From the NCBI RefSeq assembly GCF_014203735.1, contig NZ_JACHJQ010000008.1:1-64000 (forward strand): a stretch of DNA of 64,000 nucleotides, written 5' to 3'. The DNA is from Actinophytocola algeriensis (GTDB lineage: Bacteria; Actinomycetota; Actinomycetes; Mycobacteriales; Pseudonocardiaceae). Shown in pieces: positions 1 to 64,000 of this stretch (position 1 is its first letter; each line of letters opens with the position of its first letter). The notes beneath the pieces are model-generated. The model was not told where the DNA came from. It saw only the letters and a list, made by a program, of their open reading frames with translations, and did not search any database. Position numbers and translations under genes: made by a program.

Positions 1-83
1 GCACCGGCCACGTGAGACATCACACCTAGAACAGTGCCCAGTCGCGTCGCGACGCTCCCGTACGCAGGGTCTGGACTCTCTTC

Positions 84-700
84 TCAACCTCGGCCACGGC
101 GCGCGAATCTGTCCCCGCGTTCTGAGACAGCCACGTGACCCATCAGCTCGCGAACCCTCCGCAGAACCGAGTAGGCCGCGGACTCTATCTGGTCTTTGAT
201 GCCGGAGTCCCGGTAGACGGTGCAGTCGTTGCGGTTGCCTGGTTGCGGGTCGCCGGTGGCGATCACCAGGCGGGTGTCGGCGTCGATCGCGATCTGCACG
301 TTGGTGGAGTAGCGGTAGTTCTTCGACGGTGCCGCCAGGCGGTGGTCGCGGGTCGGGACGAGGGTGCCGTCCACGATCGCCACCGAGTCGACGCGGCGTT
401 TACGCACTGGTGCCAGTGTCAGCAGCGGCTGACCTTGTCGATCACCCGATGCGCCGCGGAGTGCGACACCCCGAACAGTGCTCCGATCTGCCGCATGGTC
501 AGGTTCGTCCGCCAGTACACCGCGACCAGCAGGACGCGGTCAGCCAGCGGCAACGCCCACTGCCGGCCCGGACGACCGTCCGCGATCTCATCCCCGCCGC
601 GTTGGGCCACCACCCGGACCAGCTTGCGGAACTGGCCTGGTTCCAGCCCGGTGAACGGGGCAATCCACTCCGGCCTCGACGCTGTGATCACCCGCACCAC
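84..700 (-). pseudogene. IS5-family (DDE_Tnp_4 type) transposase remnant, frameshifted
   Basis: Two minus-strand reading frames together make the N-terminal two thirds of a short DDE transposase. The first (700 to about 419) has a helix-turn-helix segment with NLTMRQIGALFGVSHSAAHR. The second (about 407 to 84) has the catalytic-core pieces VDGTLVPTRDH and PGNRNDCTVYRDSG, which contain the first two acidic residues. A frameshift near 410-420 separates them. The C-terminal part with the final acidic residue is missing or scrambled before position 84, so the element cannot move itself. An 8-bp direct repeat GAGACATC lies at 14-21 and 747-754 and might be a target duplication, but I saw no terminal inverted repeats. 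Confidence 0.75.
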
Positions 701-852
701 AACAACATGATCAACTATCGACTGAGCACGCCGACACCGGGGTTACGAGACATCGCTGAGCGACGCCGGCGAACTCGGCCCCTTCGAACTCCGTGTCGCC
801 GGTGAACTGGGCTTTGACGAGTACGGCGTTGTGCACGCGGCATCCGTTCAGG

Positions 853-1086
853 TCATCGAGGTGGCTGGTGTTCCTGCCAGCTGGTCAGGGGGATGGTGAG
901 GGAGACCGTGTACTGATCGGGGTCGGCGGGGCCCGCGGAGACCAGGCCGCCGACCGCGCGCGCGTTCGCGCATGCCGATCAGCCCGTACCCTCCCGATCC
1001 CGCCGGGCCGGGGCGGGCTCCGGTGTTCACCACGCGGGCGGAGAAGGTGTCCTCGGCGTAGGTCAGGGTGATCGTGACGACCCGGG
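853..1086 (-). pseudogene. C-terminal stub of a NarL-partner type sensor histidine kinase
   Basis: Read on the minus strand, the sequence gives ARVVNTGARPGPAGSGGYG followed by LIGMRERAR. After a frame change near 960 it continues AVGGLVSAGPADPDQYTVSL and ends at a stop at 853-855. This is the typical end of the HATPase domain of histidine kinases paired with NarL/FixJ regulators (the G-x-G-L-x-GMRERA block). Only about the last 80 residues are present, and they are out of frame with each other. The stub abuts the 3' end of the aldo/keto reductase at 1087, so a rearrangement joined them. No partner regulator is seen. Confidence 0.6.
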
Positions 1087-2046
1087 TTACGGGTCGTACA
1101 CGACGATCCAGTCGAGCACCTGGTCGATCCGGCGCAACACTTCGGTGTCGAGCCTGACGCCGACGGCCTCGATGTTCTCGCTCAGCTGCTCAGGACGGGA
1201 CGCGCCGACGATGGCCGCCGCGACGTGTGGGTTCCGCAGCACCCAGGCGATGGCCAACTGCGCAAGGGAAAGCCCGACATCGGCGGCGATCGGCTTGAGC
1301 CGCTGCACTCGTTCGAGGACTTCCTCCCGCAGGAACCGGGCCAGTACGTCCTTGCCCTCCGCGCCGGCGGCCCGAGAGCCGGTCGGCAGTGGCCGACCTG
1401 GTAGGTACTTGCCGGTCAGCAGACCTTGACCGAGCGGCGCCCAGGCGATCTGGCCCATGCCCTCCCGCTCTGCGGCCGGGATCACCTCGGCTTCGACAAC
1501 GCGCCAGAACATCGAGTACTGCGGCTGGTTGGAGATCAGCGGAACCCCGAGCTCCCTCGCCAACGCGGCGCCGCGTCGGATCTGGTCGGCATTCCATTCC
1601 GAGACCCCGAGGTAGCGCACCTTGCCCGCACGGACCAGGTCGGCGAACGCGACCATCGTCTCCTCGAGCGGCACGGTCTGGTCGTACCGGTGAGCCTGGT
1701 ACACGTCGATGTAGTCGGTTCGCAGCCGTTCGAGCGAGGCGTGCGCCGACTCGACCACGTGCTTGCGCCCCAAGCCCTGGTCATTGGGGCCGGGCCCGGT
1801 CGGCCAGTACAGCTTCGTGAGGATCTCGAGACTTTCCCTGCGCTGTCCGGCGAGTGTCCGCCCGAGCGTTGCCTCGGCCCGCGTGTGCGCGTACACGTCA
1901 GCGGTGTCGAACGTCGTGACACCCGCGTCGAGCGCAGCATGCAGGCAGGCCCGCACCTGCTCGTCGTCCACAGTGGAGCCGTGCCAGTTGCCGTACGCGA
2001 TCGCACTGACGGTCAGACCGCTCCGGCCGAGCCGACGAAATTCCAT
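1087..2046 (-). CDS. aldo/keto reductase
   Basis: The 319-residue protein is full length for the aldo/keto reductase superfamily, which reduces aldehydes and ketones with NADPH in a TIM barrel. The catalytic tetrad is visible: Asp and Tyr in FDTADVYAHT (near residues 47-52), Lys in EILTKLYW (near 78) and His in DVYQAHRYD (near 119). The NADPH-phosphate-binding end is present in IVGASRPEQLSENIEA. The overall pattern resembles the Kv-beta / YghZ-like branch. The ATG at 2044-2046 starts directly with MEFRRLGRSGLTVS, the usual N-terminus. It lies among insertion-sequence debris and is separated from the biosynthetic operon by about 2.7 kb, so membership of the cluster is doubtful. The substrate cannot be told from sequence. 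Confidence 0.9.
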   Translation of the reverse strand: MEFRRLGRSGLTVSAIAYGNWHGSTVDDEQVRACLHAALDAGVTTFDTADVYAHTRAEATLGRTLAGQRRESLEILTKLYWPTGPGPNDQGLGRKHVVESAHASLERLRTDYIDVYQAHRYDQTVPLEETMVAFADLVRAGKVRYLGVSEWNADQIRRGAALARELGVPLISNQPQYSMFWRVVEAEVIPAAEREGMGQIAWAPLGQGLLTGKYLPGRPLPTGSRAAGAEGKDVLARFLREEVLERVQRLKPIAADVGLSLAQLAIAWVLRNPHVAAAIVGASRPEQLSENIEAVGVRLDTEVLRRIDQVLDWIVVYDP

Positions 2047-2135
2047 GGCATTCAGGAACGGAGCACCTGCCCTGTGTTCCCGTCCTCCTCATCCTCGGCG
2101 CCGCCCCCGTTGCGCCACCGCGCTGGAGGTTCAGC

Positions 2136-2357
2136 ATGAGACCGACCGCGACCGAGGTCAAGCCGGAGCAGCTGGAGCTGCTCGGTCTGGGGGCGCCCGA
2201 ACCCCGGAGCCACCTCCGCAGGACTTCGCGATCGGGCTGCCGCGAACCGACCTCGCCGAGTGGGACCGGGTGCCCGGCGAGAGACGGCAGTGGTGAAGCC
2301 GAACGGCGCACCGAAGACGGCAACGTTCTCAGTGAGAGTCGTGAGATATCGCGATGA
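2136..2357 (+). CDS. short ORF with a strong RBS, unrecognised, possibly frameshifted
   Basis: A 73-codon ORF starts at ATG 2136 behind a clear Shine-Dalgarno (TGGAGG, six bases upstream). It opens with VKPEQLELLGLGAPEP. The next frame over continues with better-looking coding sequence (PPQDFAIGLPRTDLAEWDR) to a stop at 2296, so a single-base frameshift near 2200 may have broken a slightly different small gene. I do not recognise it. It lies in decayed accessory DNA next to an integrase remnant and may be non-functional. Confidence 0.25.
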   Translation: MRPTATEVKPEQLELLGLGAPEPRSHLRRTSRSGCREPTSPSGTGCPARDGSGEAERRTEDGNVLSESREISR

Positions 2358-2358
2358 G

Positions 2359-2386
2359 TGGTGTCCGAGGGGGGATTAGAACACCT
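2359..2386 (-). other. tRNA-3'-end-like sequence, candidate att core
   Basis: On the minus strand this reads GTTCTAATC followed by CCCCCTCGGACACCA. That matches a T-loop followed by the 3' acceptor strand and CCA end of a tRNA. The rest of a tRNA is absent: the 5' half of the T-stem does not pair and no anticodon arm is visible. The stop codon of the integrase remnant lies inside this stretch, the arrangement seen when actinobacterial integrative elements use a tRNA 3' end as attachment site. Confidence 0.4.
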
Positions 2387-2707
2387 GTTCGAGGGCAATC
2401 TCCCGGATTCCGGGAGGTTTCTCATGCTTCCATGGTACCAGCGAGGCGCCGCCGGCCGCGACTTCAAGCCGCCCTGTGTCGAGGCGACGGATGGGTGGGG
2501 GCTGGCCCGCTGTGTCGGTGTGTCCGGCGTAGGCGCGGGCGACTCCGTATCCGAAGTGTCGTTCGACCCAGGTGAGGTGGTGTGGCGCAGCCAGTGGGTG
2601 CAGATGTCCTGTGCGGCGACCCGCAGAAGTCGTTCGCCGGGGCATTTCCAGAGGTGGTCGTAGCGGCGGCTTGTGAGCGGACGCCCGTCGCGGTAACGCA
2701 GCAGCGG
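2376..2707 (-). pseudogene. tyrosine-type integrase, C-terminal remnant (copy 1)
   Basis: The minus-strand translation has PLLRYRDGRPLTSRRYDHLW and then ICTHWLRHT, the H-x-x-R box of tyrosine recombinases. After a frameshift near 2575 it continues LTWVERHFGYGVARAYAGHT, where AGHT is the second histidine box, then a tail ending LEQVF and a stop at 2376. The N-terminal half is missing. A second partial copy with the same block lies at 4265-4447, so the integrase region was duplicated or two related elements landed here. Confidence 0.65.
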
Positions 2708-2779
2708 GTCGGTGGGAGAATGGCGCCGCGGGCTGCGGCGTGGTCGACAGCCGCGCGTCTCTGCGACTGCCAGCCGGCA

Positions 2780-2977
2780 CGCGACACACTGAACACCACC
2801 GCCGCCGACTTCGTCTTCACCGTGTCGGGCAGCCTGTACCGGGACGTGTTCAGCGAACGTGGACTGACTCCTCCCGCCGAGTCCTTCACCCGCCACGAGG
2901 TGCGCATTCCGGAGAAGAAGTTCAGCGCGGTCGCGTGGATCTCGGGTGTGTCAAACGAGCGGTGTAACTCTGGTTGA
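2780..2977 (+). pseudogene. unrecognised plus-strand coding fragment
   Basis: The plus-strand frame gives NTTAADFVFTVSGSLYRDVF and RHEVRIPEKKFSAVAWISG, whose composition looks coded rather than random. It is cut at its right end by the IS256-like element and has no convincing start at its left. I do not recognise the family. It is probably the remains of a gene interrupted by the insertion. Confidence 0.25.
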
Positions 2978-2984
2978 AGGGGGA

Positions 2985-4250
2985 CTACTTGCGTCCGGCG
3001 GCCAGGCGGCGTCGAAGGTGATCTCGAACGCGTTCAGGGCGGGTTTCCAGCGCATGGTCCAGCGTTTGCGGCCTGCTCCGGTGGGGTCGAGGCTCATGAT
3101 GGCCGGCCATGTAGACGCATTTGAGCGCGGCTTGCTCGTCGGGGAAGTGCCCACGAGCTTTCACCGCCCGTCGGATGCGGGCGTTCACGGACTCGATCGC
3201 GTTGGTGGAGCAGATGACGCGCCGGATCTCGGGGTCGAACGCGAGGAAGGGCACGAACTCGGCCCAGGCCTGGTTCCAGAGCCGGACGATAGCCGGGTAA
3301 CGGGTGCCCCAAGCCTCGGCGAACTCGTCGAAGCGCTCACGCGCGGCGGCTTCGGTCGGGGCGGTGTAGACGAGTTTGAGGGCCTTGGCGATGGCGTCTC
3401 AGTGCTGGCGGCTGGCATAGCGGAAGCTGTTGCGGAGCAGGTGAACGATGCAGGTCTGGGTGATCGTGGCCGGCCAGACGGTGGTGATCGCGTCCGGCAG
3501 TCCGGCTAGCCCGTCGCAGACCACCATCAGCACATCGGCGACGCCGCGGTTCTTGAGCTCGGTGAGGACATGCAGCCAATACTTGGCGCCCTCGCCACCA
3601 TCACCGGCCCAGAGTCCGAGGATGTCTCGGCGGCCTTCGCAGGTCGCCGCCAGCGCGACATAGATGGGCCTGTTGGCGACCTGGCCGTCGCGGATCTTTA
3701 CGTGGATCGCGTCCACAAAGATCACCGAATACACCGTGTCGAGGGGTCGGTTCTGCCACTCGGCCATGCTCTCGACCACTTTATCGGTGATCGTGGAGAT
3801 GGTCTGCCGGGACACTTCGGCGCCATAGACCTCAGCCAGGTGCGCGGAGATCTCGCCGGTCGTCAACCCTTTGGCCGCCAGCGAGATCACCATCTCGTCC
3901 ACACCGGTGAGACGCTTCTGCCGCTTGGCGACGATCTTGGGTTCGAAGCTGGCATCCCGATCGCGGGGCACGTCGACCCGCACAGGGCCGATGTCGGTGA
4001 GCACAGTCTTCGCCCAGGTCCCGTTGCGGGAGTTGCCCGTCCCACGGCCAGCCGGGTCGTGTTGTCATAACCGAGGTGGTCAGTGATCTCGCCGTCCAGC
4101 GCGGACTCCAGCAGCCGTTTGGTCAACTGCTGGAGCACACCGCCCTCACCGGTCAGCTTTAACCCACCGGCCTTCGCACGGCTCACCAGCTGCTCAACAA
4201 GCTGCTCATCCAGACCGTCTAGACCAGCCTCGGGACTGCCCAGGGTTTGG
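2985..4250 (-). mobile_element. IS256-family insertion element with a broken transposase
   Basis: Minus-strand frames spell an IS256 (Transposase_mut) protein. The N-terminal part has LTGEGGVLQQLTKRLLESAL and HLGYDN near 4080-4200. The middle part (4004-3399) has VPRDRDASFEPKIVAKRQKR, KGLTTGEISAHLAEVYGAEV and the DDE core (VIFVDAIHVKIRDG, LMVVCDGLAGLPDA). The end (3390-2985) has TNAIESVNARIRRAVKARGH. There is a frameshift near 4030, an in-frame TGA at 3399-3401 where Trp is expected (RQHW), and another frameshift near 3120, so it is dead unless helped in trans. Flanking TGTCAA-containing ends near 2950 and 4250 may be its worn inverted repeats. It interrupts integrase copy 2 right after the H-x-x-R box. 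Confidence 0.8.
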
Positions 4251-4264
4251 TTGACATCTGAGAT

Positions 4265-4447
4265 GTGAGGGGTGTGGCGGAGCCAGTGAGTGGAGATGCC
4301 CTGGGCGGCGACCCAGGGGAGTCGTTCGCCGAGGCGTTTCCACAGGTGGTCGTACCGTCGGCTGGTGAGTGGGTGTCCGTCGCGGTAGCGGAGCAGGGGA
4401 TAGGCGTGGTCGACCTGAGCGGCGTAGGTGCCGAAGCTGGCGGACAT
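4265..4447 (-). pseudogene. tyrosine-type integrase remnant (copy 2), cut by the IS256 element
   Basis: The minus-strand translation has YPLLRYRDGHPLTSRRYDHL and ISTHWLRHT, nearly the same as copy 1 at 2376-2707. The reading ends at the edge of the IS256-like element immediately after the conserved H-x-x-R box. Neither the N-terminal domain nor the catalytic tyrosine is present. Confidence 0.6.
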
Positions 4448-4788
4448 GAAGTCGGGTGGTCGGGTTGGGGATAGGGGTCGAGGTATTTCGTGCGGAGTGT
4501 GTGGCCGTCGGGCATTCGCGGTCGAGTTGCTGTGTGGCGAGGCATGTGAAGTAGTCCGTGCTCCTGAGGTGTAGGCGGGCCCCTGGTGACTCATCGATTC
4601 CGTTGCGGTCGATCGACAGACCCGTGACCGCGTACGACGGCCCGTTCCAGTGGGCCTGCAGGCACGTCACAAGAAGGCTTCCGGACCGTCCTGCGGGACC
4701 GCGTCGGGGTGTTCCAACATCGGTGTCGTTTCGGGCACGCCTTCCACCCACGTCTCCGGCCGTGCCAGGGCATGAGCACTCAGCCACG
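4448..4788 (-). other. gap region with weak coding debris only
   Basis: No intact gene is supported between the integrase remnant and the end of the GAPDH gene. Minus-strand fragments such as HWNGPSYAVTGLSIDRNGID and CPDGHTLRTKYLDPYPQ in adjacent frames hint at an old, unrecognised gene. No convincing terminator hairpin for the operon ending at 4789 was found by eye. Confidence 0.3.
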
Positions 4789-5835
4789 TCACGACCTCGG
4801 CGTGCGGCCACTGGCGGCGAGGGCGCTGGCGGTCTCGGCCAACCGCATCGCATAGCCGTATTCGTTGTCGTACCACGCGGCGACCGACAGCAGCTCACCG
4901 TCCTGTGTCTGTGTCAGTGGGAGGTCCACGATGGAGGAGCGTTGCTCGCCGATGATGCGCGCTGACGTCCACTCATCCTCGAGCACACCGAGGATCGAGG
5001 ACAGTGGCCCTCCCTCGGATGCCGCCCGGAACGCGTCGTTCACCTCGGCCACGGAGACCGGGCGGCTGGGAACGATGTTGAGCTCGACGATGCTGCCGGT
5101 GCGAACGGGGACGCGGTAGGCCTTTCCGGTGATCCTGAGGTCGGGCCAGACGAAGCGGAGTGCCTTGGAGGCGCCGGAGGGTGAGGGGATGATGTTCTCC
5201 GCCGCGGACCAGGAATCGCGGCGGTCGCGCATCGGTTGGTCGGTCAGCGACTGCGTGTTGGTGTAGGCGTGCACGGTCGAGAACAGCCCCACGTCGATGC
5301 CCGCCAGGTCGCGGAGCACCTTGACCACCGGTGCCAGCGCGTTGGTGGTGCAGCTGGCCATGCTCACGATCCGGTGCCGGTCCGAGTCGAACGAGTCGAG
5401 GTTGATGCCGGGCAGCAGGACCGCGTCACAGTCGTCGAGGGACTTGCTCGGCGCACTGACCAGGACACGTTTCGCGCCCCGCTCGAGGTGCTGTTCGGCG
5501 ACGGCGCGGGTGACCGCGCGACCGGTGCAGTCCACCACCAGGTCGATTCCGAGCTCACCCCAGTCCGGCACCGACTCGCTCGAGTTCCGGTAAGCGATCG
5601 GCTCGCCGGCCACGACGATGCTGTCGTCCTTCACCTCGACGGGCCGCCAGCGACCGTAGTTGGTGTCGACTTCGAGCAGCGGGGCCAGGCGTTCCACCGG
5701 CACGATGTCGCAGATGACCTGGGGACGGATCAGCCCACTCGACAGACTCGCCCGCAGCACCGACCGGCCGATTCGACCGAAACCGTAAATCGCTGTATTC
5801 GACAACCGATTCTCTCCCAAAGTGTTGTCATTCAC
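4789..5835 (-). CDS. divergent glyceraldehyde-3-phosphate dehydrogenase
   Basis: The 348-residue protein has the GAPDH fold signatures: NAD site YGFGRIGRSVLR, catalytic Cys in SMASCTTNALAP, the paired His in STVHAYTNTQ, and the C-terminal AWYDNEYGYAMRL. GAPDH oxidises glyceraldehyde 3-phosphate to 1,3-bisphosphoglycerate; the closely related erythrose-4-phosphate dehydrogenases share these motifs. Positions that are usually very conserved differ (SGASKALRFVWPDL, VPVRTGSIVEL), so this is a specialised paralogue. It is the last gene of the minus operon. The GTG at 5835 overlaps the preceding stop as GTGA. A TTG at 5805 has a better Shine-Dalgarno (GGGAGAG) and is an alternative start. Possible roles are a drug-resistant GAPDH copy, as known in pentalenolactone producers, or triose-phosphate supply; neither is proven. 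Confidence 0.85.
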   Translation of the reverse strand: MNDNTLGENRLSNTAIYGFGRIGRSVLRASLSSGLIRPQVICDIVPVERLAPLLEVDTNYGRWRPVEVKDDSIVVAGEPIAYRNSSESVPDWGELGIDLVVDCTGRAVTRAVAEQHLERGAKRVLVSAPSKSLDDCDAVLLPGINLDSFDSDRHRIVSMASCTTNALAPVVKVLRDLAGIDVGLFSTVHAYTNTQSLTDQPMRDRRDSWSAAENIIPSPSGASKALRFVWPDLRITGKAYRVPVRTGSIVELNIVPSRPVSVAEVNDAFRAASEGGPLSSILGVLEDEWTSARIIGEQRSSIVDLPLTQTQDGELLSVAAWYDNEYGYAMRLAETASALAASGRTPRS

Positions 5836-6887
5836 ACTACGAACCTGTTCGGTGTCCGCGTCTTCTCCGCAACCTCGCGAACAACGTCCATCAGCAACGG
5901 CGCGACCGCCCCTACGGAGAAGTTCCGCACGGCGATCTCCCGGTTGTGGTCGAGGAGCCGGTGGTCCGGCCGAGCCAGCCACGCTCGTAGCTCTCCCACC
6001 TCACTCGTCCGGAACCAGCGCAGTCCTCGGGCGGCGAACTCGGCGGCGACGGGGTAGTCCCCGCCGATCAACGGTTTCCGCCACAGCGCGGCCTCGACGA
6101 GTGGATTCCCGAACCCCTCGATGGAGGACGGGTACACGATCACGTCGGCGGCCGCGTAGGCCTCCGCCATGGTGAGCCGGCCGAGCCCATGCCGCACCCT
6201 GGTCGACGCCGAAGCCAGCACGCGCCGGAGCCGGCCGTCGTAACCGTCCTCCGCCGGGCCGGCCAACCAGTACACACCGCCGAGCTCCTCGGCGATCCGG
6301 ACCGCCGTCGGCACCTCCTTGCGCGGGATCGCTCTCGTCGGGTGCAACACCAGCAGGTCCGCGTCGTCGAGGCCAAGCTGACGCCGGGCACCGTGCCGGT
6401 CGCCGGCCACCGGGTCGGGCTCGAAGAGGTTCGGCACCACGGCGGCACGGATGCCGTGTTCGGCGAAGGCGGCCATCGCTCGGTGACTGTTGACGACGTG
6501 GCACCAGCGGTCGTCGTCCGGTGGGAACCCCGGCGGCACCGGCCTGGGGCGGTCCCACGGTATGTCGTGGTGGTGAACGATCACAGCGCGACCGGCGAGG
6601 GTGCCGACCAGGTACGGCAGCGCGGGCAGGTCGAGCGGGAGGGTCAGGATGTTGTGCACGATGACCAGGTCGGCGCCGTCGAGGAGCACTTCCCAGCGGC
6701 GCGGTGTTCCCGGGTCGGCCGGGCGGGGCCCCAGCAGGTCGATCCGGACGTCGGGCGTGCCGGTCGCCGCGACGACGACCACGTCCATCGCGTGGTCGCG
6801 CAACACGGCAGCCCACTTGGCGACCTCGACGGAGACCCCGTCCGGTCCACCGGCGGACCGGGCGACCAGCAGTACGCGTTCCGTCAT
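5832..6887 (-). CDS. GT4-family glycosyltransferase
   Basis: The 351-residue retaining glycosyltransferase of the GT-B fold would transfer a sugar from a nucleotide donor. The N-terminal half starts MTERVLLVARSAGGPDGVSV, the glycine-rich acceptor loop. The C-terminal donor half has LHPTRAIPRKEVPTAVRIAE and the E-x7-E motif in SSIEGFGNPLVEAALW. It overlaps the upstream gpgS-like gene by 4 bases (ATGA) and the downstream GAPDH gene by 4 bases, so all three are translationally coupled. Acceptor and donor cannot be read from sequence. Its neighbour suggests it acts on a glucosyl-glycerate or on the cluster's product. It has no signal peptide and is probably cytosolic. Confidence 0.85.
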   Translation of the reverse strand: MTERVLLVARSAGGPDGVSVEVAKWAAVLRDHAMDVVVVAATGTPDVRIDLLGPRPADPGTPRRWEVLLDGADLVIVHNILTLPLDLPALPYLVGTLAGRAVIVHHHDIPWDRPRPVPPGFPPDDDRWCHVVNSHRAMAAFAEHGIRAAVVPNLFEPDPVAGDRHGARRQLGLDDADLLVLHPTRAIPRKEVPTAVRIAEELGGVYWLAGPAEDGYDGRLRRVLASASTRVRHGLGRLTMAEAYAAADVIVYPSSIEGFGNPLVEAALWRKPLIGGDYPVAAEFAARGLRWFRTSEVGELRAWLARPDHRLLDHNREIAVRNFSVGAVAPLLMDVVREVAEKTRTPNRFVV

Positions 6888-7879
6888 CGTGTCGCCCCGC
6901 TCGTCGTGACCGTGATCATCGGGGGTCGCTCGGCCGCGGCGACGTTCGCCCGCGTCGGCAGGAACACCTCGCCGTCCCTGGCGAACTGCACCAACTCGGC
7001 GGGCAGTGCACCGTGCAGCGTCAACCGCCCGTCCTGCGCCGCCCGCGCCAACGCGACCTGGACGATCTCGCCGGCCATGCGGCCGAGCCGGCCGATGCCG
7101 CTGTTGCGGTGCTTGCGCTCCACGAGGTCGACCTGGGCCAGCCCGTCCAGGCCGACAGCGCGCAGCGCGTCGACGAGCAGACCCAGCTCGACGCCGTAAC
7201 CCGTCGAGAAGGGCAGGCGTTCCAGCACCGAGCGGCGCACCGCGTACTCGCCGGCGAGCGGCTGCACGAACCCGGCCAGCTCCGGCCAGAACACGTTGAT
7301 CAACGGGCGGACGAGGATCTCCGTCACCCGGCCGCCGCCGTGTGGTTCCGTCGATCCGCCGGTCCGAAGTGGACGATTGTAGGCGGCCTTCACGAACTGT
7401 ACCTTTGGGTCCCGCAGCAGCGGCCCGACCAACCCGGTGACGAAGGCAGGATCGAAGTCGTACAGATCGCTGTCGACGAACACGACGATGTCGCCCGTGG
7501 TTGCCGCGACGGAGCGCCACAGCACCTCACCCTTGCCCGGCAGGGGATCGAACCCGGGCAGCACCTCCTCGCGGTGAACCACCCTGGCCCCGGCCGCCCG
7601 CGCGACGGCGGCGGTGTCGTCGGTGGAGCCGGAGTCCATCACCACGAGTTCGTCCACCAGGCCGTGCCGGTCGACGAGCTGGTCGCGGATCACCCGGACC
7701 AGCGTGCCGACGGTCGCCTGTTCGTCGAGCGCGGGCAACACCACGCTGATCCGCGTGCTTCCCTTCGCCGCCACCAACGTCGGCAGCGGCCAGTCCCGTA
7801 CGGACGAGGTTCTCCTGCGCAGCCAGGCCAGGATCTCCTGACGCACCGGAGGCTCGACGTCGAGTTCCACGGCGGTCAT
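6884..7879 (-). CDS. gpgS: glucosyl-3-phosphoglycerate synthase-like glycosyltransferase (GT81)
   Basis: The 331-residue protein matches GpgS, which joins glucose from NDP-glucose to 3-phosphoglycerate, the first step of glucosylglycerate and methylglucose-lipopolysaccharide synthesis. Visible motifs are ISVVLPALDEQATVGTLVR, VVMDSGSTDDT, the metal-binding DxD in VVFVDSDLYDFD, and the acceptor-region motifs PLAGEYAVRRSVLE and GYGVELGLLVD. Length and N-terminal extension fit the family (about 320-330 residues). The ATG at 7879 overlaps the MFS stop by 4 bases. No glucosyl-3-phosphoglycerate phosphatase is in the window. Finding this housekeeping-type enzyme inside a tightly coupled biosynthetic operon is unusual. 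It may supply a glycerate-sugar unit or may have been recruited for a different acceptor. Confidence 0.82.
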   Translation of the reverse strand: MTAVELDVEPPVRQEILAWLRRRTSSVRDWPLPTLVAAKGSTRISVVLPALDEQATVGTLVRVIRDQLVDRHGLVDELVVMDSGSTDDTAAVARAAGARVVHREEVLPGFDPLPGKGEVLWRSVAATTGDIVVFVDSDLYDFDPAFVTGLVGPLLRDPKVQFVKAAYNRPLRTGGSTEPHGGGRVTEILVRPLINVFWPELAGFVQPLAGEYAVRRSVLERLPFSTGYGVELGLLVDALRAVGLDGLAQVDLVERKHRNSGIGRLGRMAGEIVQVALARAAQDGRLTLHGALPAELVQFARDGEVFLPTRANVAAAERPPMITVTTSGATR

Positions 7880-9108
7880 CCGTGCCCTTCCTTCGCCGGC
7901 TCGGGAGTCGTCGACTCCGTGGGGCGGATGACCGTCAGCAGCGTCACGGCCAGCGCCGCCGCGATCGCGAGGACTGTCCAGTTGATCGCGTGCCAACCGA
8001 ACACGACGAACACGACGCTGGCGCTGAGCGCCGCGAGCACGCCTGTCGCCGCGCCCACCCCCTCCGCCACGGCTTGGACCCGGCCACCGCGGCCGGGGGG
8101 ATAGCAGCGGACGATGAGGGTCGTGCCGGCGAGGTACAGGAAGTTCCACCCGACACCGTTGAGCGCCAGGGCGAGCAGGAAGTTGACGAACTCCGTCCCC
8201 AGCACGCCGCTGACGGCGCCGGCGGCGATGAGCCCGGCACCGATCGCTCCGGTCCGGCCGGGTCCGAGCCGGGCCAGCACCCGGCCGCTGAAGATCGCCG
8301 GCGCGAACATGCCGACCAGATGCCACTGGATGGTCGCCGCAATGGAGTGCTCGGTGTGCCCGGCGTGGTGCCCGCCGAGCGGTCCGACCGCCATGACGAT
8401 CGTCATGAGCGCACCGGCCGCGAGCAGCGACAGCAGCCCGACGATGAACTCCGGGGTTCGGCGGACCTCGGACAGCGGGATCGGCGGCTGTCGTTCGGTC
8501 TTCTCCTCCGGCCGTACCCGGCCGGCCCGCAACAGCAGCATCAGCGGGATGTTCGTCAGCGCGAACAGGCCGACCATCAGATACGGCCCCACGTACCGGT
8601 CGCCGAGCAGGTCCGTGCTCCAGGTGGCGACGAACGGTCCGGCGAACGCGGAGACCAGGCCGCCGTACAGCACGAAGGCGAGTGCGCGTTCCCGCCCTCC
8701 GGCGGACGCCCGGTCCGCGGCCATGTACCTGATGTAGCCGCCGGTCGACCGGTACGCGCCGACGAGCCCGGTGCCGAGGCACAGCAACCAGAACGAGTTC
8801 GTCGACACGGCCGCCATCGACAGCAGCGCTCCGACGATCGCGGTGCAGGCGCCGGTGATCATGACGGCCACGTACCCGATCCGCGCCGCGGCGAGCCCGG
8901 TACCGACCGAGCACAGCGCGCCGACGATGGAGATCGTGGCCAGCGGGACCGTGGCCATCGCCGGGGTCGGGGCCAGCTCGAGTCCCACAATTCCGGTGAG
9001 CGTCAGGTCGATGCTCACGCCGGCGAAGTAGAACGCCTGGCACACGGTCAGGATCCACGTGGACCGGCCGACGCTCGTGCGCGCCGCCGTCCGCTGTTCA
9101 GGAGCCAA
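7876..9108 (-). CDS. MFS transporter, probable product exporter
   Basis: The protein of about 410 residues is almost entirely hydrophobic segments in the 12-helix pattern of the major facilitator superfamily, with a hydrophilic central loop (RAGRVRPEEKTERQPPIP, near residue 205) separating the two halves. The first half carries the usual loop after helix 2 (AARIGYVAVMITGA). It sits between tailoring genes and glycosyltransferase genes, so export of the product or self-protection is the likely job. I chose the TTG at 9108, which overlaps the upstream stop and has an AGGAG site. An ATG at 9153 would add 15 Arg-rich residues and a 56-base overlap. Confidence 0.85.
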   Translation of the reverse strand: MAPEQRTAARTSVGRSTWILTVCQAFYFAGVSIDLTLTGIVGLELAPTPAMATVPLATISIVGALCSVGTGLAAARIGYVAVMITGACTAIVGALLSMAAVSTNSFWLLCLGTGLVGAYRSTGGYIRYMAADRASAGGRERALAFVLYGGLVSAFAGPFVATWSTDLLGDRYVGPYLMVGLFALTNIPLMLLLRAGRVRPEEKTERQPPIPLSEVRRTPEFIVGLLSLLAAGALMTIVMAVGPLGGHHAGHTEHSIAATIQWHLVGMFAPAIFSGRVLARLGPGRTGAIGAGLIAAGAVSGVLGTEFVNFLLALALNGVGWNFLYLAGTTLIVRCYPPGRGGRVQAVAEGVGAATGVLAALSASVVFVVFGWHAINWTVLAIAAALAVTLLTVIRPTESTTPEPAKEGHG

Positions 9109-10276
9109 CGGTCGCCGTCTCCTGCTCGGGCCGCATCGCGGTGTCGCGCCCACTCGCGTTCGCCGCGACGAACTGCTCTCGCCGGGCGCCCACCCACTGC
9201 CGCGAGACGTCGATGCCGTCGAGCGTGCCCCGCAGCCGCGGCGCGACCTGTCGCGCGAACAGCTCCAGGCTGCGTGCCCTGGCTTCGGCCGGTGCCCAGT
9301 CCTGGTAGGAGATCAGCAGGCAACCGAACCCGCCGACGCGGCCTGCCAGCTCGGTGATCGCGCGGACGCAGTCCTCCGGCGAGCCGATGATCAACCCTCC
9401 CTCCGCGACCGTGTAGTCGAACGCCTTGTCCTGGGCGACTTCGGAGCTGGGGATCGGCACGCCGAGCGTCCGGTTGTAGAGATCGGTGCGCTGGTGGCGC
9501 CAGCCCTCGAGCAACTCGGCCTTCGCCTGCTCCACCGAGTCGCTCACGTGGACCGGTACGACCAACCGCCAGTCGCTCCGGTCGACGGGATGGTCCGCGG
9601 CTTCCACAAGGTGTTCCCACTGGCTCGGCAGGCGCTCGGCACCGATGGACTGGCCCGCGCGCACCGCGCCCCACGGCGGCGCGACGTGGGACATCGCGTT
9701 GATGCCGAGCCTGCCGGCGAGCCGCATACCGAACGGTGTCGCGGCGCTGGCGACGACGACCTCCACCGGATCCCGGAACGGCCGCAGCTGCAACCGGGCG
9801 TCGTGCAGCGAGTACCAGTCGGTCGTGGCGGTGACCTCCTCGCCGCGCAGGAGCCGGCAGATCACCTCCACCGCCTCGGCGAGCCTGGTGCGGGTGGTGG
9901 CCGGGTCGATGCCGAGCATGTGCATGTCGGCCTGGTAGGCCCCGGAGCCGACACCGAGGATGAACCGCCCGTCGGTGAGGTGGTCCAGCATCGCGGCGCG
10001 TTCCGCGGCCAGGAACGGATTGTGGTACGGGACGCTGAGCACCCCGGTGGCCAGCCTGATCTGACGGGTGTGCCTGGCCACCGCCGCGATGAACAACTCG
10101 GGGCTGCTCAACGACGCCCAGCCACCGGAGTGGTGTTCGCCGACCCAGAACTCGTCGAACCCGAGTCCGTCCAGCCGCTCGACCAGCTCCATGTCCTCGC
10201 GCAGCAGCAGATAGGGGTCCGTGCCGGGAAGATGGAGCGGTGAGGTGAAGCATCCGAACCGTGTTGGCAGGCGCAT
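9098..10276 (-). CDS. luciferase-like (LLM class) flavin-dependent oxidoreductase
   Basis: The 392-residue TIM-barrel protein of the bacterial luciferase family uses reduced flavin (FMN or F420) for oxygenation or reduction. Family signatures are GFDEFWVGEHHSGGW, IRLATGVLSVPYHNPFLAAE, LDHLTDGRFILGVGSGAYQ and GSPEDCVRAITELA. The ATG follows the acyl-CoA dehydrogenase stop with no spacer, so they are co-translated. It may hydroxylate a PCP-bound intermediate or the finished product. The family is too broad to say more. No FMN reductase partner is in the window. Confidence 0.88.
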   Translation of the reverse strand: MRLPTRFGCFTSPLHLPGTDPYLLLREDMELVERLDGLGFDEFWVGEHHSGGWASLSSPELFIAAVARHTRQIRLATGVLSVPYHNPFLAAERAAMLDHLTDGRFILGVGSGAYQADMHMLGIDPATTRTRLAEAVEVICRLLRGEEVTATTDWYSLHDARLQLRPFRDPVEVVVASAATPFGMRLAGRLGINAMSHVAPPWGAVRAGQSIGAERLPSQWEHLVEAADHPVDRSDWRLVVPVHVSDSVEQAKAELLEGWRHQRTDLYNRTLGVPIPSSEVAQDKAFDYTVAEGGLIIGSPEDCVRAITELAGRVGGFGCLLISYQDWAPAEARARSLELFARQVAPRLRGTLDGIDVSRQWVGARREQFVAANASGRDTAMRPEQETATVGS

Positions 10277-11410
10277 TTAGTTCTCTCCCGTGAATTTGTG
10301 GAGGCGCGACGCGACGGCGACACGTTGGATCTGGTTGGTTCCCTCGATGATCTGCAGCAGCTTCGCCTCGCGCATCCACCGCTCCACCGGCTCGTCGGTG
10401 GTGTACCCGTACGCGCCGAGTACCTGGACGGCATTGGTCGTCACCTTCATGGCCGTGTCGGTCGCGAACAACTTCGCCTGTGCCGCAAGCAGTTCGGTGT
10501 CCGGGCCGCCGGCGTCCCGCTCTCGGCAGGCGCGGTGGAGCAACTGGCGGGCCGCCTCGATCTCGACCGACATGTCGGCGAGCAGGAAGGAGATCCCCTG
10601 GAATCCCATGATCTCCGAGCTGAACTGCCTGCGTTGCCTGGCATAGGTCACCGCGCGCCGCATGGCCGCCTGCGCCAGCCCGACGGCGCAGGCGGCGATG
10701 CCGAGACGGCCCTGGATGAAGAAGCTCTGCGCGACCACCATGCCCCGGTTGACCCGGCCGACGACGCGTACGGCGGGCACCGCGACGTCCGTGAACCGGA
10801 TCTGTGCCGTCGGCAGCGCACGGACGCCCATCTTCGCCACGCGCGGCATCACCTGTACCCCGTCGGCGCCGGCGTCGACGAGGAAGCAGGTGATGCCGCC
10901 GAGCCCGGCGTTGCTCGTGCGGGCGTACACGTTGAGCAGGCCCGCGACACCGGCGTGCCCCACCCAGGACTTCACTCCGTTGAGCACGTAGGCATCGCCG
11001 TGTCGCGTCGCCGCCGTCTCGATCAGCGACAGGTCCGATCCGGCGGGGGGTTCGGAGAGGCAGTTCGCGCCGATCAGGTCGCCCGTGGCCAGTTTCGGCA
11101 GCACGCGGGCCCGCAGGTCCTCGCTGCCGAACTCGGCGAGACCACACGCGGCGAGCGTCTGCAGGTGAACGGACTCGGCGAGGGCGAGCCAGCACGTGGC
11201 CAGCCGTTCGATCGCACCGCAGAACAGGCTGGTCGGCTCGGCGCAGGTGGGCTCACCGACGACCAGGTCCGGCAGCCCGAGGGCGCACGCTCGGCGCACC
11301 AGCTCCTCGGGGAAGACCTCGCGCCGCTCGTGGTCGTCCACCAGCGGTGCGGCGTCCCGGACGATCCGCTCGACGCCGGCCATGATCTCGGCGTGGGAGG
11401 GCCGGCTCAT
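10277..11410 (-). CDS. acyl-CoA dehydrogenase family flavoprotein
   Basis: The 377-residue protein is full length for the family, which introduces an alpha,beta double bond (or oxidises an amino-acyl unit) on a CoA or carrier-protein thioester with FAD. Seen are the FAD-binding block CLSEPPAGSDLSLIETAATR, FFIQGRLGIAACAVGLAQ, the helix RRQFSSEIMGFQGISF, and the catalytic Glu in QIIEGTNQIQR near the C-terminus. The start ATG overlaps the DapB-like gene's stop (ATGA). The presence of a free-standing PCP and adenylating enzyme in the same operon suggests a carrier-bound substrate, as for prolyl-PCP oxidases, but the substrate here is unknown. Confidence 0.9.
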   Translation of the reverse strand: MSRPSHAEIMAGVERIVRDAAPLVDDHERREVFPEELVRRACALGLPDLVVGEPTCAEPTSLFCGAIERLATCWLALAESVHLQTLAACGLAEFGSEDLRARVLPKLATGDLIGANCLSEPPAGSDLSLIETAATRHGDAYVLNGVKSWVGHAGVAGLLNVYARTSNAGLGGITCFLVDAGADGVQVMPRVAKMGVRALPTAQIRFTDVAVPAVRVVGRVNRGMVVAQSFFIQGRLGIAACAVGLAQAAMRRAVTYARQRRQFSSEIMGFQGISFLLADMSVEIEAARQLLHRACRERDAGGPDTELLAAQAKLFATDTAMKVTTNAVQVLGAYGYTTDEPVERWMREAKLLQIIEGTNQIQRVAVASRLHKFTGEN

Positions 11411-12120
11411 CGGCGTGCCCCCTCGGCGGCGACTGCCGAGTAGACCTCGTCCATGAGGAGGAGACCGGGGGAGCGGCCGGCCAGGTGCGCCGCGGCGACG
11501 AGCAGACCCATGGCGGCGGCGCGCAGGTCGGACACCCCGTGGTGCACGGAGACGGACTCGCCGGGCAGGTCGAACGTCACGACGTGGTCGCTCACCGGCT
11601 GGCCCGCCCGGAACGAGGCGACCTCGCCATGGCAGTTCGGCGGGCTGGCCCCGGCCCACGCCGCGGCGAGCGATCGTGCCGACGCGCTCGGCCGGTCGGC
11701 CTTGGTCACCGGGTGCCGTTCGAACACCGACATGCGCGGCTGGTTCTCGAACGGAGCGGTCAGCGTCGCGATCGTGCGGACCAGCGCCGTCTGGAGCCAG
11801 TGGCCGAACGAGAGATTGTCGGCCAGCAGAACCGGCACCAGCTCGCTGAGTCGCCACAGCCGGTCGTGCGCTGCCGGGGAGATCGTCGACACCGCGTAGA
11901 CGAGGGCTGCCTGGTGTCGTTGGCAGTGGTCCACCGTGTCGGCGAGCGCACCCGCCGAGCTCGCGTCGACCAGAACGTTCGCCGGCTCGTCGAGCCGCCA
12001 GCCGGCCCGGGACGCGGTGACACCGACCGGGACGTTCCGGTGGCGGCACTCGGCCATGATCGCGGTCCCCAGCCGTCCGGTCGAACCGACGACACCGAGG
12101 GTGAACCTGGCCTCAGACAA
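11407..12120 (-). CDS. dihydrodipicolinate-reductase-like (DapB fold) protein
   Basis: The 237-residue protein has the layout of DapB: Rossmann start LGVVGSTGRLGTAIMAECRH, VDASSAGALADTVDHC, the ADNLSFGHWLQTAL segment in the place of APNFSVG, then FERHPVTKADRPSASARSLA in the place of the E-x-HH...KxDAPSGTA active-site block, and GQPVSDHVVTF. Real DapB reduces a cyclic imine in lysine synthesis. Here several catalytic-region residues differ: only one His is in FERHP, and KADRPSASA replaces KxDAPSGTA. This is a specialised relative, perhaps an imine or ene reductase. The start is TTG at 12120, overlapping the PCP stop by 8 bases behind AAGGA; no ATG fits. Confidence 0.75.
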   Translation of the reverse strand: MSEARFTLGVVGSTGRLGTAIMAECRHRNVPVGVTASRAGWRLDEPANVLVDASSAGALADTVDHCQRHQAALVYAVSTISPAAHDRLWRLSELVPVLLADNLSFGHWLQTALVRTIATLTAPFENQPRMSVFERHPVTKADRPSASARSLAAAWAGASPPNCHGEVASFRAGQPVSDHVVTFDLPGESVSVHHGVSDLRAAAMGLLVAAAHLAGRSPGLLLMDEVYSAVAAEGARR

Positions 12121-12361
12121 CGTTCTGGTCCTTGAGGAACCGTACGATCCCGCTGACCCGGCCGAGGAAGGTGGTGTCCTCCTCGAGGTCGATGTAGACG
12201 CCGTACCTCGTCTCCAGCGCATCGATCAGTTGCAGGAACGACAACGACGAGAAACCCTTCTCCAGCAGGTTCGACTGCTCGTCGAGGGCCAGGTCCTTGC
12301 CGACGGCGCCGCCGGAGGTCTCCGCGATCAGCTCCGCGATCTCCGTGTCCACATCAGACAT
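12113..12361 (-). CDS. free-standing acyl/peptidyl carrier protein
   Basis: The 82-residue acidic protein has the four-helix carrier layout. The phosphopantetheine serine is the second Ser of EKGFSSLSFLQLIDAL (near residue 38). The usual Asp before it is replaced by Ser, as in some free-standing carriers. It overlaps the adenylating enzyme upstream by 8 bases and the DapB-like gene downstream by 8 bases, so it is the natural partner of both. It would hold the activated acid while the acyl-CoA dehydrogenase, DapB-like and other enzymes act. A phosphopantetheinyl transferase is not in the window. Confidence 0.88.
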   Translation of the reverse strand: MSDVDTEIAELIAETSGGAVGKDLALDEQSNLLEKGFSSLSFLQLIDALETRYGVYIDLEEDTTFLGRVSGIVRFLKDQNVV

Positions 12362-13823
12362 CGAGCTCTTCCCCCTTCGTTCCTCCGCGCACACCGGCGG
12401 AGAGGATGGCCTTGACCTTGCCGAGCTGGACCTTGCCCGCGCCGCTGCGCGGGAGCTCGTCGACGAACACGATTCGCTCGGGAACCTTGTAGGGAGCGGT
12501 CCTCGTCAGGCAGAACCGCCGGAGATCAGTCGCGTCGACCGGACCGCTGCGCACCACGACCGCGCCGAGCACCGGACGGTCTCTTCCGGACACGAGCGCG
12601 ACCGCACTGTCCGTGACCTCGCTGTGTGCGTTCAGTACGTCGACGACCTCGTCCGCGGCGAACTTCCGGCCGCCGACGTCGAGCGAGTTGTCGACCCGGC
12701 CGGCGAGGCGGAGGCGGCCGTCATCGTCCAGGGAGCCCCGGTCGCTCGTCCGGTAGAACCCCGCCCCGTCCACACGCGCCTCGAACTCCCCGGGGTAGTT
12801 GAGGTATCTGGTCCCCATGGACGCACTGCGTGCGAGCAGTACCCCGACGCCGTCCTCCCGCTCTCCGGTCCGCAGCGTCACGCCCGGCAGCGGATAGCCC
12901 TGCCCGCCACCGGGAGCGGGATCGGCGTTGAACGTCAGCGGGCCGGTCTCGGCGATCCCGTAGTAGTCGGCGATGTGGATCGACCGGCGGGCCAGCGCCG
13001 TACTGGTGGCCGGGTCCAGCCGGGCGGCGGAGGACAGCGCGAGCCGCAACGACACTGGCGCGGCCACGTCGTTGCTGCTGGCCGCTATCGCGTCGTATGC
13101 GGCGGGAAACGCGACGAGCACGGTGGGGTCGAGCGCGACCAGGTGCCGGGCGACGTTGCCGGGACTCGGCAGACCGGACGGAACGAACACGTCGGCGCCG
13201 GCGAGGAGCCCGGGGACGAGCGAGGTGTTGAACGCCAGACCGTTGTAGAGCCCGGCGAAGCACAGCACCCGATCCGCAGGTCCCAACGTGCTCGCCGCCA
13301 GCCACGCCCTGCTCGCCGCGAGCACCGCGGCCCCGGAGAACTCGATGCACGCCGGAGACCTCGTCGAACCGGAGCTGAGGCGGCAGATCTCGGTGTCCGG
13401 ATGCAACGGTGGGCGACGGCGACCGCGATGCTCGGGACGCCATACGGCGGAGCCCGCGCAGTCGGTGACGGTGCCGTGCTCGACCGACAGCGCGGTGGCC
13501 GAGTCGTGCAGCGCCGCGTCGACGTCACAGCTGGTGAACAGCTCGGCCAGCTCCGCGGCGCCGAGCAGGGGATCGAGCAGGATCGGCACACCGCCAACCG
13601 CGAGAACGGCGAGCAGGTCGGACACGTAGGCCGGCGAGTTCCTGCGGCTGATCGCGACCCGCGGCGGCCCGTCCGTGTCACCGGGCAGCGTGTCGAGCAG
13701 CGCCTCGCTCCTGACCTCGGCCGCCGCCAGCACCTGGCGGTAGGTGAGGGTCGTGCCGAGGTTGCCGACCAGGGAATCGGGGTGATCGGTCAGGCCGCGC
13801 GTCAGCGCGTCGTGGAGGATCAC
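12354..13823 (-). CDS. free-standing adenylation enzyme (AMP-dependent ligase)
   Basis: The 489-residue acyl-adenylating enzyme would activate a carboxylic acid with ATP and load the adjacent PCP. Motifs seen are A3 (ICRLSSGSTRSPACI, lacking the usual Gly-x-Pro-Lys), A5 (YYGIAETGPL), A7 (YRTSDRGSL), A8 (GRVDNSLDVGGRKFAADEV) and A10 Lys (SGAGKVQLGKV). The A4 region (FAGLYNGLAFNTSLVPGLL) has no Asp for an alpha-amino group, so a plain carboxylic or aryl acid is more likely than an ordinary amino acid (inference). It overlaps the condensation gene by 4 bases and the PCP by 8. The substrate is not predictable by eye. Confidence 0.85.
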   Translation of the reverse strand: MILHDALTRGLTDHPDSLVGNLGTTLTYRQVLAAAEVRSEALLDTLPGDTDGPPRVAISRRNSPAYVSDLLAVLAVGGVPILLDPLLGAAELAELFTSCDVDAALHDSATALSVEHGTVTDCAGSAVWRPEHRGRRRPPLHPDTEICRLSSGSTRSPACIEFSGAAVLAASRAWLAASTLGPADRVLCFAGLYNGLAFNTSLVPGLLAGADVFVPSGLPSPGNVARHLVALDPTVLVAFPAAYDAIAASSNDVAAPVSLRLALSSAARLDPATSTALARRSIHIADYYGIAETGPLTFNADPAPGGGQGYPLPGVTLRTGEREDGVGVLLARSASMGTRYLNYPGEFEARVDGAGFYRTSDRGSLDDDGRLRLAGRVDNSLDVGGRKFAADEVVDVLNAHSEVTDSAVALVSGRDRPVLGAVVVRSGPVDATDLRRFCLTRTAPYKVPERIVFVDELPRSGAGKVQLGKVKAILSAGVRGGTKGEELDV

Positions 13824-15082
13824 GGTGCCATCCCTGAGGAAACCGTGCCGGCGGCGTGCCGGGCGAGGCGGTCGGTCACGCCGGTCCCGAGCAGATCGCT
13901 CCTGGCGACGAACTCCAGCTCGAGCCCGTCCGGCCGGGATCGCGAGACGACACGAGCCAGACCGAACCCGCGGACCACGTCGTCACCGGCCGGGACGATC
14001 TCGGCGGGAGCGCCGCCCACCAGCAGCGGCGGCATGGGGGTCAGGTGGTTGGCGTAGAGGAACCTCGGCGACATCTCGTACGGCCAGTTCCTCGCGCCCG
14101 CCAGTTCGGGCACCCGGATCGCCGAGTCCAGCGCGAACGGCGGTGGTGGGCGCCGGAGCAGCGTCAGCAGGCGGCCGTGTGTCCGCCGTGCCCTCGTCGC
14201 GAGCGAGGAGTCGTCGACCGGAACCGACAGCATGTGCCAGGCGAAGTACATCCCGACCGACCGCTGCTGTTCCCGCGACCGGCGGCCGGAGACGCCGACC
14301 ACCATGGGGAACTCGCCCGGCTCGGCGCCGTGCACCTCCGCCAGCCACCTCGTCAGCAGCGCCGGGCCGACACCCGCCGCGGCGGCCCGTCCGTCGAAGG
14401 CGAAAGAGGTCCAGGGCAGGACGGCGCGCGACGACTCGACCGCGTAGCCGCCGGTCGTGTCCGGCAGCCGCAGCGGTGGCACCTGATAGGGCGGGAAGGT
14501 GCCGGGCGGGGCAGCCGCCCAGGACTCGGCGAGTCGATCCTTCTCCTCGGCCGACGGCGCGTTGTCCAGACAGTGCCGGAAGAACTCCATGTCCACGACG
14601 TCCGTGTCCACGTGCCGACCGGCGAGCAGGTCGCTCAGCTCGTCGATGATGACCGCCAGCGACCACCCGTCCGCGCAGATGTGGTCGAGCGCCAGGTGCA
14701 GCGTGCGACCGGTTCGTCCACACGCGACGATGACGGCGAACAGCTGCCCGGTGTGCGGCCCCACGCGGGCGCGCAGGCGCGCGACCTCGCCGTCGTCCGG
14801 GTCGTCGAGGACCGTGAACCACGCTTCGACCGCCTCGACCGGCAGGATGCGCTGGGTCCAGTAGCCGGGCTGGTCCTGGCGGTAGCACACCCGCAGCGCG
14901 GGATGTCTGGCCACGACGGCCCACCACGCGTCCCGGAGGGCGGTCACCGTGGCTCGTTCGCCGACGAACCAGGACTTGACCACCGGGTCCGGCTTCTTGA
15001 TCCCGTGGTGAGCGCTCGACAGCGTCTCGTTCTGGTCCCACGTGCAGGGGAAGTCCCCGGCCCGATCGAGCGCCTCAACCAT
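13820..15082 (-). CDS. free-standing NRPS condensation-domain protein
   Basis: The 420-residue single condensation domain has an intact catalytic motif LALDHICADGWSLAVI (H-x3-D-G) near residue 140. The usual first His is Asp (DH), which is tolerated. Later blocks include FPMVVGVSGRRSREQQRSVG and YFAWHMLSVPVDD, the bridging-loop region. Such enzymes form an amide or ester between a carrier-bound acyl group and a free or carrier-bound nucleophile. With the adjacent A and PCP genes it could join the separately made unit to the polyketide chain, which would compensate for the degenerate last domain of the PKS/NRPS. It overlaps the SagB gene by 8 bases and the A gene by 4. Confidence 0.85.
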   Translation of the reverse strand: MVEALDRAGDFPCTWDQNETLSSAHHGIKKPDPVVKSWFVGERATVTALRDAWWAVVARHPALRVCYRQDQPGYWTQRILPVEAVEAWFTVLDDPDDGEVARLRARVGPHTGQLFAVIVACGRTGRTLHLALDHICADGWSLAVIIDELSDLLAGRHVDTDVVDMEFFRHCLDNAPSAEEKDRLAESWAAAPPGTFPPYQVPPLRLPDTTGGYAVESSRAVLPWTSFAFDGRAAAAGVGPALLTRWLAEVHGAEPGEFPMVVGVSGRRSREQQRSVGMYFAWHMLSVPVDDSSLATRARRTHGRLLTLLRRPPPPFALDSAIRVPELAGARNWPYEMSPRFLYANHLTPMPPLLVGGAPAEIVPAGDDVVRGFGLARVVSRSRPDGLELEFVARSDLLGTGVTDRLARHAAGTVSSGMAP

Positions 15083-16283
15083 GGCTGCCGTTCGGGTTGG
15101 TCACGTCGAACTTCTCGCCGTCGGCCTCCCGGCCGATCGCCAGGACGTAGATGATGTCCTCGGTCGTCGCGCACGCCGTGGCCCACAGCCGTGGGTCGAA
15201 CCCGCCGATACCGGTGACGCCGAGCCCGGCCTGGCTCGCCGCCAGATAGATGATCTCGCCCACCAGCCCGCTCGCCGTGATCAGCCGTTGCGTGCCGACG
15301 GACAACGCCTCGGTCGGCGCGTCCTCGACCCTGGCGTGTACGACGACGAACGCGCTGGCGCCAGTCAGGTGCGATTGGCCGAGCAGTGCGCCGGTCAGCC
15401 AGCTCTTCTCCGGCAGCGGTCGTCCGACACCGGGATGGCGGGAGAAGACCTGGAACCCGGGGATCGGTACGCCGAGCTCGGGGACGATCCGGTCGCACAG
15501 CTCCACGAAGCGGGCGACGAACTCGGCGAGTTCGCCTGCCGCCACGGCGCCGTGGAACGCGGCGGCCGAGTGGCGGGTGGGGATCGCGTCGGCGAGCCGC
15601 GTGCGGGCCGGGCTGGGCGGCAGGGCCAGCCGCAGCGGCTCCGGCGGATCCGGAAGCAGGCCTCTGGTGATCTCCTCGATGTCGTTGAGCGGGTTCTGGG
15701 GCTCGGGCCCGGTGGCCTGGCGCAACACCCAGCCGTCGGCGGTCCGGCCGGAGTCGTCCGCGTCGAGGACGCCGAAGCCGAGCAGCGCACCGCCGCGGCG
15801 GGCCAGCCGGCCGGCGATGGCGTCCGCCGGCCGGTCCGGATCCGGTGTGCCGGACGTCAGCGACAGGTTCAGCATGGCGTGGCCGGCGTCCACGAGGTGG
15901 TACAGAAATCCGCGGCGGCCGTACTTGCGCACGGAGAACCACGGCCGACCGACGAGGTAGTAGCGGAACCGGTCGCCGGCCCAGCCTGCCTGGTCACCAC
16001 TGGGAACGGTCACCCACCGCTGGTGCAGATCCACGTGGCCGACGACGGGTTCGGTCGCCGATGCCGGGCTGACGAACAGCTCGTACGGGTAGCAGCCACC
16101 GGCCGACGGCGCGGCCCGCTTGGTCGAGCCCGCACGGTGGCCGACCGCGTACTCCAGCCGGGCGACCACCGTGGCCAACCCCGCGGGCAGCGGCTCGGGC
16201 CGGACCGGGCGGTACGTCGGCGGCTGTCTGGCCTCGACCCACCGGATCGGTTCGGTGGCGGTCACGGACGTCGTGCGCGACAA
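15075..16283 (-). CDS. SagB-type (nitroreductase-fold) flavin dehydrogenase
   Basis: The 402-residue protein has two nitroreductase-like halves. The first has TKRAAPSAGGCYPYELFVSP (near residues 54-75) and YHLVDAGHAMLNLSLT. The second has PTRHSAAAFHG, LITASGLVGEIIYLAASQAG and GLGVTGIGGFDPRL. This family includes SagB/McbC azoline oxidases and the Ox domains of thiazole-forming synthetases, which use FMN to dehydrogenate a heterocycle or an amine. No cyclodehydratase or RiPP precursor is present, so here it more likely oxidises a carrier-bound or released small-molecule intermediate. The start is TTG at 16283 behind a strong GAGGAGGGAG; a GTG at 16265 is possible. Confidence 0.85.
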   Translation of the reverse strand: MSRTTSVTATEPIRWVEARQPPTYRPVRPEPLPAGLATVVARLEYAVGHRAGSTKRAAPSAGGCYPYELFVSPASATEPVVGHVDLHQRWVTVPSGDQAGWAGDRFRYYLVGRPWFSVRKYGRRGFLYHLVDAGHAMLNLSLTSGTPDPDRPADAIAGRLARRGGALLGFGVLDADDSGRTADGWVLRQATGPEPQNPLNDIEEITRGLLPDPPEPLRLALPPSPARTRLADAIPTRHSAAAFHGAVAAGELAEFVARFVELCDRIVPELGVPIPGFQVFSRHPGVGRPLPEKSWLTGALLGQSHLTGASAFVVVHARVEDAPTEALSVGTQRLITASGLVGEIIYLAASQAGLGVTGIGGFDPRLWATACATTEDIIYVLAIGREADGEKFDVTNPNGSHG

Positions 16284-16313
16284 CTGCGGAGCTCCCTCCT
16301 CGTGGTTCCCTGC

Positions 16314-17057
16314 TCACCAGCCGGCGGACTCGGGGAACGTCCGCCGCACACGTCGCCGGGTGTGGTCCCAGTACGACCGCACAGACAGGTCCGCGAAGAT
16401 GAACGCGCGCTTGGCGGCCACGTCCTCGTCGGAGGACGTGCCGAACTCCCGTCGGGTCGCCAGCGCGTCCAGCTGCAACCGGCACGCGCGCTCGAGCATG
16501 AGCGCGAACACCACGGCATGCCGGACGCTCTTGCCGACGACGACGCTGCCGTGGTTGACCAGCAGCACAGCCACGCCCGTGTCCAGGCACGATGCGATCT
16601 GCCGGGCGACGCCGATGTCCAGGACCGTGTTGCTGGTGAGACCGAACCGGCGCACCTCGGCGCGCAGGAGTGCGCCTTCGTGGCTCAGTGCTGCCAGCTC
16701 CGCGTCCAGCGCGCCGAAGACGAGACCTGCCGGGGCGTGGCTGTGCACGATCGCGTTGACGTCGGCCCGCGCCTCGTAGATCGCCTGGTGCAGCGGGGTC
16801 TCGGGCGGCGCCAGCCGATCCTGCTCGGCGACGGGGTCCGCCGACGCCGAGACGAAGTCGTGCGGTGTCGCCTCGTCGAAACCGACCAGCGCCCCCTTGA
16901 TCAGGAAGGTCGGCGCGCCGGGGCGCCGGCACGAGATCTGGCCTTGGTTGAAGTCGTCGTGCCCGCCGAGCGAAAGGGCTCTGGCGCCGATGGCCGCCTG
17001 CGTGGCGAGCGGGTCGACGGCTTGGTCGCTCACCGCGGCGTCGGCGTGCGCAGTCAT
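16314..17057 (-). CDS. class II aldolase/adducin-family protein
   Basis: The 247-residue protein of the class II (zinc) aldolase / adducin fold is typical of sugar-phosphate aldolases and decarboxylases. Metal ligands are visible as the two His of NAIVHSHAPAG and the third in LLVNHGSVVVG. An acidic catalytic residue lies near PLHQAIYEARAD. The ATG at 17057 has a GAGGA site upstream. It is the first gene of the minus operon and faces the regulator at 17325 across a 267-bp divergent gap. The reaction is unknown; retro-aldol, decarboxylation or epimerisation are all known in the family. Confidence 0.85.
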   Translation of the reverse strand: MTAHADAAVSDQAVDPLATQAAIGARALSLGGHDDFNQGQISCRRPGAPTFLIKGALVGFDEATPHDFVSASADPVAEQDRLAPPETPLHQAIYEARADVNAIVHSHAPAGLVFGALDAELAALSHEGALLRAEVRRFGLTSNTVLDIGVARQIASCLDTGVAVLLVNHGSVVVGKSVRHAVVFALMLERACRLQLDALATRREFGTSSDEDVAAKRAFIFADLSVRSYWDHTRRRVRRTFPESAGW

Positions 17058-17324
17058 ATGTGTGGGTCCTCGTCGTGGTTCGTTTCCCCGTGAGCGGGGG
17101 AGACCCGGCTCGATGGCACATCCTGACAGCGGCGGCGCCCAGATTCCGCCCAGGCGATCCGGGCTGCCTGGGCGAGATCTGGGCGGGCGCGAGATCGCCG
17201 GGAGTTCTTCCTGGACAAGAGGATCCGCGTGCGGTTGGTTGGCCGGACGTATGTCGTGGCGGCTCGGGGCGTGCTCGTCGCGGGGTGGGTTTCGGTGCCC
17301 ACGGGACGGTTGGAGGGGGACCGG
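17058..17324. promoter_or_regulatory. divergent intergenic region with expected promoters for both operons
   Basis: This 267-bp gap separates the first gene of the minus operon from the SARP regulator on the plus strand. It is the only sizeable non-coding stretch in the cluster, so promoters and regulator sites for both directions are expected here (inference). I could not identify a confident -35/-10 pair or a clear set of SARP heptameric repeats by eye. The regulator's start is set by TTGGAGGGGG at 17310-17319. Confidence 0.45.
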
Positions 17325-19727
17325 GTGGAGTTTCACTTGCTCGGACGACTGGAAGTGTGGCAAGGCGGGGAGCGGCTACGGCTCGGCGGGCCGCGTGAGT
17401 GCGCGCTGCTCGCCGCCTTGCTGTTGCGAGCCAACGAGATCGCGTCCGTCAGCTATCTCGTGGACGCGGTGTGGGAACGTCCGCCGGCTTCTCCGGAGAC
17501 GAATGTCAGAACGTATGTCTCCCAGCTGCGCCGCCGGCTCGGTCGCGGATCGCGCGGCCCGTCGAGACTGGTCACCACACAGGGCGGCTACCAGCTCACG
17601 GTGCGGCCGGACGAGTTCGACGTTGGCGTCTTCGAGGAAGCACTGGAGCGCGCGGACGCGGCGTTCCACCGCGGCCACTGGGAACGAGCGACTGCCGACT
17701 ACTCCCGGGCACTCGATCTCTGGCGTGGCGATCCGTTGGGTGACCAACCGGTGGGGGCGCGGCTGCGCGGAGTGTTGGACGGGCTGGCCGAGCGGTGGCT
17801 GGTCGCCGTCGAACGCTTCACCCGCGCCAAGTTCGAGCTCGGCGCGCACGACGAGGTGATCCGCCTGATCCGGGAGCTGCTACCGCGGCACTTCCTGCGA
17901 GAGGAGCTGTGGCGGCTGCTGCTGCTCGCGCTGTGCGGCAGCAACCGGCCCGCGGAGGCACTGGATGCCTACGCGACCATGCGGCGGCGGTTCGCCGACG
18001 AACTGGGTGTCGAGCCGAACGAGCGGTTGCGCCAACTGCACGAGGAGATCCTGCGCGGTGATCATGTCCGCGACGGTTCGGTCGTTCGCACGCGGTCGTC
18101 GACCGGCTGGCGACCGCCGGGCGGTCGGGTGTGCCAGCTCCCGGCCGACCTCGGGGACTTCACCGAACGCGCGGCTCCGATGCGGCAGCTGACCGAGGCG
18201 ATCGGGAACGGGGCCGTCGGCGCACCGCCGGTGGTCGTGGTGTCCGGCGGACCGGGAGTCGGCAAGAGCGCGTTGGTCCTGCACGTGGCTCACCAGCTGG
18301 CCGGGCGGTTCCCGGACGGCCAGCTGTACCTGGATCTGCGCGGCACGTCGGAGGCGCCCCGGGAGAGCGCGGTGTTGCTCGCCGAGATGCTCGGCGCGTT
18401 GGGATTCACCGGTAGCCAGGTACCGGACGGCGTGGCCGCACGCGCCGGGTTGTTCCGGTCGCTGCTGTCCGATCGGCGGATGCTGGTGGTACTCGACGAC
18501 GCGGCGGACGCGCGGCAGGTGCGGCCACTTCTGCCTGCCGGCGGCGGTTGCGTGGTGCTGGTGACGAGCAGGCAGCTGCTCACCGACGTCATGCCGGCGT
18601 ACCACGTGGAGCTGGGCCCGCTACGGGAGGACGAGGCACGCACGCTGTTGACCAGGATCATCGGGCCGGTCAGGGCGGCGGCGGAACCGGTCGAGGTGAC
18701 CGAGCTCGTGCGCGCCTGTGGTCATCTGCCGTTGGCCATCCGGATCGCCGCCGGGCGACTCGTCGGTCGGCCGGCCTGGCCGCTGCGGCTGCTGACCCGC
18801 AGGCTCGCTGACGAGTCGCGCCGCCTCACGGAGCTGAGCCCCGGTGGTCTCGGACTGCGGGCCAGTTTCCAGGCGAGCGTCCGGTCGTTGCCACCCGACG
18901 TCGCCAGGGCCTTCCACCTGCTCGGCCTGCTCGGTCCGCACACGCTGCCGAGCTGGGTGGTGGCGCCACTCCTCGACCGCGCACACGAAGAACTGTGCGC
19001 GCAGGACGTGGTGGACGCGCTCGTGGACGCCAACCTCCTCGCCCAGTGCGGCGTCGACGACACCGGAACGCCACGCTACCGGCTGCACGACTTGTTGCGT
19101 GCCCACGCGGTGGAGGGCGCAGCCGCCATACCCGTCGGCAAGCGGCGCGCCGCGGTCTCGCGGGTCGTGGGGGTGTGGCTCGACCTGGTCCGTCGTGCGG
19201 TCGAGGGAATGCCGCCGAGCTCGTTCGACCCGCCACGGTTCGCCGCGCCGCGCGCGGCGCTGCCCCCGGACGTGGCCAGCCGGATGACCGCAGAGCCGCT
19301 GCGATGGTTCGACGCGGAACGCGCGGCGCTGGTCGGTGCGGTGGAACTGGCCGTGCGATGGGAGATCGACGAGTTGGCCTGGGAGCTCGCGGCCACTTTG
19401 GCGCCCTATTTGGACTTTCGAAGCCGGTACGACGACTGGGATCGTGTCCACCGCCTGGCCGTCCAGGCCGCCCGCCGGACGGCGAACCGGCGCGGTGAGG
19501 CCGTGCTGCTCCGCGGGATCGCGCAGGTGCACATCCACCGGGACGAGTACGGCGCGGCCATCCGGTTGCTGAGCAGGTCTCGCGCGCTGTGCCGGCAGAT
19601 CGGGGACAAGCGCGGGGAGAGCCGTGCGGTCGCCGGGCTCGGCGTCGTGGCCCGGCTCCTCGATCGCCGCGGCGTCGCGCGCGACGAGTACGGCTCCCGG
19701 CGCGCCCGGACCGCTCTGCATGGCTGA
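17325..19727 (+). CDS. SARP-family (AfsR/DnrI-like) regulator with NB-ARC domain
   Basis: The 800-residue cluster-situated transcription regulator has three visible parts. Residues about 1-95 are the OmpR-like winged helix (FHLLGRLEVWQGGERLRLGG, NVRTYVSQLRRRLG, VTTQGGYQLTV). About 100-250 is the bacterial transcriptional activator domain (FEEALERADAAFHRGHWERA through the DELGVEPNERLRQLHEEIL end). From about 300 is an NB-ARC ATPase (P-loop VVSGGPGVGKSALVLHVA, Walker B RMLVVLDDAAD, VTSRQ). It ends soon after the beginning of a TPR-like region (RANRRGEAVLLRGIAQVH type repeats), so it is shorter than AfsR (about 990 residues). GTG 17325 is chosen for its TTGGAGGGGG site; an upstream start at 17229 is possible. 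It probably activates both divergent operons. Confidence 0.88.
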   Translation: MEFHLLGRLEVWQGGERLRLGGPRECALLAALLLRANEIASVSYLVDAVWERPPASPETNVRTYVSQLRRRLGRGSRGPSRLVTTQGGYQLTVRPDEFDVGVFEEALERADAAFHRGHWERATADYSRALDLWRGDPLGDQPVGARLRGVLDGLAERWLVAVERFTRAKFELGAHDEVIRLIRELLPRHFLREELWRLLLLALCGSNRPAEALDAYATMRRRFADELGVEPNERLRQLHEEILRGDHVRDGSVVRTRSSTGWRPPGGRVCQLPADLGDFTERAAPMRQLTEAIGNGAVGAPPVVVVSGGPGVGKSALVLHVAHQLAGRFPDGQLYLDLRGTSEAPRESAVLLAEMLGALGFTGSQVPDGVAARAGLFRSLLSDRRMLVVLDDAADARQVRPLLPAGGGCVVLVTSRQLLTDVMPAYHVELGPLREDEARTLLTRIIGPVRAAAEPVEVTELVRACGHLPLAIRIAAGRLVGRPAWPLRLLTRRLADESRRLTELSPGGLGLRASFQASVRSLPPDVARAFHLLGLLGPHTLPSWVVAPLLDRAHEELCAQDVVDALVDANLLAQCGVDDTGTPRYRLHDLLRAHAVEGAAAIPVGKRRAAVSRVVGVWLDLVRRAVEGMPPSSFDPPRFAAPRAALPPDVASRMTAEPLRWFDAERAALVGAVELAVRWEIDELAWELAATLAPYLDFRSRYDDWDRVHRLAVQAARRTANRRGEAVLLRGIAQVHIHRDEYGAAIRLLSRSRALCRQIGDKRGESRAVAGLGVVARLLDRRGVARDEYGSRRARTALHG

Positions 19728-19856
19728 CCCGGCGACCCGGCCGCGGAGCGAGTGGAGGAGAGGGCTTTCCTCCGCCTTTTCTGCCTGTTCTGTTCGGGTT
19801 CGAGTGGCGATCATCTACATGGAACGCCATCGATCACATCGATACCCGGAGCGCCC

Positions 19857-21113
19857 GTGACCGAACTCCACCGGTATGACGTCGAGGCCGTCCGTGCGCA
19901 GATCCCTGCGCTCAAGGCAGGATCCGCCCACTTCGACGGTCCTGGGGGTACCCAGATTCCCCAGCCCGTCATCGACGCCATCGCCGACGCGCTGTCCAAC
20001 CCGTTGTGCAACCGGGGCACGAGCACGGCGGGCGAACGCAACGCCGAGACGATCGTCGCGCAGGCTCGGGGTGCGCTCGCCGACTTCCTCTGTGCCGACC
20101 CCGGTGGCATCGTCTTCGGACGCAGCTCCACCCAACTCGCGTACAGCTTCTCCCGGACGCTGGCCAAGACGTGGCGCCCCGGCGACGAGGTGGTCGTCAC
20201 CCGACTCGACCACGAGTGCAACGTCGGGCCCTGGGTGCAGGCGGCGGCCGATGCGGGGGTCACGGTGCGGTGGGCGGATTTCGACCCCGTCACCGGCGAG
20301 CTCGCACCCGGCCACATCCGCGAGGTGCTGTCCGAACGGACCCGTCTGGTGGCGGTGACGGCCGCGTCCAACGTGATCGGCACCCGCCCGGCCATCGCGG
20401 AGATCGCCAGGCTCGTCCACGAGGTCGGCGCACTGCTCTACGTCGACGCGGCGCAGTACAGCGCGCACGTCAGCGTCGACTTCGACCAGCTCGGCGCGGA
20501 CTTCCTCACCTGCTCGTCGTACAAGTTCCTCGGACCTCACCTGGGAATCCTTGCCGCACGCCCGGAACTGCTGCGGACCCTCACACCGGACAAGCTGTCA
20601 GCCTCGACCGACTCGGTCCCGGAACGCTTCGAGCTCGGCATCCTGCCCTACGGGGTGCTCGCCGGGGCCCGCGCCGCCGTCGACTTCCTCACGGGGCTCG
20701 GTTCGCCGAGTGCGGGCACCAGACGCAGGCGCCTGGTGTCGGCGATGAACAGGATCGAGCGCCACGAGGACGCGCTGCGGGTGCGGATCGAGCACGAGCT
20801 GGCCGGCCTCGAATCGGTCACACTGCACTCCCGTGCCGCGCGCCGCACGCCGACGCTCCTGCTGACCGTCGACGGTTGCGACCCTCGGGACGTCCACGGC
20901 TACCTGGCCGCCAGAGGGGTCGACGCGGGGGCGGGGACCTTCTACTCGGTGGAGGCTTCGCGCCGGCTGGGGCTGGGCGAACAGGGTGGCCTCCGGATCG
21001 GCCTCGCACCGTACAACTCCGAAGAGGACGTCGACCGCCTGCTGGCGGGCCTGACGGACTACGTGCACCGGCACTCCCGCCGGTTCGCGGGGACACCGGT
21101 GAGCGCGGGGTGA
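19857..21113 (+). CDS. class V PLP-dependent enzyme, cysteine-desulfurase-like
   Basis: The 418-residue protein has the class V aminotransferase fold. It shows AHFDGPGGTQIPQPVIDAIA at the N-terminus, VVVTRLDHECNVGPW, ALLYVDAAQYSAHV with the PLP-contacting Asp, and the Schiff-base Lys in TCSSYKFLGPHLGIL (near residue 225). This matches the 'cysteine desulfurase-like' subgroup rather than NifS/IscS, because the mobile Cys loop is not evident. Members perform desulfuration, racemisation or C-S/C-N lyase reactions. GTG 19857 has a CGGAG site. It is followed after 52 bases by a type II thioesterase and then the assembly line. A role in sulfur donation or amino-acid supply is possible but unproven. 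Confidence 0.82.
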   Translation: MTELHRYDVEAVRAQIPALKAGSAHFDGPGGTQIPQPVIDAIADALSNPLCNRGTSTAGERNAETIVAQARGALADFLCADPGGIVFGRSSTQLAYSFSRTLAKTWRPGDEVVVTRLDHECNVGPWVQAAADAGVTVRWADFDPVTGELAPGHIREVLSERTRLVAVTAASNVIGTRPAIAEIARLVHEVGALLYVDAAQYSAHVSVDFDQLGADFLTCSSYKFLGPHLGILAARPELLRTLTPDKLSASTDSVPERFELGILPYGVLAGARAAVDFLTGLGSPSAGTRRRRLVSAMNRIERHEDALRVRIEHELAGLESVTLHSRAARRTPTLLLTVDGCDPRDVHGYLAARGVDAGAGTFYSVEASRRLGLGEQGGLRIGLAPYNSEEDVDRLLAGLTDYVHRHSRRFAGTPVSAG

Positions 21114-21165
21114 CTCGTTCGCGATGCCGCATCCCCCACCCGAAGCCACGTGAACGGAGCTGTCC

Positions 21166-21924
21166 ATGACCGACAGTGCCGTGGACGACAGGTGGGTCCG
21201 TCGTTTCCACACCGCACCCGATCACAGCCCGGCATTGGTCTGCTTTCCGCACGCCGGCGGGTCGGCGAGCTACTACCGCTGGTTGTCCGACGTCCTGAGG
21301 CCCACCGTGCGGGTGTTCGCGCTGCAGTACCCCGGCAGGCAGGACCGAATGCACGACCGCAGACTGTCCATGATCGACGAGTTCGCCGACGAGGTGTTCA
21401 CGGCGCTCGAACCGCTGATGGGCCAACGTCTCGCGTTCTTCGGGCACAGCATGGGCTCGGTGATCGCGTTCGAGGTGGCGACCCGCATGGTGGATCGGCG
21501 CGGCGCCGGGCCGACGACGTTGTTCGTCTCGGGCAGGCGCGCCCCCTCGAAGCACCGGGACGACACCGTCCACCTGCTCGACGATGACGGCATCATCGAC
21601 GAGTTGCGGCGGTTGAGCGGCACCGACGTGCGAGTGCTCGGCAACGAGGACGTACTGCGCATGGTCCTCCCACCGATGCGCAGCGACTACACCGCGGTCG
21701 AGAACTACCGCTACCGGCCGGGTCCGAAGCTCGACTGCCCGATCGTGGCGCTGCTGGGCGACGAGGACTCGAGCGTCGACGCCGAGGAGGCCCGTGCCTG
21801 GGCCGACCACACGACGGACTCGTTCTCCCTGCACACGTTCTCCGGCGGGCACTTCTACCTTGCCGAGCACCAGAAGGCCGTCGCCGATCTCATCGTCCGG
21901 CAGCTGCCATCGCCGAAGAACTGA
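21166..21924 (+). CDS. type II thioesterase
   Basis: The 252-residue alpha/beta-hydrolase removes stalled or wrong acyl groups from the synthase carrier domains. The nucleophile elbow is [15 protein letters not shown] (Ser near residue 90). The N-terminal [17 protein letters not shown] is the hallmark of editing thioesterases, and the catalytic Asp/His are in [13 protein letters not shown] and [11 protein letters not shown]. The ATG has a GGAG site seven bases upstream. It lies directly before PKS-A. As no synthase carries a terminal thioesterase domain, this is the only thioesterase seen in the window, but release of the full chain is not its usual role. Confidence 0.92.
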
Positions 21925-21971
21925 GCCGGATTCCCGCTGTCGTCACAGTTCCACGAGAGGTGAAACATTCG

Positions 21972-24900
21972 GTGAGCGCTGAGGAGAAGCTGCGCGGCTA
22001 CCTCAAGAGGGTGACCGCCGAGCTGCTGGAGACTCGCGAACGCCTGGCGGCCGCGGAAGACGACGAGCCGCTGGCGATCGTCGGCATGGCATGCCGGTTC
22101 CCCGGGCGTGTGCGGTCCCCGGAAGACCTGTGGCAGCTGATGTCGCGCGGCGCGAACGTGACCGCGAGCCCTCCGGCGGACCGGAACTGGGATCTCGGCG
22201 AGTCACCCGCACCGGGACTGATGGGCCACCGCGGCGGATTCCTCAGCGATGCCACCGAGTTCGACGCCGACTTCTTCGAGATCTCGCCGCGCGAGGCGGT
22301 CGCGATGGACCCGCAGCACCGGCTCCTGCTCGAGACCACCTGGGAGGCCGTCGAACGAGCGGGCATCCCGGCCGACGTCCTGCGCGGAAGTGCCACCGGT
22401 GTCTACATCGGAATGATGAACGGCGACTACGCGGTCAAGCTGACCGAGTCCCGGCAGGGGACCTCCGCTCTCGACGGCTTCTACATCAACGGCACGACAG
22501 GGAGCTTCGCGTCGGGGCGGATCGCCTACACACTCGGTCTGCACGGTCCGGCTGTCACGATCGACACCGCTTGTTCGTCGGCGTTGGTCGCGCTGCACGA
22601 GGCAGGCCAGGCGCTGCGCCGAGGCGACTGCGCGATGGCGCTCGTCGGCGGTGCGACCGTCATGTCGACGCCCGCGCTGCTCGTGGAGTTCACCCGCCAG
22701 GGCGCGCTGGCGCCGGACGGCCGGTGCAAGCCGTTCGCCGCCGCCGCCGACGGTACCTCCTTCTCCGAGGGCGTCGGCGTGCTCGTCGTGGAACGACTGT
22801 CCGACGCGCGTCGTGCCGGCCGCGAGGTGCTGGCGGTCGTGCGCGGCTCGGCGGTGAACCAGGACGGTGCCTCCAACGGCATCACCGCGCCGAACGGCGT
22901 CGCCCAGGAGCAGGTCATCCGGCGGGCGTTGGCCAACGCGCGCCTCACACCCGAGGAGATCGACGCGGTCGAGGCGCACGGCACCGGCACCACCCTCGGC
23001 GACCCGATCGAAGGCCGGGCCCTGATGGCCACCTACGGCACCCGGCGGGCCGGCGGCCGTCCGCTGCTGTTGGGCTCCGTGAAGTCCAACATCGGGCACA
23101 CCCAGGCGGCTGCCGGTATCGCGAGCGTCATCAAGATGGTGATGGCGATGCGGAACGGGGTCCTGCCGCCGACCGTCGGCGTGGACGAGCCGACGCGGCA
23201 CGTCGACTGGTCGGCGGGCACGGTCCGATTGGTGACGGAGGCGACGCCGTGGCCGTCGACCGGGTCGCCGCGCCGTGCCGGCGTCTCGTCGTTCAGTCTG
23301 AGCGGCACCAACGCCCACGTTCTGCTCGAGCAGGTGCCCAGCGAGGTCACCGGAGACGAGCACACCGAGGCTGCCGGGCCCGCGTCGCCGTTGCCCGTCG
23401 TGCCGTGGACCCTGTCGGCCAGGACTGCCGAGGCGCTGCGGGCACAGGCGACGCGGTTGCTGTCCCACCTCGATCTCGATCCGCCCGCCTCGGACGCCGA
23501 CATCGGTCTGTCCCTCGCCGCCGGACGCGCGGTGCTGCGGCACCGCGCGGTCGTCGTCGGCGCCGACCGGCAGGCGCTGCGAGCGGGACTGACGGCGCTC
23601 TCGGCCGGGCAGTCCGCGCCGAACCTGGTCCACGGTGTCGCCGCAGGCACCCGGCAGCCGGATGTGGTGTTCGTCTTCCCCGGTCAGGGAGCCCAGTGGG
23701 CGGGCATGGCGAAACCGCTGCTGGCGTCCTCGCCGGTCTTCGCGGCACGGGTACGGGAGTGCGCGGCGGCGTTCGAGCCCTACCTGGACTGGTCCGTGTC
23801 CGACGTGCTGTGGGACCGTCCCGTTGCCGGCGGCCTCGACGACGAGGTCGTCCAGCCTGCCCTGTTCACGATGATGGTGTCGTTGGCCGCGCTGTGGCGT
23901 TCCCACGGTGTCGAGCCGGCCGCCGTGCTGGGACACAGCCAGGGCGAGATCGCTGCGGCCTGTGTGGCGGGTGCCCTGTCCCTGCCCGACGCCGCGAGAA
24001 CGGTGGCGCTGCGGAACCGGGCCATCCACGCGTCCCTGGCCGGCCGAGGCGGAATGGCGTCGGTCCCGTGCCCCGTGGCCGACGTCGAGCGACTGCTCGT
24101 CCCGTGGCGTGGCCGGCTCACGGTCGCCGCCGTCACCGGCCCGGCCTCGACGACGGTGTCCGGCGACCTGGACGCGCTGGCAGAGCTGATGGCGGCCTGC
24201 GAGGCAGGCGGGACACGAGCGCGGCGCATCCCGGTCGACTACGCGTCGCACTCGGCGCACGTCGACGCGATCGAGACGGAACTGCGCGACATGCTGGCCC
24301 CCGTCGAGCCGCGTGAGCTCACCGTCCCGTTCTACTCGACGGTGACCGGCGGCCCGGTCGACGGGCATGACCTCACGGCGAGCTACTGGTTCGAGAACCT
24401 GCGCCGCCCGGTGGACTTCGCGGGCGCGGTGGAGTCCCTGCTCGCCGACGGCCACCGGACCTTTGTGGAGTGCAGCGCCCACCCGGTGCTCACCTTCGGC
24501 CTGGAGGGTTTCGCTCAGGAGAGGGACGCCGACGTGCTCGTCGTCGGGACACTGCGGCGCGACGATGGTGGCCTCGCTCGGCTGTTCACCTCGTTCGGCG
24601 AGCTGCACGCCGGGGGTGGCCGGGTCGACTGGCCCGCCGCCTTCGCGGGCACTGCGGCGCGGCGCGTGCAGGTTCCGACCTACCCCTTCCAGCGCAGGCG
24701 GTTCTGGCTGGACGCCCCTGCCACCGTCGCCGGGGACGTACAGGCCGCGGGTGTGCGGTCGGAGGACCACCCGCTGCTGCGTGGCGTGGTCGATGTTGCT
24801 GCTGATGCCGGAGCGATCTTCGTGGGGCGGTTGTCCCTCGACAGCCATCCGTGGCTAGCCGACCACGTCGTCGCGGACACGGCGCTAGTACCGGGAGCGG

Positions 24901-27521
24901 CCTGTGTCGAGCTGGCCGCACACGCGGCTGCCCGGTCGGGGGCGTGCGTTGTCGAGGAGCTGACACTGCACGCGCCGCTCGTGGTTCCGGACGACGGCGA
25001 GCTCGCGATCCAACTGAACGTGGGGAGCCGGGACGACACCGGCAGGCGGTCGGTGACCCTGCACTCGCGGGCCGAGGGTGGCTCCGCCGACGAGCCGTGG
25101 ACCCGCCACGCCGACGGAGTCCTCGCACCGGAGGCAGCCGGCCACCGCGATCCTGGCCTCGGCGGGACCTGGCCCCCGGCGGATGCGGTTCCGGTGCACA
25201 TCGACGGGATCTACGACCGCCTGGCCGGTCTCGGGTTCCAGTACGGTCCCGCGTTCCAGGGCCTGCGCGCCGCGTGGCGGCGCGGCGACGACCTGTTCGC
25301 GGAGGTGGCGCTGCCCGCGGCGATGGCAGGCGAACAGGCGGGGTTCGCCGTGCACCCGGCGCTGTTCGACGCCGCGATGCACGTCGTTCTGGCCGAGCGA
25401 GCCACGGGCGAACCGGGGGACAGCCGATTGCGCCTGCCGTTCGCGTGGCGCGGCGTGTCGGTGCGGCCGACCAGGAGCACCACCTTGCGGGTTCGGCTCT
25501 CGCGCCGCGGTCAGGACGAGCTCGCGCTGTGGGCCACCGACGACACCGGTGCGCCGGTCGTGACCGTCGAGTCGCTCGCGCTGCGCCCGGTGACCGTCGA
25601 CCAGCTGCACGCCGCTCGTGGCCGCCATCGCGACTCCCTGTTCCGGCTCGACTGGCCGGTCGTCGCGCTCTCGCCGGGAGAACCGTCGCGGTGCGCTGTG
25701 CTGGGTGCGGACCCGATGTGCCCCGGTGGCGGGGACCGGTACGCGGATCCGGCTGCGCTGATCAGAGCCCTGGACTTCGGTGCGTCCGTGCCAGATCTGG
25801 TCTTCGCGACGGTGGCCTGGACGCCCCCGGTCGATCCGCCGGACGTCGTCGCGGCGGTGCGGGCCGCGCTCGACGACACGCTCGCCCTCGTACGGAGCTG
25901 GCTCGCCGACGAGCGCCTTGACTCCTCCCGTCTGGTGATCCTGACCAGGACCGCCGTCGCCCTGGACGGCGAGGGCGTGCCGGATCTGGCCGGGGCAGCG
26001 GTATGGGGCCTGGTCCGCTCGGCCCAGCAGGAACACCCCGGCCGTCTCGTCCTGGTCGACACCGACGGCGCCCCGGAGTCCGACGATGTGCTGCCGGCGG
26101 CCATGCCTGCCGGAGAACCGCAGTTGGTGATCCGGGCGGGCAGGGTGCGGGTGCCCCGGCTGGCTCGAGTGGCGGAACCCGCCCTGGCGACGCCGCCGCT
26201 GCCGGAGTACGGCACGGTGTTGATCACCGGCGGGCTCGGCACGTTGGGCGGTCTCGTCGCCCGCCACATGGTCGCCGAGCGGAAGGCGACACGGCTGCTC
26301 CTCGTCGGTCGCCGCGGCATGGATACACCTGGCGCGTCCGAACTCGTCGCGGAGCTGTCCCGGCTGGGCGCCGTCGTCACGGTGGCCCGGTGCGACGCGG
26401 CCGACCGCACCGCGCTCGCGGAGGTACTCGCGGCGGTGTCCCAGGAGCACCCGTTGACGGCGGTGATCCACACCGCGGGGGTGCTCCACGACGGGGTGGT
26501 CACCGCGTTGTCGGCAGAGCAGCTGGACCGGGTGTTGCGTCCCAAGGTGGACGCGGCGGTGAACCTGCACGAACTGACCCGCGACTGCGAGCTGTCGGAG
26601 TTCGTCCTGTTCTCCTCGCTCGCGGGTGTGCTCGGCCGGGCGGGTCAGGCGAACTACGCGGCGGCCAACTCCTTCCTGGACGCGCTCGCCCAGCACCGCC
26701 GCGCGGTGGGTCTGCCGGGACAGTCCCTGGCCTGGGGCCACTGGGCGCAGGCCAGCGGCATGATCGGTGACCTGGCCGAGGCATCCGTCACGCGGGCGGC
26801 GGCCGGGACCACCCCGATGCCATCCGAGGAGGCGCTGGCGCTGTTCGACGCCGCACGCGGCACCGACCGCGCCGCGCTCGTGACGGCCCGCCTCGACCTG
26901 TCCGCCCTGCGCGCCGCCGAGCAGGTGGCGGGGCTGCCGCCCGCGTTGCGTGCGTTCGGGAAGCGGCCCGCCGGTGGACCGCCCCCGGGCGAAGCCACCG
27001 CGACGTGGCGAGACGCGCTCGCCGGGCTGTCCGAGGTCGATCAGCAGAGCAAGCTGATGGACCTGGTCCGGTCGAGTGCGGCGGAGGTACTGGGGCACGC
27101 CGACCCCAGCGGCGGGACGATCGAGCCGGACCGCGCGTTCAAGGAACTCGGCTTCGACTCGCTGACCGCCGTCGAACTGCGCAACCGCCTCGGCTCGGTG
27201 ACCAGCGTGCGGCTGCCCGCGACCCTGGTCTTCGACCACCCGACGCCCGAGGCTCTCGCGGCGTACCTGCGCTCGCGGCTCGGCGGCGACGAGGCAGCGA
27301 TCGGGCCCGGGGCCCACCCTGTCGACGCCGCCGTCGAGAACCTGCGCGCGGCGGTCGCCGCACGAACACTGGACGACTTCACACGCGACACGCTGGTGAC
27401 CCAGCTCAAGGATCTGGTTCGCGAGTGGTCCGCGCCCCGCCGGGAAGGCGAGGTGCTGGCGGAGACCGCCAGCGTGGACGAACTCTTCGACCTCCTCGAT
27501 GAGCAGCTCGAGATCTCCTGA
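21972..27521 (+). CDS. modular PKS-A: one module KS-AT-DH-KR-ACP (predicted module 4)
   Basis: The 1849-residue type I synthase begins with docking helix [22 protein letters not shown] is at about 32-455 (Cys 201 in DTACSSAL, His 336 in [12 protein letters not shown], His 376 in KSNIGHTQ). AT at about 565-865 has GHSQGE and YASH, the methylmalonyl-CoA signature. DH at about 930-1205 has its first motif as [14 protein letters not shown], with Asp where Gly is normal, and a second motif FDAAMH. KR is at about 1410-1600 ([14 protein letters not shown], Tyr in QANYAAAN, B-type-like VLHDG). ACP is near 1730 (LGFDSLTAV). It ends in a docking tail [17 protein letters not shown] 21972 follows AGAGGTGA; GTG 21960 is also open. 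Product: a methyl-branched enoyl extension, if the DH works. Confidence 0.93.
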
Positions 27522-27576
27522 CCGGGGCGCCCGATCGCCCGTCCGCCGCACGACGACACACCCTGGGAGCACGGCC

Positions 27577-30500
27577 GTGGACGCCTCTTCTGATTCGCTG
27601 GTCGAGGCGCTGCGGGCGTCTCTGCTCGAGAACGACCGACTCCGGCAGGAGGCGCGGCAGACGACCGCCGCGGCCAGGGAGCCGTTGGCGATCGTCGGGA
27701 TGGCCTGCAGGCTGCCCGGCGAGGTGCGCGGACCGGACGATCTGTGGCGGCTCGTCACCGACGGCGTGGACGCCGTCGGACCGTTCCCCACAGACCGGGG
27801 CTGGGACCTCGACGCGCTGTACCACCCCGAGCCGGGCCACGTGGGGACCTCCTACGTCCGCGAGGGCGGTTTCGTACCCGACGCCGGGGACTTCGACGCG
27901 GCCTTCTTCGGCATCTCCCCGAGGGAGGCGTTGCTGATGGACCCCCAGCAGCGGTTGCTGCTGGAGTGTTCCTGGGAGGCGCTGGAACGTGCCGGGGTGG
28001 ACCCGAAGTCTCTCGCGGGCAGCCGGACCGGGGTGTTCATGGGGCTGATGCACCACGACTACGTCGGCGCGACCAGCTCGGGCAGCATGGCGTCGGGCCG
28101 GATCTCCTACACCCTCGGTCTCGAGGGCCCGGCCATGACCGTGGACACCGCCTGCTCGTCGTCGCTGGCCGCGCTGCACTCGGCGGCGGCGGCGCTGCGG
28201 CAGGGGGAATGTGCGCTGGCGCTGGTCGGGGGCGCCACCGTGATGGCGACGCCGCACGCGTTCGTCGAGATGTCGCGGCAGCGGCTGCTGGCCCGCGACG
28301 GTCGGTGCAAGCCGTTCTCGGCGGCCGCCGACGGCGCCGGGTGGGCGGAAGGCGCGGGTGTCGTCGTCCTGGAACGCCAGTCGGACGCGGTCCGGCTGGG
28401 GCACCGGGTCCTGGCGGTCGTGCGTGGTTCCTCGGTGAACCAGGACGGCGCGAGCAGCGGGTTCACCGCGCCCAACGGCCCGGCACAGCAGCGAGTGATC
28501 CACCAGGCGCTGGCGCAGGCCGGCCTGTCCGCCTCGGACGTGGACGTCGTCGAGGGCCACGGCACCGGGACCATGCTCGGCGACCCGATCGAGGCGCAGG
28601 CGCTGCTGGCCACCTACGGCCAGGGCCGGCCGGCCGGCCGCCCCGTGCTGCTCGGGGCGGTGAAGTCGAACATCGGACACACTCAGGCCGCCGCGGGTGT
28701 GGTCGGTGTGATCAAGATGGTGCTCGCCCTGCGGCACGGCGTGGTACCGGGCACCCTGCACCTGGACGACCCCAGCCCGCAGGTCGACTGGTCGGCGGGC
28801 GCGGTGGAGCTCGTGGCGCGGACCCGGCCGTGGCCGGAGTCGACGACACCGCGGCGGGCCGCGGTGTCGTCGTTCGGGCTCAGCGGCACCAACGCCCACG
28901 TGATCCTGGAGCAGGCGCCGGAACCGCCGGTTCGGACGGACCGGGCCGACCCGGAGGTGACGTCCTGGGTGCTGTCGGCCCGATCCGCGGCGGCCCTGCG
29001 TGCACAAGCCGCCCGGCTGACGTCGTTCGTCGAGTCGGACGGGACGGCCGGGATCGCGGACGTGGGCCGTGCCCTCGCCGCGAGGTCGACCTTCGAGCAT
29101 CGCGCCGTCCTGGTGGGCAGGGACCGCGACGAGTTGCTGGACGGGCTGCGCGCGGTGGCCGAGGACAGAGACGCCGCGGGTGTCCGGCGCGACAGGGCAC
29201 GGACCACGGGCCGGACGGTGTTCGTGTTCCCCGGCCACGGCTCACAGTGGGTGCGGATGGGTGTCGACCTGCTGGACAGCGAACCGGTCTTCGCCCGTGA
29301 GCTCGCGGCGTGCGACGAGGCACTGCGGGAGCACGTGGCCTGGTCGTTGCTGGACGTGCTGCGTGCGATGCCCGGCGCACCGCCGCTGGAGGGGGTCGAG
29401 GTCGTACAGCCCGCCCTGTTCGCGATCATGGTGTCGCTGGCCGCGGTCTGGCGGTCCTACGGCGTCGAGCCGGACGCGGTGCTGGGGCACAGCCAGGGCG
29501 AGATCGCCGCCGCCCATGTCGCCGGCGCCCTGACCCTGGCTGACGCCACGCGGATCGTCGCACTGCGCAGCCGGGAGATCGCGCGAGTCATGGAAGGGCG
29601 CGGCGGGATGGCCGTGGTGTCCGCCGCCGAGCCCGCCGTGTCGGACTACCTCGTGCCCTGGGCCGGGCGGTTGACGGTCGCCTCGGTCAACGGCCCGTCG
29701 GCCACGCTCGTGGCAGGTGACGCCGGGGCGGTCGACGAACTGGTCGCCCGGTGCGGGGACGACGGCATCCGGGTACGCAGGGTGGCGGCCGCGTACGCGC
29801 CACACTCACCGCACGTGGACGGGATCCGGGACCGACTGCTGTCGGACCTCGCCCCGGTGCGTCCGCTGCGCCCGACGGTGCCGCTGCTCTCGTCCGTGAC
29901 CGGTGAGTGGCTCGACGCCGCGGCCATGGACACCGACCACTGGTTCCGGATCCTGCGGGCGCGGGTGGAGTTCGCGGCGGCGGTCACCACCCTCACCGAC
30001 CAGGGCTTCGACTCGTTCGTCGAGGTCAGCCCGCATCCGGTGCTCGTCCCCGACATCCACCGGACCCTCGAGGCGGTCGGACAGCCGTTCTGCGCGGTCG
30101 GCACATTGCGCCGCGGCCAGGGCGACGCGGAACGCCTGCTCCTGTCGTTCGGCGAGGCCTTCACCGGCGGGATCGGCGTCGATTGGGGTGCGGTACTCGG
30201 TGGCGCCAGCGCGGATGTCGACCTGCCGACCTACGCGTTCCAGCGGCAGCGGTTCTGGCTCGACGCTCCCACGCCGGGGGTCCGGCCCGACGAGGCCGCG
30301 TCGCCGCTGCCGGACGAGGACGCCTGGGCGGACGTTCGCCACGGCCTGCTCACGGGAACCGAGGACGAGCGGTACGCCGTCGCGCGGGACCTCGTCCGCA
30401 CCGTGGTAGCGGGTGTGCTCGGGCACCGTTCGCCCGACGCCATCGCCGACGACAACCCGTTCCTCGGGCTGGGACTCGACTCGATCACCGCCATGGAGGT

Positions 30501-33500
30501 CCGCAACCGCGTGAGCAGCGCGACCGGACTCGCGTTGCCGGTCAGCACGGTGTTCGACCATGCGACCGTGGCGGCGCTCGCCCGGTTCATCCTGTCGGAG
30601 CAGGACTCCCGAGCCGGCGCGGAACCGGACACCGGCGACGAGCTGGACGGTGAGCTGGACGATGGCCGGAGCCTGTCGCGGATCGCCGCACGGCGCGCGT
30701 CGGGGGCCGGGGCGGCCGACCCGATCCCGCTGTCCTTCGCACAGCAGCGGCTGTGGTCGCTCAACCAGATGATGCCGGACAGCCCGGCCTACAACGTGGT
30801 CATGTCGCTCGCGATGGACGGACCGCTGCAGCCCGCCGCGGTGGGGAATGCCGTCAACGAGATCGTCCGGCGGCACGAGGTCCTGCGCACCACGTTCCCC
30901 AGCACCGACGGCAGGGCGCGGCAGGAGATCGCGCCCGGCATCACCGTCCCCACGCCGGTGGTGGACCTGTCCGAACTCCCCGACGAGCAGCGGCAGGCCG
31001 AGTTCGAGCGGCTGGTGGGCCTGGAGGCCCGGCGTGTCTTCGACCTCGCGGAAGGGCCGTTGCTGCGGGTGACACTGTTCCGCTTCGGTCCGCTGGCACA
31101 TCGCATGGTCCTCAACGTGCACCACATCGTCGCAGACGTGTGGTCGGGCGGGGTGCTGGCCAGGGAGATGGCGGCGGCCTATGACGCGTACGCAGGCGGA
31201 CGGTCGCCCATGCTGCCCGCGCTGCCCGTGCAGTACGCCGACTACGCGTTGTGGGAGCGGAGCTGGTTCGACGACAAGCGGCTGGCGGCCCGGCTAGCGG
31301 GTCTGCGGGAACTGGTCGGCGACGGCACGACCGGAGTGCGGCTGCTCACGGACCGGCCACGACCCGACGTCCAGCGTTTCCAGGGTGGCAGCCTGAGCTT
31401 CGAGGTCGGCACGGATCTCCTCACCCGGTTGCGCTCGTTCAGCATCGAGCACGGCCGCACGCTCTTCACCACACTGCTGTCCGCGTTCAAGGTCGTGTTC
31501 TACCGCTACGCGGGCGACATCGAGGGCACCGGTGACGTGATCGTCGGGACCGCGATGGCCAACCGGCGGCACGATGCCGTACAGGACCTCATCGGCTTCT
31601 TCGTGAACACCGTGGTCCTCAGGACCAACCTCGGCGACGACCCCACCGTCGCCGAGGTGCTCAGCCGGGTGAGCGACGTGGTCAAGCAGGCGCACGACCA
31701 CCAGGACGTGCCCTACGACGCGGTGGTGGCCGAGCTGGCCCCGAACCGGGGGATGACGTCCAACCCGTTGTTCCAGGTCGTCTTCGACATGAAGCGGCAC
31801 AGCGGCGGTCCTGGGCAGGGCCCGGACTCCTTTGTGGACGTCGTGGAGGTCCACAACGACACCGCCAAGTTCGACGTCGAGGTCTCGGTGCTCGAGCGGC
31901 GCGACTCGTTGCTCGTCGATGTCGAGTACAACAGCGACATCTTCGACCACGGCACCGTCGAACGGCTCCTCGAGGGGTACCGGGTGCTGCTCGAGGTGTT
32001 CGCGGGTGCACCAGACCGGCGGGTGTCCGAACTCCCCGTGCTGTCACCCGCGCTCGAGCGTCAGGTCGTCGTCGAGTGGAACGACACCGCCCGGGAGTAC
32101 CCCGCCGAACGGATGCGGTGCCTGCACCGGCTGATCGAGGATCAGGTCGACCGGACGCCGGACGCGGTCGCGCTGACGTTCGAGGGCGAGGAGATGACCT
32201 TCGCCGAGCTCGACCGCCGTGCCAACCGCGTGGCCCACCGGTTGCGCGGGCTGGGCGTCGACCGGGACCAGCCGGTCGGCATCTGCGTCGAGCGGTCCAT
32301 GGAGATGGTGATCGGGCTGTTCGGCATCCTCAAGGCGGGCGGCGCCTATGTGCCGATCGATCCGACGTACCCGGCCCAACGGGTGGCGTTCATGCTCGCC
32401 AACGCCGACCCCCGGCTCCTGCTGACGCAGCAGCACCTCATCGACACCATTCCCGCGCACCGCGCCACCACGGTCCCACTGGACCGGGCGGGGGAGTTCG
32501 ACGACGAGCCGGACACCCGCCCTGGCGACGTCGTCGAACTGGACGACCTCGTGTACATGATCTACACCTCCGGGTCCACCGGGCAGCCGAAGGCCGCGAT
32601 GATGACCCATCGCGGCGTGGTCAACCGGCTGCTGTGGCAGCAGGACCACTTTGGACTGACCACGGACGACCGGGTGCTGCAGAAGACCCCGTTCAGCTTC
32701 GACGTATCGGTGTGGGAGTTCTTCTGGCCCCTGTTGACCGGCGCCCGCATGGTGATCGCACGTCCGGAAGGGCACAAGGATCCCGGCTACCTCTCGTCGA
32801 TGATCCAGGAGCACGGCGTCACCACGCTGCACTTCGTGCCCTCGATGTTGCGGGCGTTCCTGCAACACCCCGGGATCGAGCAGTGCGAGTCGATCACCCG
32901 CGTCATCGCCAGCGGAGAGGAGCTGCCGACGTCGTCGATCCAGTCCCTCTACCAGCGGCTGCCCGGGGCGACGATCTACAACCTCTGGGGCGCGACCGAG
33001 TGCTCGGTGGACAGCACCTGCTGGACCTGCCCACGTGACATCGGTGCCACCGCCGTGTCGATCGGCACGCCGATCGCCAACACCGAGATCTACATCCTGG
33101 ACCGGCATCTCAACCCGGTGCCGATCGGCGCACCCGGCGAGGCCTACATCGGTGGAGTCGGCGTGGCCCGTGGCTACTTCCGCAGGCCCGAGCTGACCGA
33201 ACAGCGTTTCGTGCCGGATCCGTTCAGCACACGGCCGGGCGCCACGATGTACCGAACCGGTGACCTGGCGCGGTTCCAGGCCGACGGGTCGATGGTGTTC
33301 CTCGGGCGAACCGACTTCCAGGTCAAGGTGCGCGGCATGCGCATCGAGCTGGGGGAGGTTGAGGCGGCCCTGGCCGAGCACCCGGCGGTCCGCGACGTCG
33401 TGGTGCTGGCCCGCGAGCTCCCGCACGCGGTTGACGACAAGCAACTCGTCGCGTACGTCCTCGCCGAGGACGGGGCAAGTGCTCCGGAGGCGTCGGCCGA

Positions 33501-36500
33501 CGGGCGGGTCGAGGAGTGGCAGGGCCTGTTCGACCAGAGTTACCGGCGCGACGCCGCCTCCGACGAGAGCGACTTCAACATCGTCGGCTGGAACAGCAGC
33601 TACACAGACGAACCGCTGTCACACGAGGAGATGCGGGTCTGGCTCGGTTCGACCGTGGCACGAGTGCTGGCGCTGCGGCCGCGGCGCGTGCTCGAGATCG
33701 GCTGCGGCACCGGCATGCTGCTGGCCCGGATCGCACCGAGGACCACGTCGTACTGGGCGACCGACTTCTCCTGCACTGCCGTGGACTACGTGCGTGACCA
33801 CATCGCACCCACCCTGCCGGATGACTGCGGTGTGCGGCTCCTCCACCGCGCCGCCGACGACTTCGCCGGTCTGGAGAACGAGCGGTTCGACGTCGTGGTC
33901 GTCAACTCGGTGGCGCAGTACTTCCCGGACGCCGCCTACCTGTGTGAGGTCATCGGCAAGGCGCTGGCGTGCCTCTCACCCGACGGCACGCTGTTCCTCG
34001 GCGACCTGAGGAACCTGTCGTTGCTCGACGCCTTCCACGCCGAGGTCGAGCTCGCACGTGCCGAGCCGGGCCTCACCCTCGGCAGGCTGCGTGACCGGGT
34101 CCGGCAGCGGACCGCGCACGAGAAGGAGCTGGTGCTCGCGCCGGAGTTCTTCACCGCGCTGCGCGCCGAGTTCCCGGCGATCTCCAGGGTGGAGATGATG
34201 CTCAAGCGCGGTGACCACCACAACGAGCTGACCAGGTACCGCTACGACGTCGCGGTGCACGTCGGCGCTCCGGGCGGCGACCCGGCCCGCCCGCGACAGG
34301 TGGCCTGGACGTCGATGGACGACGTCCGCCGCGTCCTCTCCGACGACCAGCCGGACGCGCTGGCGGTCGACGGCATCCCCAACGCGCGAATGGCCGCTGT
34401 CAACGGCTTCCTGGCCGCGGCGCGGGACGCCCCCGACGACGCGATCGTCGACGATCTACGTCCGGACATCGCCGCTGATGCCGCCGTCGAACCGGAGTCG
34501 TGCTGGCGGCTCGCCGAGGATCTGGGCTACCTCGTCGAGATCGGGTGGACGGGCGCGGCGACGGACGGGCGGTACCGCGCGACGTTCCTGCGTCCCGGGA
34601 CCGGGCAGGTCGCCGACTGGACGGACCCGGCCGAGCCAGGACGCGCCGCCGCGCGCTACGCCAACAACCCCAGGCTGCCCGGGTTGACCCGCTGGCTGAG
34701 CAGTGCGGTCGCCGCGTTCCTGCGGGACCGAGTCCCGGAGTTCATGGTGCCCTCGGCCGTTGTCGCGCTCGACGAGTTCCCGACCAGTGCCAACGGGAAG
34801 CTGGACCGCGACGCGCTGCCGATGCCACTGCGTGTCCTCGAGTCCAAGGAGGACATGGTCGCCCCGCGCACGCCGCTCGAACGACAGCTCGCGGACATCT
34901 GGACCGACGTGCTCGGACTCGAGCAGGTCAGCGTCGACCGCGGCTTCTTCGCGCTCGGCGGGGACTCGCTGCTCGGCATCCAGATGGTCAGCAGGGCCAA
35001 CGGCCTCGGTATGGCCCTCAACCCCCAGGACGTCTTCCAGAGCCACACCATCGCGGAGCTGGCCGCGCTCGCCGACTCCCGCGGCCCGGTCACGACGTCG
35101 ACCGCGGTCGAACGGGATCCGCGACTGCTGGACTGGGCGCGGTCCCGCTACCCCGACGCCGAGGACGCCTTCCCGGTGACCGGTATGCAGGAGTGGGCGC
35201 TGGAGGCCATCCGGCGGGCGCCGGACTCCGGGGTCTACCTGACCCATCAGCGGTTCCGCTTCTCGGAGAAGGGAATCGACCCGAGCGCGCTGGCGCGGGC
35301 GTGGCAGCACACCGTGGACCGGTTCCCGACGTTGCGGGCCGGCTACGTCCGTGACGACGCGGGGGAGTGGGTCCAGGTGATCCACCGCGGGGTGCGGGTA
35401 CCGGTCGACGCACACGATCTCCGCGCCGCCGCGCCGGTCGAGCAGGAACGTCGTGTCAACGCCTACATCGAGGCGAGGCGGCGGCGCGGCTTCACCGGTC
35501 CGCCACCGCAGACACGCCTGGCCCTGTTCCGCCTCGGCGAGGACGACTACGAGTACGTCCACTTCTTCAGCCTGCCCGCGCAGGACGGCTGGAGCTATCA
35601 GATGATGGTGCGCAACCTGCTCGACGCCTACGAGGAGTTCGCGGCAGGCCGCGAGCCGGTGGTCGTGGCCCCGTCGTTCGCCTATGGCGACTTCTGTGTC
35701 GAGCAGCGGAGCCGGAACACCGAGGAGGCCGAGGCGTTCTGGCGACGGCAGCTGGCGGACGTGGTGCTGCCAGGGCCATCCATCACGTTGCCGGCTGACG
35801 AACGACGAGCCGATGTCGCGACGCCGATCCTGCAGGAGCGGGTGATGGTCCCCCGGGAGACCGCGACCGGGCTCGCCGCGCTGGCCCGGCGCAACGACCT
35901 CAGCCTCAACAGTCTCCTGCACGGCGCCTGGGTCATCGTGCTCAGTGCCGTCACCGGTTCGCCGGACGTGGTCTGTGGTGCCACGTTCTCCGGGCGCAGC
36001 ACCACCTCGGTCGATGTCGACCAGGCGTCGGGCCTCATGTTCAACATCCTCCCGGTGCCGACGACAGTGGACCGGGCGGCCACACTGGTGCCGTGGCTCA
36101 CCGGGCTGCAGTCCACGATCTCGGCCGTCAACGACTACGAGTACATCTCGCCGGCGGCCCTGCACGCGTTGAGCGGAGCCGCGAAGGACGCGCCACTCTT
36201 CGAGAGTTACGTCGTCAGCGAGAGCCTCCCGGGCATGTCGTCCAATTTGGACCGTTTCATGTCCGTACTCGGGGCGTTCCCGATCCAGGTACTGGCCCAG
36301 ACCGAGCACCCGTTGCGGGTCGAGCTCGCGGTCGGCGAGGAGTTCCTGCAGATTTCACTCAACTACCAGGCAGATCACTTCCCGGCGGGTACCGTCGCCC
36401 ACTGGCTCACCCGGTACGTGCGGGTACTGGCGGACATCGCGGCCGACCCGGACCGCACGGTCGGTGAGTTCGTGCCCGATCTCACCGCGCCGGGCCGGTG

Positions 36501-36501
36501 A
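27577..36501 (+). CDS. hybrid PKS/NRPS: KS-AT-ACP-C-A(MT)-PCP-C* (predicted last protein)
   Basis: 2974 residues. It begins with docking helix [22 protein letters not shown] about 37-460 (Cys 193). AT about 547-850 has GHSQGE and YAPHSPHV, a variant of the methylmalonyl YASH motif. There is no reductive domain. ACP Ser is at 969 (GLDSITAM). C1 about 1050-1480 has [11 protein letters not shown] (Val for the usual Gly). A starts near 1506 (A3 [15 protein letters not shown]); the pocket residues I read are D-V-W-H-I-S-L-V-D, close to the serine code. A SAM methyltransferase is inserted at about 1980-2230 ([14 protein letters not shown]) between A8 and A10, as in N-methylating modules. PCP Ser is at 2464 (GGDSLLGI). 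The final C-like domain (about 2533-2974) reads SLPAQDGWS, with Leu 2666 in place of the catalytic His. There is no thioesterase. GTG 27577 has a GGGAG site. Confidence 0.92.
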
Positions 36502-36554
36502 TCCCCGTGATCGGCAGCGGATCGTCGCCAGAGCGTCTTGTTAGAGGGTTGTTA

Positions 36555-36902
36555 GTGTGCCGACCTACGCTCGGCCGGGTGATTTCGCGCACAGTGGACA
36601 GCCGCCGAGCAGAGGAGTTGGCCGCAGTTCTGCGGGAGCTCAGAGAACAAGCGGGTATCACCCAGGAGGAGTTGGCCGATCGTTCGGGCCTCAGCATCCG
36701 CACGATCTCGGACCTGGAAAGAGGAAGAACGACCACGCCGCAGCGGCGGTCGATCGAGCTGCTCGCCGACGCGCTCTGCGTCGACGGGGATTCGTTGGAG
36801 CAGCTACAGCAGGCGGCCAGGAGACGGTCCGTCGCGCAATGTCCGGCGTGCTCGGCCAGGTGGCAGCTGGACGAGCTGGTCCGGCGGGAGAAGCATGGCT
36901 GA
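36555..36902 (+). CDS. XRE-type helix-turn-helix regulator between two synthase genes
   Basis: The 115-residue protein has a canonical XRE/Cro DNA-binding domain ([20 protein letters not shown], then [16 protein letters not shown]) followed by a short tail with a CPAC pair. That tail has only one Cys pair, so it is unlikely to be a zinc ribbon by itself. GTG 36555 is chosen because AGAGGG lies six bases upstream. An in-frame GTG at 36498 overlaps the preceding synthase stop as GTGA. Its stop overlaps the PKS-B start by 8 bases, so it is co-translated with the synthases. It may tune expression of the operon in which it sits. Its target is unknown. Confidence 0.85.
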
Positions 36903-39900
36903 CGAGCACAAGTACGTCGACTACCTCCGCCGCGCGAGCGCCGAGCTGCAGAGTCTGCGCGGGGAGTTGCGGCGGATCCGTGCCCGCGCCGAGGAGCCCA
37001 TGGCGATCATCGGCATGGGCTGTCGTTACCCCGGTGGCGTCACGTCCCCGGATGAGCTGTGGGCCTTGGTCGCCAACGCGGGGGACGCGGTCACCGAGCT
37101 GCCGAGGGACCGCGGCTGGGATCTCGCCCGGCTCCACGATCCTGGCCCAGAGCCTGCCGCGTGGACGAGCTACGTCGGACATGGCGGGTTCCTCACCGAT
37201 GTCGCGTCGTTCGACGCGGACTTCTTCAACATCAGCCCGCGAGAGGCCCCTTCGGTGGACCCGCAGCACCGGCTGTTGCTGGAATGCTCGGTGGAAGCGG
37301 TCGAGCGAGCCGGTATCCCTCTGGACTCCTTGCGTGGCAAGCAGGTCGGGGTGTTCAACGGCATCATGTCCACCGGTGTGCCAGGACAGGTGGCCAGTCT
37401 GGCGGCCGGGCGGGTGGCCTACACGTTCGGCTTCGAGGGGCCGGCACTCACGGTCGACACGGCGTGTTCGTCGTCGCTGGTGGCGTTGCACCTGGCGGCC
37501 CAGGCGTTGCGGCACGGAGAGTGCGACCTCGCGCTGGTCGGCGGGGCAACGGTGATGGCGACACCGGACATGTTGGTGTACTTCAGCCGCCAGCGCGGGC
37601 TGGCGCCCGACGGCCGGTGCAAGTCCTTCGGTGCGACCGCGGACGGCACGGGACTGGCCGAGGGCGCCGGCGTGCTCCTGCTCGAGCTGCTGTCCGACGC
37701 GCGTCGCCTCGGGCATCCCGTGCTGGCGCTGGTGCGTGGCTCCGCGGTGAACCAGGACGGGCAGTCGAACGGGATCACGGCACCGAACGGACCGGCGCAG
37801 CAGCGGGTGATCCGGGCGGCGATGAGCAGCGCGCGGGTGCTCGCGTCCGATGTGGACGTCGTGGAGGCGCACGGCACGGGCACGCGGCTGGGCGACCCGA
37901 TCGAGGCGCAGGCGATCATCGCCACGTACGGTGCGGACCGTCCCGAGGACCGGCCGGTGCTGCTGGGATCGCTCAAGTCGAACATCGGGCACACCCAGGC
38001 CGCGGCCGGTGTCGCTGGCGTCATCAAGATGGTGCAGGCCATGCACCACGGTGTGGTGCCACCGACGTTGCACGTGGACGCGCCGTCACCGCACGTCGAC
38101 TGGTCCGCGGGAGCGGCGGAGCTGGTGACCCGCACGGTGTCGTGGCCGGAGACCGGCCGGCCCCGCCGCGCGGCGGTCTCGTCCTTCGGGCTCAGCGGCA
38201 CCAACGCCCACGTCATCCTCGAGCAGGGCGACGAGCCCGCGGTGCCGGATCCCGTCGACAGGCCGATCGTCACCGGAGTGGCACCCTTGCTGCTGTCCGC
38301 GAAGACCGAGGAAGCGTTGCGAGGACAGGCCGAACGCCTGCGGTCCTGGGTGGACCGTGGCGACACGGTCGCTCCGGTCGACATCGCCGCGGCGTTGGCG
38401 ACCATGCGGCACGCCATGCCGGTCCGGGCTGCCGTGCTCGGCGCGGACCGTGCGGACCTGCTGCGCGGGCTCGACGCGCTGGCGGCCGGCGACGCGGCGG
38501 CGAACGTGTTCCAGGTGGCCGCCCGGCCGGACGGCCACCTCGCGGTGATGTTCACCGGCCAGGGCGCGCAGCGCCCGCAAGCCGGCCAGGGCCTCCACGA
38601 CCGGTTTCCCGTGTTCGCCGAGGCACTCGACGACGTATGCTCCATTGCGGACGAACAGCTCGAGCGGCCACTGAGGACGGTGATGTTCGCTCGTCCGGAC
38701 ACCGCGCACGCCCGCCTGCTGGACCGGACCGACTACACCCAGGCGGCGACGTTCGCTCTGGAAGTGGCGCTCTTCCGGCTGATCGAGAGCTGGGGCGTCC
38801 GGCCCGCCTTCCTCATCGGACATTCGGTCGGCGAGCTGACCGCCGCGCACGTCGCCGGGGTGTGGTCGCTCCGCGACGCCGCGAAGGTGGTGGTCGAGCG
38901 AGGGCGGCTGATGGCCGCGCTGCCGGACGGCGGGGCGATGGTGGCGGTGGCCGCTGCGGAGGACTGGGTGCGCGGCATGCTGGTCTCGCTCGGCACCGAC
39001 GTGAGCGTTGCCGCGGTGAACGGCCCGGCCGCCACCGTGATCTCCGGGGACGGGCGGCTCGTCGACGAGGTCGCGGCGGCCTGCCGGGCCGCCGGTGTCC
39101 GCACGAAACCGTTGCGCACCTCGCACGCGTTCCACTCCGCGCGCATGGCGCCGGTGCTGGACCCGTTCGCCAGAGTGCTGGAATCGGTGGCGTTCCGCGC
39201 ACCCCGGACACCGGTGGTGTCGAATGTGACCGGCGCCCTGCTCACCGACGAGCAGGCGTGCTCGCCCGGCTACTGGGTCTCGCAGGTCCGCGAGACCGTG
39301 CGGTTCGCCGAGGGGATACGCACCCTGCACGGACGCGGCGTGTCCCGCTTCCTCGAGCTCGGCCCGGACACCGCGCTGACCGTGGCCGCACGCACCACGG
39401 TCGAGCAGGTATCGGACTCGCGGTCAGAGCTGTTCACCGCTCTGCTGCGGCGGGGTCGCCAGGACGTCGACGCCGCGCTGTCCGCGCTGGCGTTGCTGCA
39501 CACCGACGGCGTCGCGGTGGACTGGGAGGCGGTGTTCGGCGGGCGGCCCGCGCGCCGGGTGGAGCTGCCCACCTATGCGTTCCAGGGCAAGCGCTACTGG
39601 AGTGCACCAGGCTCGGGTGTGGCCGACGCGGGCGGGCTGGGACTTGACGTCGTCCAGCACCCGTTCCTCCGTGCGGCAGCGGACGTGCCCGGCACACAGG
39701 GTCTCCTGATGACCGGCCGGCTGTCGGTCGAGACACATCCCTGGCTGGCGGATCACGCGCCAGGGGGCAACGCGCTGCTGCCGGGTACGGCGCTCGTCGA
39801 ACTGGCCGCCAGGGCCGGTGCGGACGTGGACTGCCCGGTGGTGCGGGACCTGACCCTGCACACCCCGCTTGCGTTGTCCGGCCGGGCAGCGGCACGGCTG

Positions 39901-42429
39901 CGGGTCGCGCTGACGGCGCCGGACGAGCACGGCGCCCGCTCGATCACCGTGCACTCCCGACGCGAGGACGCGCTGACGGCGGACCCGTGGCTGCTCCACG
40001 CGTCGGGAACGGTGATCCCCCAACAGGTCGTCGTCCCGGAGACCGCGGAGCTCACCGGGGAATGGCCGCCACCCGGCGCCGTCTCGGTGGACCTGGACGG
40101 CGCGTACGAGCGGCTCGCCGGGCACGGTCTCGACTACGGACCGGCGTTCCGCGGTGTGCGCGCGGTCTGGCGCCGGGGCGACGACGTGTTCGCCGACGTC
40201 GCCCTGCCGGACGATCGGCACGGTGAGTCCGCCGCGTTCGTCCTCCACCCGGCGCTGTGGGACGCGGCGGTGCACGCACTGGCGCTGGCCGGTTTCGACG
40301 ACGACGACGGCAAGGCGCGGCTGCCCTACTCCTGGCAGGGCGTGTCGGTCCACAACGGTGGTGCGCTCGCACTGCGGGTCAGGCTGTCGTGGACCGGCGA
40401 GGAGATGCTGTCGATGACCGCGGCCGACCCGTCGGGAGCGCCGGTGGTGACGGTGGAAACACTTCGCCTGCGGGCCGTGTCCACCGCGCGGCTGTCCACA
40501 CCGGTCTCGGCGGGAGAGGCACTGTTCCACGTCGAGTGGCAGCCTGCCCCCCGCGACGGTTCCCCGTCGCTCACTGGCGGATGGGCCGTGATCGGGCCGG
40601 ACGACGCACGGCTGACGGGCGCGCTCCGGCAGTCGTGGGGCGACGGCCACTGGTATCCGGACCTCGCCGCCATGACGCGGTCGCAGGAGTCTGACGTGCC
40701 CGCGCCGGCTGTGGTGGTGCTGGTACAACCGCCGACAACCGAGGTCGGGGCAGGCGTTCCTGCCGCCGTCCGCGCCGCGGTGTCACGCATGCTGTCGTTC
40801 CTGCGTTCCTGGCTGGCCGACGAGCGGCAGACGGCGTCCCGGCTGGTGGTCGTGACGCGTGGCGCGGTGACGGGCGACGCACGCGACGTCGCGGCCGCCG
40901 CCGTCTGGGGACTGCTGCGCAGTGCACAGACCGAACACCCGGGTCGCATCGTCGTGGTCGACCTCGACGGCACCGAGGCATCGGACCGCGCACTGTCCGC
41001 GATCACCCGCATCGACGAGCCCCAGCTGGCGATCCGCGAGGGCGAACTGCTGGTTCCCCGGCTGGCCAGGCTGACGGTGCCGGAACCGGTTGTGCCGTCG
41101 TTGGCGGCCAACGGAACCGTGATGATCACCGGCGCCACGGGCAGTCTCGGCGCCGCGATGGCAGGCCACCTGGTCACCGAGCACGGCGTGCGCAGGCTGC
41201 TGCTGGTGAGCCGCCGCGGTCCCGCCGCCGAGGGCGCCGCCGAACTGGTGGCGGAACTCGGTGCACTCGGCGCGGAGGCGTCCGTCGTCGCGTGCGACGT
41301 GTCCGACCGCGCCGAGCTGGCCACGCTGTTGTCCGGTGTTCCGGCGGACCGGCCGCTGACCGGCATCGTGCACGCGGCCGGTGCCCTGGCCGACGGGATG
41401 ATCGAGTCGCTCTCCGAGGAACGCCTGGACACGGTGTTGCGGCCCAAGGTGGACGCTGCCTGGCACCTCCACGAACTGACCGAGGGACTGGACCTGCGAC
41501 TGTTCGCGGTGTTCTCGTCCCTGTCCGGCACCCTCGGCGGTGCCGGACAGGCGAACTACGCGGCGGCGAACGCCTTCCTCGACGCGCTCGCCGCGCACCG
41601 CCGGGCGCTCGGCCTGCCCGCCCAGTCACTGGCGTGGGGTGCGTGGGAGACCGACGACGGCATGGCAGGCAGGTCGGCCGAGTCCGACCGCGAACGCGTG
41701 GCGCGCAGCGGGTTGCTCGCCCTGCCCGCGAAGGAAGCGCTCGCGCTCTTCGATCTCGGATGGGCCGCCGACGAACCCGTCGTCGTCCCCGCGCGGCTGG
41801 ATGTCACGACCCTCCGGCGGACCTTTCCCGTTGCCGAGCAGGTGCCGCCGCTGCTGCGCGGCCTCATCCGGTCGCCGAGGTCGACGACGGCGGGCACCGC
41901 GGACCGGTCGGCCGCACTCCGCGCCCAGCTGGCGGAGCTGTCCGAACAGGGGCAACGACGCGAGCTCCTTCGCGTCGTGCGCGAACATGTGGCCGCCGTG
42001 CTCGGACACCCGGCACCCGGGGCGGTGACGCCGGACCGGGGTTTCCTCGACCTCGGCCTCGACTCGCTGACCGGCGTCGAGCTGCGCAACCGGCTGGATC
42101 TCGTGACCGGGCTCCGGCTGCCGTCGACCCTGATCTTCGACTACCCGACCTCGCTGGCCGTGGCGGAGCACCTGTGGCGACAGCTGTTCCCGCCCTCGGC
42201 CTCGCGGGCCGGACCCGGCGCCGACGACGCCGGGATCCGGCTGGCACTGACGACGATCCCGGTCGCGCGCCTGCGGGCGGCCGGTGTCCTCGACACGTTG
42301 CTCCGGCTCGCCGAGGAGCCGGGCACGACCGACCCGGCCACCCCGGCCACGCAGTCTACACAGGACTCGATCAGGAAGATGGCGGCCGAGGACCTGGTGC
42401 GGCTGGCGCTCGGCCGCGGCGGTTCGTGA
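36895..42429 (+). CDS. modular PKS-B: one module KS-AT-DH-KR-ACP (predicted module 5)
   Basis: 1844 residues. The N-terminal docking helix is [22 protein letters not shown] is at about 34-455 (Cys 191 in DTACSSSL). AT is at about 548-860 with FTGQGAQ, GHSVGE and SHAFHSARM, the malonyl-CoA signature. DH is at about 922-1200 ([14 protein letters not shown], a complete H-x3-G-x4-P; second motif WDAAVH). KR is at about 1408-1600 ([23 protein letters not shown], Tyr in QANYAAAN). ACP is near 1722 (LGLDSLTGV). The tail ends [18 protein letters not shown], a docking type that fits the N-terminus of the PKS/NRPS rather than the next gene. ATG 36895 has GGGAG upstream and overlaps the XRE gene. Product: an unbranched enoyl extension. 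Confidence 0.93.
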
Positions 42430-42498
42430 CGGCTGCCGAGCACACATTCACCGACCGGTCTGCGTCCAGGCCGGTACGAGCAACCGAGGGTGAGCCCG

Positions 42499-44700
42499 AT
42501 GACAAGCACGCACGCGCCCCGCCCCTCGTTCAGGAACCTGAAGGAGGTTGCCCAGGTGGCCCCGGGCCGGCACATCCTGGGCGTCGCGAACTTCACCACG
42601 GGCAGCGCGGACCCGAGCGTCGACGAGGGCTACCCGTCGGTCGCGATCCACATGACCGGCTCGGTGGAGGACGGGTTCGCCGAGGTGTGGACCTCGGACC
42701 GGCCTGTCCGGGCCGGACAGGCCGGCTCGATGTCCTACGCGCACGACGGGGAGTTCCTGTTCTGCACCGGCCGGATCCCGGAGACGGCCGACTACGTCGA
42801 GGCCACGGAAGCGGCTTACACCGAGGTACTGGCGCTGACCGGCTCGCTGGGGTATCGACAGCTGGTCCGCATCTGGCACTACATCAGCCGGTTGAACGAA
42901 GAGACCGCCGAAGGGCTGGAAACCTACCGGGCATTCTGTCTCGGCAGGGCGCGGGTCCTCGAGCGGTACGGGATGACCGACGACATGCCCGCGGCGACGG
43001 TCATCGGTTCGCACGGCGGCGGGATCGTGTTCTACTTCCTCGCCAGCAGGGGCGGGACTCAGATCAACGTCGACAACCCCCGCCAGGTACCGCCTTATCA
43101 CTACCCGCGCCGCTACGGCGTGAAGTCCCCCAACTTCGCCCGCGCGACCTACGTGCGATCGGACGACGGCGCGACGCAGATCTACGTTTCCGGCACAGCG
43201 AGCATCCTCGGGCACCGAACGATGAACGCCGGCGACGTCGAAGGCCAGTGCCGACTGGCGCTGGACAACATCGCTTACCTGATCGGCGAGGGCAACCTCT
43301 CCGCACACGGCATCCAGCCGGGCCGCACGCTCGACGACCTGCGCACCGTCAAGGTGTACGTGCGCCGCCGTTCGGACATCGAACGGGTCCAGCGGATCTG
43401 CCGGACGGCGTTCTCCCGATCGGCGGATGTCGTGTTCCTGCACGCCGACATCTGCAGGCACGACCTCCTCGTCGAGATCGAGGGCATCGTCCCGGGCGAG
43501 CGTGCGGTCGAGCGCCGGTCCCTTCCCGGTCCGGTCGCGACGCAGGAGTGGTCGGCGCTTCCCGCGGCCCAGCAACCGGACTGGCATGCGCATCCGGCCT
43601 ACGAGCGCGTCCGGAGCACGCTCTCGGCCGCCCCACCCCTCGTGTCGCCCGACGAGCTGGGTGCCCTGCGCACGGCGCTCGCCGCGGTCGCGGCGGGTTC
43701 CGCGCGGGTGCTGCAGATGGGTGACTGCGCGGAGAGCTTCTACGAGAGCACCCCCGACCAGGTTGCGCTCAAGATCGCCGCGATGGAACGGCTGGCCGAG
43801 CGGTTCGCGGCCAGAGCGGGCCTGCCGGTGGTGAAGATCGGCAGGCTCGGCGGGCAGTACGCGAAGCCGAGGTCGCACGCGGTCGAGGTCGTCGACGGTG
43901 TCGAGCTCCCGGCCTTTCGCGGTCACATGGTCAACGCCGAGACCCCGTCCGCCGAGGCGAGGAGGCCGCATCCCGCACGGATGCTCTGGGCCTACCACCT
44001 CAGCGACGACGTGCAGCGGCTCCTGCGCACGCACCGGAACGGCTCCGCCCACGCCGCGGTGCCCCCGGGACCGTGGTCGAGTCACGACGCTCTGGTCATG
44101 GACTACATCGGTCCGCTGGTGCGGAACGACCCGGCGACCGGCGCCCGGTTTCTCGCCAGCACGCACTTCCCGTGGGTCGGCGAACGGACCGGCGGCATCG
44201 GCGAGGCCCACGTGCTGCTGCTGAGCCTCGTGAGCAACCCGGTGGCGTGCAAGGTCGGGCCCCGGTCGACCCCCGAGAGCGTGCTGGCGCTGTGTGCGTT
44301 GCTCGACCCGGAGCGGGAACCGGGACGTCTCACGTTGATCGCGCGGATGGGCCGCGACGCGATCGGCACCGTGCTGCCACCGATCCTGCGTGCCGTGCGC
44401 GCAGCGCGCCACCCCGTGGTATGGCTGAGCGATCCCATGCACGGCAACACGGTCCGACTGCCGTCCGGCGCCAAGACGCGGTATCTCGACGACATGGTCG
44501 CGGAGGCGGCCACGTTCCGGAACATCGTCGAAGGCCACGGCAACCATGTCGGCGGCCTGCACCTGGAGACCGCGGCGTACGACGTGGCCGAGTGCGCGGG
44601 CGGACCGGCGCCCGGCGACGGCGAACTGGGCAACCCCTCGCTGTGCGACCCGCGGCTGACCATCGCGCAGGCCGCGGCACTCATCGACCGGGTCTTCTGA
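42499..44700 (+). CDS. chorismatase - type II DAHP synthase fusion protein
   Basis: 733 residues in two enzymes. Residues about 1-330 are a chorismatase (FkbO/RapK/Hyg5/XanB2 family). Key positions are Gly 232 (YVSGTASILGH), Cys 319 (HADICRHDL) and Glu 326 (LLVEIEG). Their spacing (87 and 94) matches Gly240, Cys327 and Glu334 of Hyg5, which makes 3-hydroxybenzoate. Residues about 350-733 are a type II DAHP synthase, the first shikimate enzyme: metal Cys 410 in QMGDCAESFYES, KIGRLGGQYAKPRS, HMVNAETPSAEARR, HFPWVGERTGG, KVGPRSTPES, LIARMGRD, DPMHGNTVRLPSG, GLHLET, CDPRLT. One protein thus drives carbon into the pathway and withdraws its end product. ATG 42499 is nine bases after GAGG; GTG 42490 is open. 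It directly precedes the loading-module gene. Confidence 0.92.
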   Translation: MTSTHAPRPSFRNLKEVAQVAPGRHILGVANFTTGSADPSVDEGYPSVAIHMTGSVEDGFAEVWTSDRPVRAGQAGSMSYAHDGEFLFCTGRIPETADYVEATEAAYTEVLALTGSLGYRQLVRIWHYISRLNEETAEGLETYRAFCLGRARVLERYGMTDDMPAATVIGSHGGGIVFYFLASRGGTQINVDNPRQVPPYHYPRRYGVKSPNFARATYVRSDDGATQIYVSGTASILGHRTMNAGDVEGQCRLALDNIAYLIGEGNLSAHGIQPGRTLDDLRTVKVYVRRRSDIERVQRICRTAFSRSADVVFLHADICRHDLLVEIEGIVPGERAVERRSLPGPVATQEWSALPAAQQPDWHAHPAYERVRSTLSAAPPLVSPDELGALRTALAAVAAGSARVLQMGDCAESFYESTPDQVALKIAAMERLAERFAARAGLPVVKIGRLGGQYAKPRSHAVEVVDGVELPAFRGHMVNAETPSAEARRPHPARMLWAYHLSDDVQRLLRTHRNGSAHAAVPPGPWSSHDALVMDYIGPLVRNDPATGARFLASTHFPWVGERTGGIGEAHVLLLSLVSNPVACKVGPRSTPESVLALCALLDPEREPGRLTLIARMGRDAIGTVLPPILRAVRAARHPVVWLSDPMHGNTVRLPSGAKTRYLDDMVAEAATFRNIVEGHGNHVGGLHLETAAYDVAECAGGPAPGDGELGNPSLCDPRLTIAQAAALIDRVF

Positions 44701-44736
44701 GTCGTGACCGGACCTACCCCAGAGGGATGTGGTGAA

Positions 44737-47700
44737 GTGCTGCGCGCAGATCTGATCCGGCCGTTGCCCGAGTTGCTGCGTGCACACGCGGAGCAACGGG
44801 GGGAGAAGATCGCGTTCTCCGACGGGCGGCGGGACGTCAGCTATGCGGCGCTCGAGCAGCGGACCGGTTGGCTGGCCGGACAGCTGGCCGCGCTCGGGCT
44901 GGCCCGGGGTGACCGCGCCGCCATGTGCCTCGGGAACAGCGTCGAGATGGTGGAGAGCTACCTGGCCCTCGCCAGGGCAGGCGCGATCGGGGTCCCGGTC
45001 AACCCGAGGACCAGTGACGCGGAGCTGAACCATCTGATCGAGGACAGCCAGGCCCGCCTGGTGATCACCGACCCGGCCCGCCTCGAGCAGGTGGCCCCGG
45101 TGCTCGCACGACGTCCTGGCACGGTGCTCGTGGTCACCGGCGACGTCGTGGCGCCGGACGCCATCTCGTACGAGGCCGTGGCGGGCACCGACCCCGGGAC
45201 GCCGGCCAGGGACGACCTCGGGCTCGACGACCCGGCCTTCATGCTCTACACCTCGGGCACCACGGGCAGGCCGAAGGGTGTCCTGTCGACCACCCGCAAC
45301 TCGCTCTGGACGATCGCGGCCTGCTACGCCCCGATCCTGGGGCTCTGCGCGGACGACCGCGTCCTCTGGCCGTTGCCGCTGTCCCACTGCCTCGGCCACC
45401 ACCTCGGCGTGCTCGGCGTGACCGCGGTCGGTGCGAGTGCCCACCTCATGGCGGGGTTCTCAGCGGGTGAAGCACTCGAACTGCTGGGGGAGCGGCCTTT
45501 CACGTTCCTCGCCGCGGTACCGGCGATGTACCACCAGCTGGTGCTCGCGGCGCGCGAGCGAGACGAGGTGCGGACCACGTTGCGGAGGTGTCTCACCGCG
45601 GGCGCGGTCGCGCCGGAGTCGCTGCGTGCCGCCGTCCGGGACACATTGGGCGTGGCTCTGCTCGACAGCTACGGCACCACCGAGACCTGCGGGCCGATCA
45701 CCACGAACTGGCCCGACGGTGACCGGGTGCCCGGCTCGTGCGGTCCGCCGTTGCCGGGTCTGCGTGTCCGCGTGGTCGACCCGAAGACCGGGGTGGACGT
45801 TCCGACGGGGGAGGAGGGCGAGGTCTGGGTCCAGGGGCCGAACATGATGCTCGGCTACTACGACGGGGCCGACGGCACGGTCGAGCCGCCCGCGGGCGGC
45901 TGGCACCGGACGGGCGACCTCGCGCACCGTGACGGGGCAGGCCATCTCACCATCACCGGGCGGATCAAGGAGCTGATCATCCGCGGTGGTGAGAACATCC
46001 ACCCCGGCGAGGTCGAGGAGGTGCTGCTCGGCGTGCCGGGCGTGCTGGACGCGGCCGTCGCGGGCAAGCCGCACGAGGTGCTGGGACAGGTCCCCATCGC
46101 GTTGGTGGTACCCGGCCCGGACGGGCTGGATCCTGACCGGTTGTTCGCCGTGTGCCGCGAAAGGCTGTCGTATCACAAGGTTCCCGCCGAGGTGCACGTG
46201 ACGGCACAGGTCCCGAGGACGCCATCCGGCAAGATCATTCGGGGCGAGCTGCCCGGTCTGCCTCGCCGGCTGCTCGCCACGGGCAGTGGCACGCACGAGT
46301 CGCTGTTCCGGTTGGAGTGGACACCGCTGCGCGACACCGGCGACGCGCCGGAGTCGCTCGACTGGGCCGTGCTCGGCGCCGAGCACAGCAGTGGCAGCGT
46401 CGCGTCTCACCCCGACCCGTGGGCGTCGTACGATCAGGCGCGTTCGTGGTTGGCCGACCGGGATCACGACGGCACGGTGCTCGTCGTGGTGACCAGGGAT
46501 GCCGTTGACGGGGTGTTCCAGGCAGCCCATCACGACGGGCACCAGCTCAGGCAACAGGCGTGGACGCGGTTGCGGTCGTTACAGTTCGATCACCCCGGGC
46601 GGCTCGTCCTGGTCGACATCGACAGCGCGACGATTCCGCGTGCGCGGCTCGCCGCGCTGGTGGCGTCGGGGGAGCCCCGGCTCCTCGTGCGCGACGGGAT
46701 CACGTTGACCCCACGGCTGGGCAAGGCCAGGATGCCCGGCAGGAACAACCCCAGGATCGGACCGGACGCGGCGGTGGTCCTGACGGGGGCGTCCAGTGTC
46801 GTCGGCGCGGCGGTGGCCGGTCAGCTGGTGACCGGCTACGGCGTACGACGGCTGCTCCTGGTCGGTGCGGTCACGGACGGTGTCCGGGAGCAGGCCAGGA
46901 CGCTGACCGAGCTCGGCGCCGACGTGCGGGTCGTGCCCGGTGAGCTCACGGACGGCCGGACCGCGGCAGCGGTGGACACCGAGGCGGCGGGCCCGATCGG
47001 CGCCGTCGTCCACGTCGCGGGCACCGGCGAACCCACCACTGTGGACGACCTGCGTGCGGTGTACGAGATGGCAGGCGGCACGGAACTGCCCGTCCTGGTG
47101 GTGATCTCCGCTCTCTCGTCGACACTGGGAGCGGCCGAACCGGAGCGGGTGGCGGCGGCTGCCTCCGCTGCCGCCCTGGTACGCCGCCATCTCGACCGCG
47201 GCGGTGCCGGAACTCACCTTGCCACGGTCCGGTGGGAGGACGGGAGCGACGACGCCATCCCGGTCCGGGATGGACTGGCGTTGTTCGATGCCGCGCTCGC
47301 GGCGGATGACGCCTGTCTGTTCGCCCTCGGTGCGGCGAACGCCGAATCGGCCCCGATGCTGCCCAGGACGACCGAGGACGAGTCGGTGCGCTGGACGACC
47401 GCGGACGAGTCGGTGCGCGTGGAGCTGGCGCGCCGCCTCGCCGGGATGGCGGAGAGCGAACGGGACGCGGACATCATGGGCCGCGTTCGCGCCGCAGTGG
47501 CGGACGTGCTGGGTGACGCGGCACCCGAGGGCCTCGACGTGGCCCGCGCCTTCCGGGAACTGGGGCTCACGTCCATCACGGCGGTGCGGCTGCGCAACCG
47601 GCTCGCCGAGGCGACCGGTCTGCCACTGCCCGCGACAGTGGCGTTCGACTACCCGACGCCGGCAGCGCTGGCACACCACCTCCGGCGCCGGCTGACCGGC

Positions 47701-50700
47701 GAACCGGACGCCCGCGTCGCGACAGCGCCACCGGCTGGGCCGGTCGCCGACGAGCCGGTGGCGATCGTCGCGATGGCCTGCCGTTACCCGGGCGGCGTCC
47801 GCACACCGGAGGACCTGTGGCGGCTGGTGGCCGACGGTGTGGACGCGATCACGCCATTCCCCGACAACCGTGACTGGGACCTGACCGCCCTGTTCGACGC
47901 CGATCCCGACGCGGCGGGCACCTCCCACACGCGGCACGGAGGTTTCCTGCCCGACGCGGGAGAGTTCGATCCGGCCTTCTTCGGCATCTCGCCCGGCGAG
48001 GCTCTGGTGATGGACCCGCAGCAGCGACTGTTGCTGGAGGTGTCGTGGGAGGCGTGCGAGCGGGCGGGTATCGATCCGCTCTCGTTGGCGGGCACCCGCA
48101 CCGGGGTGTTCACCGGTCTGATGCACCACGACTACGCGGAGCGGTTCAGCGGGGTGTCCCCGGAGCTGCACGGCTATCTGGGCACGGCCGCGGCGGGCAG
48201 CGTCGCTTCGGGCCGGGTGGCGTACGCGCTGGGCCTCGAGGGGCCCGCGGTGACCGTGGACACGGCGTGTTCGTCGTCGTTGGTTGCGTTGCACTGGGCG
48301 GCTCAGGCGTTGCGGCAGGGTGAGTGCGATCTTGCGCTGGCCGGCGGTGTGGCACTCATGGCCTCCCCCCAGGTGTTCATCGACTTCTCCCGCCAGCGCG
48401 CGCTGTCCGCCGACGGACGATGCCGTGCGTTCGGTGCGGACGCGGACGGCACCGGTTGGTCGGAGGGCGTCGGGGTCGTCCTGGTGGAGCGGCTGTCGGA
48501 CGCCGTGCGCAATGGGCGTCGGATCTTGGCGGTGGTGCGTGGTAGTGCGGTGAACTCGGACGGTGCGTCGAACGGGTTGACGGCACCGAATGGTCCGTCG
48601 CAGCGGCGGGTGATCCGGCAGGCGTTGGCCAGTGCCGGGTTGTCCCCATCGGATGTCGATGTGGTGGAGGCGCATGGCACGGGGACGACGTTGGGTGATC
48701 CGATCGAGGCACAGGCGTTGCTGGCCACCTACGGCCAGGACCGCGCGCGGCCGGTGTTGCTGGGTTCGTTGAAGTCGAACATCGGGCACACGCAGGCTGC
48801 CGCCGGCATTGGCGGCGTCATCAAGATGGTGATGGCCCTGCGTCACCGTGTGGTGCCCAAGACCTTGCACGCGGCTGAACCGTCGCCGCACGTGGACTGG
48901 TCGTCGGGTGCCGTCGAGCTGGTGGCGGAGAACGTGGACTGGCCGTCGGTGGACAGAGCGCGCCGGTTTGGCGTGTCGTCGTTCGGGATCAGTGGGACGA
49001 ACGCGCACGTGATCGTCGAGGAGGCGCCCACGTCCCCGCTGCCGTTGCCTGCCACCGACGTGGTGGTTCCGGCGGTGGTGCCGTGGGTGGTGTCGGCGAA
49101 GTCGGAGGCGGCGCTGGACGGGCAGCTGGCACGGCTGCGTTCCTTTGTGGACACTGCGGAGCCGTCGCCGGTCGATGTGGGTTGGTCGTTGCTGGATCGA
49201 TCCGTGTTCGCGCATCGGGCAGTTTTGCTGGCGTCGGCGGATGGTGTGGTCGAGGCGGCGCGCGGAGTGGCTGCGGGCGGCGGGCTGGGAATGTTGTTCC
49301 CGGGTCAGGGCGCGCAGCGAGCAGGGATGGGCCGCGAGTTGCATGCGCGGTTCCCGGTGTTCGCGCGGTCGTTCGACGAGGTGGTGGACCGGTTCGATGG
49401 TCTGCGGGCGGTGATGTGGGGTCAGGATGCCGCGTTGCTGGACCGGACGGAGTGGGCGCAGCCCGCGTTGTTCGCGCTCGAGGTCGCCCTCTATCACCTC
49501 GTCGAGTCGTGTGGTGTCGTGCCGGACTACGTGGCCGGGCACTCGATCGGTGAGATCGGCGCCGCCCATGTGGCAGGTGTGTTGTCCCTGCCGGACGCGT
49601 GTGTGCTGGTCGCGGCGCGGGCGAGGTTGATGCAGGCACTGCCCCCGGGAGGGGCGATGGTCGCCCTCCAGGCCACCGAGGCCGAGGTGCTGCCGCTCCT
49701 GACCGAAGGGGTCGCGATCGCGGCGGTCAACGGACCGCACTCGGTTGTGGTGTCCGGTGTGGAGGACGAGGTCGCGGCGGTCGTCGCACGGTTGGGTGGA
49801 CGCAGGGCGTCCCGGCTACGGGTGTCCCATGCGTTCCACTCGCCGTTGGTGACCCCGATGCTGGACGAGTTCCGTGCTGTGGTGTCGGAGTTGTCGTTCG
49901 CTCAGCCGCGAATTCCGTTGGTGTCGAACGTGACCGGTGCGGTATCGGATCCCGGCCTGGTCGCTTCGCCCGGGTACTGGGTGCGGCACGCGCGCGAGGC
50001 AGTGCGGTTCGCGGACGGTGTGACCGCGATGGTCGACGGTGGCGTGACCGCACTGCTCGAGCTCGGCCCCGACGGTGTCCTGTCCGCCATGGCCACGCAG
50101 ACAGCACCGGAGGCGGTGGCGATCCCGGCGCTTCGCAAGGATCGCGGTGAGGAGGCGGCGTTGCTCGCCGCACTCGGCCAGCTCCATGTGGGAGGTTCGC
50201 CGGTCCGGTGGCAAGCGCTGTTCGACGGTACCTGCCCGGCCCGGGTCGATGTTCCGACGTATGCCTTCCAGCGAGACTGGTTCTGGTTGACATCCGGTGC
50301 TTCTGCCGCCGGTGACCTGCGCGCCGCGAGCCTGGCGGCCACCGGTCACCCGTTGCTGGGCGCCGCGGTGGAACTGGCCGCTGACGGCAGGAGCCTGTTC
50401 ACCTCCATCTTGTCGGTGCGGTCGCATCCCTGGCTCGCCGAACACACCGTGCGGGACCGGATCCTGGTGCCCGGCGCGGCGTTCGTCGAGCTGGCGATCC
50501 GTGCGGGCGACGAGGTCGGCTGCCCGACGGTCGCGGAGCTGACACTGCAGACCCCGCTGGTGCTGCCCGACGAGGGCGGCGTCCGACTGCAGCTGACGGT
50601 CGACGCACCGGATCGGGACGGCCGCCGCGGGTTCAGCGTCTTCGCCCAGGACGAGCGCGGCACGAGCGGGTGGACACGGCACGCCGTGGGAGTGCTGTCA

Positions 50701-53700
50701 CCGGAAACAGCTGCCGCCGGGTCCGGGCTCACGGAATGGCCGCCGCCCGGCGCGGAACTGGTCGAGGTGGCCGGGCTGTACGAGCGGCTGCGGGCCCAGG
50801 GCTACGGGTACGGTCCCCGCTTCCAGGGGCTGCGGGCGGCATGGCGACGCGGCGACGAGTTGTTCGCCGAGGTCGCCCTGCCGGAGAACACCGACACCAC
50901 CTCGTTCGGCATCCACCCCGCGCTGCTCGACGCGGCACTGCACATCACCCACCTCGGCAGCCCGGGCGCCGACCTCCGCCTGCCGTTCTCCTGGACCGGG
51001 GTGACCCTGACGGCCACCGCCGCCGCGGCGCTCCGGGTCCGCGTGACGAGCCTGGCCGAGGACACCGTGTCGATCCGGATGGCCGATCCGACCGGTGCGC
51101 CGGTGGCCTCGGTGACCTCCCTGGTCCTGCGGAACGGCACGGCGGAGCAGGTCCGCGGTGCGGGTACGGCGGTGCGGGCGGCCCTGCACGAGGTCGAGTG
51201 GACTCCGGTGACCACGACCGGCGACGTCGTGACCGGTTGGGCGGTCCTCGACACGCGACCCGGGACGGACGTCCGTGCCGCACTCGCCGCGATCGGCACG
51301 GCACCTGAGGTCGTCGTGGTGCACTGCGTGCCGCGCGAGGCAACCGACGCCGGTACCGCCAGGGACGTCACCGCCCACGCGCTCGACCTGATGCACGCGT
51401 GGCTGGCCGACGAGCGGTTCGGCTCATCCCGGCTCGTGTTCGTCACCCAGCGCGCGATGGCCACCGCACCGGACGACGACGTGCGGGACCTGCCGCACGC
51501 CGCGGTCTGGGGTCTGGTGCGCTCGGCACAGACAGAACACCCGAACCAGTTCGTCCTGGTCGATGCCGAGTCAGGTGCCGACCGAGCGCTCCTCGCCGCC
51601 GCCATCGGAAGCGGTGAGCCACAACTGGTGGTGCGGGACGGTGCGGTGCTGTCGCCTCGCCTGGTCGCCATGCGCCGCCCGGTGGCCGAGCCGGCGACCA
51701 TCGACCCGGACGGCACGGTGCTCGTCACCGGCGCCACCGGGGCACTCGGCCGGGTCGTCGCCCGGCATCTCGTGCACGCGCACGGCACCCGGCACCTACT
51801 GCTGACGAGCCGCAGGGGCGTCGCGGCCGATGGCGCCGAGGAACTGGTCGCCGAACTGGAGTCGCTTGGTGCCACCGTGGCACTGGTAACCTGTGACATC
51901 GCGGACCGCGCGGCACTGACGGCCGTTCTCGCGACCGTGTCGCCCCAGCACCCGCTCACCGCCGTGGTGCACAGCGCGGGTGTCCTCGACGACGGCGTGC
52001 TCGAGGCACAGACCCCGGAGCGCCTGACCACGGTCATGCGTCCCAAGGTCGACGCCGCGCTCAACCTGCACGAGCTGACCCGCGACAGCCGGCTCGACGC
52101 CTTCGTCCTGTTCTCGTCCGTCGCGGGCACCCTGGGCGGCGCGGGCCAGGCCGGCTACGCGGCCGCCAACGTCTTCCTCGACGCGCTGGCACACCACCGG
52201 CGTGCCGCCGGTCTACCCGCGACCTCGGTGGCGTGGGGCCCGTGGGCGGACGGCGGCATGGCAGGCGGGCTCGACGACGTCGACCGCCTGCGGATGCGGC
52301 GTTCGGGTCTGACCGAACTGTCCATAGCGGACGGTGTGACGCTGTTCGACGCGGCCCTGGTGTGCGACCGCGCCGCAGTGGTCGCGGCGCGGCTGGACAC
52401 CGCGTCGATCCGCGCCGACGCCGGGAAGGTGCCGACGATGTTGGGCGGCGTGGTGGGCACGCCCGCACGCCGTGTCGCGAACGCGGAAGCGGCGGAAGAG
52501 TCCGTGTCGGCGCGGCGCGTACTCGCGTTGCCGTCGAAGGAGCAGCCCGCGGCCATGCGGGCGCTGGTCGCGGCCGAGGTGGCGACCGTACTGGGGCGTA
52601 ACGGCATCGCGCAGGCCGAGACCGAGCTGTCGTTCCGCGACCTCGGGTTCGACTCGCTCACCGCCGTCGAACTGCGCCACCGGCTCGCCGCGGTAACCGG
52701 CCTCCGGCTGTCGGCGGCGGTGGCCTTCGACCACCCGAACCTCGTCGCGCTGGCGGACCACCTGCACACCGAGTTGCTCGGCAGCCCCGCGCGGGCACAA
52801 CCGGCCGGCGTCACCACGCCGCAGGCCGAACCGATCGCGATCGTGGCGATGAGCTGCCGTTACCCGGGCGGGATCGACTCGCCGGAGGACCTGTGGCGCC
52901 TCGTGTCCGATGGCGCCGACGTCACCTCCGAGTTCCCTGACCGCGGCTGGGACCTGTCCGCGTTGTTCGACCCGGACCAGGAACGGCCTGGCACGTCGCA
53001 CACCCGGCGCGGCGGCTTCCTGCGTGCACCGGGGGAGTTCGACGCGGCCTTCTTCGGCATGGGGCCACGGGAGGCAGTGGCCGCGGATCCGCAACAGCGG
53101 TTGCTGCTGGAGGTGTCGTGGGAGGTGCTCGAGCGGGCGGGCATCGACCCCGCGTCCCTGCGGGGAAGCCGGACCGGTGTGTTCGCCGGTGTGATGCACC
53201 ACGACTACGCGTCTCGCCTCGGGAAGGTCCCCCCGGACCTGGAGGGCTACCTGGGCATCGGGAACGCGGGCAGCGTCGCCTCGGGCCGGGTGGCCTACAC
53301 GTTCGGGTTCGAGGGTCCGGCACTCACCGTCGACACGGCGTGTTCGTCGTCGCTGGTGGCGTTGCACCTGGCGGCTCAGGCGTTGCGGCAGGGTGAGTGC
53401 GATCTCGCGCTGGCCGGCGGTGCGACTGTGATGGCCTCACCGGAGACGTTCGTCGAGTTCTCCCGCCAGCGCGCGCTGTCCCCGGACGGACAGTGCCGAG
53501 CCTTCGCCGACGCCGCGAACGGCGTGGGCTGGTCCGAGGGCGTCGGGATCGTCCTGGTGGAGCGGCTGTCGGACGCCGTGCGTAACGGGCGCCGGATCCT
53601 TGCGGTCATGCACGGCAGCGCGGTGAACTCGGACGGCGCGTCGAACGGGTTGACGGCGCCGAACGGTCCGTCGCAGCAGCGGGTGATCCGGCAGGCGCTG

Positions 53701-56700
53701 GCAAGCGCCGGGTTGTCCCCATCGGATGTCGATGTGGTGGAGGCGCATGGCACCGGGACCACCTTGGGTGATCCGATCGAGGCACAGGCATTGCTGGCCA
53801 CCTACGGCCAGAACCGCGCGTGGCCGTTGTTGCTGGGTTCGGTCAAGTCCAACCTGGGGCACACGCAGGCGGCCGCAGGTGTCGCCGGGTTGATCAAGAT
53901 GGTGATGGCCCTGCACCACGGCGTCGTGCCGAAAACCCTGCACGTGGACGCGCCGTCGTCTCGTGTGGACTGGTCGTCGGGTGCCGTGGAGCTGGTGGCG
54001 GAGAACGTCGACTGGCCGTCGGTGGGCAGGCCGCGCCGGTTCGGGGTGTCGTCGTTCGGGATCAGCGGGACGAACGCGCACGTGATCGTCGAGGAGGCGC
54101 CCGCTACCGCCGACGAGCCCGCTGTGACGGGCCCGCGGGCCGCCGTGGTGCCCTGGGTCGTGTCGGCGAAGTCGGAGGCGGCGCTGGACGGGCAGCTGGC
54201 ACGACTGCGTTCCTTTGTGGACAGTACGGAGCCGTCGCGGGTCGATGTGGGTTGGTCGTTGCTGGATCGTTCTGTGTTCGCGTATCGGGCGGTGTTGCTG
54301 GCGTCGGCGGGCGGTGTGGTCGAGGCGGCGCGCGGCGTCGCCGGGGACAGCGGGCTGGGCGTGCTGTTCCCGGGGCAGGGTGTGCAGCGGTTGGGAATGG
54401 GGCGCGAGCTGTGCGCGCGGTTCCCGGTGTTCGCGCGGGCGTTCGACGAGGTGGTAAACCGGTTCGAGGGTCTGCGGACGGTGATGTGGGGTCAGGACGG
54501 CGAGTTGCTGGACCGGACGGAGTGGGCGCAGCCCGCGTTGTTCGCGCTCGAGGTGGCGTTGTTCCGGCTGGTCGAGTCACTGAGTGTGGTGCCGGAGTAT
54601 GTGGCTGGGCATTCGGTAGGTGAGATCGCGGCCGCGCACGTGGCGGGTGTGCTGACTCTCGACGATGCGTGTGTGCTGGTCGCGGCGCGGGCGAGGTTGA
54701 TGCAGGCGTTGCCGTCGGGCGGCGCGATGGTGGCGGTGCGCGCCACCGAGGCCGAGGTGCTGCCGCTGTTGACCGAAGGCGCTTCGATCGCGGCGGTCAA
54801 CGGGCCGGATTCGGTTGTGGTGTCCGGCGTGGAGGACGAGGTCGCGGCGGTCGTTACGCGCCTGGCAGCGCGGACGTCGTCCCGGTTGCGGGTCTCGCAC
54901 GCGTTCCACTCCCCGTTGATGGAACCGATGCTGGACGAGTTCCGCGCTGTGGTGTCTGGGTTGTCGTTCGCTCCGCCGCGAATTCCGCTGGTGTCGGCCA
55001 TGACGGGTGCGGTCGCGGCCCCCGAGCTGGTGTGTTCACCCGGGTACTGGGTGCGGCAGGTGCGTGAGACCGTCCGGTTCGGCGACGCTGTGATCACCAT
55101 GGTCACGGCTGGCGTCACCACGCTCCTGGAGCTCGGACCGAACGGAACCCTGTCGGGGACGGCGGCTGAGTCGGCGCCCCAAGCACTCGCGGTGCCGACC
55201 CTTCGCAAGGACTGGGACGAGGAGACCGCTGCGCTGACCGCACTGGCCCGCCTCCACGCCACCGGTGTGCCCATTGACTGGCGCGCGGTGTTCGACGGGG
55301 CGGCGGCCTGCCGGATCGACCTGCCCACCTACGCCTTCCAACGCGAACCGTACTGGCTGGCGCCCGAGCAGACGGGTACCGGTGACGTGCGCTCGGCGGG
55401 GCTGGACGCCACCGGTCATGCCCTGCTCGGCGCCGGTGTGTCACTGGCCGCGTCGGACGGCCACCTGTTCACCGCCCGGCTGTCCACCGGCACCCAGCCC
55501 TGGCTGGTGGACCACCGGGTCGGCGGCACCGTCGTCCTGCCGGGCGCGGCCATCGTGGAATGCGCCCTGCGGGCGGGTGCCGAGGTCGGCAGCACGACGC
55601 TGACCGAGCTCACCACCGTGTCCCCGGTCGCCCTGCCGGAGACCGGGACGCTCCAGCTCCAGTTCTCGATCGATGCTCCTGACCAGGACGGTGCGCGGAA
55701 GCTGGTCGTGCACGCTCGTGCCGACGCTGTCGCGGACTGGACCACGCATGCCACAGGTGTGCTCGGGACACCTCCGGTCGACGAGGTCGAGAACCTCCGG
55801 GACTGGCCGCCGCCGGGAAGTGACCCGGTCGACGTCGGCGCCCTCTACGAACGCCTCGCCGAGGGCGGGCTGGAGTACGGGCCGGCGTTCCAGGGCATTC
55901 GGGCGGCGTGGCGGCGCGGCCAGGAGGTGTTCACCGAGATCGAATCCGGCGCCGCGCTCAGCACCGCCGGGTTCGGGCTGCACCCCGCGCTGTTCGACGC
56001 GGCCGTGCACTCCGCCGCCCTGGCCGGGGATCCGGCCCAGCCCAAGGTGCCCTTCTCCTGGCACGGCGTCAACCTGCGGGGTGTCGTGACCCCGACGTTG
56101 CGAACGCGCGTCACTCCTCAGGGGACGGACACGGTCGCGATCCTGGTGGCCGACGACGAGGGAGAACCGGTCGCTACCGTCGACTCGCTCCTGCTACGTC
56201 GCCCGACAGGCATGGGCACAGCCGTAGGTGATGGTCTCTATCGTCCGGTCTGGACGGAGATCGTGGCCGCCGGTGCCGGCCAGGCAGGCGGCGACTGGGC
56301 GGCGGTGGGTGGCGCGGCCAAGCTCCTGGGCCCCGGCGCGGACTGTTTCGACGACCTGCCCCGGCTCATCGCCGCCGTGGACGCGGGCGCATCCGTCCCG
56401 GCGCTCGTGTTCGCATCGATCAGCGCCCGGCCCGGTCTCGAGTTGGCGGTGGCGGCCCGCGTCGCCACCGCCGAGGTGCTCGAACTGGTACAGACCTGGC
56501 TCAGCGACAGGCGCTTCGGGGACACCCGACTGGTGTTGCTCACCCACGGCGCGGTCTCGAACCCGGCCGATCCCGGAAGTGTCGCCGTCGCGGCGGCGCG
56601 CGGGCTCGTGCGGTCGGCGCAGGCAGAACACCCGGGCCGGTTCCTGTTGCTCGACCTCGACGGCGCCACGCCCGCCAGAGAGCTGCTGGCGCGGGTCGTC

Positions 56701-58050
56701 GCGCTCGACGAGCCGCAGGTCGCGCTCCGGGACGGAGTCGTGCTCGCCCAGCGTCTCGTCAGGGCACCGTCATCCGGGCAGGCACCGGACTGGGGCGAGA
56801 CCGTGCTGATCACCGGCGGCACCGGGACACTGGGCAGCCTCGTCGCCCGGTGGCTCGTCACGGCGCACGGCGTCCGGCGCATCGTCCTGGCCGGCCGCCG
56901 GGGCCTCGCCGCGCCCGGCGCCGACCGGCTCGTCGCCGAGCTGGTGGACCTGGGCGCCGACACGGTCGCCGTCGCTGTCGACCTCGCCGACCGCACCGCC
57001 GTGGCGGCGCTGCTTGCCGACCACCCCGGGGCCACGGTCGTGCACACCGCGGGGGTGCTGGCCGACGGTCTCATCGAGTCACTGACCCCGGCCGACATCG
57101 ACACCGTCTTCGGACCGAAGGTCGATGCCGCCGTACACCTGCATGAGCTCGCCCGGGGTGCGTTCGTGATGTTCTCGTCCATCGCCGGGGTGCTCGGCAC
57201 AGCCGGTCAGGGCAACTACGCCGCGGCGAACGCGTTCCTGGACGCGTTGGCCGAGCACCGCTCCGCGACCGCACTGCCTGCGACGTCCGTCGCGTGGGGC
57301 CTGTGGGAGGAGGCCAGCGGGATGACCGGAGAGCTGGCCGGCCAGGACCGTCGCCGGATGGCCTCGGCGGGTGTGCTCCCCATGCCGACCGCGCAGGCCC
57401 TCGCCCTGCTCGACGCCGCCGTGGCCGCCGATGAGCCCACGCCTGCCGCGGTCCGTCTCCACCGGGACACGCTCCGTACCAACGCCGACGAGGGTCGGCT
57501 GCCCGCGCAGCTACGTGGACTGGTCCCGCCGATATGGCGCCGGGCCGCGGCTTCGGGCGCCGGAGCGCAGGATCTCGTGCGGCGGGTTCGCGACCTGCCC
57601 GCGGCGCAGCGCGAGCAGGTGGTCGTGTCGGCCGTCCGCGCGGAGGCGGCCGCGGTGCTCGGACACGCCGGGGCGGATGCGGTCCGGCCCGGCAAGGACT
57701 TCAAGGAACTCGGCTTCGACTCGCTCGCCGCGGTCGAACTGCGGAACCGGCTCGGCGCGATCACCGGCCTGCGGCTGCCCGCCAGCCTTGTCTTCGACCA
57801 TCCGAACCCACAGGCGCTCGCGGTGTTCCTCCTGGAGGAACTGGCTCCGGACCGTTCCCAGGACCCGGAGGCCGACCTCCGGGAGCTGCTCGTGAGCATC
57901 CCACTGGAACGGTTGCGTGGCTCCGGGTTGCTCGCCGACCTGCTGGCGCTCGCAGGCGCGCCCGCGACCGCCACCTCCCGCGACGACGACCGGATCGACT
58001 CCATGGACGCAGAGGACCTGGTCACCCTGGTCCTCGGTCGCGAGTCCTGA
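44737..58050 (+). CDS. modular PKS-C: loading A-(KR)-ACP, then two KS-AT-DH-KR-ACP modules
   Basis: 4437 residues. It starts as aryl-acid loading proteins do ([20 protein letters not shown]). A is at about 10-505 ([21 protein letters not shown]). A dead KR-like domain at about 525-880 lacks the GxGxxG pattern and the catalytic Tyr. ACP0 Ser is 946 (LGLTSITAV). Module 1: KS from 1006 (Cys 1178), AT with GHSIGE/HAFH (malonyl), DH from 1871 with [14 protein letters not shown] (Asp 1907 for Gly), KR with LDDG, ACP near 2637. Module 2: KS from 2698 (Cys 2869), AT with GHSVGE/HAFH (malonyl), DH with complete [14 protein letters not shown], active KR, ACP near 4326. The tail is [20 protein letters not shown] 44737 follows AGAGGG; GTG 44704 is possible. 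The likely starter is 3-hydroxybenzoate from the adjacent fusion enzyme. Confidence 0.92.
47368..47421 (+). repeat. 27-bp near-perfect tandem duplication in the loading linker
   Basis: Two adjacent 27-base units (47368-47394 and 47395-47421) differ at about two positions. They encode TEDESVRWT and TADESVRVE, just before the loading ACP. The frame is kept. It looks like a recent slippage duplication in a linker. Confidence 0.85.
48260..49950 (+). repeat. intragenic repeat, KS-AT of module 1 (pairs with 53330-55015)
   Basis: Long stretches from the KS active-site Cys through the AT domain are nearly identical at the DNA level to the same part of module 2, for example the 'TACSSSL' region, the [20 protein letters not shown] region and the AT segment around [11 protein letters not shown]. 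Third positions here are less GC-rich than in neighbouring modules. This suggests recent duplication or gene conversion between modules 1 and 2. Confidence 0.8.
53330..55015 (+). repeat. intragenic repeat, KS-AT of module 2 (pairs with 48260-49950)
   Basis: Partner copy of the repeat in module 1. The DH-KR parts of the two modules are much less alike, so similarity drops after the AT domain. Both AT copies carry the malonyl HAFH signature. Confidence 0.8.
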
Positions 58051-58075
58051 CCGTCTCCGCCAGAGAGGACCAGAC

Positions 58076-63490
<5,415 letters not shown>

Positions 63491-63524
63491 CACTCCATCC
63501 CGGTGCACGAGGAGCGTGAACGCA

Positions 63525-64000
63525 GTGCGTGTCATCTTCACATCATTCGCCCTGGACGCCCATTTCCTTGGCCAGGTCCCACTGGCCTGGGCGCTGCGTT
63601 CGGCGGGGCACGAGGTGCGGGTTGTCAGCCAGCCCGCGCTGACCGAGACCATCACCGCGGCCGGGTTGACCGCCGTGCCGGTGGGGGACGACCACAACCT
63701 GCTCGACGCCCTCGCCACCGAGGAGGACGCGGACAACGCGACGGCGTGGGATGCCACCTACGATCTCGATCCTGCCCGGCCCGAGGTACACAGCTGGGAG
63801 TTCCTCCAGGCTTCGAACGCGCAGCTGACCACGAGGTTCTTCGCCCAGGTCAACAACGACCCGATGGTCGAGGGACTGGTGCGGTTCGCTCGCGCGTGGT
63901 GCCCGGACCTGGTGATCTGGGAACCGTTCACCGTCGCGGGGGCCCTCGCGGCGGAGGCCACGGGGGCGGCGCACGCCCGGCTGCTCTGGGGCGCGGACCT
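63525..64000 (+). CDS. macrolide-type (EryCIII/DesVII-like) glycosyltransferase, cut by window edge
   Basis: Only the first 158 residues are in the window. They read VRVIFTSFALDAHFLGQVPL, AWALRSAGHEVRVVSQPALT and TITAAGLTAVPVGDDHNLLD, the characteristic start of GT1-family GT-B enzymes that attach deoxysugars to polyketides (EryCIII, DesVII, TylM2). WCPDLVIWEPFTVAGALAAE follows, also typical. GTG 63525 is preferred because GGAG lies ten bases upstream; GTG 63516 is immediately adjacent to the site and less likely. Its position right after the last synthase gene implies that the polyketide is glycosylated, with TDP-sugar genes probably further right. Confidence 0.9.
   Translation, partial: MRVIFTSFALDAHFLGQVPLAWALRSAGHEVRVVSQPALTETITAAGLTAVPVGDDHNLLDALATEEDADNATAWDATYDLDPARPEVHSWEFLQASNAQLTTRFFAQVNNDPMVEGLVRFARAWCPDLVIWEPFTVAGALAAEATGAAHARLLWGAD

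Follow-up and report, generated by a model that had tools for sequence, protein, structure and literature searches.

The window, as we call the 64,000-nucleotide stretch of Actinophytocola algeriensis DNA analysed here, carries a gene in which an FkbO/Hyg5-family chorismatase is joined to a class II DAHP synthase (Table 1). Full-length fusions are also encoded by Streptomyces nymphaeiformis SFB5A (locus L001, genome G297; 742 aa, 67% identity to the window protein) and by genome G373 (732 aa, 68% identity). The fusion is real and apparently rare in the genome samples searched. Quite probably the protein is bifunctional and supplies a precursor to a PKS/NRPS cluster, a reading that includes 3-hydroxybenzoate as the starter, one origin for the fusion and a selective value in co-expression.

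Translation of the gene gives 733 residues and a single terminal stop, confirming the uninterrupted 733-codon gene described in an earlier note on this DNA. The same note had recognised the first shikimate enzyme joined to a consumer of chorismate, and both family models score over their cut-offs. TIGR04444 (FkbO/Hyg5 family) matches residues 23-331 with 428.2 bits against a curated cut-off of 325. PF01474 (class II DAHP synthase) scores 381 bits against a cut-off of 27 in two stretches, the best covering residues 526-728, and residues 355-727 align with PA1901 (6bmc) in one stretch using phmmer. The Pfam and NCBIfam scans of the fused protein list no chorismate mutase domain at E <= 1. Third-position GC is 0.85-0.97 in the 60-codon blocks printed, the joint included. 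From residue 318 up to residue 382 the window gene has no in-frame ATG, GTG or TTG, which leaves the DAHP synthase half without a start codon of these three kinds close to the joint. The linker of the L001 fusion has a GTG (residue 336), at which re-initiation could still occur. The window linker has 19 residues (aa 332-350), against 13 in both other fusions.

Table 1. Genes of the cluster and domains of the fused protein, with window positions and the basis of each assignment
Feature	Position	Strand	Basis or remark
Class V aminotransferase / cysteine-desulfurase-like protein	19752..21113	+	Also in G373 and G297 clusters
Alpha/beta-hydrolase	21166..21924	+	Domain scan
PKS, one KS-AT-DH-KR-ACP module	21960..27521	+	Domain scan
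PKS-NRPS: KS-AT-ACP, C-A-methyltransferase-PCP, second C at end	27499..36501	+	Second C placed by eye
PKS, one KS-AT-DH-KR-ACP module	36895..42429	+	Domain scan
Fused chorismatase-DAHP synthase gene, 733 codons	42499..44700	+	Translation, Pfam/NCBIfam scans, homologous fusions in L001/G297 and G373
FkbO/Hyg5-family chorismatase domain, aa 23-331	42565..43491	+	TIGR04444; alignment to 5ag3/5a3k/4bps; family comparison
Linker, aa 332-350	43492..43548	+	Other fusions 13 residues; weak likeness to G066 DAHP synthase leader
Short-form (type IIB-like) class II DAHP synthase domain, aa 351-733	43549..44697	+	PF01474; alignment to 6bmc, 5uxm, 5huc, 2ypo, 2b7o
PKS: AMP/CoA-ligase, KR-like region, ACP, then two KS-AT-DH-KR-ACP modules	44704..58050	+	Predicted aryl-starter loading module
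PKS, one KS-AT-DH-KR-ACP module	58076..63490	+	Start codon inferred; ORF listed from 57917
EryCIII-like glycosyltransferase	63516..64000	+	Runs past window to about 64790

The cluster around the fused gene

The cluster extends from the aminotransferase-like gene at 19752 to the glycosyltransferase gene at 63516-64790. In total it encodes five KS-AT-DH-KR-ACP modules and one KS-AT-ACP-C-A-methyltransferase-PCP-C protein, and we take the alpha/beta-hydrolase to be a probable type II thioesterase. The stop codon of the fused gene ends at 44700 and the GTG of the loading PKS, its first listed start, lies at 44704. The gap is 3 nt, which agrees with the placement directly upstream of the loading-module gene given in the earlier note.

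Both other fusions lie in clusters with the same gene order, as called by a simple GC-frame script. In G373 the identity is 60-73% over the nine genes compared (for the PKS-NRPS taken over 1990 of 3000 residues), and one additional predicted gene separates the first PKS from the thioesterase. The loading PKS of G297 is shorter (2740 vs 4448 aa), and its PKS5 counterpart was identified from position, as PKS5 itself matched another PKS best.

If all modules are active, the product would be a glycosylated 3-hydroxyphenyl pentaene with an N-methyl amino acid attached; its closure to a tetramic acid is a guess. In the PKS-NRPS the methyltransferase follows the adenylation domain and no thioesterase domain is listed, so the release step is not obvious. 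No identity for the product was found in the literature searched. A Hyg5 gene and a CoA-ligase loading domain are also features of the 3-hydroxybenzoate-primed PKS clusters of Saccharopolyspora, Lentzea and Pseudonocardia (PMC8944477). Those clusters are predicted to make large polyenes, whereas in the window a short PKS chain ends in an NRPS module and the chorismatase is fused.

A divergent group of genes at 7876-16283 on the minus strand of the window encodes an MFS transporter, an LLM-type oxidoreductase, a weakly DapB-like protein, an adenylation enzyme, a condensation-like protein and a weakly SagB-like oxidoreductase. It may be a second small biosynthetic cluster.

Residues and predicted activities of the two halves

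Alignment to the solved structures places G232 at Hyg5 G240, where FkbO has A244, and C319 at Hyg5 C327, which is Ala in FkbO and Ser in the 5a3k sequence. The half thus carries both residues used here to recognise the CH-II type, Gly at Hyg5 240 and Cys at Hyg5 327. A third position differs: V168 is found where Hyg5 and FkbO both have Gly. Gly-164 of Nat-hyg5, one of three residues typical of 3-hydroxybenzoate formers (PMC7170507), probably maps to V168, provided that the numbering offset of 9 seen at the other two residues applies at this position as well. Across the 44 chorismatase loci compared, the position is Gly in 35, Val in six, Ala in one and unreadable in two. The valine is common to the three fusions and the separate relatives L067, L071 and L082 (the genes of L007, L009 and L008, respectively).

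Formation of 3-hydroxybenzoate by the chorismatase half is therefore likely rather than shown, since the third typical residue is probably V168. Unlikely, by comparison, is another product, either a dihydrodiol as made by FkbO or another hydroxybenzoate, which would mean that the starter is not 3-hydroxybenzoate. Such a product would fit the substitution of Val for Gly throughout the six-protein clade, but at G240 and C327, the two positions at which the solved Hyg5 and FkbO sequences differ, the half has the Hyg5 residue. The loading module also speaks against it: FkbO-type starters undergo further reduction, whereas no catalytic S-Y-N motif was found in the KR-like region of the loading PKS and no ER is listed there. 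The 3-hydroxybenzoate starter proposed in the earlier note is thus favoured by G232, C319 and the adjoining loading module, and V168, as a probable departure from the typical Gly, weighs against it.

The chorismatase half shares the family model, the equivalents of G240 and C327 and the association with a CoA-ligase-loaded PKS with the Hyg5-type (CH-II) chorismatases Hyg5, Cuv10 and Nat-hyg5. It differs from Hyg5 in having V168 in place of Gly and a DAHP synthase attached at the C-terminus, an attachment that the passages of PMC7170507 consulted do not mention.

In the DAHP synthase half, C410, H648, E690 and D717 align with C87, H369, E411 and D441 of Mtb AroG, which we take to be the metal ligands of that enzyme. 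R449, E562, R563, K585 and R616 correspond to R106, E217, R218, K240 and R271, the PEP-binding residues of PA1901 (PMC6435475). Both sets are kept in all three fusions, and the earlier statement that metal-binding residues are conserved is upheld by the alignment and extends to the PEP site. Together with the PF01474 score, these residues identify the half as a class II DAHP synthase.

The half is of the short form. Between the two aligned blocks it has 11 residues (between 514 and 526), against 55 in the Mtb AroG chain 2b7o (between 190 and 246); the absence of the alpha2a/alpha2b insert and the one-stretch alignment to 6bmc place it with type IIB. PA1901 lacks the same insert, belongs to the group called type IIB, and is not inhibited by Trp, Tyr or Phe (PMC6435475). 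Like PA1901/PhzC, the window protein has the same PEP residues and no insert, but PA1901 is free-standing and the window DAHP synthase is preceded by a chorismatase and a linker. As the insert carrying the feedback sites is missing, the half would by inference escape aromatic feedback; the earlier idea of an escape from feedback control stands on this likeness to the insensitive PA1901.

TIGR01358 gives the fused protein 354.9 bits, below its curated cut-off of 614.7. The separate DAHP synthases L002 (421.6), L003 (523.2) and L018 (402.6) and the L001 fusion (396.8) also fall below it. The window's genome encodes a further DAHP synthase, of the long form, on contig C1; it scores 717.3 bits, over the cut-off.

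Two separate DAHP synthases that are paired with a chorismatase, L008 (G018) and L009 (G066), have the Glu of the GER motif replaced by Ala and Leu, respectively. In PA1901 it is the backbone nitrogen of this Glu that contacts the PEP phosphate (PMC6435475).

Proposed role of the fused protein

The following course of events is proposed. The C-terminal DAHP synthase would condense PEP and erythrose 4-phosphate without aromatic feedback, so that carbon could be drawn into the shikimate pathway even while inhibition holds back the ordinary DAHP synthase of the strain. The remaining shikimate enzymes of the host would lead to chorismate, which the N-terminal chorismatase would convert to 3-hydroxybenzoate and pyruvate, and the CoA-ligase loading domain encoded 3 nt downstream would activate 3-hydroxybenzoate as the starter. 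The selective value of the fusion would most likely lie in co-expression of the two committing steps, not in channelling. We infer both activities, 3-hydroxybenzoate as the product, the lack of feedback, the translational coupling of the ancestral gene pair and the lack of channelling.

Published turnovers bear on the last point. Three CH-II chorismatases turn over at about 0.04-0.22 per s (PMC7170507), against 19.8 per s for PA1901 (PMC6435475), and with such a mismatch a 1:1 fusion would not be flux-balanced. The entry half would have a large spare capacity, and guaranteed co-expression is therefore a better reading than balanced flux or channelling.

Two regulatory alternatives deserve consideration. 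In the first, the fusion would go beyond co-expression: the DAHP synthase half and the attached chorismatase would form a bracket coupling shikimate entry and exit, with tuning of the DAHP synthase by chorismate or 3-hydroxybenzoate or with recruitment of the intermediate enzymes. PA1901 is a dimer, and the arrangement, if true, would mirror the DAHP synthase-chorismate mutase complex in secondary metabolism. We consider it improbable.

The second alternative is more doubtful still: the chorismatase half would be mainly a sensor, with bound chorismate or 3-hydroxybenzoate controlling the attached DAHP synthase. The chorismate mutase domain of chorismate mutase-DAHP synthase proteins is thought to act in this way, and a linker of 13-19 residues is kept in the three fusions. 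Precedents for a DAHP synthase joined to a chorismate mutase are the non-covalent complexes of M. tuberculosis and C. glutamicum (PMC6435475, PMC4281200) and the covalent protein of B. subtilis (PMC5526877). Against a sensor role, G232 and C319 are kept, and PA1901 showed no allosteric response to Trp, Tyr, Phe, phenazine or PCA (PMC6435475). Moreover, only one FkbO/Hyg5-family place is listed in the window's genome (E <= 1e-40), and so the chorismatase half is needed as an enzyme if hydroxybenzoate is made.

Very improbable, finally, is a DAHP synthase half that is catalytically dead or acts on another substrate, for example in the aminoDAHP step of AHBA pathways. Class II DAHP synthases are used in other pathways, but all three fusions retain the metal and PEP residues, the scan of cluster proteins showed no AHBA-type genes, and DAHP is the product that makes sense beside a partner that consumes chorismate. 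A bifunctional precursor-supply enzyme remains the preferred reading.

Related loci and the origin of the fusion

Searches of genome samples for the two-domain architecture, along the lines suggested in the earlier note, found the fusion in three genomes. A pattern scan of one genome per species, with patterns built from a single sequence, confirmed three loci, one of them the full-length fusion of S. nymphaeiformis SFB5A. Among 297 genomes of the window's family (293 with some match; best three candidates scored per genome), both halves fell in one place only in G000, among the matches listed. With two candidates scored per genome, both halves were covered in one place in 2 of 394 genomes of the family of S. 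nymphaeiformis, where G297 was the centre of the draw and hence included by design. In 394 genomes of the class, scored likewise, this was the case for two, G000 and G863, the latter counted as G373 because the contig coordinates are identical. Since the three samples overlap, only two or three candidates were scored per genome and the patterns come from a single sequence, further fusions may exist. The separate relatives examined have the second gene in another frame, which would fit a sequencing or assembly error that joined two genes or, as the earlier note cautioned, hid a stop between the halves, but full-length fusions in two further, independent genomes with different linker sequences rule out such an error in practice.

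The plasmid records gave no fusion: 116 matched, and the two covering at least 80% of the query are Pseudonocardia plasmids on which two genes are annotated. In a distant DNA search, 47 plasmid records matched and not one covered more than 80% of the query; the five rows listed are DAHP synthases.

The loci available for comparison number 44: 30 of the 48 chorismatases over the cut-off in the window's family and all 14 of 14 from the family of S. nymphaeiformis. The search of the window's family had given 62 rows in 47 of 297 genomes; the 18 over-cut-off rows outside the locus reading were covered only by the 297-genome fusion search. We read 1.5 kb on each side of the chorismatase (two of the 44 loci were shorter). 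Three chorismatases are fused, 14 have a DAHP synthase directly downstream, its match beginning within 211 nt of the chorismatase match, five have one immediately upstream, and at 22 the 1.5 kb on either side contains none, apart from one weak opposite-strand match (L090). A chorismatase can thus do without a linked DAHP synthase. A tail of more than 23 residues past the chorismatase match occurs only in the three fusions among the 44 loci. At L073, L076, L081, L084 and L095 long open frames extend 5' of the chorismatase, in whose frame nothing recognisable was found by eye in the printed extensions; N-terminal chorismatase fusions could nevertheless exist at these five loci. The loci with the DAHP synthase gene upstream (L074, L075, L076, L078 and L083) form their own clade in both trees.

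The separate pairs of G066, G018, G088, G539 and G676, drawn from the window's family and that of S. nymphaeiformis, share the two protein families and their order with the fusion, but have their own stops and starts. In four pairs (L009, L008, L027 and L028) the chorismatase stop overlaps a start codon of the DAHP synthase as ATGA or GTGA, in another frame, and this overlapping codon is presumably the one used; the other pairs compared have a gap between the genes. A PKS gene similar to the loading PKS adjoins the pairs of G066 and G088, as in the window.

Because the genes overlap in this way, in different frames, loss of the overlapping stop/start by a frame change is a plausible route to the fusion. 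The window linker resembles the leader that precedes the separate DAHP synthase of G066, which is no more than suggestive as a trace of this origin: 22 of 2000 shuffles did as well in this one of six comparisons, and 196 to 2000 of 2000 in the remaining five. Trees were built from 44 chorismatases and from 32 DAHP synthases (22 linked genes and 10 more, nine without a chorismatase beside them plus L018). A six-protein clade of the three fusions and the three separate pairs with V168 appears in both, with support of 100/100 and 100/99, and the fused clade within it has 93/88 in the chorismatase tree and 89/55 in the DAHP synthase tree. The trees favour a single fusion event, with moderate support in the DAHP synthase tree, and the fusion would most likely have arisen once from an overlapping chorismatase-DAHP synthase pair.

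On the Pseudonocardia plasmid pFRP1-1 the pair has the same families and order as the fusion, but 1.2 kb lies between the genes. The interval (L018:21002-22202) holds a frame with an internal TAG, presumably inositol-3-phosphate synthase-like. A type II dehydroquinase gene lies upstream of the pair, so that the plasmid gathers three shikimate-related genes.

The protein of B. subtilis likewise joins an N-terminal chorismate user to the first shikimate enzyme; it uses a type I DAHP synthase. Here, the partner is a chorismatase and not a mutase as in the B. subtilis and M. tuberculosis systems, and the M. tuberculosis complex is non-covalent and serves feedback control (PMC4281200). Among the open-access papers listed in our searches, no title or abstract start describes a chorismatase-DAHP synthase fusion. 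The earlier note, too, had known of none; its idea is, however, less isolated than it appeared, as separate genes adjoin at 19 of the 44 chorismatase loci and the chorismate mutase-DAHP synthases set a precedent. The fusion is a neat variation on two genes that often lie side by side and does not amount to a system of a new kind. Should both activities be confirmed, it would be a natural single-gene solution to what metabolic engineers do with separate genes, combining an apparently feedback-free entry enzyme with an enzyme that drains chorismate to 3-hydroxybenzoate. Its sequence also offers a specific tag by which to recognise a small family of clusters whose predicted products are aryl-primed, NRPS-terminated polyenes.
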